From Ranitomeya variabilis (taxonomy: Eukaryota > Chordata > Amphibia > Anura > Dendrobatidae), in the NCBI RefSeq assembly GCF_051348905.1, contig NC_135238.1:92007988-92071987 (forward strand): a stretch of DNA of 64,000 bases, read 5' to 3'. Positions 1 to 64,000 of this stretch are shown in pieces. The notes below the pieces were generated by a model. That model did not search any database. It was given only the letters and a program-made list of their open reading frames with translations, and was not told the DNA's origin. Positions within the stretch are counted from its first letter, which is position 1; each line of letters starts with the position of its first letter. Both the position numbers and the translations under genes were made by a program.

Positions 1-1163
1 CGGCACGATGGGAGGGTCTGAGAAAACTGTCCCAGAACTTTGCTATTGTTCCCCTGCCTGAGCTGGATTGTACTTCTGTCTCTCTTGCTTTCACTCCTTG
101 ATTGTACAACAAACTCTGACGTCTGCTGCCAGCATTCTCACATGGTAATTTTCTAATTCCGCTGCTAGGGCCCTCTAGTACTGCAACATTTCAGTACACC
201 TGTCTGCCTCTAGCAGAAGAGATTGAAAGTTCTCCTTGTAGCATTGGTCTAGAAGTGTCACAAACCAGTATTGAGTGTCACCAAAATTCTTATAATGCAG
301 GGGTCAATTGAAACGCAGCTCAACATAAAGTCAGCCATGCATGCCAGACTGCTAACAGGCAAGACTTCCATGTCCTCACCAACAGGATGACTGACCATGC
401 TGTCCTCCTCCTCCTCATCCTCATCCTCCTCCTCCCTGTCCTCAGGCCATCCCAGCTGAACAGATGGTCTGACAGCTGTGCTTGTATTACCTTCTATAGA
501 GCATGAAAGTAGCTCTTGTTCTTCCTCCTCCTCCTCCTCATTGCCTACCAATCCACATTGGGAAGACATGAGGCTGGGCTGAGTGTAATCCCCCTGTATG
601 GTTCCTAGCTCCATGTCCTTGTGCTCTGCCTGCAATGCATCCTCTTTAATTGTGAGCAGAGTGGTTTTCAGAATGCTGAGAAGTGGGATGGTGATGATAA
701 TTATGGCGTCATCGCCACTCACCATCTTGGTGCAGTCCTCAAAGTTTTGTAGGATGGTACATATGTCTGACATCCATGTCCACTCCTGAGGCCTTATGTG
801 TGGAGTTTGAATTTAATATTGACGGCTTTGTTGATGTTGGTAGTCAACAACTGCCCTCTTCTGCTCACAAATCATTTCCAACATATGCAGTGTAGAGTTC
901 CAATGCATGGGGACATCACACACCAGTCGGTGAGCAGGAAGCTTCAGACACTGCTGAAGCACAGCAAGGTTGGCTGGAACTGTAGCTGACTTTCTAAAAT
1001 GGGCAGACAGACGGCGTACTTGCACTAGCAGATCCGGCAGCTCTGGGTAGCTTTTCAGAAAACGTTGAACCATGAGGTTAAGCACATGGGCCAGGCAAGG
1101 TATGTGTGTGAGCTCACCTTGCCTCAGAACTGCCACCAGGTTCCGGCCATTGTCACACATGAC
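1..1163 (-). pseudogene. hAT-1 transposase, C-terminal half (broken, runs off window)
   Basis: Continuation of the hAT-1 transposase beyond gypsy-1. From 1163 down the minus strand reads CDNGRNLVAVL, then THIPCLAHVLNL, then WNSTLHMLE. These are the second catalytic Asp region and the CxxH and RW-type signatures of hAT enzymes. The frame changes near 800. It then continues as a region with GDDAIIIITIP and a long acidic insert, matching hAT-2 residues before its C-terminal domain. A further frame change near 260 leads to YWFVTLLDQCYKEN, the equivalent of hAT-2 YWVFTLLDPRYRDN. The dimerization domain would lie before base 1. The half begins with catgac, which is also found directly after gypsy-1 at 6868-6873 and marks the insertion. 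Confidence 0.85.
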
Positions 1164-1921
1164 TGTTGTGAACTGTATTTCTTGGCTCCCTCTTGTGATC
1201 ACTAGCGGTATGACACTTGGATTGTCTTTCTCCAGGTTGGTACCCACCTGGTTCATTAGGCCTTGGGTGTTCCTATTTAGACTTCCTGGAAACTCAGTCT
1301 AGTGCCTGGAATCGATGTAGTCAGTCTATGTCTGTTTGCTCCTGACTCCTGGTCTCCTGCTTTTTGCAAGATAAGCTAAGTCCTGCTTTCTTATTTTTGT
1401 TTATTCGCATTGCTGCTATTTTGTTCCAGCTTGATACAATGTGATTCCTGATTTTAGCTGGAAGCTCTAAGGGGCTGATATTCTCCCCCCACACCGTTAG
1501 TCGGTGCGGGGGTTCTTGGATATTCAGCGTGGATATTTTTGTAGGGTTTTTGCTGACTGCATAAGTCCTCTTCCTATTTTCTGCTATTAATTAGTGGGCC
1601 TCTCTTTGCTAAATCTAGTTCATACTTACGTTTGTCTTTTCTTCTTACCTCACCGTTATTATTTGTTGGGGGCTTGTATCATTACTTTGGGGTCCTTTCT
1701 CTTGAGGCAAGTGAGGTCTTATTTACTCTGAAAGGGTTAGTTAGTTCTCCGGCTGGTGCGAGACGTCTAGAATCAACGTAGTTACGTTCCCCGGCTACTT
1801 CTAGTTGTTGTGCTAGGATCAGGTATACGGTCAGCCAAGTTACCACCTCCCTATGAGCTGGTTTTTGTGTTTGCGGACTTAGCTGGAACTTCTGAGATCC
1901 TCTACCACTAGGATCATAACA
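1164..1921 (+). repeat. gypsy-1 5' LTR
   Basis: A 758-bp direct repeat of 6110-6867 that begins TG and ends CA. Next to it the host sequence catgac is present on the left. Confidence 0.95.
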
Positions 1922-2049
1922 GTATTCCAGGCCCAAAAAGTGAATATTTAATGCATTGCAGAAGCGGGATTAAAAGAAAAGAAGTTCTGAGTTTTTTTTT
2001 TTTCTTCTTCCCCTTTTTCCTCTGAGTGGCTTGAAGCTCTGCTGCAGAC

Positions 2050-5000
2050 ATGAATGTTCAGACTCTGATTACTAGTGTGGATCAGCTTGCTGCATGAGTG
2101 CAGGGCATTCAGGATTTTGTTATTAGTAGTCCTATGTCAGAGCCTAAGATACCTATTCCTGAGCTTTTCTCTGGTGATCGATTTAAATTTGGGAATTTTA
2201 GGAATAATTGTAAATTGTTTCTATCTCTGAGACCGCGTTCGTCTGGAGACTCAGCGCAGCAAGTTAAAATTGTTATCTCTTTCTTGCGTGGCGACCCTCA
2301 GGATTGGGCTTTTTCATTGGCGCCAGGAGATCCGGCATTGGCAAATACTGATGCGTTTTTTCTGGCGCTCGGATTGCTTTATGAGGAGCCCAATCTTGAA
2401 ATTCAGGCAGAAAAAGCGTTGCTGGCTATCTCTCAGGGCCAGGATGAGGCTGAAGTGTATTGCCAAAAATTTCGGAAATGGTCCGTGCTTACTCAATGGA
2501 ATGAGTGTGCTCTGGCCGCAAATTTCAGAAATGGCCTTTCTGAAGCCATTAAGAATGTGATGGTGGGTTTTCCCATTCCTACAAGTCTGAGTGATTCTAT
2601 GGCTCTGGCCATTCAGATAGATCGGCGTTTGCGGGAGTGCAAATCTGCTAACCCTCTGGCAGTGTTGTCTGAACGGACGCCTGACTCAATGCTATGTGAT
2701 AGAATTCAGACTAGAACTGAACGACAAAATCATAGACGTCAGAATGGGTTGTGTTTTTACTGTGGTGATTCTACACATGTTATCTCAGCATGCTCTAAAC
2801 GCCTAACAAAGATGGTTAGTCCTGTCGCCATTGGTAATTTGCATCCTAAGTTTATTTTGTCTGTAACTCTTATTTGCTCATTGTCTTCCTACCCTGTTAT
2901 GGCATTTGTGGATTCAGGTGCTGCCCTGAGTCTTATAGACTTGTCGTTTGCCAGGCGCTGTGGTTTTGTCCTGGAGCCTTTAAAAAATCATATTCCTCTT
3001 AGAAGAATTGATGCTACGCCATTGGCGGAGAATAAACTGCAGTATTGGACACAAGTGACCATGTGCATGACTCCTGAACATCGGGAGGTGATTCGTTTTC
3101 TTGTTCTGCATAAAATGCATGATTTGGTCGTTTTAGGTCTGCCATGGTTACAGACCCATAATCCAGTTTTGGATTGGAAGGCAATGTCTGTGTCAAGTTG
3201 GGGTTGTCAGGGAATTCATTGCGATTCCCCGTCGGTGTCTATCGCTTCTTCTACTCCTTCTGAAGTTCCGGAGTATTTGTTGGACTATCAGGATGTATTC
3301 CGTGAGTCCAGGTCCAGTGCCCTTCCTCCTCATAGGGACTGTGACTGTGCTATAGATTTGATTCCTGGTAGTAAATTTCCTAAGGGACAATTATTTAATC
3401 TATCTGTACCTGAGCATGCCGCAATGCGTTCTTATATAAAGGAGTCTTTGGAGAAAGGACATATTCGTCCATCCTCTTCCCCTCTTGGTGCGGGATTCTT
3501 TTTTGTAGCCAAGAAAGACGGGTCTTTGAGACCTTGTATAGACTATCGGCTTCTGAATAAAATCACGGTCAAATTTCAGTATCCTTTGCCACTATTGTCG
3601 GACTTGTTTGCTCGGATTAAGGGTGCCAAGTGGTTCACCAAGATAGATCTTCGTGGTGCGTACAACCTTGTGCGCATTAAGCAGGGAGATGAATGGAAAA
3701 CTGCGTTCAATACGCCCGAAGGTCATTTTGAGTACTTGGTGATGCCTTTTGGGCTCTCTAATGCTCCTTCAGTGTTTCAGTCCTCTATGTATGACATCTT
3801 CCGGAAGTATCTAGATAAATTTATGATTGTTTATCTGGATGATATTCTGTTTTTTTCTGATGATTGGGATTCTCATGTAAAGCAGGTCAGGATGGTGTTT
3901 CAGGTTTTGCATGATAATGCTTTGTTTGTGAAGGGCTCAAAGTGTCTCTTTGGAGTGCAGAAGGTTTCCTTTCTGGGTTTCATTTTCTCCCCTTCTACAG
4001 TGGAGATGGACCCAGTCAAGGTCCGAGCTATTCATGATTGGACCCAACCCACGTCTGTTAAGAGTCTACAGAAGTTCTTGGGTTTTGCTAATTTCTACCG
4101 TCGTTTTATTGCTAATTTCTCTAGCGTTGTTAAATCTTTGACGGATATGACCAAGAAAGGTTCTGATGTGGCTAATTGGGCTCCGGCAGCCGTGGAGGCT
4201 TTCCGGGAGCTGAAGCGCCGGTTTACTTCGGCGCCTGTTTTGTGCCAGCCTGATGTCTCACTTCCCTTTTAGGTTGAAGTGGACGCTTCTGAGATCGGTG
4301 CAGGGGCTGTTTTGTCGCAGAAAGGCTCTGGTTGCTCTGTGATGAGACCTTGTGCTTTTTTTTCTAGGAAATTTTCGCCTGCTGAGCGGAACTATGATGT
4401 TGGTAATCGGGAGTTGTTGGCCATGAAGTGGGCATTTGAGGAGTGGCGTCATTGGCTCGAGGGAGCTAAGCATCGTGTGGTGGTCTTGACTGATCACAAA
4501 AATTTGATGTATCTTGAGTCTGCTAAGCGCCTGAATCCTAGACAGGCTCGTTGGTCGTTGTTTTTCTCCCGTTTTGACTTTGTGGTCTCGTACCTGCCTG
4601 GTTCGAAGAATGTGAAGGCTGATGCTCTTTCTAGGAGTTTTGTGCCGGACTCTCCGGGAGTCTCAGAGCCAGCTGGTATTCTTAAAGAGGGAGTAATCTT
4701 GTCGGCCATTTCTCCTGATTTGCGACGTGTGTTGCAGAGATTTCAGGCTGGTAGACCTGACCCTTGCCCACCTGATAGACTGTTTGTTCCTGATAAATGG
4801 ACCAGCAGAGTTATCTCCGAGGTTCATTCCTCAGTGCTGGCAGGGCATCCTGGGATTTTTGGTACCAGAGATTTGGTAGCTAGGTCCTTTTGGTGGCCTT
4901 CCTTGTCACAAATGTGCGTTCTTTTGTGCAGTCCTGTGGGATTTGTGCTCGGGCTAAGCCTTGCTGTTCTCGTGCCAGTGGGTTGCTTTTGCCCTTGCCT

Positions 5001-6098
5001 GTCCCGAAGAGGCCCCGGACGCACATTTCCATGGATTTCATTTCAGATCTTCCGGTGTCGCAGGGAATGTCTGTCATCTGGGTGGTGTGTGATCGCTTTT
5101 CCAAGATGGTCCATTTGGTGCCCTTGCCTAAGTTGCCTTCCTCTTCCGATCTGGTTCCTTTGTTCTTTCAGAATGTGGTTTGTTTGCATGGCATTCCTGA
5201 GAATATCGTGTCTGACAGAGGATCCCAGTTTGTGTCCAGGTTCTGGCGATCTTTTTGTGCTAGAATGGGCATTGATTTGTCGTTTTCATCTGCCTTTCAT
5301 CCTCAGACTAATGACCAAACGGAGCGAACTAATCAGACGCTGGAGGCTTATTTGAGGTGTTTTGTTTCTGCGGATCAGGATGATTGGGTGACCTTCTTGC
5401 CATTGGCTGAGTTTGCCCTCAATAATCGGGCTAGTTCTGCTACTTTGGTTTCGCCATTTTTCTGCAACTCTGGTTTCCATCCTCGTTTCTCCTCGGGTCA
5501 TGTTGAATCTTCTGACTGTCCTGGGGTAGATTCCGTGGTGGATAGGTTGCAGCGGATTTGGAATCATGTGGTGGACAACTTAAAATTGTCACAGGAGAAG
5601 GCTCAGCGTTTTGCCAACCGCCGCCGCGGTGTGGGTCCCCGACTTCGTGTTGGGGATTTGGTTTGGTTGTCTTCTCGGTATGTCCCTCTGAAGGTTTCCT
5701 CTCCTAAGTTTAAGCCTCGTTTTATTGGTCCTTATAAAATTTTGGAAGTCCTTAATCCGGTGTCTTTTCGTTTGGATCTTCCGGTGTCATTTGCCATTCA
5801 CAATGTGTTCCATAGGTCTTTGTTGCGGCGGTACGTTGTGCCTGTGGTTCCTGCTGTTGACCCTCCTGCTTCGGTCTTGGTTGAGGGTGAGTTGGAGTAC
5901 GTGGTGGAGAAGATCTTGGATTCTCGTCTCTCTAGACGGAGGCTTCAGTATCTGGTCAAATGGAAGGGCTATGGTCAGGAGGATAATTCCTGGGTGGTCG
6001 CCTCTGATGTTCATGCGGCCGATTTGGTTCGTGCCTTTCACGCTGCTCATCCTGATCGCCCTGGTGGTCTTGGTGAGGGTTCGGTGACCCCTCCTTAA
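2050..6098 (+). pseudogene. gypsy-1 gag-pol region (fossil)
   Basis: The gag-pol region of gypsy-1. Parts in order: gag with a CCHC knuckle near 2750-2800, protease with a DSG motif near 2910, reverse transcriptase with the YLDD box near 3830, RNase H from about 4275, integrase zinc-binding and catalytic core from about 4800 to 5350, and a chromodomain near 5890-6030. The family normally makes one gag-pol protein of about 1350 residues, as seen in gypsy-5. This copy is broken, with about three breaks. Confidence 0.9.
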
Positions 6099-6109
6099 AG
6101 GGGGGGTAC

Positions 6110-6867
6110 TGTTGTGAACTGTATTTCTTGGCTCCCTCTTGTGATCACTAGCGGTATGACACTTGGATTGTCTTTCTCCAGGTTGGTACCCACCTGGTTC
6201 GTTAGGCCTTGGGTGTTCCTATTTAGACTTCCTGGAAACTCAGTCTAGTGCCTGGAATCGATGTAGTCAGTCTATGTCTGTTTGCTCCTGACTCCTGGTC
6301 TCCTGCTTTTTGCAAGATAAGCTAAGTCCTGCTTTCTTATTTTTGTTTATTCGCATTGCTGCTATTTTGTTCCAGCTTGATACAATGTGATTCCTGATTT
6401 TAGCTGGAAGCTCTAAGGGGCTGATATTCTCCCCCCACACCGTTAGTCGGTGCGGGGGTTCTTGGATATTCAGCATGGATATTTTTGTAGGGTTTTTGCT
6501 GACCGCATAAGTCCTCTTCCTATTTTCTGCTATTAATTAGTGGGCCTCTCTTTGCTAAATCTAGTTCATACTTACATTTGTCTTTTCTTCTTACCTCACC
6601 GTTATTATTTGTTGGGGGCTTGTATCATTACTTTGGGGTCCTTTCTCTTGAGGCAAGTGAGGTGTTATTTTCTCTGAAAGGGTTAGTTAGTTCTCCGGCC
6701 GGTGCGAGACGTCTACAATCAATGTAGGTACGTTCCCCGGCTACTTCTAGTTGTTGTGCTAGGATCAGGTATACGGTCAGCCAAGTTACCACCTCCCTAT
6801 GAGCTGGTTTTTGTGTTTGCAGACTTATCTGGAACTTCTGAGATCCTCTACCACTAGGATCATAACA
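6110..6867 (+). repeat. gypsy-1 3' LTR
   Basis: A 758-bp copy of the repeat at 1164-1921, with about a dozen differences. It is preceded by a polypurine tract and followed by the catgac target duplication. Confidence 0.95.
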
Positions 6868-8471
6868 CATGACCATGCCTGGCTGTAGGTTCAGCGGTGA
6901 CATCCAAATATCTTACTGCTTTTTCAGCGCTGTCCACAACTCTTCTGCATAGTGTAGTGTGTCATCTATGCAGATTAGCTTCAGCACAGCCTGTTGCCAC
7001 TTGGCTGAGGCAGTGCTGCAGTGCTTCCAGCTCCTGACTGATGTGTTCATTTCACAGATGGAGGCTGAAGAGGAGGGGGAAGAGGAGGAGGTGCAGGAGC
7101 TGTAGTCTGTGGGGGCAACCCTGATTGAGGTAGGGCCTGCAGTCCTCGGTGTGGGGAGGATATGTTCCATCCCAAGGTCCGACTGGGTCCCGGCTTCCAC
7201 TATGTTATCCCGGTGTGCCGTCAGTGAGATGTACCATCCCGGCTCACAAGCACTTGCCCACATGTCCGTGGTTAGGTGGACTTTCCCAGTAACAGCATTG
7301 TTGAGGGCACGGATAATGTTGTGGGACACATGCTGGTGTAATGCAGGTGTGGCACACCGGGAGAAAAAGTGGTGACTGGGGACAGAGTACCTTGGGACGG
7401 CCGCCGCCATCAGGTTGTGGAAAGCTTCTGTCTCAACGAGCCTAAAATGCAACATTTTGAACACAAGCAGAAGAGAAATGTTAGAATTTAGTACTGTGGC
7501 CTGTGGGGGGGTTGGCTGGGTATTTCCACTTGCGTTCCAATGACTTGGGTATAGACAACTGAAGGCTGTGCTGGGACAAGGACGTAGACGGGCTTGATGA
7601 TGGTGCTTCTTGACTATGGGCAACAACAGGTGCAGGGATAGAGGCATCTTCACATGCACGGTGGACTGGGGATTGGCTTCTATGCAAAACAGAAGATCTA
7701 ACAGTTGGAATGGCAACTTCCCTCATGTTTGTGTTACGGGGAACGTAAGTCACGTTATGGGGAACGTATGTCTGTGGCCACCACACTGCTTCTTCCTGCC
7801 TGTTGGGGTGATATGCCTCCTTCCCCATGTGTGCTGCTGTCCTCCCTCTGCATGTCCTCCTGCCAGGTTGGGTCAGTCACTATGTCATCCACCACCTCGT
7901 CTTCCTCATCCACACCCTGCTCCTCCTGACTTTCTGGCAATTGTGTCTCATCATTGTCCACCTCTTGTGACAATTTCTCACCATCGACTTCATGTGATTG
8001 TGGTTGGTCAAAGCTTTGGGCAGCTCTACATGCATTCTCATCTTTCCCCACTTCAAGTTGATGGGCCTAGAGTCTGGAATCTTGAAAGGGAAAACTGAAC
8101 AGCTCTTCGGAGTATCCAAGTGTGGGATCAGTTCTCTCAGGGCACTTGGCATGGTGGGAGGAAGGAGGATCAGGGTGAGGAATATCCGGTCCACACTCAT
8201 GGCTACTCAGACTTGACTGTGTGGAAGACAAGGTGGTGGTGGTGGCTACGTAACTGGAAGCATTATCCACTATCCAACCAATATCTGTTTCACTTTGATC
8301 TGGCTTCAATAGTGGTGTGCTGCGATCCCCTAGAAACTGGGAGAGGAAGATCGAGCGATAACATATGGGTCTTTGTTGTGGCTCACTTTGACCTTGGCCA
8401 CAGCCTTGTCCTCTGCATGCACCATCAGCATCACATCCACTTCCCCGTCCCCTGGCCCTTACCTTGCACAT
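6868..8471 (-). pseudogene. hAT-1 transposase, N-terminal half (broken)
   Basis: The first half of a hAT transposase, from a minus-strand ATG at 8471 to the gypsy-1 insertion. The N-terminus (RARGRGSG, then STPLLKPDQ) matches the start of the hAT-2 transposase at 28267. An acidic stretch follows at about 7760-8050. The core appears at 6916-7716, with HLTTDMWAS (the first catalytic Asp region of hAT enzymes) and AKWQQAVLKLICI. The reading frame is lost several times between 7700 and 8400, and a TAA at 6913-6915 stands where hAT-2 has Gln-Glu-Ser-Asp. The BED zinc finger that hAT-2 has in this interval is not found: the acidic region runs almost directly into the Ser/Pro-rich linker near 7740. 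This is a dead gene. Protein identity to hAT-2 looks like 50-60% by eye, so the two are related families rather than copies of one. Confidence 0.8.
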
Positions 8472-8539
8472 TTTAGATGGACTACTGAACTATTTCAAAA
8501 GCTCAACACAAATGTATTTATTTGGAGCAAATGGGTTGG

Positions 8540-11310
8540 TGAATTTTTGAAAAAAAAGTAGAACAAGGCTAGCACACAGAACTATGGTACGTATACCTGC
8601 AAAGCTACGTTTTTTCCACCACAGATACACCAGGCCACAGCCACAGACAACAGACTGTATAACTTTTTTGTTCTTTGGTGAATTTTTGAAAAAAAGTACA
8701 ACAAGGCTAGCACACATAACTATGCTATGTATGCCTGCGAAACTACGATTTTTCCACCACAGATTCACCAGACTGCAGCCACAGATAACAGATTGTATAA
8801 TTTTTTTTTCTGTTGTGTGTGAAATTTGGAAAAAAAATTAAAATGAATACAAGGCTATCACACAGAACTATGAAACTTATGCTAGCGAAGCTATGATTTT
8901 TTTTACTACAGATACACCAGACCTCAGCCTGACATAACAGTCTGTTTAAAATCTTTTTTTGGTTTTTGATGAATTTTTAAAAAAAATAAAAAAAGAGTAG
9001 AACAGCGCTAGCACACAGAACTATGATACGTATGCCTGCGAAACTACGATTTTTCCACCTCAGATACACCAGGCTGCAGCCACAGATAACAAACTGTATA
9101 ATTTTTTTCTGTTGTATGTGAAATTTGGAAAAAAATTAAAAATGAATACAACAAGGCTAGCAGACAGAACTATGAAACTTATGCTTGCGAAGTTATGATT
9201 TTTCCACCAAAGATACACCAGACCTTATGCCTTTGAAGCTACAATTTTTCCACCACAGATACACCAGGACTCAGCCACAGATAACAGACTGTATAATTTT
9301 ATTTTTTTTGGTGAATGTTTTTTTTTTAAAGTAGAATAAGGCTAGCACACAGAACTATGCTACGTATGCCTGTGAAACTACAATTTTTCCACCACAGATA
9401 CACCAGGCTGCACCCACAGATAACAGACTGTGTAATTTTTTTCTGTTGTGTGTGACATTTGGCAAAAAATTAAAAATTAGTACAACAAGGCTAGCAGAGA
9501 GAACTAAGAAACTTTTGCCTGTGAAGCTACGTTTTTTCCACCACAGATACAACAGGCCTCAGCCTGACATAACAGACTGTATAAAATATTCTTTTGGTTT
9601 TTGGTGAATTGTTTTTTTAAAAAAAAGTAGAACAAGGCTAGCATACAGAACTATGGTACGTATGCCTGCAAAGCTACAATTTTTCCACCACAGATACAGA
9701 TTTTTGCTTTTTGGTGAATTTTTGAAAAAAGGAGAAGGCTAGCACACAGAACTGAGCTATGTATGCCTGCGAAACTATGATTTTTCCACCACAGATGCAC
9801 CAGGCCGCAGCCACAGATAACAGACTTAAATTTTTTTTTCTGTTGTGTGTGAAATTTGAAATTTTTTTTAAAATGAATACAACAAGGCTAGCAGACAGAA
9901 CTATGAATTAAACTTATGCCTGCAAAGCTACGATTTTTCCACCACAGATACAACAGGTCTCAGCCTGACATACCAGACTGTATAAAATGTTCTCTTGGTT
10001 TTTGGTGAACTGTTTTTTTTTTTTTAAAGTAGAACAAGGCTAGCAAAAGTAGAACAAGGCTAGCATACAGAACTATGGTACGTATGCCTGCAAAGCTACA
10101 ATTTTTCCACCACAGATACACCAGGCCTCAGCCACAGATTACAGACTGTATACTTTTTTTGTTTTTTGGTGAATTTTTGAAAAAAGGAGAAGACTAGCAC
10201 ACAGAACTGAGCTACGCATGCATGTGAAACTACGATTTTTCCACCACAGATGCAACAGGCCGCAGCCACAGATAACAGACTTTACATTTTTTTTTCTGTT
10301 GTGTGTGAAATTTGGCAAAAAATTAAAAATTAGTACAACAAGGCTAGCAGACAGAACTATTAAACTTATGCCTGTGAAGCTATGATTTTTCCACCACAGA
10401 TACACCAAGCCTCTGCCTTACATAGCAGACTGTATAAATTTTTTTTGGTTTTTGGTGAATTTAAAAAAAAAGTAGAGCAAGGCTAGCACACAGAACTATG
10501 GTACGTATGCCTGCAAAGCTTCGATTTTTCCACCATAGATACACCAGGCCGCAGCTACAGATTACAGACTATATAGCTTTTTTTTGTTTTTTGGTGAATT
10601 TTTGAAAAAAAAAGTAGAACAAGGCTAGCACACAGAACTATGCCACCTATGCCTGCGAAACTGTGATTTTTCCACCACAGATAAACCAGGTCACAGCCAC
10701 AGATAACAGACGTAATAATCTTTTTCTGTTGTGTGTGAAATTTGGAAAAAAATAAAAAATGAGTACAAGGCTAGGAGACAGAACTATGAAACTTATGCCT
10801 GCGAAGCTACAATTTTTCCACCCCAGATACAACAGGCCTCAGCCTGACATAACAGACTGTATACAATTTTGGGGAATTTTGGGTGAATTTTTGAAAACAA
10901 AAAGAGTGGAACAAGCCTAGCAGACAGAACTATGCAACTTATGCCTGCGAAGCTACGATTTTTCCACCACATATACAACAGGCCTCAGCCTGACATAACA
11001 GGCTGTATAAAATATTTTTTTGGCTTTTGGTGAATTTTTGAAAAAAAAAAATAGAACAAGGCTAGCACACAGAACTATGGTTTATATACCTGCAAATCTA
11101 TGATTTTTCAACCACATATACACCAGGCCGCAGCCATAGATAACAGACTGTATAATTTTTTTCTCTTGTATATGAAATTTGGCAAAAAATTAAAAATGAG
11201 TACAGCAATGCTAGCAGACAGAACTATGAAACTTATGCCTGCGAAGCTACAATTTTTCCACCACTGATACACCAGTCGTCAGCCTCAGATAACAGACTGA
11301 TCTATATGTG
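8540..11310. repeat. tandem array of about 145-bp monomers in hAT-1 5' region
   Basis: About 20 imperfect monomers of roughly 145 bp, recognised by the core TTTTTCCACCACAGATACA and by GGCTAGCACACAGAACTAT. Monomers fall into three types by the segment before the core. Type A has GGTACGTATGCCTGCAAAGC, type B has GCTACGTATGCCTGCGAAAC, and type C has GAAACTTATGCCTGCGAAGC. They mostly follow the order A-B-C, giving a higher-order period of about 435 bp. Short open frames inside it (CGGKIVVSQA-like on the minus strand) only reflect the repetition. It sits just upstream of the hAT-1 transposase start, as the 260-bp array does in hAT-2, so it is probably part of the transposon's 5' region. Confidence 0.9.
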
Positions 11311-11850
11311 GCCTTGATTTTTTGGGTCTCAGCTAAATTGTGTCAACAAGCTGGCTATGAAAACTGTTGAAGGAAATAGCGTAAATAATGTCTATCTAAG
11401 AAGGTTAAAGGGTTAATCCATAAGATTGCACTCACCAGATGTAGCTTAAGTTGAAGCATTGAAAGGATTCGCTGCAGCAGATCCACAAGTCCAGGAAGGA
11501 CCAGCTGTTAGATACAGATTGAGAAAATTGTGGTAAATTTCTGCGCTGCTGAATCACTAGAATTCCAGAATTATTAGTACATGTGGCTTTATTATTCTAT
11601 GCGTTTCAGAGTTCAAGACTCCTTCATCAGGAAAACACCACAGGACTTTCCCAATCTGTATCTAACAAGTTGGCTATGACACACACACAAAAAATTTTTT
11701 GGGCACACTCACATCTGGGACAAAAAAAAGTAGATTTGCACTTTACAAGATTACGAAAACCTGGCTGTAGTATGTAGGATGACCAAGCAAATAAATGTTG
11801 AAATAAGGGGGCTATGGATTACTTTAGAATAAAAGGAGCAGGCATAAGGT
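11311..11850. other. unassigned AT-rich DNA with an inverted-repeat segment
   Basis: No gene is seen. The stretch holds one notable structure. GTTAGATACAGATTG at about 11511 is repeated inverted as CAATCTGTATCTAAC at about 11651, bounding some 155 bp. Outside it, AACAAG(C/T)TGGCTATGA occurs at about 11349 and again at about 11665. This could be a small inserted element with a sequence duplication, but I do not recognise a family. Confidence 0.4.
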
Positions 11851-11911
11851 GAAGAAAAAAAAATGCCACAGAAAACTGCAGTTAGGTATCACGACATGCG
11901 CCGTACTATCA
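11850..11911. repeat. left fragment of hairpin-rich repeat
   Basis: The CACGACATGCGCCGTACTA just left of the Harbinger is the inverted counterpart of TACTGCGCATGTCGTG just right of it (22047-22062). Without the transposon they form one stem-loop at the edge of the hairpin-rich repeat at 22046-23300. The left boundary of the repeat is uncertain. Confidence 0.5.
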
Positions 11912-12300
11912 GGCCGGCGTCACACTGGTGAGTTTTATGGACGTAAGAGCGCAGAAAATACGTCCGTAAAACTCGCCAAACAAACGGCACAATTATTCTC
12001 AATGGGTCTGGTCCTATCAGCCGTATATTACGGATTTCTACGGCTGTACAAAATCGCAGCATGCTGCATTTGTCAGCGTATTGCGCAAATAATACGCCAA
12101 TGAAAGTCTATGGGGGAGCGTAAAATACGGAATGCATACGGACCATGCGTGTGACTTGCGAGAAATACGCTACTCACTGGCAGATGTCCGGAAATGTCCA
12201 AAGGCCTCAATCAGGCAGGTGAGACATGCTAATTAGCTGGAAAAGCCAGACAGTGAACCCGGAAGTCTGCTGCACGCCTCCACGGAGTGAGATCTTCAAG

Positions 12301-13683
12301 ATGACACACATCATAAATGTTGATCTCCTCATCATATTGGTGCAAGAAAGGCCTGTTATCTGGGATCAGAGGGATCCCAACTATGCCAACAGGGCCCAAA
12401 AAGAGGCAGCATGGAGGAGTGTGTGTGGGTCCCTCTTCCCACATTATGAGCAGCAGCCACATGAGGCACAGCGACAAATAAGTAAGTACACTCATGTTTG
12501 AAATTTAATGTTCTTGTTAAACAGCAGGACCTTACTACTTTGAATTTGTAAACATGAATTTATTAATGAATACAGAAATTAATTGAAAGCACACCAGTAC
12601 GTACATGGTGTTGGACACGATAAACGGATTTCAATAATGTTTTTAACAGATGTCCCTTAATAACAATGTTTTCCAGTAATTGTTCTTTCTGGGATAGAGG
12701 GTAGCGGACTCTGTCCTTGTGGCCTTACTTTAGAATTGTCTTATGTTTTCAAATTAACTAATAAATGTATTCTACAAATGCATATTCCTATGCTACACTA
12801 AAATATGTGTAGTCAATTACACCTTGTGTGACCACTCTGCATAATGGGCTAATCAATGTGTGTAATATTTGTTGTTTCAGTGGGTGATGTTACAACCAGA
12901 TGGCGGAGCATCCGCGACCAATATAGGAGGGAGAGGCAACAGCAGGAGAGGAGTGGGGCAGGTGCACCTACAAAGAAAAAAATATATATATATTTTGACA
13001 GGCTCACTTTTTTGAACCCCAGCATGGACCTCAGGCCGTAAGTACAAACATCACAACACATTTTTTTTTTTTTGTTTTAAAATTTTTAAAACATAAACAT
13101 TTGTACTCCAAAATTTTTTTATTTACAGAGCACAGTCCAACCTCACTGACAGGGAGACAGGTTCTGACTCCGAATTGGTCATAGACCCAGTTGGTGAAGG
13201 AGAAGAGGTGGCTGGTCCATCTTCTGCTCCCTCAGGCTCCATCCCTCCAGGATCCTCCTCATCTGGTCAGCCAGCTCCAGCAGAGCCAGAACAACAGCAA
13301 GAGGCCCCACAGTTGTCATCTGCAGCAGCAGCAGCAGCACCACCACCACCACCTAGCCAGGATGACCCTGGAAACAGCAGCAGCCCTACTGTTGCCCTGG
13401 AGCGCTCACCACAGGCTGCAGTCTTTTCACAGCGTGCTCGCCGCAGGAGAGAGCTCCTCCAAAGCAGGAGAAACGTTGATGCTGGGGTGATGAACTATCT
13501 GGCAAGGGTTCGTGAGGATGAAGGGGAGGAGGGCTTTACAAGGAGCCTTGCCCGGTATTTAAGGCCCATAGAGCGTGAGTTGAGGCTTCGTGTGAGAGGG
13601 TGCTTTCAGATCCTTATTAATGCATGCACCCCCCCAAATAACCCATACCAACTTATGGAGATTATTGAACAGTGGCAGATGTC
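12301..13683 (+). pseudogene. Harbinger MADF/Myb-like protein, exons 1-3 (split by gypsy-2)
   Basis: The DNA-binding partner gene of the Harbinger transposon. In this superfamily the Myb/MADF protein binds the transposase and helps bring it to the nucleus and to transposon ends (family knowledge). Three exons can be read. Exon 1 is 12301-12481 (ATG THIINVDLLI, with the gtaagt donor at 12482). Exon 2 is 12881-13037 (preceded by tttcag, donor gtaagt). Exon 3 starts at 13129 (preceded by atttacag) and runs to the gypsy-2 insertion. Exons 1 and 2 make one MADF domain, from ERPVIWDQRDPNYANRAQKE through TRWRSIRDQYRRE to FLNPSMDLRP. Exon 3 is a Ser/Pro/Gln-rich linker with a QQQ/AAA/PPP stretch and a conserved segment ending EIIEQWQMS. 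Splice phases agree across both introns. The gene resumes at 19403. Confidence 0.85.
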
Positions 13684-14448
13684 TGTTATGAACTGGTGGC
13701 CTAGGAGCAGCATGGAAGACCTCTGGAGAAGGTGGCCTCTATACTGACCGCAGACCCTGAACTTAACACCGCAACTAGAAGTAGCCATGGGATGTTCCTG
13801 TCACTCCCTAGACACCTCATCACAGCCTGAGGACTAATTACCCCTAAAGAAAGAAATGGGAAAACTATTTTGCCTCAGAGAAAATCCCCAAAGGATAGAC
13901 AGCCCCCCACAAATATTGACTGTGAGAGGAGAGGGAAATTACATACGCAGACTGAAAACAGAATTTAGCAAAGGAGGCCATGCTAGCTAAAAAGAAAAGA
14001 CAGGACAGAGTACTGTGTGGTCAGTATTAAAATGCTACAAATATCCACCACAGAGAATACAAAAATCTCCACACCTAACTAAAGGCATGGAGGGTAACTC
14101 TGCATCTCCAGAGCTTCCAGCTTGGCTGAATAAATCCTTACACAGACAAAACTGGACAAGAAAAAACATAGAAATGCACTGAGCTATAAGGTCCACAGCA
14201 AGTGGACTGCAAAAACAAAGCCAGGACTTATCTTTGATGACTTGGACAGTCTAGCAGGAGAAACCAAGCAGAGATGTGAATCCTCCTGGAAACAATGGAC
14301 AACTGGCACTGACTAAAGAATCTAGCCAGAATAAATAGCCCAGTCAGAATTGGTAGTAAGTGAAAGCACCTGATGACTGCTGAGATCCAAAGGAGCAGCA
14401 GTACCACTTACAACCACCGGAGGGAGCCCAAGAGCAGAATTCACAACA
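13684..14448 (-). repeat. gypsy-2 3' LTR
   Basis: A 765-bp direct repeat of 18637-19396. It is the 3' LTR because the element reads on the minus strand. It abuts the gatgtc target duplication. Confidence 0.93.
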
Positions 14449-14459
14449 GTACCCCCCCC

Positions 14460-17400
14460 TTGAGGAGGGGTCACCGAACCCTCACCAGAGCCCCCAGGCC
14501 GATCAGGACGAGCCAAACGAAAAGCACGAACCAAATCGTCAGCATAAACATCGGAGGCAGCAACCCAAGAATTATCCTCCTGGCCATAACCCTTCCACTT
14601 GACAAGATACTGAAGCCTCCGCCTCGAAAAATGAGAATCCAAAATCTTCTCAACCACATATTCCAACTCCCCATCAACCAACACCGGTGCAGGAGGATCA
14701 ACAGAGGGAACAACGGCCACCACATATTTCCGCAACAAAGATCTATGGAAAACATTATGGATGGAAAAGGAGGCTGGAAGGGCCAAACGAAAAGACACTG
14801 GATTAATAATCTCAGAAATATTATAGGGACCAATAATGCGAGGTTTGAACTTAGGGGAAGAGATCTTCATAGGAACATGACGGGAAGACAACCAGACCAA
14901 ATCCCCAACCTGAAGCCGGGAACCAACACCCCGACGATGGTTAGTAAAACGCTGAGCCTTCTCCTGAGACAACACCAAATTGTCCACCACATGGGTCCAA
15001 ATCTGCTGCAACCTGTCAACCACAGAATCCGCACCAGGACAGTCCGAAGGCTCAACCTGCCCAGAAGAAAAACAAGGATGAAAACCAGAATTGCAAAAAA
15101 AAGGCGAAACCAAAGTAGCCGAACTAGCCCGATTATCAAGGGCAAACTCAGCCAATGGCAAAAAGGTCACCCAATCATCCTGATCAGCAGACAAAAAGCA
15201 TCTCAAATAAGTCTCCAAGGTCTGATTAGTTCGCTCGGTCTGGCCATTTGTCTGAGGATGAAATGCGGAAGAAAAAGACAAATCAATGCCCAGCCTAGCA
15301 CAAAAGGCCAAAACCTAGAAACAAACTGGGAACCTCTGTCAGACACAATATTCTCAGGAATGCCATGCAAATGAACCACATGCTGAATAAACAGCGGAAC
15401 CAAATCAGAAGAGGAAGGCAACTTAGGCAAGGGTACCAAATGAACTATCTTAGAAAACCGATCACAAACCACCCAGATAGCAGACACCTTCTGGGAAACC
15501 AGAAGATCAGAAATAAAATCCATAGAAATATGCGTCCAAGGCCTCTCAGGGACCGGCAAAGGCAAAAGCAACCCACTAGTGCGGGAACAGCAGGACTTGG
15601 CCCACGCACAAGTCCCACAGGACTGCACAAAAGAAAGCACATCCCGTGACAAAGAAGGCCACCAAAAGGACCTACCAACCAAGTCTCTGGTACCAAAAAT
15701 CCCAGGATGTCCAGCCAACACAGAACAATGAACTTCAGAAATCACCTTACTAGTCCATCTATCAGGAACAAACAGTTTCCCCGCTGGACAGCAGTCAGGT
15801 TTATCAGCCTGAAATTCCTGAAGAACCCGTCGTAAATCAGGGGAGATGGCAGAAAGAATCACCCCTTCTTTCAGAATGCCGACCGGCTCAAGGACCCCAG
15901 GAGAATCAGGCAAAAAGCTCCTAGAGAGGGCATCAGCCTTAACATTCTTAGAACCCGGAAGATACGAAACCACAAAATCAAAACAGGAGAAAAACAGGGA
16001 CCAACGAGTCTGTCTAGGATTCAGCCGCTTGGCAGACTCGAGGTAAATCAGATTCTTATGATCGGTCAGGACCACAACACGGTGCTTGGCCCCCTCAAGC
16101 CAATGTCGCCACTCCTCAAATGCCCACTTCATAGCCAACAATTCCCGATTGCCGACATAATTGTGTTCCGCAGGCGAAAACTTTCAGGAAAAGAAGGCAC
16201 ATGGTTTCATCAAGGAACCATCAGAATGTCTCTGAGACAAAACGGCCCCTGCCCCAATCTCAGAAGCGTCAACCTCAACCTGCAAAGGAAGAGAAACGTC
16301 CGGCTGATGCAACACAGGGGCAGAAGTAAATCGGCGTTTAAGTTCCTGAAAGGCAGAAACAGCCACAGAGGACCAATTCGTTACATCAGCACCTTTCTTC
16401 GTCAAATCGGTCAGGGGTTTAACCACACTGGAGAAGTTGGCAATGAAACGGCGATAAAAATTAGCAAAACCCAAAAATTTCTGGAGACTCTTCACAGATG
16501 TGGGTTGAATCCAATCATGAATGGCCTGAACCTTAACCGGATCCATTTCTATAGACGAGGGAGAAAAAATGAAACCCAAAAAAGAAACCTTCTGCACTCC
16601 AAAGAGGCACTTAGACCCCTTCACAAATAAAGCATTATCACGAAGGATCTGAAATACCATCCTGACCTGTTTCACATGAGACTCCCAATCATCGGAAAAA
16701 ATCAAAATATCATCCAAATATACAGTCATGAATTTATCAAGATAATTGCGGAAGATATCATGCATGAAGGACTGAAACACCGATCGAGCATTAGAGAGCC
16801 CGAATGGCATCACAAGGTATTCAAAATGGCCTTCGGGCATATTAAACGCAGTTTTCCATTCGTCACCCTGTTTAATACGAACAAGATTATATGCCCCTCG
16901 AAGGTCAATCTTAGTAAACCAACTAGCCCCCTTGATCCTAGCAAACAAATCAGAAAGCAAAGGCAAAGGGTATTGAAATTTGACCGTGATCTTATTCAAG
17001 AGGCGATAAGCAATACAGGGTCTCAAGGAGCCATCCTTCTTGGCAACAAAAAAGAAACCCGCTACCAAAGGTGAAGAAGATGGCCGAATATGCCCTTTCT
17101 CCAAGGACTCCTTAACATAACTCCACAAGGCGGTATGTTCTGGCACAGACAGGTTGAAGAGTCGGCCCTTAGGGAACTTACAGCCTGGAATCAAGTCAAT
17201 AGCACAATCACAGTCCCTATGCGGCGGAAGGGAGCTGGATTTGGGCTCATCAAATACATCCTGGAAATCTGACAAAAACTCAGGAATTTCAGAAGAGGGG
17301 GAAGAGGAAATTGACATCAAAGGAACGTCATTATGAACCCCCTGACAACCCCAACTAGTCACAGACATAGATTTCCAATCCAGCACCGGGTTATGTACCT

Positions 17401-18502
17401 GTAACCATGGAAAACCCAGTACAATAGAATCATGCAAATTATGCAACACCAGAAAACGACAATCTTCCTGATGTGCTGGCGCCATGCACATAGTCAGCTG
17501 TGTCCAGAACTGAGGTTTATTTTTAGCCAAAGGTGTAGCATCAATGCCCCTTAAAGGAATAGGATTCTGCAAAGGCTGCAATGGGAAACCACAACGCTTG
17601 GCAAGTTCTAAATCCATCAAGTACAAAGCGGCGCCTGAATCCACAAATGCCATGACAGAAAATGACGACAATGAGCAGATCAAGGTCACAGACAACAGGA
17701 ATTTAGGCTGTACAGTACTGATGGTAACAGAGCTAGCGAGTCTCTTTGTATGCTTAGGACAATCAGAAATAACATGAGCAGAATCGCCGCAGTAAAAACA
17801 CAACCTATTCTGACGTCTGAATCTTTGTCGTTCAGCTCTGGACAAAATCCTATCACACTGCATAGGCTCAGGACTCCGCTCAGGTGACAATGCCATCGTG
17901 TGCACAACTCTGTGCTCACACAAGCGCCGATCAATCTGAATGGCCAGAGACATAGAATCACTCAGACGAGCAGGTGTGGGGAACCCCACCATAGCATCTT
18001 TAACGGATTCAGAAAGACCCTTTCTGAAAATTGCCGCCAAAGCATCCTCATTCCATTTCGTGAGCACAGACCATTTTCTAAATTTCTGGCAGTATAATTC
18101 TGCCACTTCTTGACCCTGACACAGGGTCAACAAGGTTTTTTCTGCATGATCCACTGAATTAGGTTCATCATACAATAACCCTAGCGCCTGAAAAAAGGTG
18201 TCAACATTAAGCAAGGCCGGATTCCCAGATTCCAGGGCAAATGCCCAATCCTGAGGATCACCACGCAGCAAAGAGATGACAATTTTAACTTGCTGAATGG
18301 GATCACCAGAGGAACGAGGTTTCAGAGCAAAAAACAGTTTGCAGTTATTTTTAAAGCTCAAAAACTTGGACCTGTCCCCAAAAAACTAATCAGGAATTGG
18401 AATTCTAGGCTCCAAAACAGGAGTCTGGACAATATAATCGGAAATACCCTGTACTCTTGCAGCAAGTTGATCCACACGAGAAGCCAGTCCCTGAATATCC
18501 AT
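14460..18502 (-). pseudogene. gypsy-2 gag-pol region (fossil)
   Basis: The gag-pol region of gypsy-2, minus strand. Parts in order from the right: gag with a CCHC knuckle near 17790, protease near 17650, reverse transcriptase with the YLDD box near 16720, RNase H from about 16270, integrase from about 15730 to 15240, and a chromodomain near 14560-14680. It is broken, with about three breaks. Long open frames on the opposite strand here are shadows of this conserved gene. Confidence 0.9.
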
Positions 18503-18636
18503 GCCCGCGCCAAACTCCGGAACCACCCAGAGATTAAGAAGGAAGAGAAGACAAAATAGACTACAGAAAAAAAATGGCTCAGCACTTTTCTTCCCTTCTT
18601 TTGAGATGCATTTAACTCTTTGTTGGCCAGTTGTAC

Positions 18637-19396
18637 TGTTATGAACTGGTGGCTTAGGAGCAGCATGGACGAGCTCTGGAGAAGGTGGCCTCTATACTGA
18701 CCGCAGACCCTGAACTTAACACCGTAACTAGAAGTAGCTGTGAGATGTTCCTGTCACTCCCTAGACACCTCGTCACAGCTTGAGGACTAATTACCCCTAA
18801 AGAAACGGGAAAACTATTTTCCTCAGAGAAAATCCCCAAAGGATAGACAGCCCCCCACAAATATTGACTGTGAGAGGAGAGGGAAATTACATACGCAGAC
18901 TGAAAACAGAATTTAGCAAAGGAGGCCACGCTAGCTAAAAAGAAAAGACAGGACAGAGTACTGTGCGGTCAGTATTAAAATGCTACAAATATCCACCACA
19001 GAGAATACAAAAATCTCCACACCTAACTAAAGGCATGGAGGGTAACTCTGCATCTCCAGAGCTTCCAGCTTGGCTGAATAAATCCTTACACAGACAAAGC
19101 TGGACAAGAAAAAACATAGAAATGCACTGAGCTATAAGGTCCACAGCAAGTGGACTGCAAAGACAAAGCCAGGACTTATCTTTGATGACTTGGACAGTCT
19201 AGCAGGAGAAACCAAGCAGAGATGTGAATCCTCCTGGAAACAATGGACAACTGGCACTGACTAAAGAATCTAGCCAGAATAAATAGCCCAGTCAGAATTG
19301 GTAGTAAGTGAAAGCACCTGATGACTGCTGAGATCCAAAGGAGCAGCAGTACCACTTACAACCACCGGAGGGAGCCCAAGAGCAGAATTCACAACA
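18637..19396 (-). repeat. gypsy-2 5' LTR
   Basis: A 760-bp copy of 13684-14448. The 6 bases following it (gatgtc) repeat those before 13684. Confidence 0.93.
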
Positions 19397-19402
19397 GATG
19401 TC

Positions 19403-19839
19403 ACCTCAAAATATCCTGCGGCCTCAGAGATTACAAGGCATGCATGCTCATCAGGGATCTGAAGCACCCCCTCCACATCAGCCGACACCTCAACCCCAAC
19501 CCACCATGGCAACCTCAGTACCATATGGCCGGATATCGTCAACCATCCCAATATGCCCACTTGTCCACACCCAGTGCTGGAGGCTGGTCCCAACCTGGGT
19601 TTGGACAATATGGCCATTTTGGTTTGAGGTATGATTCCAGGCCATATGGTCAGCAACATCAGGGGTTACCTTAAAATCCTTACCAAAATATGCCAACTGC
19701 CCAGCATCATACCATGCATAATGTTCCTACAGCCACTACCACATCCTCACAGGGTGCAGGACAATTGGGCCTACAAAGGCCATCTGATGAGGACCCTGAG
19801 CAATCCACATCTCCACCACCTACCTACCAAGACTTGTGA
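19403..19839 (+). pseudogene. Harbinger MADF/Myb-like protein, C-terminal tail after gypsy-2
   Basis: Continuation of exon 3 beyond gypsy-2. The reading frame of the exon continues directly as PQNILRPQRLQGMHAHQGSE and a Pro/Gln-rich tail. Around 19490-19520 the plausible frame changes: PSAGGWSQPGFGQYGHFG and later SPPPTYQDL lie in another frame. A TAA at 19672-19674 also interrupts that frame. The natural end is the TGA at 19837-19839. With the three exons the coding length is 1330 nt, one over a multiple of three, which fits a single net frame change. The tail is low-complexity and typical of these accessory proteins. Apart from the gypsy insertion, the gene therefore carries at least two defects. 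Confidence 0.75.
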
Positions 19840-20203
19840 TTTTAATTTTAATTTTAATTTTGTTTTTTAAATTTGTTTTAAATTTTTTTTTTCTTTATAC
19901 AATCTTGAGGTTGTTTGTGCTGACATAGCACTTTGTAATGCTGCTGATGTTGTATGTTTATATTGCCACAAAAAAATGTGTCCAGAAAAAATATTTAACA
20001 AAAAAGGTTATGACAAAACAATAACCACCCCAAAATTTTTCAGTTAAGTAAAAAGTAATTTTCTAAAAATCAACATCTGGTTGTGGACAATTCATTATTA
20101 CATCACACACACATGATAGGCTCATAACCATATGTAAATTAATGAAATACAACAGACAGATTTTTTTTTAAATGGTAATCAAAATCTTTGAAAATATACA
20201 AAA
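19840..20203. other. Harbinger intergenic spacer between convergent genes
   Basis: AT-rich DNA between the end of the MADF gene and the end of the transposase gene. It contains a short ATTTTA run right after the MADF stop and many poly-A/T stretches. No further gene is seen. Confidence 0.6.
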
Positions 20204-21700
20204 TTAAACATACCAAATTGCATATTCTTGCCAGGGAGTAGCACCTTGAGGACTCAAAAAATAATTGGTGAATACATCCCGAACTTTGAGGCCAGAAAGG
20301 GGACGACGCGGAGGAGGGACATATGGGGTAGGCCTAATAACATTGTTCATGAGGTGATCATCAATATTAGGTGAGGAACAATCATTTATGCGGGTAAAAT
20401 TATGTAAAATAACACAGGCTTTGATAACTTCATTGATTGTAGCCTCACTGAGCTGAATGGCAGACTGAAGAACCCGCCATTTGGCAACAAGAATCCCAAA
20501 GGCGCACTCCACCAGTCTCCGCGCCCTGGAAAATCTCAGATTAAAGACCCTCCGCCGGTGGTCCAGGTTGCACCTGGGATAAGGCCTCATGACATGCCTC
20601 GTCAGTTGGAAAGCCTCATCTCCAACCAAAACAAAAGGCACTGCTTCCGCATTGGATCCTGGGAGTTGTTGTGGTGGTGGGAGGTTTAACTGGTTGTCAC
20701 GTAGCCGCCGACCCATTATGGATGAATTGAAGACCCTACAGTCTCCAGTTCGCCCATAGGCCCCAATGTCTACAATTATAAACCTGTAGTTACTGTCAGC
20801 AACAGCTAACAGAACTACAGAGAAAAACTGCTTATAATTGTAGAATTGGGAATCAGAGTTCGGCGGCTTACGCACCCTAATATGTTTCCCATCCACAGCT
20901 CCAATGCAGTTAGGGAAGTCACAAGTGTTCTTGAAACCACTGGCGATTTGTAGCCAATCCTCCTGTTTGGGCTCAGGCATAACAACTTCATGAAGTTTCT
21001 CCCATATTTGGAAACAGGTTGTACGAACAATGCCTGAAATTGTCAAACGCCCAATAAGGAACTCCAAGTGTAGTCCTGCATAGGACAAGCCTGTGGACAG
21101 GAAGCTGAAAGACAAAAAAAAGGTATTAAACATGAGTCCAAAGAAAACATGAAGAAGCACAAGTGTATAGTATATTTACAAAGACATTATGTACAATATA
21201 AAAATGTACAGTTCCCATGGTTACTTTAATACAACATTAACCACAGTTTTGTTCATGTGCTTGTGCCATAATGTCAACCTAAACTTACATAAACCTACTA
21301 GAAGACAACACATAAAAAAATATATCATCAACATACAGTATGTGAGAATGTTGAATACATACCGTAAGGTTAGGAGCAGACGCTCCTCAGCAGAGATGGC
21401 TTTTCTCATCCTTGTGTCCTGATAGGTGATCCCAGGACGTAACATCTCCAACAAGATATCAAAAGTCCTGATGGTCATGCGACTATACAGGTAAAACTTG
21501 GCAGGATGTGACATCAAAGCTGAATATAGCCTCTGAAAATGTCCTTTACTCTGGCGTTGGGTCAATAGAGGATGCACCCACAATCTTCGTCTCCTCCTTC
21601 GCGGATCAACATTGACCGGATATGGCTGTCCAAAGCGACGTGACAACACCCAGTGAAGTAACACCCGCTGAGTTGTGCTTAAATACACATGGTCAGACAT
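20204..21700 (-). CDS. Harbinger DDE transposase (HARBI1-like), two exons
   Basis: The catalytic transposase of the Harbinger element; it cuts and rejoins transposon ends. Two exons are read. Exon 1 is 21700-21363, starting MSDHVYLSTTQR. Exon 2 is 21104-20204. They are joined across a 258-bp intron with gt at 21362-21361 and ag at 21106-21105. The joined frame is 413 codons including the stop (412 residues) with no interruption, a little longer than HARBI1-class proteins. Exon 1 carries the helix-rich N-terminus. Exon 2 starts FLSTGLSYAGLHLEF and holds the DDE core: AVDGKHI (first Asp), GRTGDCRVF (second Asp), GDEAF, and VECAFGILVAKW (Glu). All three acidic positions are present. An in-frame ATG 23 codons upstream (21769) exists, but MSDH fits better as the start. 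Function is inferred from the family, and present-day activity is not shown. Confidence 0.88.
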
Positions 21701-22045
21701 GTTTGTAAGGTGAAAGCAACACAGCCAAAAGAAGCTCCAGAACAAATAGGGCAGATGGGAGGGTTCCACCTGTTGTAGAGGGCTTAAATAGTGTTGTTAA
21801 TGATGATTTAAATGATTAGCAGGCCTGAAAACCGTTAAATGTCCATTTTGTGATGCTGCGTGAAAAATACGCCATACGGATCACATACGGATTACACACG
21901 CAACAGCACATGCGCAAAATACGCGACCACACCTAGGCAACGCATTAACTACGGAACTAGATTTCTGGGACATTTTGGCGTATTACATGCGTATTACGGA
22001 CGTATAATACTTCCGTATTGTCTTACGCCGAGTGTGAAGCCGGCC

Positions 22046-23300
22046 TTACTGCGCATGTCGTGTCTCCCCCTTTGATGTGGGCTCCGGCGCTGAGCCCACA
22101 TCAAAGTCGCAACATGTCAGCTGTTTTATACAGCTGACATGTGCGCGCAATAGTGGCGGGTGAAATCGCTATTCACCCGCCGCTATTAACCTGTTAAATG
22201 CTGCTGTCAAACACTGACAGCAGCATTTAACTACCGCTTCCGGCCATGCGGCCGAAAATTACCTCATCGCTGACCCCTGTCACATGATCGGGAGTCGGCG
22301 ATGTGTCAGGACAGTAACCATAGAGGTCCTTGAGACCTCTATGGTTACTGATGCCGGCCTGCTGTGAGCGCCCCCCTGTGGTCGGCGCTCACAGCACACC
22401 TGCAATTCAGCTACATAGCAGCGATCTGATGATCGCTGCTATGTAGCTGAGCCAATCGAGTTGTGCCTGCTTCTAGCCTCCTATGGAGGCTATTGAAGCA
22501 TGGCACAAGTAAAAAAAAAATGTTTTTAAAACTATGAAAAAAATATAAAAAATATAAAAGTTTAAAACACCCCCCTTTCGCCCCATCCTAAATAAAACAA
22601 TAAAAAAATCAAACTTACACGTATTTGGTATCGCTGTGTTCAAAATCGTCCGATCTATCAATAAAAAAAGCATTAACCTGATCGCTAAACAGCGTAGCGA
22701 AAAAAAAATCGAAACGCCAGAAATACGTTTTTTTGGTCACCGCGACATTGCATTAAAATGCAATAACGGACGATCAAAAGAACGTATCTGCGCAAAAGTG
22801 GTATTATTAAAAATGTCAGCTCAGCATGCAAAAAATAAGCCCTCACCCGACCCCAGATCACGAAAAATGGAGACGCTTCGGGTATCGGAAAATGGCACTT
22901 TTTTTTTTTTTAAGCAAAGTTTAGAATTTTTTTTCACCACTTGGATAAAAAAAAAAAACCTAGACATGTTAGGTGTCTATGAACTCCTAATGACCTAGAG
23001 AATCACAATGACAGGTTAGTTTTAGCATTTAGTGAACCTAGCAAAAAAGCGAAACAAAAAACAAGTGTGGGATTGCACTTTTTTTGCAATTTCACCACAC
23101 TTGGAATTTTTTTCCCGTTTTTTAGTAAAAGACATGGTAAAACCAATGGTGTCGTTCAAAAGAACAACTTGTCCCGCAAAAAATAAGCCCTCACATGACC
23201 ATATTGACGGAAAAATAAAAAGTTATGGCTCTGGGAATGAGGGAAGTGAAAAACGAAAACGCAAAAACAAAAAAGGGCCGCGACTTGAAGGTGTTAAATA
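22046..23300. repeat. hairpin-rich repeat of unknown class
   Basis: The first 450 bp is a close-packed train of about ten inverted repeats. The best is CAGCTACATAGCAGCGATC with its exact complement after a 4-base loop (22408-22449). Others are at 22070-22106, 22112-22142, 22152-22184, 22194-22230, 22264-22302, 22313-22349, 22361-22395 and 22461-22508. The remaining 800 bp is A/T-tract rich and twice contains GCAAAAAATAAGCCCTCAC (about 22828 and 23175). The short open frames are not conserved-looking. It resembles an interspersed repeat, but I cannot assign a superfamily. It separates the hAT-1 5' end from the rest of hAT-1, so it was probably inserted there. Confidence 0.65.
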
Positions 23301-23861
23301 AGCAGCAGCAGACAGTAATGAAGCTTTTGGAGGTATGCAGGGAGAGCTGTGTACTCACATACAGTGCCTGCAGGCCTTGCACTGATGTGGATATGTGCAC
23401 ATAGACTCCCCTGCCTAACTAGCGCTGCAATCTCTGGACCCTCGAATTAACCCTAAAAAGGACTGTTGGTTTCTCAGGAGTTGTGGACTGAACAGTTGAA
23501 GACCTACACTAACTATTAAAAGGATGATTCTGACCCTATCTCAGCAGCAGCTCTCCCTACACTCGCTAAATCTGGAGCAGAATGCGGCGAGCAAGGCGGC
23601 GCCAGGTCTGGTATAGTCCTGATGATGCTGTGCAGCCAGCCAATCACTGTAATACAACAACAAATGTGGCTGCGGCATGACAGTGCATGGCTGACAATCC
23701 CTGCATTGTCATTGGTGCTCTAAAGAGTGCCAGATTTGCAGGGCAGAGACAGAAGCTCCCGCTGAATAATCCTAGAAATATGAGGTGCTCTCCGAGTACA
23801 CCGAGCACAGTGATACTCAGGTGAGTACCGAGTAGTGGAGAGGACGTTCGCTCATCACTAG
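23301..23861 (-). repeat. hAT-1 5' terminal and subterminal region
   Basis: Read on the minus strand it starts CTAGTGATGAGCGAACG, followed by CTCGG/ACTCGG-rich subterminal DNA, then GTGATTGGCTGGCTGC. The order parallels the 5' end of hAT-2 (TAGTGTTGAGC, CCGATAC repeats, GTGATTGGCTGCTG). No coding region is seen. hAT transposases bind such subterminal motifs (family knowledge). Confidence 0.65.
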
Positions 23862-24392
23862 TAAGCACCAATCGAACATTTCAAATAGTTAACTTAGCAA
23901 AACAACATTGAGTTGAGTTCCATTCTATGCACACAGAAACATGGAAAAGGACTTCATTCTCAGTCATGACAATTAAGAAAACAAGTGAATAGCATTCATT
24001 CAATGACATTGACAAATTGCAGAATGCAAAAGAATCTGGATTGATGACAAGGCCTTGGGTTTTGATGTTCCATAATGGAATGATCCATCTTTTAGCACCG
24101 CTTCAATTTGGGACTTCTTCCAAGTTTTGACGAAGAATAGGCAGATTGAAGGAATGCCACATCAGGGCCAAAAGGAGGAAAAGTTAGGAATGATTGAAAA
24201 GTCGGTATTTAAACTCTGAGCACTGGTTAATTTCTGATAGAGTTTGACACAATCTAACTTTAAAAAATGAACACTGTAGGAGATAAGATAAGGCCACACT
24301 GGCAAAAGCCGACATAAAATCTTCAGCGAAAACACACTGACTGGTAAAAATTATCATTACATCTTATCTCCTTAGCAAATTTGCACCAAGAA

Positions 24393-24474
24393 GACAAGGT
24401 GGCCGAGGGGTAATGATGATGGACTGCTAATCCTTTGTGCTCTGCGTGCATGGGCTCGAATCCCATCATTGTAA
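24393..24474 (+). pseudogene. tRNA-Ser(GCT) pseudogene
   Basis: Homologous to the tRNA-Ser at 61445. The GCT anticodon loop (GGACTGCTAATCC) and the T-arm core GGCTCGAATCCC remain. The D-arm has lost its normal sequence (GAGGGGTAATGATG) and the acceptor ends no longer pair well. Probably not functional. Confidence 0.8.
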
Positions 24475-24822
24475 GTTTAATATGCTTGTTTCACGTTGAA
24501 TTGTTTTGTTTTCATTTCTAGCCCAAGCGGTAGATACTTCAAGCATGAAATATTTATTATTTTTCTTTTTAGGAAAGCTGCTATCAAACTTTGCAGAGTC
24601 AAATGTGTAATTGCACTGGTTTTATTTTTTAATGCTTGATTCCATCCTATATTCACTAAAGAAAATTATATCATCTAATTCCTTTTTAAGCCTTTCGACA
24701 GCAGAGATTTTTTTCTCTCAACTGCACTATATTAGGACTGTGGCAAAGAAAGGTTTAATGTCATACAAGAACAAAAGTCCTTTTTTTTGGCTAAAAAGCC
24801 CCAAACTGAGATGAAGAAAGAA

Positions 24823-24893
24823 AAGCACTGCTGATGTTTGATATCGAGATTTTCTGTTTACTAAACAGGTGTTTTGACCAACTAAGCCAAAGG
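24823..24893 (-). pseudogene. tRNA-Thr(AGT)-like pseudogene
   Basis: Minus-strand remnant with the AGT anticodon loop in TTTAGTAAACAG and the D-arm GCTTAGTTGGTCAAA. The T-arm is decayed. It corresponds to the decayed Thr copy at 61871. Confidence 0.7.
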
Positions 24894-25143
24894 ACAAAAA
24901 GGTGTGATACATTGGAAAGCCTGTTTAGAGAGTGAGATGCGTAAAGAGGAAGAATTTCAAAACAAAGTCCACTGGTTTTAAGTTGTCATGCTTGATGCCA
25001 TCTTTCTTCCTTTTTGGCCCTTATACAGACGAAATTCTTAATCTCACAATCAGTAGAGATGCAGCCAAGATAAATTTGAGGTTTTACGCAAGTGAAATTC
25101 CCATTCTTAAGATAGGAAGTTTCTTTTTCAGATGATGAAAACA

Positions 25144-25217
25144 AGGCACTGCTGAGATTTGAACTCAGGATCTCCTGTTTACTAGATGGTCACTTTAAAC
25201 AACTAAGCCACAGAACC
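25144..25217 (-). pseudogene. tRNA-Thr(AGT) pseudogene
   Basis: Counterpart of the intact tRNA-Thr at 62131. The anticodon stem is broken (ATCTAGTAAACAGG), the D-arm is altered and the T-loop has TTCAAAT instead of TTCGAAT. Confidence 0.75.
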
Positions 25218-25287
25218 ACAAGCTGGAAACCCTATGAAATCCAGGGAAGATGTAGGCACCAATCAAATCTTTCAAGTGGTTAACTTA

Positions 25288-25665
25288 GGCTAGGTTCACA
25301 TTGCGTTAATGTGTGCACGCTAACGGACAGCGTTGCACGGCGAAAATGTCGCAATTAACGCCGTGCAACGGGTCCGTTAGCGCACCCATTGACAGCAATG
25401 TAAATTTCGCCTGTAGCGCATCGCTAGTGCGTACCTTTTTCGGCTCGCGCTAGCGATGTGCCGTTCTTTTGTGACGCGCCGCGGACGCTGCTTGCAGCGT
25501 CAGCGGCGCGGCTGAGGTCCGTTCCCCGCTCTCGCAGATCGGGGATCTGCGAGAGCGGGGACATTAACGCGACCCCTAAACGCGGCCCCGAAAAAAACAT
25601 TGTGTTAGCGCAATCTGCTAGCGCTAGCGCTAAACGGATTGTCCTAACGCAATGTGAACCTAGCC
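25288..25665. mobile_element. Harbinger-type MITE, 378 bp
   Basis: A non-autonomous element with perfect terminal inverted repeats of at least 20 bp (GGCTAGGTTCACATTGCGTT at the left, its complement at the right). It is flanked by the trinucleotide tta at 25285-25287 and 25666-25668. A TWA-type 3-bp duplication and a GG...TTCACA end are hallmarks of PIF-Harbinger elements. The interior is rich in stem-loops, for example CCCCGCTCTCGCAGATC facing its complement at about 25523-25560, and GTTGCACGGCG facing CGCCGTGCAAC. No coding capacity. It was inserted in tRNA-array spacer, where sister units lack it. Confidence 0.93.
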
Positions 25666-25951
25666 TTAGCAAGACAACATTGAGTTGAGTTTCATTCCAT
25701 GCACACAGAAATGTGGAACAGAATGTCATTCTCAGTCATGAAGTCCAGCTTCAATTTGAGACTTATTTTTCTTCCAAGTTGTAACACAAAATAGGCGGAT
25801 TGAAGGAATTCCACGGCAGGGCCAAAGGAGGAAAAATTAGGAATGATTGAAAAGTTGGTATTAAAACCCTGAGCACTGGTTTATTTCTTATAGAGTTTGC
25901 CCCAATCTAACTTTAAAGAATAAATGGCCCAAACTGAGATGAAGAAAGAAA

Positions 25952-26021
25952 AGCACTGCTGACATTCGAAATCAAGATTTTCTGTTTACTAAACAGGCGC
26001 TTTGACCAAATAAGCCAAAGG
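25952..26021 (-). pseudogene. tRNA-Thr(AGT)-like pseudogene
   Basis: Minus-strand remnant matching the decayed Thr copies at 61871 and 63078: an AGT loop flanked by CTGT/ACAG, with a mispaired T-stem. Confidence 0.7.
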
Positions 26022-26379
26022 ACAAAAAGGTGTGATACATTGGAAAGCCTGCTAAGAGAGTCAGATGCATAAAAGGGAGGAATTTCAAAACAAAATCCAC
26101 TGGTTTTAAGTTGTCATGCTTGATGTCATCTTTCTTCCTTTTTGGCCCTTATACAGAAGAAATTGAATTGACTGGTTTTATCTTTTAATGCTTGATGCCA
26201 TCCTTCATTCTCTAAAGAAAATTATATCATCTAATTCCTTTTTAAGCGTTTCGACAGCAGATATTTTTTTCTCTCAACTGCACTATGTTAGGACTGTGGT
26301 AAAGAGAGGTTAAATGTCATACAAGAACAAAAGTCCTCTTTTTTTGGCTAAAATGGCCCAAACTGAGATGAAGGAAAAA

Positions 26380-26449
26380 AAGCACTGCTGACATTCGAAA
26401 TCAAGATTTTCTGTTTACTAAACAGGCGCTTTGACCAACTAAGCTAAAG
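26380..26449 (-). pseudogene. tRNA-Thr(AGT)-like pseudogene
   Basis: Another copy of the decayed minus-strand Thr remnant, nearly identical to 25952-26021. It shows that the left block once held more than one unit. Confidence 0.7.
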
Positions 26450-26550
26450 GACAAAATCCACTGATTTCAAGTTGTTATGCTTGATGCCATCTTTCTTCCT
26501 TTTTGGCACTTATACAGAAGAAATTCTTAATCTCACAATTGCACTATCAG

Positions 26551-26665
26551 TAGTGTTGAGCATTCCGATACCGCAAGTATCAGGTATCGGCCAATACTTG
26601 CGGTATCGGAATTCCGATACCGAGATCCGATACTTGCCGCATATCGGATACCGGAATCGGAAGTT
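26551..26665 (+). repeat. hAT-2 left terminal and subterminal repeats
   Basis: TAGTGTTGAGC followed by repeated CCGATAC / GTATCGG motifs in both orientations (at least six). These are likely transposase-binding sites by analogy with other hAT elements. Confidence 0.85.
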
Positions 26666-26969
26666 CACAGGATTCAAACTGCACGAATTCAGCCAATGAG
26701 GAATGATTCTGAGTGTGGGCACATCCTGTTCAGCATGGTGGGCATGTAACTACTGGCAAGGCTGTGATTGGCTGCTGAAATGATGTCATGCTGCAGTTTA
26801 AAAGTCGCTGGCGCCATTTTGCGCTCACTCTGCTGTGAATTCAGTTAGTGACAGGACGCTGTTTGCTGACTGAGGGCCAGTTTAGAGATAGCGATTTGCT
26901 TCATTGTTCTTTTCCAAGGCTAATTTAGCAACCGCTGTGTTCACCTACTAATCACCTTGCTTTTGCCTT

Positions 26970-28060
26970 GCAGCGCTGTTTTCACAGCGATCTGCAAGGT
27001 CTGTGTGTGTGTGTGCGTGTGAGTGCAGCCCACTCTCTAGTCTGTGTGCAGCCATAGGCCATAGCTGGTTGTATTCAGTTCAGGGAGGGTGGTTCACTGC
27101 CTCATACTGTTCTATTTTTTTTTTTTCAAGTAGTGCAGGCTGCTGCACATATTTTCAAAAAATTCCTATTAGTGTCTTTCCACCCGTATCCAGCTAACTT
27201 GTGGAAAAACACTACATAGGACAACGTAGAGGAGTGTTTTTGGGCCTTGCAGCGCCATTTACGGCTGTCTGCACGGTCTCTGTGTGACTTCAGCTCACCC
27301 TGTAGTTTGTGAGCAGCCATAGCCGGTTGTATGCAGCTCAGGGTTCTTCACTGCGTCATACCGTAAAATCAATTTTCCTTTTGTTTTAAATAGTGCAGGC
27401 TGCTGCACATTTTTTCAAAAAATTCCTATTAGTGTCTTTCCACCCGTATCCAGCTAACTTGTGGAAAAACACTACATAGGATAACGTAGAGGAGTGTTTT
27501 TGGGCCTTGCAGCGCCGTTTACGGCTGTCTGCACGGTCTCTGTGTGACTGCAGCTCGCCCTGTAGTCTGTGTGCAGCCATAGCCAGTTGTATCCAGCTCA
27601 GGGTTCTTCACTGCGTCATACCGTAAAATCAATTTTCCTTTTGTTTTAAGTAGTGCAGGCTGCTGCACATATTTTCAAAAAATTCCTATTAGTGTCTTTC
27701 CACCCGTATCCAGCTAACTTGTGGAAAAACACTACATAGGACAATGTAGAGGAGTGTTTTTGGGCCTTGCAGCGCCGTTTACGGCTGTCTGCACGGTCTC
27801 TGTGTGACTTCAGCCCACCCTGTAGTTTGTGAGCAGCCATAGCCGGTTGTATCCAGCTCAGGGTTCTTCACTGCGTCATACCGTAAAATCAATTTTCCTT
27901 TTGTTTTAAATAGTGCAGGCTGCTGCACATTTTTTCAAAAAATTCCTATTAGTGTCTTTCCACCCGTATCCAGCTAACTTGTGGAAAAACACTACATAGG
28001 ATAACGTAGAGGAGTGTTTTTGGGCCTTGCAGCGCCGTTTATGGTGACTGCAGCTCTCCC
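26970..28060. repeat. 260-bp tandem repeat array in hAT-2 5' region
   Basis: Four units start with TAGTGCAGGCTGCTGCACAT at 27131, 27391, 27651 and 27911, spaced exactly 260 bp apart. A more diverged partial unit precedes them. Units are over 95% alike by eye. The array lies between the hAT-2 terminus and the transposase ATG, so it is probably in the promoter or 5' untranslated part. The short minus-strand frames (MAAHKLQGELKSHRD-like) are repeat artefacts. Confidence 0.93.
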
Positions 28061-28266
28061 TGTTGTCAGTTCAGCCCCCAAAAAATAAATAAATAATACA
28101 GTTCACCAAACATACCACTTTACATTTGTGTAGGCCACATTAGCTCATATTAAAGTCTAGTCCACACTTTAGAAAATTAGTGTTTCTTATACCTGTTAGG
28201 AGCTGTTCAGGAATAAGCACACAAAGCCGTTAGTACTTTTCTGCTTATCTTTATCAGTCAACCAAG

Positions 28267-29357
28267 ATGAAGAAGGCAGGGAGTAAGGCACGTGGGCATG
28301 GGCGCAGAGCAGGGAGAGGACGTGGGGATTCTGTGCTTGCTGCGGGCACCGGTGACTCATCAGCACCCACTTTCAGCAGGGAACAGTCGTTCATGCGCAG
28401 CTTTGTCAGAGAGCGCCGTACACCGCTGCTGCGTGAAGACCAAATTGAAGCAGTTGTTGAATGGATGGCAGCTAATGCATCGACTTCAATTAGTGCCACA
28501 TCCTCTCAGACACAGAGCACTGGAGAGCACCCATCTGTCTCTTCACCACCTGCCAAATTGCCCAGGCAGACAGAGAGCCCAGGACAGGAGCCGTCTCTAC
28601 TTCTGTTCTCTGAATCTCTTGGCTTGGAAACAGGGGGCCAGCCATGCAGCATTGGAGAAATGGAAGAAGAGGCAGGGTGCAGTGATGCCCAACAGCTTTT
28701 TCTCTCTGAGTCTGAAGAGGCGGGTGGGCCAGTGCCTCCGGTCACCACATCGCAGGACGCATCCGCTGATGACACTCAGGTGCCACTTTCTGGTGCATGC
28801 TCTGCTGCTGAGACTACCCAGGAGGAGCAGTTGGTGGCAGAGGGTAGTGTAGATGATGAGGTCCTTGACCCATCTTGGCGTGAGGGACAGGAAGATGGTG
28901 GGAGCAGCTCTGAGGAAGAGATTCCCCGAACGGGCCAAAGAGGGAGAGGGAGGGGGAAGACTGCGGATCCTGCAGCCTCCACTTTGGCACCCGTTAGGAG
29001 CGTGTCTCTTTCAAAAGCCAAAAAGGGCGCTCCCAAGACTTGCAGTGCCTGGTCCTTTTTTGACACAGTTGCAGATGACATTTGCTATGTCAAATGCAAG
29101 GTGTGTCATCACAAAGTCAAAAGAGGTCGAAATGTCAGCAACCTCAATACCTCCAACATGTGGAAACATGTGCGGACGAGGCACGTGGCGGAGTTAAAAA
29201 AACACACTGAAGAGCTAGGCCAACCAACAGCGGCAGCTACCACCTCTTCAGCTCGTGTTGCCTCTTCCTCCAGCTCACACGCAGCTGGTTCGGCTTCCTC
29301 CCAGGATCGCCGTGGAAGAACCTCTGGCCCTGTTGTCCAGAGACCCACTGTAATTCC
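28267..29357 (+). pseudogene. hAT-2 transposase, N-terminal half with BED zinc finger
   Basis: First half of a ZBED-like hAT transposase, open from the ATG at 28267 to the gypsy-3 insertion. The N-terminus is basic (MKKAGSKARGHGRRAGRG). Next come a conserved TPLLREDQIEAVVEW segment and a long Ser/Glu-rich acidic linker (about residues 90-240). A BED zinc finger follows at about residues 258-310 (AWSFFDTV, then CKVCHHKV, then HVRTRH), and then a Ser/Ala-rich linker. BED fingers bind DNA, including transposon ends. This half has no internal stop. The gene resumes at 34742 in the frame expected once the LTR element is set aside. The start is chosen because it aligns with the hAT-1 N-terminus and follows the 5' array. 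Confidence 0.88.
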
Positions 29358-29771
29358 TGTTATGACCCCAATGGCAGAGGGTCTCTGCAATAAATACCAA
29401 TCCACGCTGGATAGTCAAGAACCCCCGAACCGTCTAATGGCCCGGGGGGAGAATACCAGCCCCCTAGAGCTTCCAGCAAAATCAGGAATCACATTTAGTA
29501 CAAGCTGGACAAAAAATAAGAGCAATACAAATAACCAAAAAACAAGGAAGCAGGACTTAGCTTAATTTTGCATGAACCAGGACCAGCAGACAGGAGCAAA
29601 CAGAAAGGACTGATTACAACGATGCCAGGCACCAGACTAAGAATTCAGGAAGTTCATATAGCAACACCCCTGGACTAACGACCCAGGTGGGTGCCAAACT
29701 AGGGAAAGACAATCTCAGAGTCATACCACTAGTGACCACAAGAGGGAGCCAAAAAAGTCTAATTCACAACA
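29358..29771 (-). repeat. gypsy-3 3' LTR (short form)
   Basis: A 414-bp LTR matching parts of 33972-34735. It is followed by the polypurine tract (read on the minus strand) and preceded by the aattcc target duplication. Confidence 0.9.
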
Positions 29772-29781
29772 GTACCCCCCC

Positions 29782-32700
29782 TTAAGGAGGGGTCACCGAA
29801 CCCTCACCAAGACCACCAGGGCGATCAGGATGAGCAGCATGAAAGGCACAATCTAAATCGGCCGCATGCACATCAGAGGCAACCATCCAGGAATTATCCT
29901 CCTGACCATAGCCCTTCCACTTGACCAGATACTGAAGCCTCCGTCTGGAGAGACGAGAATCCAAGATTTTCTCCACCACATACTCCAACTCGCCCTCAAC
30001 CAACACCGGAGCAGGAGGCTCAACAGAGAGAACCACAGGTACAACGTACCGCCGCAACAAAGACCTATGGAACACGTTGTGAATGGCAAACGACACCGGA
30101 AGATCCACGCGAAAGGACACAGGATTAAGGATTTCCAATATCTTGTAAAGACCGATGAAGCGAGGTTTGAATTTAGGAGAGGAGACCTTCATAGGAACAA
30201 ATCGAGAAGACAGCCATACCAAATCCCCAACACGAAGTCGGGGACCCACACCGCGGCGGCGGTTGGCAAAACGCTGAGCCTTCTCCTGTGACAACTTCAA
30301 GTTGTCCACCACATGATTCCAAATCTGCTGCAACCTATCCACCACAGAATCTACCCCAGGACAGTCAGAAGGCTCCACATGTCCCGAGGAAAAACGAGGA
30401 TGGAAACCAGAGTTGCAGAAAAATGGCGAGACCAAAGTAGCGGAACTAGCCCAATTAATAAGGGCAAACTCAGCCAACGGCAAGAAGGTCACCCAATCAT
30501 CCTGATCCGCAGAAACAAAACACCTCAAATAAGCCTCCAAAGTTTGATTAGTTCGCTCCGTTTGTCCATTAGTCTGAGGATGAAAGGCAGACGAAAACGA
30601 CAAATCAATGCCCATCTTAGCACAAAAGGATCGCCAGAACCTGGAAACAAACTGGGATCCTCTGTCAGACACGATATTCTCAGGAATGCCATGTAAACGA
30701 ACCACATTCTGAAAGAACAAAGGAACCAGATCGGAAGAGGAAGGCAGCTTAGGCAAAGATACCAAATGGACCATCTTGGAAAAGCGATCACATACCACCC
30801 AGATGACAGACATGCCCTGAGACACCGGAAGATCTGAAATGAAATCCATGGAAATGTGTTTCCAAGGCCTCTTCGGGACAGGCAAGGGCAAGAGCAACCC
30901 GCTGGCACGAGAGCAGCAAGGCTTAGCTCGAGCACAAGTCCCACAGGACTGCACAAATGACCGCACATCCCGCGACAAGGAAGGCCACCAAAAGGACCTA
31001 GCCACCAAATCTCTGGTGCCAAAAATTCCCGGATGCCCTGCCAACACCGAGGAATGAACCTCGGAAATGACTCTGCTGGTCCATTTAACAGGAACAAACA
31101 GTCTGTCAGGTGGACAAGAGTCAGGTCTACCAGCCTGAAATCTCTGCAACACACGTCGCAAATCCGGAGAAATGGCTGACAAGATTACTCCCTCTTTAAG
31201 AATACCAACTGGTTCTGCGACTCCAGGAGAGTCAGGCACAAAGCTCCTTGAAAGAGCATCAGCCTTCACATTCTTTGAACCTGGTAAATACGAAACCACA
31301 AAGTCAAAACGGGAGAAAAACAATGACCAACGGGCCTGTCTAGGATTCAGGCGTTTAGCAGACTCGAGATACATCAGATTTTTGTGATCAGTCAAGACCA
31401 CCACACGATGCTTAGCACCCTCGAGCCAATGACGCCACTCCTCAAATGCCCACTTCATGGCCAGCAACTCCCGATTGCCAACATCATAATTCCGCTCAGC
31501 AGGCGAAAACTTCCTAGAGAAAAAAGCACATGGTCTCATTACAGAGCAACCAGGGCCTCTCTGCGACAAAACGGCCCCTGCCCCAATCTCAGAAGCATCC
31601 ACTTCAACCTGAATGGGAAGTGAGACATCAGGCTGGCACAAAACAGGCGCTGAAGTAAACCGGCACTTCAACTCTTGGAAAGCCTCCACGGCTGCAGGAG
31701 CCCAGTTAGCAACATCAGAACCTTTCTTGGTCATATCCGTCAAAGGTTTAACAATGCTAGAAAAATTAGCGATAAAACGACGGTAGAAGTTAGCAAAGCC
31801 CAAGAACTTCTGAAGACTCTTAACTGACGTGGGTTGAGTCCAATCATGAATAGCTCGGACCTTGACTGGGTCCATCTCCACCGCAGAAGGGGAGAAAATA
31901 AAACCCAAAAAGGGAACCTTCTGTACTCCAAAGAGACACTTTGAGCCCTTAACAAACAAAGCATTCTCACGCAAAACCTGAAACACCATCCTGACCTGCT
32001 CTACATGCGAGTCCCAATCATGAGAAAAAAACAGAATATCATCCAGATAAACAATCATAAATTTATCCAGATACTTCCGGAAAATATCATGCATAAAGGA
32101 CTGAAACACTGAAGGAGCATTAGAGAGCCCAAAAGGCATCACCAAGTACTCAAAATGACCTTCGGGCGTATTAAATGCAGTTTTCCATTCATCTCCTTGC
32201 TTAATGCGCACAAGGTTGTACGCACCACGAAGATCTATCTTGGTGAACCACTTGGCACCTTTAATCCGGGCAAACAAGTCCGACAACAAAGGCAAAGGAT
32301 ACTGAAATTTAACAGTGATTTTATTCAGAAGCCGATAGTCAATACAAGGTCTCAAAGATCCGTCCTTATTGGCCACAAAAAAGAATCCCGCACCAAGAGG
32401 GGAAGAGGATGGACGGATATGCCCCTTCTCCAGAGATTCCTTGATATACGAACGCATTGCGGCATGCTCAGGTACAGACAGATTAAATAATCTTCCCTTA
32501 GGAAATTTACTACCCGGAATCAAATCTATAGCGCAGTCACAGTCCCTATGAGGAGGAAGAGCACTGGACCTGGACTCGCTGAATACATCCTGATAATCAG
32601 ACAAATACTCAGGAACTTCCGAAGGAGTAGAGGAAGCAATAGACACCGGTGGGGAATCACCATGAATTCCCTGACAGCCCCAACTTGACACAGACATTGC

Positions 32701-33831
32701 CTTCCAATCCAAGACTGGATTATGGGTCTGTAACCATGGCAGACCCAAAACGACCAAATCATGCATTTTATGCAGAACAAGAAAACGAATCACCTCCCGA
32801 TGTTCAGGAGTCATGCACATGGTTACCTGTGTCCAAAACTGCGGTTTATTTTCCGCCAATGGCGTAGCATCAATACCTCTAAGAGGGATAGGATTTACCA
32901 ATGGCTCAAGAACAAAACCACAGCGCTTGGCAAACGACAGATCCATAAGACTCAGGGCAGCACCTGAATCCACAAACGCCATAACAGGGTAGGAAGACAA
33001 TGAGCAAATTAAAGTCACAGACAAAATAAATTTAGGTTGCAAATTACCAATGGCGACAGGGCTAACATCCCTTGTAAGGCGTTTAGAGCATGCTGATATA
33101 ACATGTGTAGAATCACCACAGTAAAAACACAACTCATGCTGCCGTCTATGATTTTTCCGTTCATTTCTAGTCTGAATTCTATCACATTGCATTAAATCAG
33201 GTGTTTGTTCAGACAACACCACCAGAGGATTAGCAGTTTTGCGCTCCCGCAAACGCCGGTCAATTTGAATAGCCAGCGCCATGGAATCATTCAGACTTGT
33301 AGGAATGGAGAAACCCACCATCACATTCTTAATGGCTTCAGAAAGGCCATTTCTGAAACTTGCGGCCAGAGCACACTCATTCCACTGAGTAAGCACGGAC
33401 CATTTCCGAAATTTTTGGCAATACACCTCAGCCTCATCCCGGCCCTGAGAAATAGCTAGCAAGGCTTTTTCTGCCTGATTTTCAAGATTGGGTTCCTCGT
33501 AAAGCAATCCGAGCGCCAGAAAAAACGCATCAATATTCGCCAATGCCGGATCTCCTGGCGCTAGCGAGAAAGCCCAATCCTGAGGGTCGCCCCGCAAGAA
33601 AGAGATAACAATTTTAACTTGCTGAGCTGAGTCTCCAGACGAACGGGGTCTCAGAGAAAGAAACAATTTACAATTATTCCTGAAATTCCTAAACTTAAAT
33701 CGATCTCCAGAGAACAGTTCAGGAATAGGTATTTTAGGTTCAGACATAGGACTACTGGTAACAAAATCTTGTATGCCCTGCACACGAGCAGCAAGCTGAT
33801 CCACACTTGTAATCAGAGTCTGGACATTCAT
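29782..33831 (-). CDS. gypsy-3 gag-pol polyprotein
   Basis: A single uninterrupted frame of about 1349 residues from MNVQTLITSVDQ. The frame stays open upstream to 33951, but this Met matches the other copies. Parts in order: gag with a CCHC knuckle, aspartic protease, reverse transcriptase (YLDD), RNase H, integrase with zinc-binding N-terminus, and a C-terminal chromodomain (LQYLVKWKGYGQEDNSW). Chromodomains in this branch are thought to steer integration to particular chromatin. Gag and pol share one frame, as is usual for this group. Looks whole. Confidence 0.9.
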   Translation of the reverse strand: MNVQTLITSVDQLAARVQGIQDFVTSSPMSEPKIPIPELFSGDRFKFRNFRNNCKLFLSLRPRSSGDSAQQVKIVISFLRGDPQDWAFSLAPGDPALANIDAFFLALGLLYEEPNLENQAEKALLAISQGRDEAEVYCQKFRKWSVLTQWNECALAASFRNGLSEAIKNVMVGFSIPTSLNDSMALAIQIDRRLRERKTANPLVVLSEQTPDLMQCDRIQTRNERKNHRRQHELCFYCGDSTHVISACSKRLTRDVSPVAIGNLQPKFILSVTLICSLSSYPVMAFVDSGAALSLMDLSFAKRCGFVLEPLVNPIPLRGIDATPLAENKPQFWTQVTMCMTPEHREVIRFLVLHKMHDLVVLGLPWLQTHNPVLDWKAMSVSSWGCQGIHGDSPPVSIASSTPSEVPEYLSDYQDVFSESRSSALPPHRDCDCAIDLIPGSKFPKGRLFNLSVPEHAAMRSYIKESLEKGHIRPSSSPLGAGFFFVANKDGSLRPCIDYRLLNKITVKFQYPLPLLSDLFARIKGAKWFTKIDLRGAYNLVRIKQGDEWKTAFNTPEGHFEYLVMPFGLSNAPSVFQSFMHDIFRKYLDKFMIVYLDDILFFSHDWDSHVEQVRMVFQVLRENALFVKGSKCLFGVQKVPFLGFIFSPSAVEMDPVKVRAIHDWTQPTSVKSLQKFLGFANFYRRFIANFSSIVKPLTDMTKKGSDVANWAPAAVEAFQELKCRFTSAPVLCQPDVSLPIQVEVDASEIGAGAVLSQRGPGCSVMRPCAFFSRKFSPAERNYDVGNRELLAMKWAFEEWRHWLEGAKHRVVVLTDHKNLMYLESAKRLNPRQARWSLFFSRFDFVVSYLPGSKNVKADALSRSFVPDSPGVAEPVGILKEGVILSAISPDLRRVLQRFQAGRPDSCPPDRLFVPVKWTSRVISEVHSSVLAGHPGIFGTRDLVARSFWWPSLSRDVRSFVQSCGTCARAKPCCSRASGLLLPLPVPKRPWKHISMDFISDLPVSQGMSVIWVVCDRFSKMVHLVSLPKLPSSSDLVPLFFQNVVRLHGIPENIVSDRGSQFVSRFWRSFCAKMGIDLSFSSAFHPQTNGQTERTNQTLEAYLRCFVSADQDDWVTFLPLAEFALINWASSATLVSPFFCNSGFHPRFSSGHVEPSDCPGVDSVVDRLQQIWNHVVDNLKLSQEKAQRFANRRRGVGPRLRVGDLVWLSSRFVPMKVSSPKFKPRFIGLYKILEILNPVSFRVDLPVSFAIHNVFHRSLLRRYVVPVVLSVEPPAPVLVEGELEYVVEKILDSRLSRRRLQYLVKWKGYGQEDNSWMVASDVHAADLDCAFHAAHPDRPGGLGEGSVTPP

Positions 33832-33971
33832 GTCTGCAGCAAGCTTAAGCCACTCAGAGGTAAAGGGGAGGAAGAAAGAGAGGAAAAAAAAAAAAAAAAA
33901 AACCTCAAAATTTCCTTTCTTATTATCCCACTTCTGCAATGCATTAAACATTCAACTTAGGCCTGGCATAC

Positions 33972-34735
33972 TGTTATGACCCCAATGGCAGAGGGTCTCT
34001 GCAATAAATACCAAGTCTGCAAACACAAAAAACCAGCTCATAGGGCAGTGGTAACTGGGCTGACCGTATATCTAATCCTAGCACCACAAATAGCAGCAGC
34101 CGGGGAACGTGCCTACGTTGGTTCTAGACGTCTCGCGCCAGCCGGAGAACTAACTAACCCTAGAAGGGAAAAGATAGACCTTTCTTGCCTCCAGAGAAAA
34201 GACCCCAAAAGTTGGATACAAGCCCCCAACAAATAATAACGGTGAGGTAAGAAGAAAAGACAAACGTAAGAATGAACTAGGTATTTAGCAAAGAGAGGCC
34301 CACTGACTAATAGCAGAATATAGTAAGATGACTTATACGGTCAGCAAAAACCCTATCAAAAATATCCACGCTGGATAGTCAAGAACCCCCGAACCGTCTA
34401 ACGGCCCGGGGGGAGAATACCAGCCCCCTAGAGCTTCCAGCAAAATCAGGAATCACATTTAGTACAAGCTGGACAAAAAATAAGAGCAATACAAATAACC
34501 AAAAAACAAGGAAGCAGGACTTAGCTTAATTTTGCATGAACCAGGACCAGCAGACAGGAGCAAACAGAAAGGACTGATTACAACGATGCCAGGCACCAGA
34601 CTAAGAATTCAGGAAGTTCATATAGCAACACCCCTGGACTAACGACCCAGGTGGGTGCCAAACTAGGGAAAGACAATCTCAGAGTCATACCACTAGTGAC
34701 CACAAGAGGGAGCCAAAAAAGTCTAATTCACAACA
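33972..34735 (-). repeat. gypsy-3 5' LTR
   Basis: A 764-bp LTR, TGTTATGACC to TCACAACA on the plus strand, followed by the aattcc target duplication. Confidence 0.93.
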
Positions 34736-34741
34736 AATTCC

Positions 34742-36985
34742 ACCCACAGCACCACTTTCCCAGTCATCCTCACACTCCCAGCCCAGTCTACAGCCATCGG
34801 TAGTACAGGCATGGGAGAAAAGGCGGCCTTTCTCGTCAAACCACCCACGAGCACAGGCTCTGACTGCAGGCATTGCCAAACTTCTGTCACTGGAAATGCT
34901 GTCATTCAGGCTGGTGGAGACTGACAGCTTCCGTGACTTGATGTCATTGGCAGTCCCACAGTACAATGTGCCCAGCCGCTTTTACTTCAGCAGGCAAGCT
35001 GTCCCTGCCCTGCACAAGCATGTGGAGGGACACATAAAACACGCGCTACTGAACGCCGTCAGTAGCAAGGTCCACCTCACCACCGATGCGTGGACCAGTC
35101 AACATGGACAGGGGTGATACCTTTCCCTCACAGCCCATTGGGTTAATGTTGTTGAGCCGGGTACAGATCGTGCGAGTGGCGCAGGACGTGTCCTGCCCAC
35201 TCCAAGGATTGCAGGAATCCAGTCTGTACGCATTGACTCCTCCTCTTACACCAGTTCCTCAGAATCATCACTGCAGGAGCCGTCACAGTCCACTTCCACA
35301 TGGACCCGTGAACGTTTACCTGTTACGACCGACATGAGCACAGCCGTGGCCAAACATCAACAGGCCGTCTTGAAATTAATTTCTTTGGGGAATCGAAGCC
35401 ACACAGCGCAGGAGCTCTGGAATTCCATCAAGCAGGAGAGCGATGTCTGGTTTGTGCCAGCGAATCTCCAGCCAGGCATGGTAGTGTGTGATAATGGCCG
35501 AAATCTGGTGGCAGCTCTGGGCCTTGGCAACCTCACTCACATCCCATGTCTGGCACATGTGCTCAATTTGGTCGTGCAGAGTTTTTTGAGGGACTATCCG
35601 GATCTTGATGCACTGCTGCACAAGGTCCGCCTAGAGTGTGCTCACTTGCGGCGTTCCAGCACGGCAAAATCACGCATTGCGGCTCTGCAGCGCCGATTCC
35701 GCCTTCCGGAACATCGCATCATGTGTGACCTACCTACCAGGTGGAATTCCACGTTACATATGTTGGAGCGGTTTTGTGAGCAGCAGCAAGCAGTAATGGA
35801 GTACCAGCTGCATCAGGCGCAAAGAAGTCGCACTCCGCGCCATTCAGACTTCACAACCACAGAGTGGGCTACTATGAAGGATGTCTGCCAGGTTTTGCGT
35901 CCCTTCGATTATTCCACGTGGATGGCGAGTGAAGATGATGCACTAGTCAGCCTGACTGTCCCCCCTTATCTGCCTGCTTGAAAAATCACTGCAAGCGCTA
36001 AGGGATGATGTTGTGGAAGAGGTGGAGGATGAGGATTCACCATTTCCATCATCTTCTGGACAGTCAGCGCCACGTGGTTCCTCACAAACGCGTAGGCAGG
36101 GGACACTTTGTGAGGAGGATGAGGAGGAGTCAATGGAGGAGGAAGACATCCGTCCAGAGGAGGGAGTTACACAATTGTCCAGTAGTCACTGTGTACAGCG
36201 AGGGTGGGGTGATGACGAGTGGGCAGAGATCACGCCTCAAGCAGGGGACAGCGTTTCTTGGCCAGTTGGCAGTCTGCAGCACATGGTGGATTACATGCTG
36301 CAGTGCCTGAGAAATGACCGCCGCATTGCCCACATTCTCAACATGTCTGATTATTGGGTGTTCACCCTCCTCGATCCTCGCTACCGGGACAACGTAGAAA
36401 GCCTCATCACACCATTGAACCGGAAGCGAAAAATGCGGGAGTGCCAAGAGACACTGGTGAATTCCATCATCTTCTCCATTCCAACTGAGAGAAGTGCTGC
36501 TAGTGCATTACAAAGCAGCTCAGTGCGTCCGTCCAGGCAGTGGAGGAGGCTCTGCACAAAGAGGGAGCAGAAGCAGTGCCTCTGCCCATGGCAAGACCAG
36601 TATGGCCCAACTGTGGCACAGTTTTGTGTGCCCGCCACAAAAATCTACACCATCACAGACGGCTCCAGTCAGCAGGAGGCAACGGTTCCGTCAGATGGTG
36701 ACAGACTACATGTCTTGCCCTCTTGCTGTACTCCCAGACGGCTCTTCCCCTTTCAAGTTTTGGGTCTCAAAGCTGGATACATGGCCAGAGCTAAGCCAGT
36801 ATGCATTGGAGGTGCTGGCTTGCCATGCGGCTAGTGTATTATCGGAACGCGTCTTTAGTGCTGCAGGTGGTGTACTAACTGACCATCGCATGCGACTATC
36901 CTCCGATAACGTTGACCGGCTTACTTTCCTGAAAATGAACCAGGCCTGGATCTCGCAGGAATTTGCCACTCCTCTTCCTTATTAA
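34742..36985 (+). pseudogene. hAT-2 transposase, catalytic and C-terminal half (broken)
   Basis: Second half of the hAT-2 transposase. It shows SFRLVETDSF, VHLTTDAWTS (first Asp region), then CDNGRNLVAAL (second Asp region), THIPCLAHVLNLVVQ, RWNSTLHMLERF and YWVFTLLDPRYRDN. It ends with the hAT dimerization domain at about 36760-36985 (DTWPELSQYALEVLA, then SERVFSAAGGVLTDHR, LKMNQAWI). An in-frame TGA at 35115-35117 stands where hAT-1 has Trp (GWYISLTAH). The frame changes near 35975 and again at 36490-36600. It is therefore a dead gene with at least three defects besides gypsy-3. The natural stop is TAA at 36983-36985, directly before the satellite begins. Confidence 0.88.
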
Positions 36986-37214
36986 ATAATTAGGTGACTG
37001 TCTACAGTATCCAGGTCTCCAGTTGTGTTCATCTTTCTACCACCTGAACTTTAATTCCTGGGCACCAAACCCGCCAGTTGAGGCTCAGAAGTGCCGTCTG
37101 GACAGTCAAAACATATGACCCAGTGTTATTGGGTGTCAGTAACGTCAGCTGATCCCCAGCTGTGTAGCCGGCAATGTGTTCTGCGACCGCCATGCTGACA
37201 CAACAACTGAAATG
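36986..37214. repeat. T1: first, degenerate unit of the hAT-2 satellite
   Basis: Directly after the transposase stop. It contains one diverged copy of the array unit (GAAGTGCCGTCTGGACAGTC, then TCAGTAACGTCAGCTGATCC). The satellite therefore begins inside the transposon's 3' region rather than as a separate insertion. Confidence 0.7.
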
Positions 37215-38235
37215 TAAGGGAACCTGTCCCCCCCCCAAGGCGTTTGTTACTGAAAGAGCCACCTTGTGCAGCAGTAATGCTGCACAAGGAAAAGGTAGCT
37301 ATTTTTGTTTAGCTCCTTGCACACGCAGAACTTAACACTTATAAAATGTGTTCACTGATACCGTAAAACCGTCCCGGAGGTGGGACTTTCCTTCGTAATG
37401 TGACGCAGCACAGCCGTCATTCTTAACCCCCGGCGCCGTGCGTTGGCTCCTCAGCGTTGTTTGATTCTGTCTCAAAGCCTGCGCTGTTATGTTATCCCTT
37501 GGCCAGGCACACTTAGCGCTGCCCCTCTTCTGACATCATTTGGTGTCATGCTGACTGCCCTGTGCGGCCGCACTGGCCGAGATCCCGCCTCGCAGTGTCT
37601 TCTGATTTAATCACACTGCGGGCCTGGGATCCATGGGCATGCGCAGTGCATATCTTCACCTCCGCCTCTCACTCATCTCCCTTCGCCTTCTTCAGACTGT
37701 GCGCCGTCAGCTGATCCCTAATAGCATGCCACGGCCGTGACACCGCACAGTCTGAAGAAGCCGGAGGGAGGGGAGTGAGAGGCGAGGATATGCACTGCGC
37801 ATGGCCACGGATCCCTGGCCCGCGGTGGGATTACATTAGACGACACTGCGAGGCGGGCTCTCGGCCAGCGCGGCCACACAGGCGCAGCCAGCCTGACACC
37901 AAATGATGTCAGAAGATGGGCAGCGCTAAGTGTGCCTGGCCAAGGGATAACATAACAGCGCAGGCTCCGGGACGGAATCAAACAACGCTGAGGAGCCGGG
38001 GCACGGCGCCAAGGGGGTAGGAATGACAGCTGTGCTGCGTCATATTACGAAGGAAAGTCCCACCTCTGGGACGGTCTCACGGTATCAGACACATTTAAAT
38101 AATATGTGTTTAGTTCTGTGTTTGCAAGGAGCATAATGAAAAGAGCCACCTTTTCCTTTTGCATCCTTTGTGCTGCACAAGCTGGCTCTTTCAGCTACAA
38201 ACGCCTTGGGGGGGGGGTTAAAGGTTCCCTTTTGA
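37215..38235. repeat. P1: about 1.0-kb imperfect palindrome
   Basis: The left end GGGAACCTGTCCCCCCCC...GGCGTTTG faces the right end CAAACGCCTTGGGGGG...GGTTCCC. The centre near 37723 has CTTCTTCAGACTGTGCG facing CGCACAGTCTGAAGAAG. Arms are about 505 bp. A small hairpin CCTTGTGCAGCAG-TAAT-GCTGCACAAGG lies in the left arm. No gene. Confidence 0.85.
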
Positions 38236-39360
38236 CTTTCTCCATTCGGGCTTCGGCCTACACTGTGTTCCTCTGCTCCTCCTGCTGTCCCTGTGCTCCA
38301 ACACCGCTAGTTGTTGTCCGGAAGTGCTGCCGCACAGTCAACAGTCGCTCCTCTGTTATTGGGGTTCAGTAACGTCAGCTGTCCCCCAGCTGTGTGTGTG
38401 GCAATCCCTCCTATCTCCTCCATCTCCTCCTCCTGCAGTCCCTGGGCTCCAACACCGCTAGTTGTTGTCCGGAAGTGCTGTCCGCACAGTCAACAGTCGC
38501 TCCTCTGTTATTGGGGTTCAGTAACGTCAGCTGTTCCCCAGCTGTGTGTGTGGCAATCCCTCCTATCTCCTCCACCTCCTCCTCCTGCTGTCCCTGGGCT
38601 CCAACACCACTAGTTGTTGTCCGGAAGTGCTGTCCGCACAGTCAACAGTCGCTCCTCTGTTATTGGGGTTCAGTAACGTCAGCTGTTCCCCAGCTGTGTG
38701 TGTGGCAATCCCTCCTATCTCCTCCACCTCCTCCTCCTGCTGTCCCTGGGCTCCAACACTGCTAGTTATTGTCCGGAAGTGCTGTCCGCACAGTCAACAG
38801 TCGCTCCTCTGTTATTGGGGTTCAGTAACGTCAGCTGTTCCCCAGCTGTGTGTGTCGCAATCCCTCCTATCTCCTCCACCTCCTCCTCCTGCTGTCCCTG
38901 GGCTCCAACACCGCTAGTTGTTGTCCGGAAGTGCTGTCCGCACAGTCAACAGTCGCTCCTCTGTTATTGGGGTTCAGTAACATCAGCTGTTCCCCAGCTG
39001 TGTGTGTGGCAATCCCTCCTATCTCCTCCGCCTCCTCCTCCTGCTGTCCCTGGGCTCCAACACCGCTAGTTGTTGTCTGGAAGTGCTGTCCGCACAGTCA
39101 ACAGTCGCTCCTCTGTTATTGGGGTTCAGTGACGTCAGCTGTTCCCCAGCTGTGTGTGTGGCAATCCCTCCTATCTCCTCCACCTCCTCCTCCTGCTGTC
39201 CCTGGGCTCCAACACCGCTAGTTGTTGTCCGGAAGTGCTGTCTGCACAGAGCCAAACACCTTGCCAATGTGTTAGTGGGGTTCAGTAATGCCTGCTGCTC
39301 CCCTGCTGTGTATACGGTAACGTGTCATGCGACCGCCACGCAGGCACAACAACTTAAATT
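38236..39360. repeat. T2: array of 152-bp units
   Basis: About seven head-to-tail units with an exact 152-bp period through most of the array (GGAAGTGCTGTCCGCACAGT, GGGGTTCAGTAACGTCAGCT, CTCCTCCTGCTGTCCCTGGG). Overlapping 123-residue frames shift by one unit each and are repeat artefacts, since 152 is not divisible by three. Confidence 0.93.
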
Positions 39361-40380
39361 TAAGGGAACCTGTCCCCCCCCCAGGCATTTGTAACTGAAA
39401 GAGCCACCTTCTGCAGCAGTAATGATGCAAAAGGAAAAAGTGTCTCTTTTCGTGGTGCTCCTTGCACATGCTGAACCTAACACTTGTGAAATGTGTCCCC
39501 TCACACCGTTAAACCGTCCGGTAGGTGGAACTTTCATTTGTCATGTGACGCAGCACAGCCGTCATTCTTACCCCCTTGGCGCCGTGCGCCGCCTCCTCAG
39601 CGTTGTTTGAATCTGTCCCGGAGCCTGAGCTGTAATGTTAGCCCTTGGCCATGCACACTTAGCGCTGCCCGTCTTCTGACATTATTTGGTGTCAGGCTGG
39701 CTGCGCCTGTGCAGCCGCGCTGGACCAGATCCCGCCTCGTAGTGTCTTCTGATTTAATCCCACTGCGGGCCTGGGATCCATGGACATTCTCAGTGCATAT
39801 CTTAACCTCCGCCTCTCACTCATCTACCTACGCCTTCTTCAGACTGTGCAACGTCAGCTGATCCCTAATAGCATGCCACGGCCATGACGCCGCACAGTAT
39901 GAAGAAGCCGTAGGGAGGAAAGTGAGAGGCGAGGATATGCACTGCTCATGCCCATGGATCACAGGTCCGCAGAGTGATTACATTAGATGACACAGCGAGG
40001 CGGGATCTTGGCCAGCGCGGCCACACAGGCGCAGCCAGCCTGACACCAAATGATGTCAGAAGACGGGCAGCGCAAAATGTGTGCATGGCCAAGGGCTAAC
40101 ATAACAGCGCAGGCTCCGAGACAGATTCAAACAACGCTGAGGAGGCGGCGCACGGCGCCAAGGGGGTAAGAAAGACGGCTGTGCTGCGTCACATGACAAA
40201 TGAAAGTTCCACCTACCGGACGGTTTAACGGTGGGAGGGGACACATTTCATAAGTGTCAAGTTCAGCGTTGCAAGGACCATAATTAAAAGAGCTAAGTTT
40301 ACCTATTTCAGCATTAGTGCTGTACAAGATGGCTCTTTCAGCTACAAACGCCTTGGGGGGGGGTTAAAGGTTCCCTTTCA
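39361..40380. repeat. P2: about 1.0-kb imperfect palindrome
   Basis: Same structure as P1, centre near 39870. Within the arms GCGCTGCCCGTCTTCTGACA (39662) faces TGTCAGAAGACGGGCAGCGC (about 40055). No gene. Confidence 0.85.
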
Positions 40381-41210
40381 ACTTGCTCCAGTGCAAGCTT
40401 CGGCCAATACTCTGCTCCTCCTGCTGACCCTGGGCTCTAACAGCGCCAGTTGGGGCCCGGAAGTGCTGGCTGCACAGAGCCAAACACCTCGCCAATGTGT
40501 CAGTGGGGTTCAGCACCACCAGCTGTTCCCCTGCTGTGTAGCTGGCATTGTGTCCTGCAAAAGCCACGCAGACACAAAGCTGCCGCCAGTGCAGGCTTTG
40601 GCCTACACTGTGCTCCCTCTACTCCTCCTGCTGACCCTGGGCTCTAACAACGCCAGTTGGGGCCCGGAAGTGCTGCCTGCACAGAGCCAAACACCTCGCC
40701 AATGTGTCAGTGGGGTTCAGCACCGCCAGCTGTTCCCCTGCTGTGTAGCCGGCATCGTGTCCTGCAAAAGCCACGCAGACACAAAGCTGCCGCCAGTGCA
40801 GGCTTCGGCCTACACTCTGCTCCCTCTACTCCTCCTGCTGACTCTGGGCTCTAACAACACCAGTTGGGGCCCGGAAGTGCTGGCTGCACAGAGCCAAACA
40901 CCTCGCCAATGTGTCAGTGGGGTTCAGCACCGCCAGCTGTTCCCCTGCTGTGTAGCCGGCATCGTGTCCTGCAAAAGCCACGCAGACACAAAGCTGCCGC
41001 CAGTGCAGGCTTCGGCCTACACTCTGCTCCCTCTACTCCTCCTGCTGACCCTGGGCTCTAACACCGCCAGTTGGTGCCCAGTAGTGCTAGCTGCACAGAG
41101 CCAAACACCTCGCCAATGTGTCAGTGGGGTTCAGCACCGCCAGCTGTTCCCCTGCTGTGTAGCCGGCATTGTGTCCTGCAACAGCCACGCAGACACAAGA
41201 ACTGAAATTG
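40381..41210. repeat. T3: array of 207-bp units
   Basis: Four units with a 207-bp period. The unit is homologous to the 152-bp unit but about 55 bp longer (extra segment AAGCTGCCGCCAGTGCAGGC...). Because 207 is 69 x 3, a frame stays open across the array (40391-41392, 333 residues made of 69-residue repeats). I treat that as a consequence of periodicity, not as a gene. Confidence 0.92.
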
Positions 41211-42115
41211 AAGGGAACCTGTCCCCCCTCCCCAGGCGTTTGTATGTTTTACAGCCACCTTGTACAGCAGTAATGCTGCATGTGTGCAAGGTGGCTCATA
41301 AACTTATTCTCCTTGCAAATGTGGAACTGAACACGTCTCAAATGTGTCCTCAGACCATTAAAACGTCCCTGAGGTGTGACTTTCCTTTGTAATGACACGC
41401 TGCAACCCCCTTGGTAGCGCTGCCCGTCTTCTGACATCATTGTTTGGCTGGCTGCACCTCTGCGGCCGCCCTGCCCGACACAACGCCCCTCGGTGTCTTA
41501 TTTATTTTGACTGCGAGGGTGTGATTGACGGGCATGAGTAGTGCATATCTTTGCCTGTTGTCACTCATCTCCTTCCGCCTTCTTCAGACTGCACGGCTTC
41601 ATGGCCGTGGCATGCGATAAGGGATCAGCTGACGCCGCACAGTCTGAAGCAGGTGTAAGGACCCAAGTGTGAGAGGCGAACATATGTACTGCGCAAGGCC
41701 ATGAATCCCAGCCCCGCAGTGTTTTAACAATGTAAAGACACTTTGGGGCTGGGATTCATGGGCATCGCGAACCGCAACGGCCAACATGAAATGATGTCAG
41801 AAGCCGGGCAGCGCATGGCCAAGGGATAACACGACAGCGCATACTCCTGTACAGCAAATAACGATGCTCAGGAGGCTGCGCCCAGCTCCAAGGTGGGATT
41901 TTTGACAGCTGGGCTGCGTCTCATTACGAAGGGAACTCCCGACTCCAAGACAGTTTGACTGTATAAGGGGCTAAATGTCATACGTGTTTCATTCAGCGTG
42001 TGCAAGGAACAAAATTTAAAAGAGCAACCTTTCACTTGGGCAGCATTACTGCTGCCCAAGGTGTGGCTCTTCTAGTTTGCAACCCCTGAGGGGGGGTTAA
42101 AGGTTACCTTTAAAA
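41211..42115. repeat. P3: about 0.9-kb imperfect palindrome
   Basis: Same palindrome family, with a shorter left arm. Centre near 41615, bounded by GGGAACCTGTCCCCCC and GGGGGGTTAAAGGTTACC. Confidence 0.82.
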
Positions 42116-42530
42116 TTGGTTCAACTAGGCTTCGGCCTACACTCTGCTCCCTCTGCTCCTGCTGACCCTGGGCTCTAACAACGCCAGTTGGTGCCCGGAA
42201 GTGCTGGCTGCACAGAGCAAAACACCTGCCAATGTGTCAGTGGGGTTCAGCACCGCCAGCTGTTCCCCTGCTGTGTAGCCGGCAACGTGTCCTGCAAAAG
42301 CCACACAGACACAAAGCTGCCGCCAGTGCAGGCTTCGGCCTACACTATGCTCCCTCTCCTCCTGCTGACCCTGGGCTCTAACACTGCCAGTTGGTGCCCG
42401 GTAGTGCTAGCTGCACAGAGCAAAACACCTCACCAATGTGTCAGTGGGGTTCAGCAACGCCAGCTGTTCCCCTGCTGTGTAGCTGGCAACGTGTCCTGCA
42501 AAAGCCACGCAGACACAAGAACTGAAATTG
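42116..42530. repeat. T4: two array units
   Basis: Two roughly 200-bp units of the T3 type between palindromes P3 and P4. Confidence 0.88.
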
Positions 42531-43440
42531 AAGGGAACCTGTCCCCCTACCCCAGGCGTTGGCATGTATAACAGCCACCTTGTACAGCAGTAATGCTGCA
42601 TTTCTACAAGGTGGCTCATTAAGTTACTCTCCTTGCACACGCCAAACGCAACACGTCTAAAATGTGTCCCCTGAGACCATTAAAACGTCCCTCAGGTGTG
42701 ACTTTCCTTTGTAATGACACGCTGCACCCCCCATGGTAGCGCTGCCTATCTTCTCACATCATTGTTTGGCTGGCTGCGTCTCTGCGGCCACCCTGCCCGA
42801 CACAACGCCCCTCGGTGTCTTATTTATTTTTACTGCGAGGGTGTGATTGATGGGCATGAGCAGTGCATATCTTCGCCTGTCACTCATCTCCTTCCGCCTT
42901 CTTCAGACTGTACGGCTTCATGGCCGTGGCATGCGATAAGGGATCAGCTGACGCCGCACAGTCTGTAGCAGGTGTAAGGACACGAGAGAGAGGCGAACAT
43001 ATGTACTGCGCAAGGCCATGAATCCCAGCCCCGTAGTGTGAAACAATGTAAAGACACTGCGGGGCTGAGATTCATGGGCATCGCGAACCGCACCGGCCGA
43101 CATTAAATGATGTCAGAAGACGGGCAGCGCTAACAGCGCGAGGCCAAGGGATAACACGACAGCGCAGACTCCTGTACAGCAAATAACGACGCTCAGGAGG
43201 CTGCGCCCAGCACCAAGGTGGTATTTTTGACAGCTGGGCTGCGTCTCATTAAGAAGGAAACTCCCGCCTCCAAGACAGTTTGACTGTATAAGGGGCTAAA
43301 TGTTATACGTGTTTCTTTCAGCGTGTGCAAGCAACAAAATTTAAAAGAGCAACCTTTGACTTCTGCAGCATTACTGCTGCCCAAGGTGTGTCTCTTCTAG
43401 TTTGTAACCCCTGAGGGGGGGTTAAAGGTTACCTTTAAAA
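42531..43440. repeat. P4: about 0.9-kb imperfect palindrome
   Basis: Palindrome family member. It starts the regular 1540-bp higher-order repeat: equivalent points at 42918 and 44458 are 1540 bp apart. Confidence 0.85.
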
Positions 43441-44075
43441 TTGGTTCAATTAGGCTTCGGCCTACACTCTGCTCCCTCTGCTCCTGCTGACCCTGGGCTC
43501 TAACAACGCCAGTTGGTGCCCGGAAGTGCTGGCTGCACAGAGAAAAACACCTCGCCAATGTGTCAGTGGGGTTCAGCAACGCCAGCTGTTCCCCTGCTGT
43601 GTAGCCGGCAACGTGTCCTGCAAACGCCATGCAGACACAACAGACCTAAAGCTGCCGCCAGTGCAGGCTTCGGCCTACACTCTGCTCCCTCTCCTCCTGC
43701 TGACCCTGGGCTCTAAAAATGCCAGTTGGGGCCCCGAAGTGCTGGCTGCACAGAGCAAAACACCTCGCCAATGTGTCAGTGGGGTTCAGCACCGCCAGCT
43801 GTTCCTCTGCTGTGTAGCTGGCAACGTGTCCTGCAAAAGCCACGCAGACACAAAGCTGCCACCAGTGCAGGCTTTGGCCTACACTATGCTCCCTCTGCTC
43901 CTCCTGCTGACCCTGGGCTCTAACAACGCCAGTTGGGGCCCAGAAGTGCTGGCTGCACAGAGAAAAACACCTCGCCAATGTGTCAGTGGGGTTCAGCAAC
44001 GCCAGCTGTTCCCCTGCTGTGTAGCCGGCATCGTGTCCTGCAAACGCCACGCAGACACAAGAACTGAAATTGAAG
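43441..44075. repeat. T5: three array units
   Basis: Three units of about 205-213 bp, the first with a short ACAGACCTAAAGCTG variant also found in T6 and T7. Confidence 0.88.
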
Positions 44076-44975
44076 GGAACCTGCCCCCCTACCCCAGGCG
44101 TTGGCATGTATAACAGCCACCTTGTACAGCAGTAATGCTGCATTTGTACAAGGTGGCTCATTAAGTTACTCTCCTTGCACACGCCAAACGCAACACGTCT
44201 AAAATGTGTCCCCTGACCATTAAAACATCCCTCAGGTGTGACTTTCCTTTGTAATGACATGCTGCACCCCCCTTGGTAGCACTGCCCGTTTTCTCACATC
44301 ATTGTTTGGCTGGCTGCGCCTCTGTGGCCGCCCTGCCCGACACAACACCCCTCGGTGTCTTATTTATTTTGACTGCGAGGGTGTGATTGACGGGCATGAG
44401 CAGTGCATATCTTCGCCTGTCACTCATCTCCTTCCGCCTTCTTCAGACTGTACGGCTTCATGGCCGTGGCATGCGATAAGGGATCAGCTGACGCCGCACA
44501 GTCTGTAGCAGGTGTAAGGACACGAGTGAGAGGCGAACATATGTACTGCGCAAGGCCATGAATCCCAGCCCCGCAGTGTGAAACAATGTAAAGACACTGC
44601 GGGGCTGAGATTCATGGGCATCGCGAACCACACCGGCCGACATTAAATGATGTCAGAAGACGGGCAGCGCTAACAGCGCAAGGCCAAGGGATAACACAAA
44701 AGCGCAGACTCCTGTACAGCAAATAACGACGCTCAGGAGGCTACGCCCAGCACCAAGGTGGTATTTTTGACAGCTGGGCTGCGTCTCATTAAGAAGGAAA
44801 CTCCCGCCTCCAAGACAGTTTGACTGTATAAGGGGCTAAATGTTATACGTGTTTCTTTCAGCGTGTGCAAGGAACAAAATTTAAAAGAGCAACCTTTGAC
44901 TTGTGCAGCATTACTGCTGCCCAAGGTGTGGCTCTTCTAGTTTGTAACCCCTGAGGGGGGTTAAAGGTTACCTTT
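44076..44975. repeat. P5: about 0.9-kb imperfect palindrome
   Basis: Very similar to P4, offset by 1540 bp. The inner arms keep CTTCTTCAGACTGTACGG facing CGCACAGTCTGTAGCAGG. Confidence 0.85.
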
Positions 44976-45612
44976 AAAATTGGTTCAATTAGGCTTCGGC
45001 CTACACTCTGCTCCCTCTGCTCCTGCTGACCCTGGGCTCTACAACGCCAGTTGGTGCCCGGAAGTGCTGGCTGCACAGAGAAAAACACCTCGCCAATGTG
45101 TCAGTGGGGTTCAGCAAAGCCAGCTGTTCCCCTGCTGTGTAGCCGGCAACGTGTCCTGCAAACGCCACGCAGACACAACAGACCTAAAGCTGCCGCCAGT
45201 GCAGGCTTCGGCCTACACTCTGCTCCCTCTCCTCCTGCTGACCCTTGGCTCTAACAACGCCAGTTGGGGCCCAGAAGTGCTGGCTGCACAGAGCCAAACA
45301 ACTCGCCAATGTGTCAGTGGGGTTCAGCACCGCTAGCTGTTCCCCTGCTGTGTAGCTGGCAACATGTCCTGCAAAAGCCACGCAGACACAAAGCTGCCGC
45401 CAGTGCAGGCTTCGGCCTACACTATGCTCCCTCTACTCCTCCTGCTGACCCTGGGCTCTAACAACGCCAGTTGGGGCCCAGAAGTGCTGGCTGCACAGAG
45501 AAAAACACCTCGCCAATGTGTCAGAGGGGTTCAGCAACGCCAGCTGTTCCCCTGCTGTGTAGCCGGCATCGTGTCCTGCAAACGCCACGCAAACACAAGA
45601 ACTGAAATTGAA
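44976..45612. repeat. T6: three array units
   Basis: Three T5-like units in the same order as in T5. Confidence 0.88.
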
Positions 45613-46383
45613 GGGAACCTGTCCCCCTACCCCAGGCGTTGGCATGTATAACAGCCACCTTGTACAGCAGTAATGCTGCATTTGTACAAGGTGGCTCATT
45701 AAGTTACTCTCCTTGCACACGCCAAACGCAACACGTCTAAAATGTGTCCCCTGAGACCATTAAAACGTCCCTCAGGTGTGACTTTCCTTTGTAATGACAC
45801 GCTGCACCCCCCTTGGTAGCGCTGCCTGTCTTCTCACATCATTGTTTGGCTGGCTGCGCCTCTGCGGCCGTCCTGCCCGACACAACACCCCTCGGTGTCT
45901 TATTTGTTTTGACTGCGAGGGTGTGATTGACGGGCATGAGCAGTGCATATCTTCGCCTGTCACTCATCTCCTTCCGCCTTCTTCAGACTGTACGGCTTCA
46001 TGGCCGTGGCATGCGATAAGGGATCAGCTTACGCCGCACAGTCTGTAGCAGGTGTAAGGACACGAGTGAGAGGCGAACATATGTACTGCGCAAGGCCATG
46101 AATCCCAGCCCCGCAGTGTGAAACAATGTAAAAAGACACTGCGGGGCTGAGATTCATGGGCATCGCGAATCGCATCGGCCGACATTAAAAGATGTCAGAA
46201 GACGGGCAGCGCTAACAGCGCAAGGCCAAGGGATAACACGACAGCGCAGACTCCTGTACAGCAAATAACGACGCTCAGGAGGCTGCGCCCAGCACCAAGG
46301 TGGTATTTTTGACAGCTGGGATGCTTCTCATTAAGAAGGAAACTCCCACCTCCAAGACAGTTTGACTGTATAAGGGGCTAAAT
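45613..46383. repeat. P6, left part (split by gypsy-4)
   Basis: A palindrome unit offset 1540 bp from P5. It is interrupted at ctaaat and resumes at 57807 after gypsy-4. Confidence 0.88.
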
Positions 46384-47142
46384 TGTTATGACCCCAATGG
46401 TGAGGGTCTCAGAGATATCAGCAAGTCTGCAAAGTTCAAAAATCCAGCTCATAGGGCAGTGGTAACTGGGTTGACCATATATCTACTCCTAACGCCAACA
46501 CTAGAAGTAGCCGGGGAACATGCCTACGTTGGTCGCTAGATGTCTCGCGCCAGCCGGAGAGCTAACTACCCCTAGAAGAGGAAAACAAAGACCTCTCTTG
46601 CCTCCAGAGAAAAAGACCCCAAAAGTAGGGTACAAGCCCCCCACAAATAATAACGGTGACGTAAGAGGAAATGACAAACACAGAGATGAACTAGGTTTAG
46701 CAAAGAGAGGCCCACTTACTAATAGCAGAATGTAGTAAGATAACTTATATGGTCAACAAAAACCCTATCAAAATCCACGCTGGAGATTCAAGAACCCCCG
46801 AACCGTCTAACGGCCGGGGGGAGAACACCAGCCACCCTAGAGCTTCCAGCAAGGTCAGGATACAGATAATATACAAGCTGGACAAAAATGCAAACAAAAA
46901 CGAATAGCAGAAAGCAAGAAAGCAGACTTAGCTTAATCAAGCAGGAACCAGGATCAGTAGACAAGAGCACTACAGATTAGCTCTGATATCAATGTTGCCA
47001 GGCATAGAACTGAAGGTCCAGGGAGCTTATATAGCAACACCCCTGACCTAACGACCCAGGTGAGCATACAAAGGATGATAGACATACCCAGAGTAAAATC
47101 ACTAGTAGCCACTAGAGGGAGCCAAAAGGTAAATTCACAACA
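46384..47142 (-). repeat. gypsy-4 3' LTR
   Basis: A 759-bp direct repeat of 57048-57806, adjacent to the ctaaat target duplication. Confidence 0.94.
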
Positions 47143-47152
47143 GTACCCCCCC

Positions 47153-48668
47153 TTAGTGAGGGGTCACCAAACCCTCACCAAGACCACCAGGGCGATCAGG
47201 ATGAGCGGCATGAAAGGCACGAACTAAATCGGCCGCATGCACATCAGAGGCGACCACCCAGGAATTATCCTCCTGACCATAGCCCTTCCACTTGACCAGG
47301 TACTGAAGCCTCCGCCTGGAGAGACGAGAATCTAAGATCTTCTCCACCACGTACTCCAACTCGCCCTCAACCAACACCGGAGCAGGAGGCTCAGCAGAAG
47401 GAACCACAGGCACAACGTACCGCCGCAACAAGGACCTATGAAATACGTTGTGAATGGCAAACGACACCGGAAGATCCAGGCGAAAGGATACAGGATTAAG
47501 GATCTCCAATATCTTGTAAGGACCAATGAATCAAGGCTTAAATTTGGGAGAGGAGACCTTCATAGGAACAAATCGAGAAGACAGCCATACCAAATCCCCA
47601 ACACGAAGTCGGGGACCCACACCGCGGCGGCGGTTGGCAAAACGCTGAGCCTTCTCCTGTGACAACTTCAAGTTGTCCACCACATGATTCCAGATCCGCT
47701 GCAACCTATCCACCACAGAATCCACTCCAGGACAGTCAGAAGGCTCCACATGTCCCAAGGAAAAATGAGGATGGAAACCGGAGTTGCAGAAAAATGGCGA
47801 AACCAAGGTGGCAGAACTAGCCCGATTATTAAGGGCAAATTCAGCCAACGGCAAGAAGGTCACCCAATCATCCTGATCAGAAGAGACAAAACACCTCAAA
47901 TACGCCTCCAGAGTCTGATTAGTTCGTTCCGTTTGTCCGTTAGTCTGTGGATGAAAAGCGGACGAAAACGACAAATCAATGCCCATCCTACCACAAAAGG
48001 ATCGCCAGAACCTGGACACAAACTGGGATCCTCTGTCCGACACAATATTCTCAGGAATGCTGTGCAAACGAACCACGTTCTGGAAGAACACAGGAACCAA
48101 ATCAGAAGAGGAAGGCAGCTTAGGCAAAGGAACCAGATGGACCATCTTGGAGAAACGATCACATATCACCCAGATGACAGACATGCCCTTAGACACCGGA
48201 AGATCCGAAATGAAATCCATAGAGATGTGTGTCCAAGGTCTCTTCGGGACAGGCAAGGGCAAGAGCAACCCGCTGGCACGAGAACAGCAAGGCTTAGCTC
48301 GAGCACAAGTACCACAGGACTGCACAAATGACCGCACATCCCTTGACAAGGAAGGCCACCAAAAGGACCTGGCCACCAGATCTCTGGTGCCAAAAATTCC
48401 CGGGTGCCCTGCCAACACTGAGGAATGAACCTCGGAAATGACTCTGCTGATCCATTTAGCAGGCACAAACAATCTGTCAGGTGGACAAGAGTCAGGCCTA
48501 CCAGCCTGAAATCTCTGCAACACACGTCGCAGATCTGGAGAAATAGCTGACAAGATAACTCCTTCCTTAAGAATACCCTCAGGTTCAGCGAATCCAGGAG
48601 CATCAGGCACAAAGCTCCTAGACAGAGCATCGGCCTTCACATTCTTAGAACCTGGTAAATACGAGACC
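47153..48668 (-). pseudogene. gypsy-4 pol, integrase-chromodomain part (fossil)
   Basis: The end of gypsy-4 pol: the last part of RNase H, the integrase and the chromodomain. It is separated from the rest by gypsy-5, whose target duplication gagacc occupies 48663-48668. Broken. Confidence 0.9.
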
Positions 48669-49400
48669 TGTCAAGGTTCTCAATGGCAAGAGAACGTAGT
48701 AAAGCATACAAAATGACTAGCTCTTGGAAGATGGGAACTCGAGCTGACTGTGAGCTAAACCTACCGCACAACTAACAGTGGCCGGGTAGCGTGCCTACGT
48801 TTTATCCCTAGACGCCCAGCGCCAGCCGGAGGACTGACTGACCCTAGCAGAGGAAAATACAGACCTGGCTTACCTCTAGAGAAATTTTCCCCAAAAGGCA
48901 GACAGTAGCCCCCACATATATTGTCGGTGATTGTAGAGGAAATTGACATACGAAGTATGAAGATAGGTTTAGCAAAATGAGGTCCGCTTACTAGATAGTA
49001 GGAAGACAGAAAAGGGAACTTCACAGTCAGCTGAAAACCCTTTCAAAACACCATCCTGAAATTACTTTAAGACTCTAATATCAACTCATGACACCAGAGT
49101 GGCAATTTCAGCTCACAATAGCTTCCAGCCTCAGAAATATTCAATCACAGAGAACTGGAACAAAAATGCAAAACAAACTTAGGACTAAAAGTCCAACTTA
49201 GCTGATAGTAGTCTAGGAGCAGGAACATGCAACAGAAAGGCTTCTGGTAACATTGTTGGCCGGCATAGAAATGACTGAGCAGCAAGGCTAAATAGAAAAC
49301 TCCCACAACCTGATGGAAACAGGTGAACAGAGGGGATGAAGCACACAAGTTCAGTACCACCAGTGACCACCGGGGGAGCCCAGAAACCAAATTCACAACA
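48669..49400 (-). repeat. gypsy-5 3' LTR
   Basis: A 732-bp direct repeat, almost identical to 53632-54363. Confidence 0.96.
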
Positions 49401-49410
49401 GTACCCCCCC

Positions 49411-52400
49411 TCAAGGAGGGGGCACCGAACCCTCACCAGAACCACCAGGGCGATCAGGATGAGCCCTATGAAAGGCACGGACCAAATCGGAGGCATGAAC
49501 ATCAGAGGCTGTCACCCAAGAATTATCCTCCTGACCGTAGCCCTTCCACTTGACCAGATACTGAAGTCTCCGTCTGGAAACACGGGAGTCCAAGATCTTC
49601 TCGACAACGTACTCCAACTCACCCTCAACCAACACCGGAGCAGGAGGCTCAACGGAAGGCACAACCGGTACCTCATACCTGCGCAACAATGACCGATGGA
49701 AGACATTATGAATAGAAAAAGATGCAGGGAGGTCCAAACGAAAGGACACAGGGTTAAGAATCTCCAATATCTTGTACGGGCCGATGAACCGAGGCTTAAA
49801 CTTAGGAGAAGAAACCTTCATAGGGACAAAACGAGAAGACAACCACACCAAGTCCCCAACACAAAGACGAGGACCAACACGACGACGGCGGTTGGCAAAC
49901 TGCTGAGTCTTCTCCTGGGACAACTTCAAATTGTCCACCACATGCCCCCAAATCTGATGCAACCTCTCCACCACAGCATCCACTCCAGGACAATCTGAAG
50001 ACTCCACCTGACCGGAAGAGAAACGAGGATGAAACCCCGAATTACAGAAGAAAGGAGAAACCAAGGTGGCAGAACTAGCCCGATTATTGAGGGCAAACTC
50101 CGCCAAGGGCAAAAAGGCAACCCAATCATCCTGATCCGCAGACACAAAACACCTCAAATAAGTCTCCAAGGTCTGATTAGTTCGCTCGGTCTGGCCATTA
50201 GTCTGAGGATGGAAAGCAGACGAAAAAGACAAATCAATGCCCATCCTAGCACAGAATGCTCGCCAAAATCTAGACACGAATTGGGTTCCCCTGTCAGAAA
50301 CGATATTCTCCGGAATACCATGCAAGCCAACCACATTTTGAAAAAACAGAGGAACCAGCTCGGATGAGGAAGGCAATTTAGGCAAGGGGACCAAATGGAC
50401 CATCTTAGAGAAACGGTCACACACCACCCAGATGACAGACATCTTCTGAGAAACAGGGAGATCAGAAATAAAATCCATGGAGATGTGAGTCCAAGGCCTC
50501 TTTGGAATAGGCAAAGATAACAACAATCCACTAGCCCGAGAACAACAAGGCTTGGCCCGAGCACAAACATCACAAGACTGCACAAAACCTCGCACATCTC
50601 GCGACAGGGAAGGCCACCAGAAGGACCTAGCCACCAAATCCCTGGTACCAAAGATTCCAGGATGACCAGCTAACGCAGAAGAATGGACCTCCGAGATGAC
50701 TCTACTGGTCCAATCATCCGGAACAAACAGTCTACCAGGCGGGCAACGATCAGGTCTATCCGCCTGAAACTCCTGCAAGACCCGTCGCAAGTCTGGGGAA
50801 ACAGCAGATAATATCACTCCATCCTTAAGGATACCTGTAGGTTCAGAATTACCAGGGGAATCAGGCTCAAAACTCCTAGAAAGGGCATCCGCCTTCACAT
50901 TTTTAGAACCCGGTAGGTAAGAAACCACAAAATTAAACCGAGAGAAAAATAACGACCAGCTAGGATTCAGGCGCCTGGCAGACTCAAGATAAATCAAATT
51001 CTTGTGGTCGGTCAATACCACCACCTGATGTCTAGCCCCCTCAAGCCAATGACGCCACTCCTCAAAAGCCCACTTCATAGCCAAGAGCTCCCGATTACCA
51101 ATATCATAATTTCGCTCAGCGGGCGAAAATTTACGAGAAAAGAACGCGCAAGGTCTCATCACAGAGCAGTCGGAACTTTTCTGCGACAAAACCGCCCCAG
51201 CTCCGATTTCTGAAGCATCGACCTCAACCTGAAAAGGAAGAGTAACATCAGGCTGACGCAATACAGGGGCGGAAGAAAAGCGGCGCTTAAGCTCCCGAAA
51301 GGCCTCCACAGCAGCAGGGGACCAATCAGCAACATCAGCACCCTTCTTAGTCAAATCAGTCAACGGCTTAGCAACATCAGAAAAACCAGTTATAAATCGA
51401 CGATAAAAATTAGCAAAGCCCAAAAACTTCTGAAGGCTCTTAAGAGAAGAGGGTTGCGTCCAATCACAAATAGCCTGAACCTTGACAGGGTCCAGCTCAA
51501 TGGAAGAGGGGGAAAAAATGTACCCCAAAAACGAAATCTTTTGAACCCCAAAAACACACTTAGAACCCTTTACACACAAGGAATTAGAGCGCAAAACCTG
51601 AAAAACCCTCCTGACCTGTTGGACATGAGAGTCCCAGTCATCCGAAAAAATCAAAATATCATCCAGATACACAATCATAAATTTATCCAAATATTCACGG
51701 AAAATGTCATGCATAAAAGACTGAAAGACTGAAGGGGCATTTGAAAGACCAAAAGGCATTACCAAATACTCAAAATGACCCTCAGGCGTATTAAATGCGG
51801 TTTTCCACTCATCCCCCTGCTTAATTCGCACTAAATTATACGCCCCACGAAGATCAATCTTAGAGAACCACTTGGCCCCCTTTATTCGAGCAAACAAATC
51901 AGTAAGCAGTGGCAAAGGATACTGATATTTAACCGTGATTTTATTCAAAAGCCGATAATCAATACACGGCCTCAAAGAGCCATCTTTTTTAGATACAAAG
52001 AAAAAACCGGCTCCTAAGGGAGATGACGAAGGACGAATATGTCCCTTTTCCAAGGACTCCTTAAAATATTCCCGCATAGCAGCATGTTCAGGCACAGATA
52101 GATTAAATAAACGACCCTTTGGAAACTTACTGCCCGGAATCAGATCTATAGTACAATCGCAATCTCTGTGCGGAGGTAGTGAACCAAGTTTAGGCTCCTC
52201 AAAAACGTCACGATAATCAGACAAAAATTCCGGAATCTCAGAGGGAATAGATGACGAAATGGAAACCAAAGGTACGTCCCCATGAGTCCCCTGACATCCC
52301 CAGCTTAACACAGACATTGCTTTCCAGTCGAGGACTGGGTTATGAGATTGCAGCCATGGCAATCCAAGCACCAACACATCATGTAGATTATACAACACAA

Positions 52401-53451
52401 GGAAGCGAATAATCTCCTGGTGATCCGGATTAATACGCATAGTTACTTGTGTCCAGTATTGTGGTTTATTACTAGCCAATGGCGTGGAGTCAATACCCTT
52501 CAGAGGTATAGGAACTTCCAGAGGCTCTAAATTAAACCCACAGCGTTTGGCAAAGGACCAATCCATAAGACTCAAAGCGGCGCCAGAGTCGACATAGGCG
52601 TCCGCGGTAATAGACGATAAAGAGCAAATCAGGGTCACAGATAGAATAAACTTAGACTGTAAAGTGCCAATTGAAACAGACTTATCAACCTTCTTAGTAC
52701 GTTTAGAGCATGCTGATATAACATGAGTTGAATCGCCACAATAGAAGCATAACCCATTTTTTCGCCTAAAATTCTGTCGTTCGCTTCTGGACAGAATTCT
52801 ATCACATTGCATAATCTCTGGCGCCTTCTCAGTAGACACCGCCAAATGGTGCACAGGTTTGCGCTCCCGCAAACGCCGATCAATCTGAATAGCCATTGTC
52901 ATGGACTCATTCAGACCTGTAGGCACAGGGAACCCCACCATAACATCTTTAATGGCATCAGAGAGACCCTCTCTGAAGTTCGCCGCCAGGGCGCACTCAT
53001 TCCACTGAGTAAGCACAGACCACTTACGAAATTTTTGGCAGTATATTTCAGCCTCATCTTGCCCCTGAGACAGGGCCATCAAGGCTTTTTCAGCCTGAAT
53101 CTCTAAATGAGGTTCCTCATAAAGCAACCCCAAAGCCAGGAAAAACGCATCCACATTGAGCAACGCAGGATCCCCTGGTGCCAAAGCAAATGCCCAATCC
53201 TGAGGGTCGCCCCGGAGCAAGGAAATTACAATCCTGACCTGCTGTGCAGGATCTCCAGCGGAGCGAGATCTCAGAGACAAAAATAATTTACAATTATGTT
53301 TGAAATTCTGGAAGCGAGATCTATCCCCGGAGAAAAATTCAGGTAAAGGAATTCTAGGTTCAGATATAGGAGCATGAATTACAAAATCCTGTAAACTTTG
53401 AACCTTCATAGCGAGATTATTCAAATCTGTAGCTAAACTCTGAGGATCCAT
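49411..53451 (-). CDS. gypsy-5 gag-pol polyprotein
   Basis: 1346 residues in one frame, starting MDPQSLATDLNNLAMKVQ. Parts: gag (about 1-250) ending in a CCHC knuckle at 235-248; aspartic protease with DSG at 288-290; reverse transcriptase (about 450-690) with YLDD at 595-598; RNase H (about 742-860); integrase zinc-binding region (about 923-963) and catalytic core (about 990-1095); chromodomain (about 1278-1325). This is the standard domain order of the chromovirus branch of Ty3/Gypsy. Gag and pol are fused in one frame. Serves here as the reference for the other four copies. Confidence 0.94.
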   Translation of the reverse strand: MDPQSLATDLNNLAMKVQSLQDFVIHAPISEPRIPLPEFFSGDRSRFQNFKHNCKLFLSLRSRSAGDPAQQVRIVISLLRGDPQDWAFALAPGDPALLNVDAFFLALGLLYEEPHLEIQAEKALMALSQGQDEAEIYCQKFRKWSVLTQWNECALAANFREGLSDAIKDVMVGFPVPTGLNESMTMAIQIDRRLRERKPVHHLAVSTEKAPEIMQCDRILSRSERQNFRRKNGLCFYCGDSTHVISACSKRTKKVDKSVSIGTLQSKFILSVTLICSLSSITADAYVDSGAALSLMDWSFAKRCGFNLEPLEVPIPLKGIDSTPLASNKPQYWTQVTMRINPDHQEIIRFLVLYNLHDVLVLGLPWLQSHNPVLDWKAMSVLSWGCQGTHGDVPLVSISSSIPSEIPEFLSDYRDVFEEPKLGSLPPHRDCDCTIDLIPGSKFPKGRLFNLSVPEHAAMREYFKESLEKGHIRPSSSPLGAGFFFVSKKDGSLRPCIDYRLLNKITVKYQYPLPLLTDLFARIKGAKWFSKIDLRGAYNLVRIKQGDEWKTAFNTPEGHFEYLVMPFGLSNAPSVFQSFMHDIFREYLDKFMIVYLDDILIFSDDWDSHVQQVRRVFQVLRSNSLCVKGSKCVFGVQKISFLGYIFSPSSIELDPVKVQAICDWTQPSSLKSLQKFLGFANFYRRFITGFSDVAKPLTDLTKKGADVADWSPAAVEAFRELKRRFSSAPVLRQPDVTLPFQVEVDASEIGAGAVLSQKSSDCSVMRPCAFFSRKFSPAERNYDIGNRELLAMKWAFEEWRHWLEGARHQVVVLTDHKNLIYLESARRLNPSWSLFFSRFNFVVSYLPGSKNVKADALSRSFEPDSPGNSEPTGILKDGVILSAVSPDLRRVLQEFQADRPDRCPPGRLFVPDDWTSRVISEVHSSALAGHPGIFGTRDLVARSFWWPSLSRDVRGFVQSCDVCARAKPCCSRASGLLLSLPIPKRPWTHISMDFISDLPVSQKMSVIWVVCDRFSKMVHLVPLPKLPSSSELVPLFFQNVVGLHGIPENIVSDRGTQFVSRFWRAFCARMGIDLSFSSAFHPQTNGQTERTNQTLETYLRCFVSADQDDWVAFLPLAEFALNNRASSATLVSPFFCNSGFHPRFSSGQVESSDCPGVDAVVERLHQIWGHVVDNLKLSQEKTQQFANRRRRVGPRLCVGDLVWLSSRFVPMKVSSPKFKPRFIGPYKILEILNPVSFRLDLPASFSIHNVFHRSLLRRYEVPVVPSVEPPAPVLVEGELEYVVEKILDSRVSRRRLQYLVKWKGYGQEDNSWVTASDVHASDLVRAFHRAHPDRPGGSGEGSVPPP

Positions 53452-53631
53452 TTTAATCAGGTGAAATCAGAACCATTCAAGGATTAGAAGGAGAGAGAGA
53501 CGAAGGCTGCAGTAAGCAGAGATGCAAGTGAATCAACTAATGAGCAAACTCAGGAAAAAAAAAAAAATTCTCTGCAGACTTCTTTTCTCTCCTTTCTTCT
53601 GCCAATTATTTTATCCCTTGGCCGGCCAAAC

Positions 53632-54363
53632 TGTCAAGGTTCTCAATGGCAAGAGAACGTAGTAAAGCATACAAAATGACTAGCTCTTGGAAGATGGGAA
53701 CTCGAGCTGACTGTGAGCTAAACCTACCGCACAACTAACAGTGGCCGGGTAGCGTGCCTACGTTTTATCCCTAGACGCCCAGCGCCAGCCGGAGGACTGA
53801 CTGACCCTAGCAGAGGAAAATACAGACCTGGCTTACCTCTAGAGAAATTTTCCTCAAAAGGCAGACAGTAGCCCCCACATATATTGTCGGTGATTGTAGA
53901 GGAAATTGACATACGAAGTATGAAGATAGGTTTAGCAAAATGAGGTCCGCTTACTAGATAGTAGGAAGACAGAAAAGGGAACTTCACAGTCAGCTGAAAA
54001 CCCTTTCAAAACACCATCCTGAAATTGCTTTAAGACTCTAATATCAACTCATGACACCAGAGTGGCAATTTCAGCTCACAAGAGCTTCCAGCCTCAGAAA
54101 TATTCAATCACAGAGAACTGGAACAAAAATGCAAAACAAACTTAGGACTAAAAGTCCAACTTAGCTGATAGTAGTCTAGGAGCAGGAACATGCAACAGAA
54201 AGGCTTCTGGTAACATTGTTGGCCGGCATAGAAATGACTGAGCAGCAAGGCTAAATAGAAAACTCCCACAACCTGATGGAAACAGGTGAACAGAGGGGAT
54301 GAAGCACACAAGTTCAGTACCACCAGTGACCACTGGGGGAGCCCAGAAACCAAATTCACAACA
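53632..54363 (-). repeat. gypsy-5 5' LTR
   Basis: A 732-bp LTR followed by gagacc, the target duplication within gypsy-4. Confidence 0.96.
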
Positions 54364-56899
54364 GAGACCACAAAGTCAAAACGGGAGAAAAACAATGACC
54401 AGCGGGCCTGTCTAGGATTCAGGCGTTTAGCAGACTCGAGGTACATCAGATTTTTGTGATCAGTCAAGACCACCACACGATGCTTAGCACCCTCGAGCCA
54501 ATGATGCCACTCCTCAAATGCCCACTTCATGGCCAACAACTCCCGATTGCCCACATCATAATTTCGCTCTGCCGGCGAAAACTTCCTAGAGAAAAAGGCA
54601 CAAGGTCTCATAGTAGAACAACCAGGACCTCTCTGCGACAAAACGGCCCCTGCCCCAATCTCCGAAGCATCCACCTCAACCTGAAAGGGAAGTGAGATGT
54701 CAGGCTGGCACAAAACAGGCGCCGAAGTAAACCGGCGTTTCAACTCTTGGAAAGCCTCCACGGCAGCAGGAGCCCAGTTAGCCACATCAGAGCCTTTCTT
54801 GGTCATATCCGTCAACGGTTTAACAACGCTAGAAAAATTAGCGATAAAACGACGGTAGAAGTTAGCAAAACCCAAGAACTTCTGAAGACTCTTAACTGAC
54901 GAGGGTTGAGTCCAATCATGAATAGCTCGGACCTTGACTGGGTCCATCTCCACAGCAGAAGGGGAAAAAATGAACCCTAAAAAGGGAACCTTCTGTACAC
55001 CAAAGAGACACTTTGAGCCTTTAACAAAGAATTTTCACGCAAAATCTTGAAAACCATCCTGACCTGCTCCACATGCGAGTCCCAATCATAAGAAAAAACC
55101 AGAATATCATCCAGATAAACGATCAAAAATTTATCCAGATACTTCCGGAAAATGTCATGCATAAAGGACTGAAAAACTGAAGGTGCATTAGAGAGCCCAA
55201 ATGGCATCACTAAGTACTCAAAATGACCTTCGGGCGTATTGAATGCGGTTTTCCATTCATCTCCTTGCTTAATGCGCACAAGGTTGTACGCACCACGAAG
55301 GTCTATCTTGGTGAACCACTTGGCACCTTTAATCCGGGCAAACAAGTCTGACAACAGCGGCAAAGGATACTGAAATTTGACAGTGATCTTATTTAAAAGC
55401 CGATAGTCAATACAAGGCCTCAAAGATCCGTCCTTTTTGGCCACAAAAAAGAATCCCGCACCAAGAGGGGAAGAAGAAGGACGGATATGCCCCTTCTCCA
55501 GAGACTCCTTGATATATGAACGCATCGCGGTATGTTCAGGTACCGACAGATTAAACAGTCTTCCCTTAGGAAACTTACTGCCTGGAATCAAATCTATTGC
55601 ACAGTCACATTCCCTATGAGGAGGCAATGCACTTGACCTAGACTCGCTGAAGACATCCTGATAATCAGACAAATACGCCTTAACTTCCGAAGGCGTAGAA
55701 GTAGCAATAGACACGGGCAGGGAATCTCCATGAATTCCATGACAGCCCCAACTTGACACTGACATTGCCTTCCAGTCCAAGACTGGATTATGGGTCTGTA
55801 ACCATGGCAAACCCAAAACAACCAAATCATGCATCTTATGCAGAACAAGAAAACGTATCACCTCCCAATGTTCAGGAGTCATGCACATGGTAACCTGTGT
55901 CCAAAACTGCGGTTTATTTTCTGCCAATGGCGTAGCATCAATACCCCTAAGAGGGATAGGATTTTCTAATGGCTCAAGAACAAAACCGCAGCGCTTGGCA
56001 AATGACAGATCCATAAGACTCAGGGCAGCACCTGAATCCACAAACGCCATGACAGGATACGATGACAGTGAGCAAATCAAAGTTACAGATAGAATAAACT
56101 TAGGTTGCAAATTACCAATGGCGACAGGACTAACAACCTTAGTAAGACGCTTAGAGCATGCTGAGATAACATGTGTAGAATCACCACAGTAGTAACACAA
56201 GCCATTCTGGCGTCTATGAATTTTCCGCTCATTTCTAGTCAGGATTCTATCACATTGCATTAAATCAGGTGCCTGTTCAGATAACACCATGAGGGAATTT
56301 GCGGTTTTGCGCTCCCGCAACCGCCGGTCAATTTGAATTGCCAGAGCCATGGAATCATTCAGACCTGTGGGAATGGGAAAACCCACCATCACATTCTTAA
56401 TGGCTTCAGAAAGGCCATTTCTAAAATTTGCAGCCAATGCACACTCGTTCCACTGGGTCAGCACGGACCATTTCCGAAATTTTTGGCAATACACTTCAGC
56501 CTCGTCCTGGCCCTGAGACATAGCCAGCAAGGCTTTTTCTGCCTGAATCTCAAGATTGGGTTCCTCATAAAGCAAACCGAGCGCCAGAAAAAACGCATCA
56601 ATATCAGGCAATGCCGGATCTCCTGGCGCCAGCGAGAAAGCCCAATCCTGAGGGTCGCCCCGTAAAAAAGAAATAACAATTTTCACTTGCTGAGCGGAGT
56701 CTCCAGAGGAACAGGGTCTCAGGGACAAAAACAATTTACAATTATTCCTGAAATTTCTAAACTTAAATCGATCTCCGGAAAACAGTTCAGGAATCGGTAT
56801 CTTAGGTTCTGACATAGGATTTCTGGTAACATAATCTTGTATGCCCTGCACACAAGCAGCAAGCTGGTCCACACTTGTAATCAAGGTCTGGACATTCAT
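54364..56899 (-). pseudogene. gypsy-4 gag to RNase H part (fossil)
   Basis: The first part of gypsy-4 gag-pol, from MNVQTLITSVDQ: gag with CCHC knuckle, protease, reverse transcriptase and most of RNase H, up to the gypsy-5 insertion. Broken. Very close to gypsy-3 in sequence. Confidence 0.9.
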
Positions 56900-57047
56900 G
56901 TCTGCAGCAATCACAAGCCACTCAGAGGTGAAGGGGAAAAGAAAAAAAAATGAGAGAGAGAAAAAAAAAACAAAAAAAACTCAGAACTTTCTTTCTTGTA
57001 ATCCCGCTTCTGCAATGCATTTAACATTTAATACTGGCCTGGCAAAC

Positions 57048-57806
57048 TGTTATGACCCCAATGGCGAGGGTCTCAGAGATATCAGCAAGTCTGCAAAGTT
57101 CAAAAATCCAGCTCATAGGCCAGTGGTAACTGGGTTGACCATATATCTACTCCTAACGCCAACACTAGAAGTAGCTGGGGAACATGCCTACGTTGGTCGC
57201 TAGATGTCTCGCACCAGCCGGAGAGCTAACTACCCCTAGAAGAGGAAAACAAAGACCTCTCTTGCCTCCAGAGAAAAAGACCCCAAAAGTAGGATACAAG
57301 CCCCCCACAAATAATAACGGTGAGGTAAGAGGAAATGACAAACACAGAGATGAACTAGGTTTAGCAAAGAGAGGCCCACTTACTAATAGCAGAATGTAGT
57401 AAGATAACTTATATGGTCAACAAAAACCCTATCAAAATCCACGCTGGAGATTCAAGAACCCCCGAACCGTCTAACGGCCGGGGGGAGAACACCAGCCACC
57501 CTAGAGCTTCCAGCAAGGTCAGGATACAGATAATATACAAGCTGGACAAAAATGCAAACAAAAACGAATAGCAAAAAGCAAGAAAGCAGACTTAGCTTAA
57601 TCAAGCAGGAACCAGGATCAGTAGACAAGAGCACTACAGATTAGCTCTGATATCAACGTTGCCAGGCATAGAACTGAAGGTCCAGGGAGCTTATATAGCA
57701 ACACCCCTGACCTAACGACCCAGGTGAGCATACAAAGGATGATAGACATACCCAGAGTAAAATCACTAGTAGCCACTAGAGGGAGCCAAAAGGTAAATTC
57801 ACAACA
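57048..57806 (-). repeat. gypsy-4 5' LTR
   Basis: A 759-bp LTR with about eight differences from 46384-47142. It is followed by ctaaat, the target duplication. Confidence 0.94.
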
Positions 57807-57955
57807 CTAAATGTTATACATGTTTCTTTCAGTGTGTGCAAGGAAGAAAATTTAAAAGAGCAACCTTTGACTTGTGCAGCATTACTGCTTCCCAAGGTGT
57901 GGCTCTTCTAGTTTGTAACCCCTGAGGGGGGGTTAAAGGTTACCTTTAAAATTGG
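57807..57955. repeat. P6, right part
   Basis: Resumption of palindrome P6 after gypsy-4, running to the GGGGGGGTTAAAGGTTACC end. Confidence 0.88.
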
Positions 57956-58590
57956 TTCAATTAGGCTTCAGCCTACACTCTGCTCCCTCTGCTCCTGCTG
58001 ACCCTGGTCTCTAACAACGCCAATTGGTGCCCGGAAGTGCTGGCTGCACAGAGAAAAACACCTCGCCAATGTGTCAGTGGGGTTCAGCAACGCCAGCTGT
58101 TCCCCTGCTGTGTGCTGTGTAGCCGGCAACGTGTCCTGCAAACGCCACGCAGACACAACAGACCTAAAGCTGCCGCCAGTGCAGGCTTCGGCATACACTC
58201 TGCTCCCTCTCCTCCTGCTGACCCTGGGCTCTAACAACGCCAGTTGGGGCCCAGAAGTGCTGGCTGCACAGAGCCAAACACCTCGCCAATGTGCCAGTGG
58301 GGTTCAGCACCGCCAGCTGTTCCCCTGCTGTGTAGCTGACAACGTGTCCTGCAAAAGCCACGCAGACACAAAGCTGCCGCCAGTGCAGGCTTTGGCCTAC
58401 ACTATGCTCCCTCTACTCCTCCTGCTGACCCTGGGCTCTAACAATGCCAGTTGGGTCCCAGAAGTGCTGGCTGCACAGAGAAAAACTCCTCACCAATGTG
58501 TCAGTGGGGTTCAGCAACGCCAGCTGTTCCCCTGCTGTGTAGCCGGCATCGTGTCCTGCAAACGCCACGCAGACACAAGAACTGAAATTG
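57956..58590. repeat. T7: three array units
   Basis: Same three-unit order as T5 and T6, including the ACAGACCTAAAGCTG variant. The 69-residue-periodic frame at 58071-58631 is a repeat artefact. Confidence 0.88.
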
Positions 58591-59500
58591 AAGGGAACCT
58601 GTCCCCCTACCCCAGGCATTGGCATGTATAACAGCCACCTTGTACAGCAGTAATGCTGCATTTGTACAAGGTGGCTCATTAAGTTACTCTCCTTGCACAC
58701 GCCAAACGCAACACGTCTAAAATGTGTCCCCTGAGACCATTAAAACGTCCCTCAGGTGTGACTTTCCTTTGTAATGACACACTGCACCCCCCTTGGTAGC
58801 GCTGCCCGTCTTCTCACATCATTGTTTGGCTGGCTGCGCCTCTGCGGCCGCCCTGCCCGACACGACGCCACTCGGTGTCTTATTTATTTTGACTGCGAGG
58901 GTGTGATTGATGGGCATGAGCAATGCATATCTTTGCCTGTCACTCATCTCCTTCCGCCTTCTTCAGACTGTACGGCTTCATGGCCGTGGCATGCGATAAG
59001 GGATCAGCTGATGCCGCACAGTCTGTAGCATGTGTAAGGACACGAGTGAGAGGCGAACATATGTACTGCGCAAGGCCATGAATCCCAGCCCCGCAGTGTG
59101 AAACAATGTAAAGACACTGCGGGGCTGAGATTCATGGGCATCGCGAACTGCACCGGCCGACATTAAATGATGTCAGAAGACGGGCAGCGCTAACAGCGCA
59201 GGCCAAGGGATAACACGACAGCGCAGACTCCTGTACAGCAAATAACGATGCACAGGAGGCTGCGCCCAGCTCCAAGGTGGGATTTTTGACAGCTGGGCTG
59301 CATCTCATTACGAAGGAAACTCCCGCCTCCAAGACAGTTTGACTGTATAAGGGGCTAAATGTCATACGTGTTTCATTCAGCGTGTGCAAGGAACAAAATT
59401 TAAAAGAGCAACCTTTGACTTGTGCAGCATTACTGCTGGCCAAGGTGTGTCTCTTCTAGTTTGTAACCCCTGAGGGGGGGTTAAAGGTTACCTTTAAAAT
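58591..59500. repeat. P7: about 0.9-kb imperfect palindrome
   Basis: The last palindrome. Allowing for gypsy-4, it is offset about 1550 bp from P6. Confidence 0.85.
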
Positions 59501-60350
59501 TGGTTAAATTAGGCTTCGGCCTACACTCTGCTCCCCCTGCTCCTGCTGACCCCGGGCTCTAACAACGCCAGTTGGCGCCCGGAAGTGCTGGCTGCACATA
59601 GCAAAACACCCGCCAATGTGTCAGTGGGGTTCAGCACTGCCAGCTTTTCCCCTGCTGTGTAGCCTGCATTGTGTCCTGCAAATGCCACGCAGACACAACA
59701 GACCTCCAAATGCCTCCAGTCCAGGCTTCGGCCTACACTCTGCTCCCCCTGCTGACCCTTTGCTCCAACACCACTAGTTGGGGCTCTAAGAAGACAAGCT
59801 TGAATAGGTCCCCATCCTGGTTCCAGTACCATCAGCTGGTTCCGGGCAGAGCCTTTGGCTTAGGTGCCTCCCTCTGGGTATCCGTGTTCCACCAACGTCA
59901 GGTGGTCCTTGGTAGTGCTTTCAGGCACGGGTACCTCCTGCTTAGTAACTGGGTTCCAGTAACGTCAGCTGGTCCTCGGTAGTTCCATTGGCTCTTGGAC
60001 CTTCGGCTACCCATCCGGGTTCCAGTACCGTCAGCTGGTTCTCGGCAGTGTCTTTTGCTCTTGTACCTTCTGCTCCCCATCCTGGTTCCAGTACCGTCAG
60101 CTGGTTCCGGGCAGAGCCTTTGGCTTAGGTGCCTCCCTCTGGGTATCCGAGTTCCACCAACGTCAGGTGGTCCTTGGTAGTGCTTTCAGGCACGGGTACC
60201 TCCTGCTTAGTAACCGGGTTCCAGTAACGTCAGCTGGTCCTCGGTAGTTCCATTGGCTCTTGGACCTTCGGGCAGCCATCCGAGTTCCAGTTCCATCAGC
60301 TGTTTCTTGGCATTTTCTCAGCCTTCTTGTACCTTCTGCTACATTTCCAA
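59501..60350. repeat. T8: degenerate array with a 265-bp duplication
   Basis: It begins with T-type units and then changes into shorter repeats around GGGTTCCAGTAACGTCAGCT. A segment of roughly 200 bp starting CCCATCCTGGTTCCAGTACC at 59811 recurs at 60076, 265 bp later. It looks like the old, less homogenised edge of the satellite. Confidence 0.75.
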
Positions 60351-60970
60351 GTTCAAGACCCTAAAGACGATGACCCGGAAGACCACCCCTAAGATGACGA
60401 TGACACCAGAGACGACAACCACTGAGATGACGACGACCCTGGAGACGACGACGACGACATGGGAGACCAAGAAGCACAAGAACAAGAGGCTGCAGAACAA
60501 AGAGCAGAAGAACATTAAGCATAACACTAAATATCAGAGCAAAAGATATTATCTAAATTATAAGCAGAAGAAGACTAAGCAGTGTATGGGGGTGAGTCCG
60601 TTCCTCCTCGTGGTGCCCCTGGATAAAGCCTGATGCTGCAGGCCAAACTGAACGCGGACAAATGTAACTCTTTTGTGACAGGCAGAACGAAAGGTGTAAT
60701 CTTCAAACTTTTATAGATAACAACTACGGGAATGCCTGTCACAAATAAGAATTTGATGAAGAACTTGAATATGGAGAAGAATAATAGTTAAATAAAAAGA
60801 ATATGAACAATGTAACAAAAAAATAATAGGTAGAAGATGAAGAAGAAGATGAATAAGGTGAAGAAGAAGTTGATGTCAAAGATGCTGCTGCTGAGGATGA
60901 TGAAGAAGAAAGTGTCGGAGAAGTAAAAATGAAGGTGAAGGGCATGGAAGTAGTGAAACATCAATATCTG
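60351..60970 (+). other. purine-rich GAN/AAG-repeat region near hAT-2 right end
   Basis: Strongly biased to GAC, GAT and AAG triplets on the plus strand. A frame from 60253 to 60633 reads Thr/Lys-rich sequence (MTPETTTTEMTTTLETTTT). I see no recognisable domain or splice signals and do not call a gene. The complement gives Ser-rich low-complexity frames. Confidence 0.5.
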
Positions 60971-61302
60971 ACAAAATAAAACAAATCTTAACATAGTCAA
61001 TATCTTTGTAACTCCGAACGTCTTTAAAAAAAATTAAAATTCCTGCTATTCTATTTGATTGGGCCACCTCTATGCCTTTAATGTCTCCGCCACCTCCCCC
61101 AATACATCCTACATTATTCTTAGTTGTTTTCCTGCATGTAGAATGAACCTACAAGGAAAGAAAGGGTTTATTTTAATTCCGATATTTTCGTCCCATTGAC
61201 TTGCATTGGGATCGGGTATCGGAATCGGCGAAATCCGATACTTTGGCGAGATCCGATACTTTGCCGGTATCGGCCGATATCGGAGTGTATCGCTCAACAC
61301 TA
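60971..61302 (+). repeat. hAT-2 right subterminal and terminal repeats
   Basis: AT-rich DNA leads into a CCGATA-rich terminal segment from about 61180 (GGGATCGGGTATCGGAATCG, ATCCGATACTTTG repeated). It ends CGCTCAACACTA, the complement of the left end. Confidence 0.85.
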
Positions 61303-61390
61303 ACTAAGCAGCAAAGGTAAATTTTGAGGTTTTACGCAAGTGAAATTCACATTTTTAAGATAGGAAGTTTGTTTTTCAGATGATGAAAAC

Positions 61391-61431
61391 AAGGCACTGC
61401 TGAGATTCGAACTCAGGATCTCCTGTTTACA
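61391..61431 (-). pseudogene. truncated tRNA-Thr(AGT), 3' part only
   Basis: The 3' half of tRNA-Thr (T-arm GAGTTCGAATCTC and part of the anticodon arm), cut off at CTGTTTAC and joined directly to ATGAGCGCCATG, the leader of the following tRNA-Ser. In complete units about 470 bp lies between these points, so a deletion has joined them. Confidence 0.85.
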
Positions 61432-61444
61432 TGAGCGCCATGTA

Positions 61445-61526
61445 GACGAGGTGGCCGAGTGGTTAAGGCGATGGACTGCTAATCCATTGTGCTCTGCATG
61501 CATGGGTTCGAATCCCATCCTCGTCG
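61445..61526 (+). tRNA. tRNA-Ser(GCT)
   Basis: 82 nt. Acceptor stem GACGAGG/CCTCGTC, D-arm GCCGAGTGGTTAAGGC, anticodon stem ATGGA/TCCAT with loop CTGCTAA (anticodon GCT), a long variable arm typical of serine tRNA, and T-arm TGGGTTCGAATCCCA. Internal A box (TGGCCGAGTGG) and B box (GGTTCGAATCC) for RNA polymerase III are intact. All arms pair, so it is probably functional. Confidence 0.95.
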
Positions 61527-61870
61527 GTTTAATCTGCTTGTTACACGTTGTATTGTTTTGATTTCTTTTCTAGCCCAAGCGGTAGATACTTCAAGCTTGA
61601 AAGTTTATCTTCCTTTTTAAGAAAGCTGCTATCAAACTTTGCAGAGTCAGAAGTGTAATTCCACTGGTTTTATCTTTTAATGCTTGATGCATCCTTTATT
61701 CTCTAAAGAAAATTATATCATCTAATTCCTTTTTAAGCACTTCGACAGCAGAGATTTTTTTCTCTCAACTGCACTATGTTAGGACTGTGGTAAAGACAGG
61801 TTTAATGTCATACAAGAACAAAAGTCCTCTTTTTTTGGCTAAAATGGCCCAAACTGAGGTGAAGAAAGAA

Positions 61871-61940
61871 AAGCACTGCTGACATTCGAAATCAAGATTT
61901 TCTGTTTACTAAACAGGCGCTTTGACCAACTAAGCTAAAG
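61871..61940 (-). pseudogene. tRNA-Thr(AGT)-like pseudogene
   Basis: A Thr-derived sequence with AGT in the loop. The T-stem is mispaired (TTGAT/GTCAG) and the acceptor stem is poor. Present in each unit at the same place. Confidence 0.75.
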
Positions 61941-62130
61941 ACAAAATCCACTGGTTTTATGTTGTTATGCTTGATGCCATCTTCCTTCCTTTTTGGCCCC
62001 TATACAGAAGAAATTCTTAATCTCACAATTGCACTATCAGTAGAGACGCAGCCAAGGTAAATTTGAGGTTTTACGCAAGTGAAATTCCCATTTTTGAGAT
62101 AGGAAGTTTGTTTTTCAGATGATGAAAACA

Positions 62131-62204
62131 AGGCACTGCTGAGATTCGAACTCAGGATCTCCTGTTTACTAGACAGGCGCTTTAACCAACTAAGCCACAG
62201 CACC
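62131..62204 (-). tRNA. tRNA-Thr(AGT)
   Basis: 74 nt on the minus strand. Acceptor GGTGCTG/CAGTGCC (two wobble pairs), D-arm GCTTAGTTGGTTAAAGC, anticodon stem CCTGT/ACAGG with loop CTAGTAA (anticodon AGT), T-arm CTGAGTTCGAATCTCAG. A TTTT run a few bases downstream fits a polymerase III terminator. Resembles vertebrate tRNA-Thr-AGT. Probably functional. Confidence 0.93.
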
Positions 62205-62651
62205 ACAAGCTGGAAAGCCTATGAAATCTAGGGAAGATGTCAGCACCAATCAAAACTTTCAAGTGGTTAACTTAGCAAGACAACATTGAGTTGAGTTTCA
62301 TTCCATGCACACAGAAACGAGGAACAGGATGTAATTCTCAGTCATGAAGTCCAGCTTTAATTTGGGACTTATTTTTCTTCCAAGTTATGACACAAAATAG
62401 GCGGATTGAAGGAATTCCACGGCAGGGCCAATGGAGGAAAAATTAGGAATGATTGAAAAGTTGGTATTAAAACCCTGAGCACTGGTTTATTTCCTACAGA
62501 GTTTGCCCCAATCTAACTTTAAAAAATAGACACTGTAGGAGATAATATAAGGCCACTCTGACAAAAGCTGACATAAAATCTTCAGAGAAAGCACACTGAC
62601 TGGTAAAAATAATCATTACATCTTATCTCCTTAGCGCATGAGCGCCATGTA

Positions 62652-62733
62652 GACGAGGTGGCCGAGTGGTTAAGGCGATGGACTGCTAATCCATTGTGCT
62701 CTGCATGCATGGGTTTGAATCCCATCCTCGTCG
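62652..62733 (+). tRNA. tRNA-Ser(GCT), T-loop variant
   Basis: Same as the copy at 61445 except that the T-loop reads GGTTTGAATCC instead of GGTTCGAATCC. The changed base corresponds to C56, which normally pairs with the D-loop, and it also alters the B box. It may be weakly expressed or non-functional. Confidence 0.88.
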
Positions 62734-63077
62734 GTTTAATCTGCTTGTTACACATTGTATTGTTTTGATTTCTTTTCTAGCCCAAGCGGTAGATACTTCA
62801 AGCTTGAAAGTTTATCTTCCTTTTTAAGAAAGCTGCTATCAAACTTTGCAGAGTCAGAAGTGTAATTCCACTGGTTTTATCTTTTAATGCTTGATGCATC
62901 CTTTATTCTCTAAAGAAAATTATATCATCTAATTCCTTTTTAAGCACTTCGACAGCAGAGATTTTTTTCTCTCAACTGCACTATGTTAGGACTGTGGTAA
63001 AGACAGGTTTAATGTCATACAAGAACAAAAGTCCTCTTTTTTTGGCTAAAATGGCCCAAACTGAGGTGAAGAAAGAA

Positions 63078-63147
63078 AAGCACTGCTGACATTCGAAATC
63101 AAGATTTTCTGTTTACTAAACAGGCGCTTTGACCAACTAAGCTAAAG
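63078..63147 (-). pseudogene. tRNA-Thr(AGT)-like pseudogene
   Basis: Copy of 61871-61940 in the next unit, 1207 bp on. Confidence 0.75.
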
Positions 63148-63337
63148 ACAAAATCCACTGGTTTTATGTTGTTATGCTTGATGCCATCTTCCTTCCTTTT
63201 TGGCCCCTATACAGAAGAAATTCTTAATCTCACAATTGCACTATCAGTAGAGACGCAGCCAAGGTAAATTTGAGGTTTTACGCAAGTGAAATTCCCATTT
63301 TTGAGATAGGAAGTTTGTTTTTCAGATGATGAAAACA

Positions 63338-63411
63338 AGGCACTGCTGAGATTCGAACTCAGGATCTCCTGTTTACTAGACAGGCGCTTTAACCAACTAA
63401 GCCACAGCACC
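63338..63411 (-). tRNA. tRNA-Thr(AGT)
   Basis: Identical to 62131-62204, 1207 bp further on. All arms and the downstream TTTT run are kept. Confidence 0.93.
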
Positions 63412-63858
63412 ACAAGCTGGAAAGCCTATGAAATCTAGGGAAGATGTCAGCACCAATCAAAACTTTCAAGTGGTTAACTTAGCAAGACAACATTGAGTTG
63501 AGTTTCATTCCATGCACACAGAAACGAGGAACAGGATGTAATTCTCAGTCATGAAGTCCAGCTTTAATTTGGGACTTATTTTTCTTCCAAGTTATGACAC
63601 AAAATAGGCGGATTGAAGGAATTCCACGGCAGGGCCAATGGAGGAAAAATTAGGAATGATTGAAAAGTTGGTATTAAAACCCTGAGCACTGGTTTATTTC
63701 CTACAGAGTTTGCCCCAATCTAACTTTAAAAAATAGACACTGTAGGAGATAATATAAGGCCACTCTGACAAAAGCTGACATAAAATCTTCAGAGAAAGCA
63801 CACTGACTGGTAAAAATAATCATTACATCTTATCTCCTTAGCGCATGAGCGCCATGTA

Positions 63859-63940
63859 GACGAGGTGGCCGAGTGGTTAAGGCGATGGACTGCTAATCCA
63901 TTGTGCTCTGCATGCATGGGTTTGAATCCCATCCTCGTCG
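63859..63940 (+). tRNA. tRNA-Ser(GCT), T-loop variant
   Basis: Identical to 62652-62733, including the T-loop change, which shows that the variant has spread to at least two units. Confidence 0.88.
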
Positions 63941-64000
63941 GTTTAATCTGCTTGTTACACATTGTATTGTTTTGATTTCTTTTCTAGCCCAAGCGGTAGA

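Follow-up and report, generated by a model that had tools for sequence, protein, structure and literature searches.

What is the nature of seven large palindromes that alternate with tandem repeats in the genome of Ranitomeya variabilis: a conserved device that makes RNA or cruciforms, or sequences passively multiplied within something larger? We analysed the 64,000 nucleotides of DNA in which they lie (the window hereafter). Self-BLAST and direct inspection bore out the alternation that the original prediction had announced. The palindromes, P1 to P7, are each 0.90-1.02 kb long (self-BLAST, direct inspection and boundary search), and arrays of a unit named T separate them, in the following order, where no strand is given to palindromes:

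37008-37215, + strand: first T-type unit, directly after the stop codon of a transposase gene
37216-38232: palindrome P1, arms 87% identical (self-BLAST, boundary search)
38233-39361, + strand: T array 1, after P1, 152-bp unit x 6.4 (tandem-repeat analysis)
39362-40378: palindrome P2, arms 87% identical (self-BLAST, boundary search)
40379-41210, + strand: T array 2, 207-bp unit
41211-42111: palindrome P3, arms 72% identical, spacer inverted with respect to P1/P2
42112-42530, + strand: T array 3
42531-43436: palindrome P4, inverted spacer
43437-44072, + strand: T array 4 (tandem-repeat analysis)
44073-44975: palindrome P5 (boundary search)
44976-45610, + strand: T array 5 (tandem-repeat analysis)
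45611-46383: left part of palindrome P6 (boundary search)
46384-57806, - strand: Gypsy nest splitting P6, two Gypsy elements, 11.4 kb, target-site duplication (TSD) CTAAAT
57813-57947: right part of palindrome P6, the uninterrupted form being given by P4, P5 and P7
57948-58590, + strand: T array 6 (tandem-repeat analysis)
58591-59495: palindrome P7 (boundary search)
59496-60365, + strand: T array 7, which grades into a 66-bp/265-bp array with a shared GTTCAGTAACGTCAGCTG-like motif

The T unit measures 152 bp in T array 1 and 204-220 bp from T array 2 on. Self-BLAST matches 37057-37411 to 39201-39555, among others. From start to start, the palindromes are spaced by 2146, 1849, 1320, 1542, 1538 and ~1557 bp (the last value, from P6 to P7, after subtracting the Gypsy nest), and the combined unit of about 1540 bp that had been proposed from P4 on is therefore right. 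The small hairpin with its GTAAT loop and the GCGCTGCCCGTCTTCTGACA arm segment are both there, degraded in some arms. As for the continuity of the repeat, the seven units stand, but P6 is interrupted by the 11.4 kb of retrotransposons, with outer LTRs at 46384-47142 and 57048-57806 and an inner element at 48668-54364. We rejected the idea that the palindromes belong to Gypsy elements, the latter having nested later, inside P6. Folded as single strands, P1 and P4 reach z = -33 and z = -21 against dinucleotide shuffles, and by these scores the palindromic structure is far beyond chance. Long inverted and tandem repeats are hard to assemble, and the order or number of the palindrome units might be wrong; yet the copies differ by 3-28%, the nested insertions are bounded by clean TSDs of 6 bp, with matching uninterrupted forms, so that an assembly artefact is extremely improbable.

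Two observations concern the T arrays themselves. Between 38364 and 60300, almost all T units contain a GTTCAGTAACGTCAGCTG-like motif, which also occurs in the 66-bp array close to the right end (23 pattern hits on the + strand and 0 on the - strand). T array 2 is spanned by a 387-aa open frame (40229-41392), which has a 69-aa repeat and a unit length divisible by 3; since both strands of a neighbouring array are open, it is probably not coding. Coding was rejected for the T arrays at large: in places, both strands are open in units of 207/213 bp, whereas units of 152 and 220 bp break the frame.

The whole block lies within a much larger structure, the parts of which are these:

26551-61302, + strand: giant hAT transposon holding all palindromes and arrays (terminal inverted repeats, TIRs; empty-site match)
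26551-26561, + strand: left TIR, then CCGATA/TATCGG subterminal repeats at 26565-26647
27119-28052, + strand: 260-bp tandem array in the hAT 5' non-coding part (TRF, 3.6 copies, 95% match)
28234-36985, + strand: degenerate hAT transposase gene, with a premature stop near 35115 and frameshifts, split by a Gypsy element
29358-34735, - strand: Gypsy LTR retrotransposon inside the transposase gene, 6-bp TSD AATTCC
61292-61302, - strand: right TIR, preceded by CCGATA/TATCGG subterminal repeats at 61179-61283

The element is 34.75 kb long, or ~17.95 kb without its nested retrotransposons. Its 11-bp TIRs, TAGTGTTGAGC on the left and GCTCAACACTA on the right, match at 11/11 positions and are each unique within the window. 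The CCGATA/TATCGG repeats cluster less than ~130 bp from each end, and subterminal sites of hAT elements likewise cluster near the element ends. The transposase comprises an N-terminal BED finger (PF02892, E=4.3e-7) and a C-terminal hAT dimerisation domain (PF05699, E=1.4e-14, 54 bits for a cut-off of 21). A polyadenylation-type signal, ATTAAA, overlaps its stop codon (36981). The T array begins less than ~70 bp from this stop codon and ends ~1 kb short of the right end of the hAT.

Both sides of the element are flanked by the same tandem array of tRNA-Ser(GCT)/tRNA-Thr(AGT), with a unit of 1207 bp, and the two flanks, once joined, align through the insertion point with the intact array copy 61931-62159, which gives an empty site. 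The target-site duplication reads ACTATCAG on the left; on the right it reads ACTA, after which ~11 bp are missing with respect to the empty site, with 4/8 bases recognisable. From the TIRs, the tRNA-array flanks, the empty site, the transposase upstream and the CCGATA/TATCGG ends, it follows that a single giant hAT, now dead, has the palindromes and arrays as its 3' non-coding part. That the palindromes might be ends of the hAT was rejected, the CCGATA/TATCGG repeats being absent from them. Could the block be an independent palindromic satellite of the host, organized as a higher-order repeat, into or beside which the hAT inserted? From P4 on, the unit does have the behaviour of a higher-order repeat; however, the whole block stands between the hAT TIRs with tRNA-array DNA beyond both ends, a T unit starts at the transposase stop and the motif extends as far as the 66-bp array close to the right end, and this reading is very improbable. 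The earlier statement that the structure is not a described satellite holds within the literature searched, but an independent satellite it is not.

The tRNA array deserves a few words of its own. The tRNA-Ser(GCT) and tRNA-Thr(AGT) genes are on opposite strands, and the 1207-bp array occupies 61430-64000 and 24100-26550. Its right-hand copies are 99.9% identical; those on the left have decayed and retain tRNA-like relics on the minus strand. Inside this decayed part, an inverted-repeat insertion flanked by TTA (25270-25670, GGCTAGGTTCACATTGCGTTA .. TAACGCAATGTGAACCTAGCC) looks like a small MITE. Other elements populate the left of the window. At its left end, a second, related hAT transposase gene (258-11299, minus strand), which a Gypsy element (1162-6867) interrupts, shares 44-52% amino-acid identity with the main one over the best-aligned parts. 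On its 5' side it has a 149-bp tandem array of ~19 copies (8536-11299); large arrays beside hAT genes thus recur in this genome. Its 3' side falls beyond the window. A Harbinger-type transposase (DDE_Tnp_4, 20204-21175, minus strand) lies within 13097-21796, together with a possible companion ORF (13097-13747), and a Gypsy element (13676-19397) stands between the two.

How did the palindromes come to be seven? Their junctions read ..GCAGRCACAA(C/G)AACT.. before and ..GGCTTCGGCC.. after the palindrome (GCTTCGGCC after P2), and in T units free of palindromes both junction sequences are found close together. All palindromes therefore share one position in the ~207-bp T unit, which means that one palindrome-bearing unit was amplified. 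The copies fall at graded distances from one another: P4-P7 are 96-97% identical among themselves (3-4% apart), P3 is 93% identical to them (7% apart), P1 and P2 are 87% identical (13% apart), and P1/P2 are 72-74% identical to P3-P7 (26-28% apart). The flanking tRNA-array copies differ from their neighbours by no more than ~4%, against 3-28% for the palindromes, and the array is therefore probably older than the present insertion, most of the palindrome divergence probably predating it, on the assumption that no recent homogenisation of the tRNA array masks an older divergence of the flanks.

The two arms of each palindrome tell what happened next. Those of P1 and P2 are 87% identical and self-complementary over ~1.0 kb. 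Those of P3-P7, which had been predicted and are present, are merely 72-75% identical when each palindrome is compared with its own reverse complement, and 66-70% in a multiple arm alignment. In P4/P7, 96 sites are arm-specific and 0 concerted, the same arm-specific differences being common to the copies. Where P3-P7 changed at consensus-paired sites, the pair is broken in 51/53 cases and compensated in 0/53: arm pairing is not maintained in these copies. This is the divergence without preserved pairing which the original prediction had associated with a palindrome that is only a relic of one duplication. The latter formula is too simple, because the arms have exchanged sequence, in P1/P2 and at the spacer. 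Between P1 and P2, the arm alignment has all 14 concerted sites within columns 121-302 and all 17 arm-specific sites outside them (Fisher p = 3.8e-9, an optimistic value since the block was delimited after inspection of the data). Where the concerted sites could be polarised against P3-P7 as an outgroup, the derived state is found mostly in P2, and at some sites in P1. Furthermore, P3-P7 carry the P1/P2 spacer in reverse-complement orientation (P3/P4 aligned with P1 score 110 when reversed and 40-43 when forward). A homogenised tract and a spacer inversion thus document exchange between arms, of which nothing is seen after the amplification of P3-P7. Arm homogenisation and spacer inversion are precisely what has been reported to result when the template is switched between inverted repeats (PMC8604942), and the palindromes of the human Y chromosome display gene conversion with rare inversion between arms (PMC3723533).

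These data bear directly on the proposal that the palindromes are a functional source of hairpins, a putative long double-stranded RNA that would be diced into small RNAs silencing or regulating the transposon. The very strong predicted folding speaks for it, as does the position of the palindromes, downstream of the transposase gene and on the same strand. So does the frequency of substitutions in P3-P7, slightly lower at paired (2.2%) than at unpaired sites (3.7%, p = 0.014), a signal that weak constraint could produce, but that could also stem from general conservation of the sites. We nevertheless consider this proposal improbable: pairing in P3-P7 decays without compensation, the palindromes may lie outside the transcript because of the ATTAAA signal at the transposase stop, and Rfam returned no match other than tRNAs. 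Another putative role, on the analogy of the long TIRs of Galileo, would be that of transposase-binding or transposition-enhancer sites distributed over arrays and palindromes. The GTTCAGTAACGTCAGCTG-like motif is regularly repeated and restricted to one strand (23 against 0), a tandem array is also found on the 5' side of the hAT, and the tandem repeats in the TIRs of Galileo hold transposase binding sites (PMC3688188). Yet the CCGATA/TATCGG repeats, which resemble subterminal binding sites, are at both ends of the element and not in the palindromes or arrays, and the block is internal, one-sided and far from the left end; a binding role is unlikely. A broader view is just as doubtful, namely that the module is a standing 3' part of a family of giant hATs, putatively serving the element through hairpin RNA, transposase docking or chromatin, and kept by arm-to-arm conversion as long as the element was active.

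We are thus left with palindromes that look like passively duplicated inverted repeats rather than a conserved device for making RNA or cruciforms, and that are probably without a function of their own. To the corresponding reading – passive passengers of a large hAT, shaped by amplification of the palindrome together with T units, by arm exchange and by drift – we give a probability of roughly three in four. From the sequence, we infer the following scenario. The T array belongs to the hAT element itself, and a foldback or MITE-like inverted repeat, with MITE-like ends (AAGGGAACCT..), would have entered one point of one T unit. The palindrome is a long, near-complete inverted repeat devoid of coding capacity, with no transposase-like ORF; inspection of the flanks of P1, P2 and P3-P7 found no consistent target-site duplication at its ends, so that a MITE origin is an unproven guess. 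Two patterns for arm and end motifs gave 0 exact matches in viral contigs. Tandem duplication, by unequal exchange or replication slippage, would then have multiplied the palindrome with its T unit, so that P1 and P2 form an old pair and P3-P7 a younger block. As long as the two arms remained similar, they would have undergone template switching or recombination, by which the middle tract was homogenised and the spacer inverted, while the later copies would have undergone plain drift and decay. Finally, the palindromes would have been carried along when the hAT inserted in the tRNA array; a single copy of the element having been analysed, we can only infer that array and hAT moved together.

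This locus offers a readable case of a satellite-like higher-order repeat arising inside a mobile element, with a legible sequence of events: an inverted repeat nests, is amplified, exchanges sequence between its arms and decays, before retrotransposons invade. Together, P1/P2 and P3-P7 preserve in nature the traces that template switching or recombination leaves at long inverted repeats, and a hAT of ~18 kb would rank among the larger ones. Our searches of the open literature found no hAT with palindrome arrays. The layout is unusual; its kind, tandem or foldback repeats on DNA transposons, is already known (PMC9659126; PMC4079207). In Xenopus, tandem repeats ride on MITEs (Xstir on Xmix, and miDNA4; reviewed in PMC9659126). 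There too, tandem or satellite-like arrays reside inside inverted-repeat DNA transposons of a vertebrate, but the elements are non-autonomous, whereas the present hAT has a transposase gene and ~18 kb, and its array units alternate with palindromes of 0.9-1 kb. Tetris, a foldback element of Drosophila virilis, is similarly an inverted-repeat transposon, and the tandem repeats that it holds, ~220 bp long, expand into satellite-like arrays (PMC4079207); these repeats are inside its terminal inverted repeats, whereas the palindromes and arrays of the hAT, the TIRs of which span 11 bp, are internal and one-sided. Galileo, of the P superfamily, resembles the hAT in bearing a transposase and tandem repeats with a possible binding-site role (PMC3688188), yet it belongs to another superfamily, and its repeats are part of the TIRs instead of an internal one-sided block. 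As to the arms, the closest likeness, homogenised arms and inverted spacers, is with template-switched inverted repeats (PMC8604942) and human Y palindromes (PMC3723533), from which the present palindromes differ in being fossil tracts inside a transposon.
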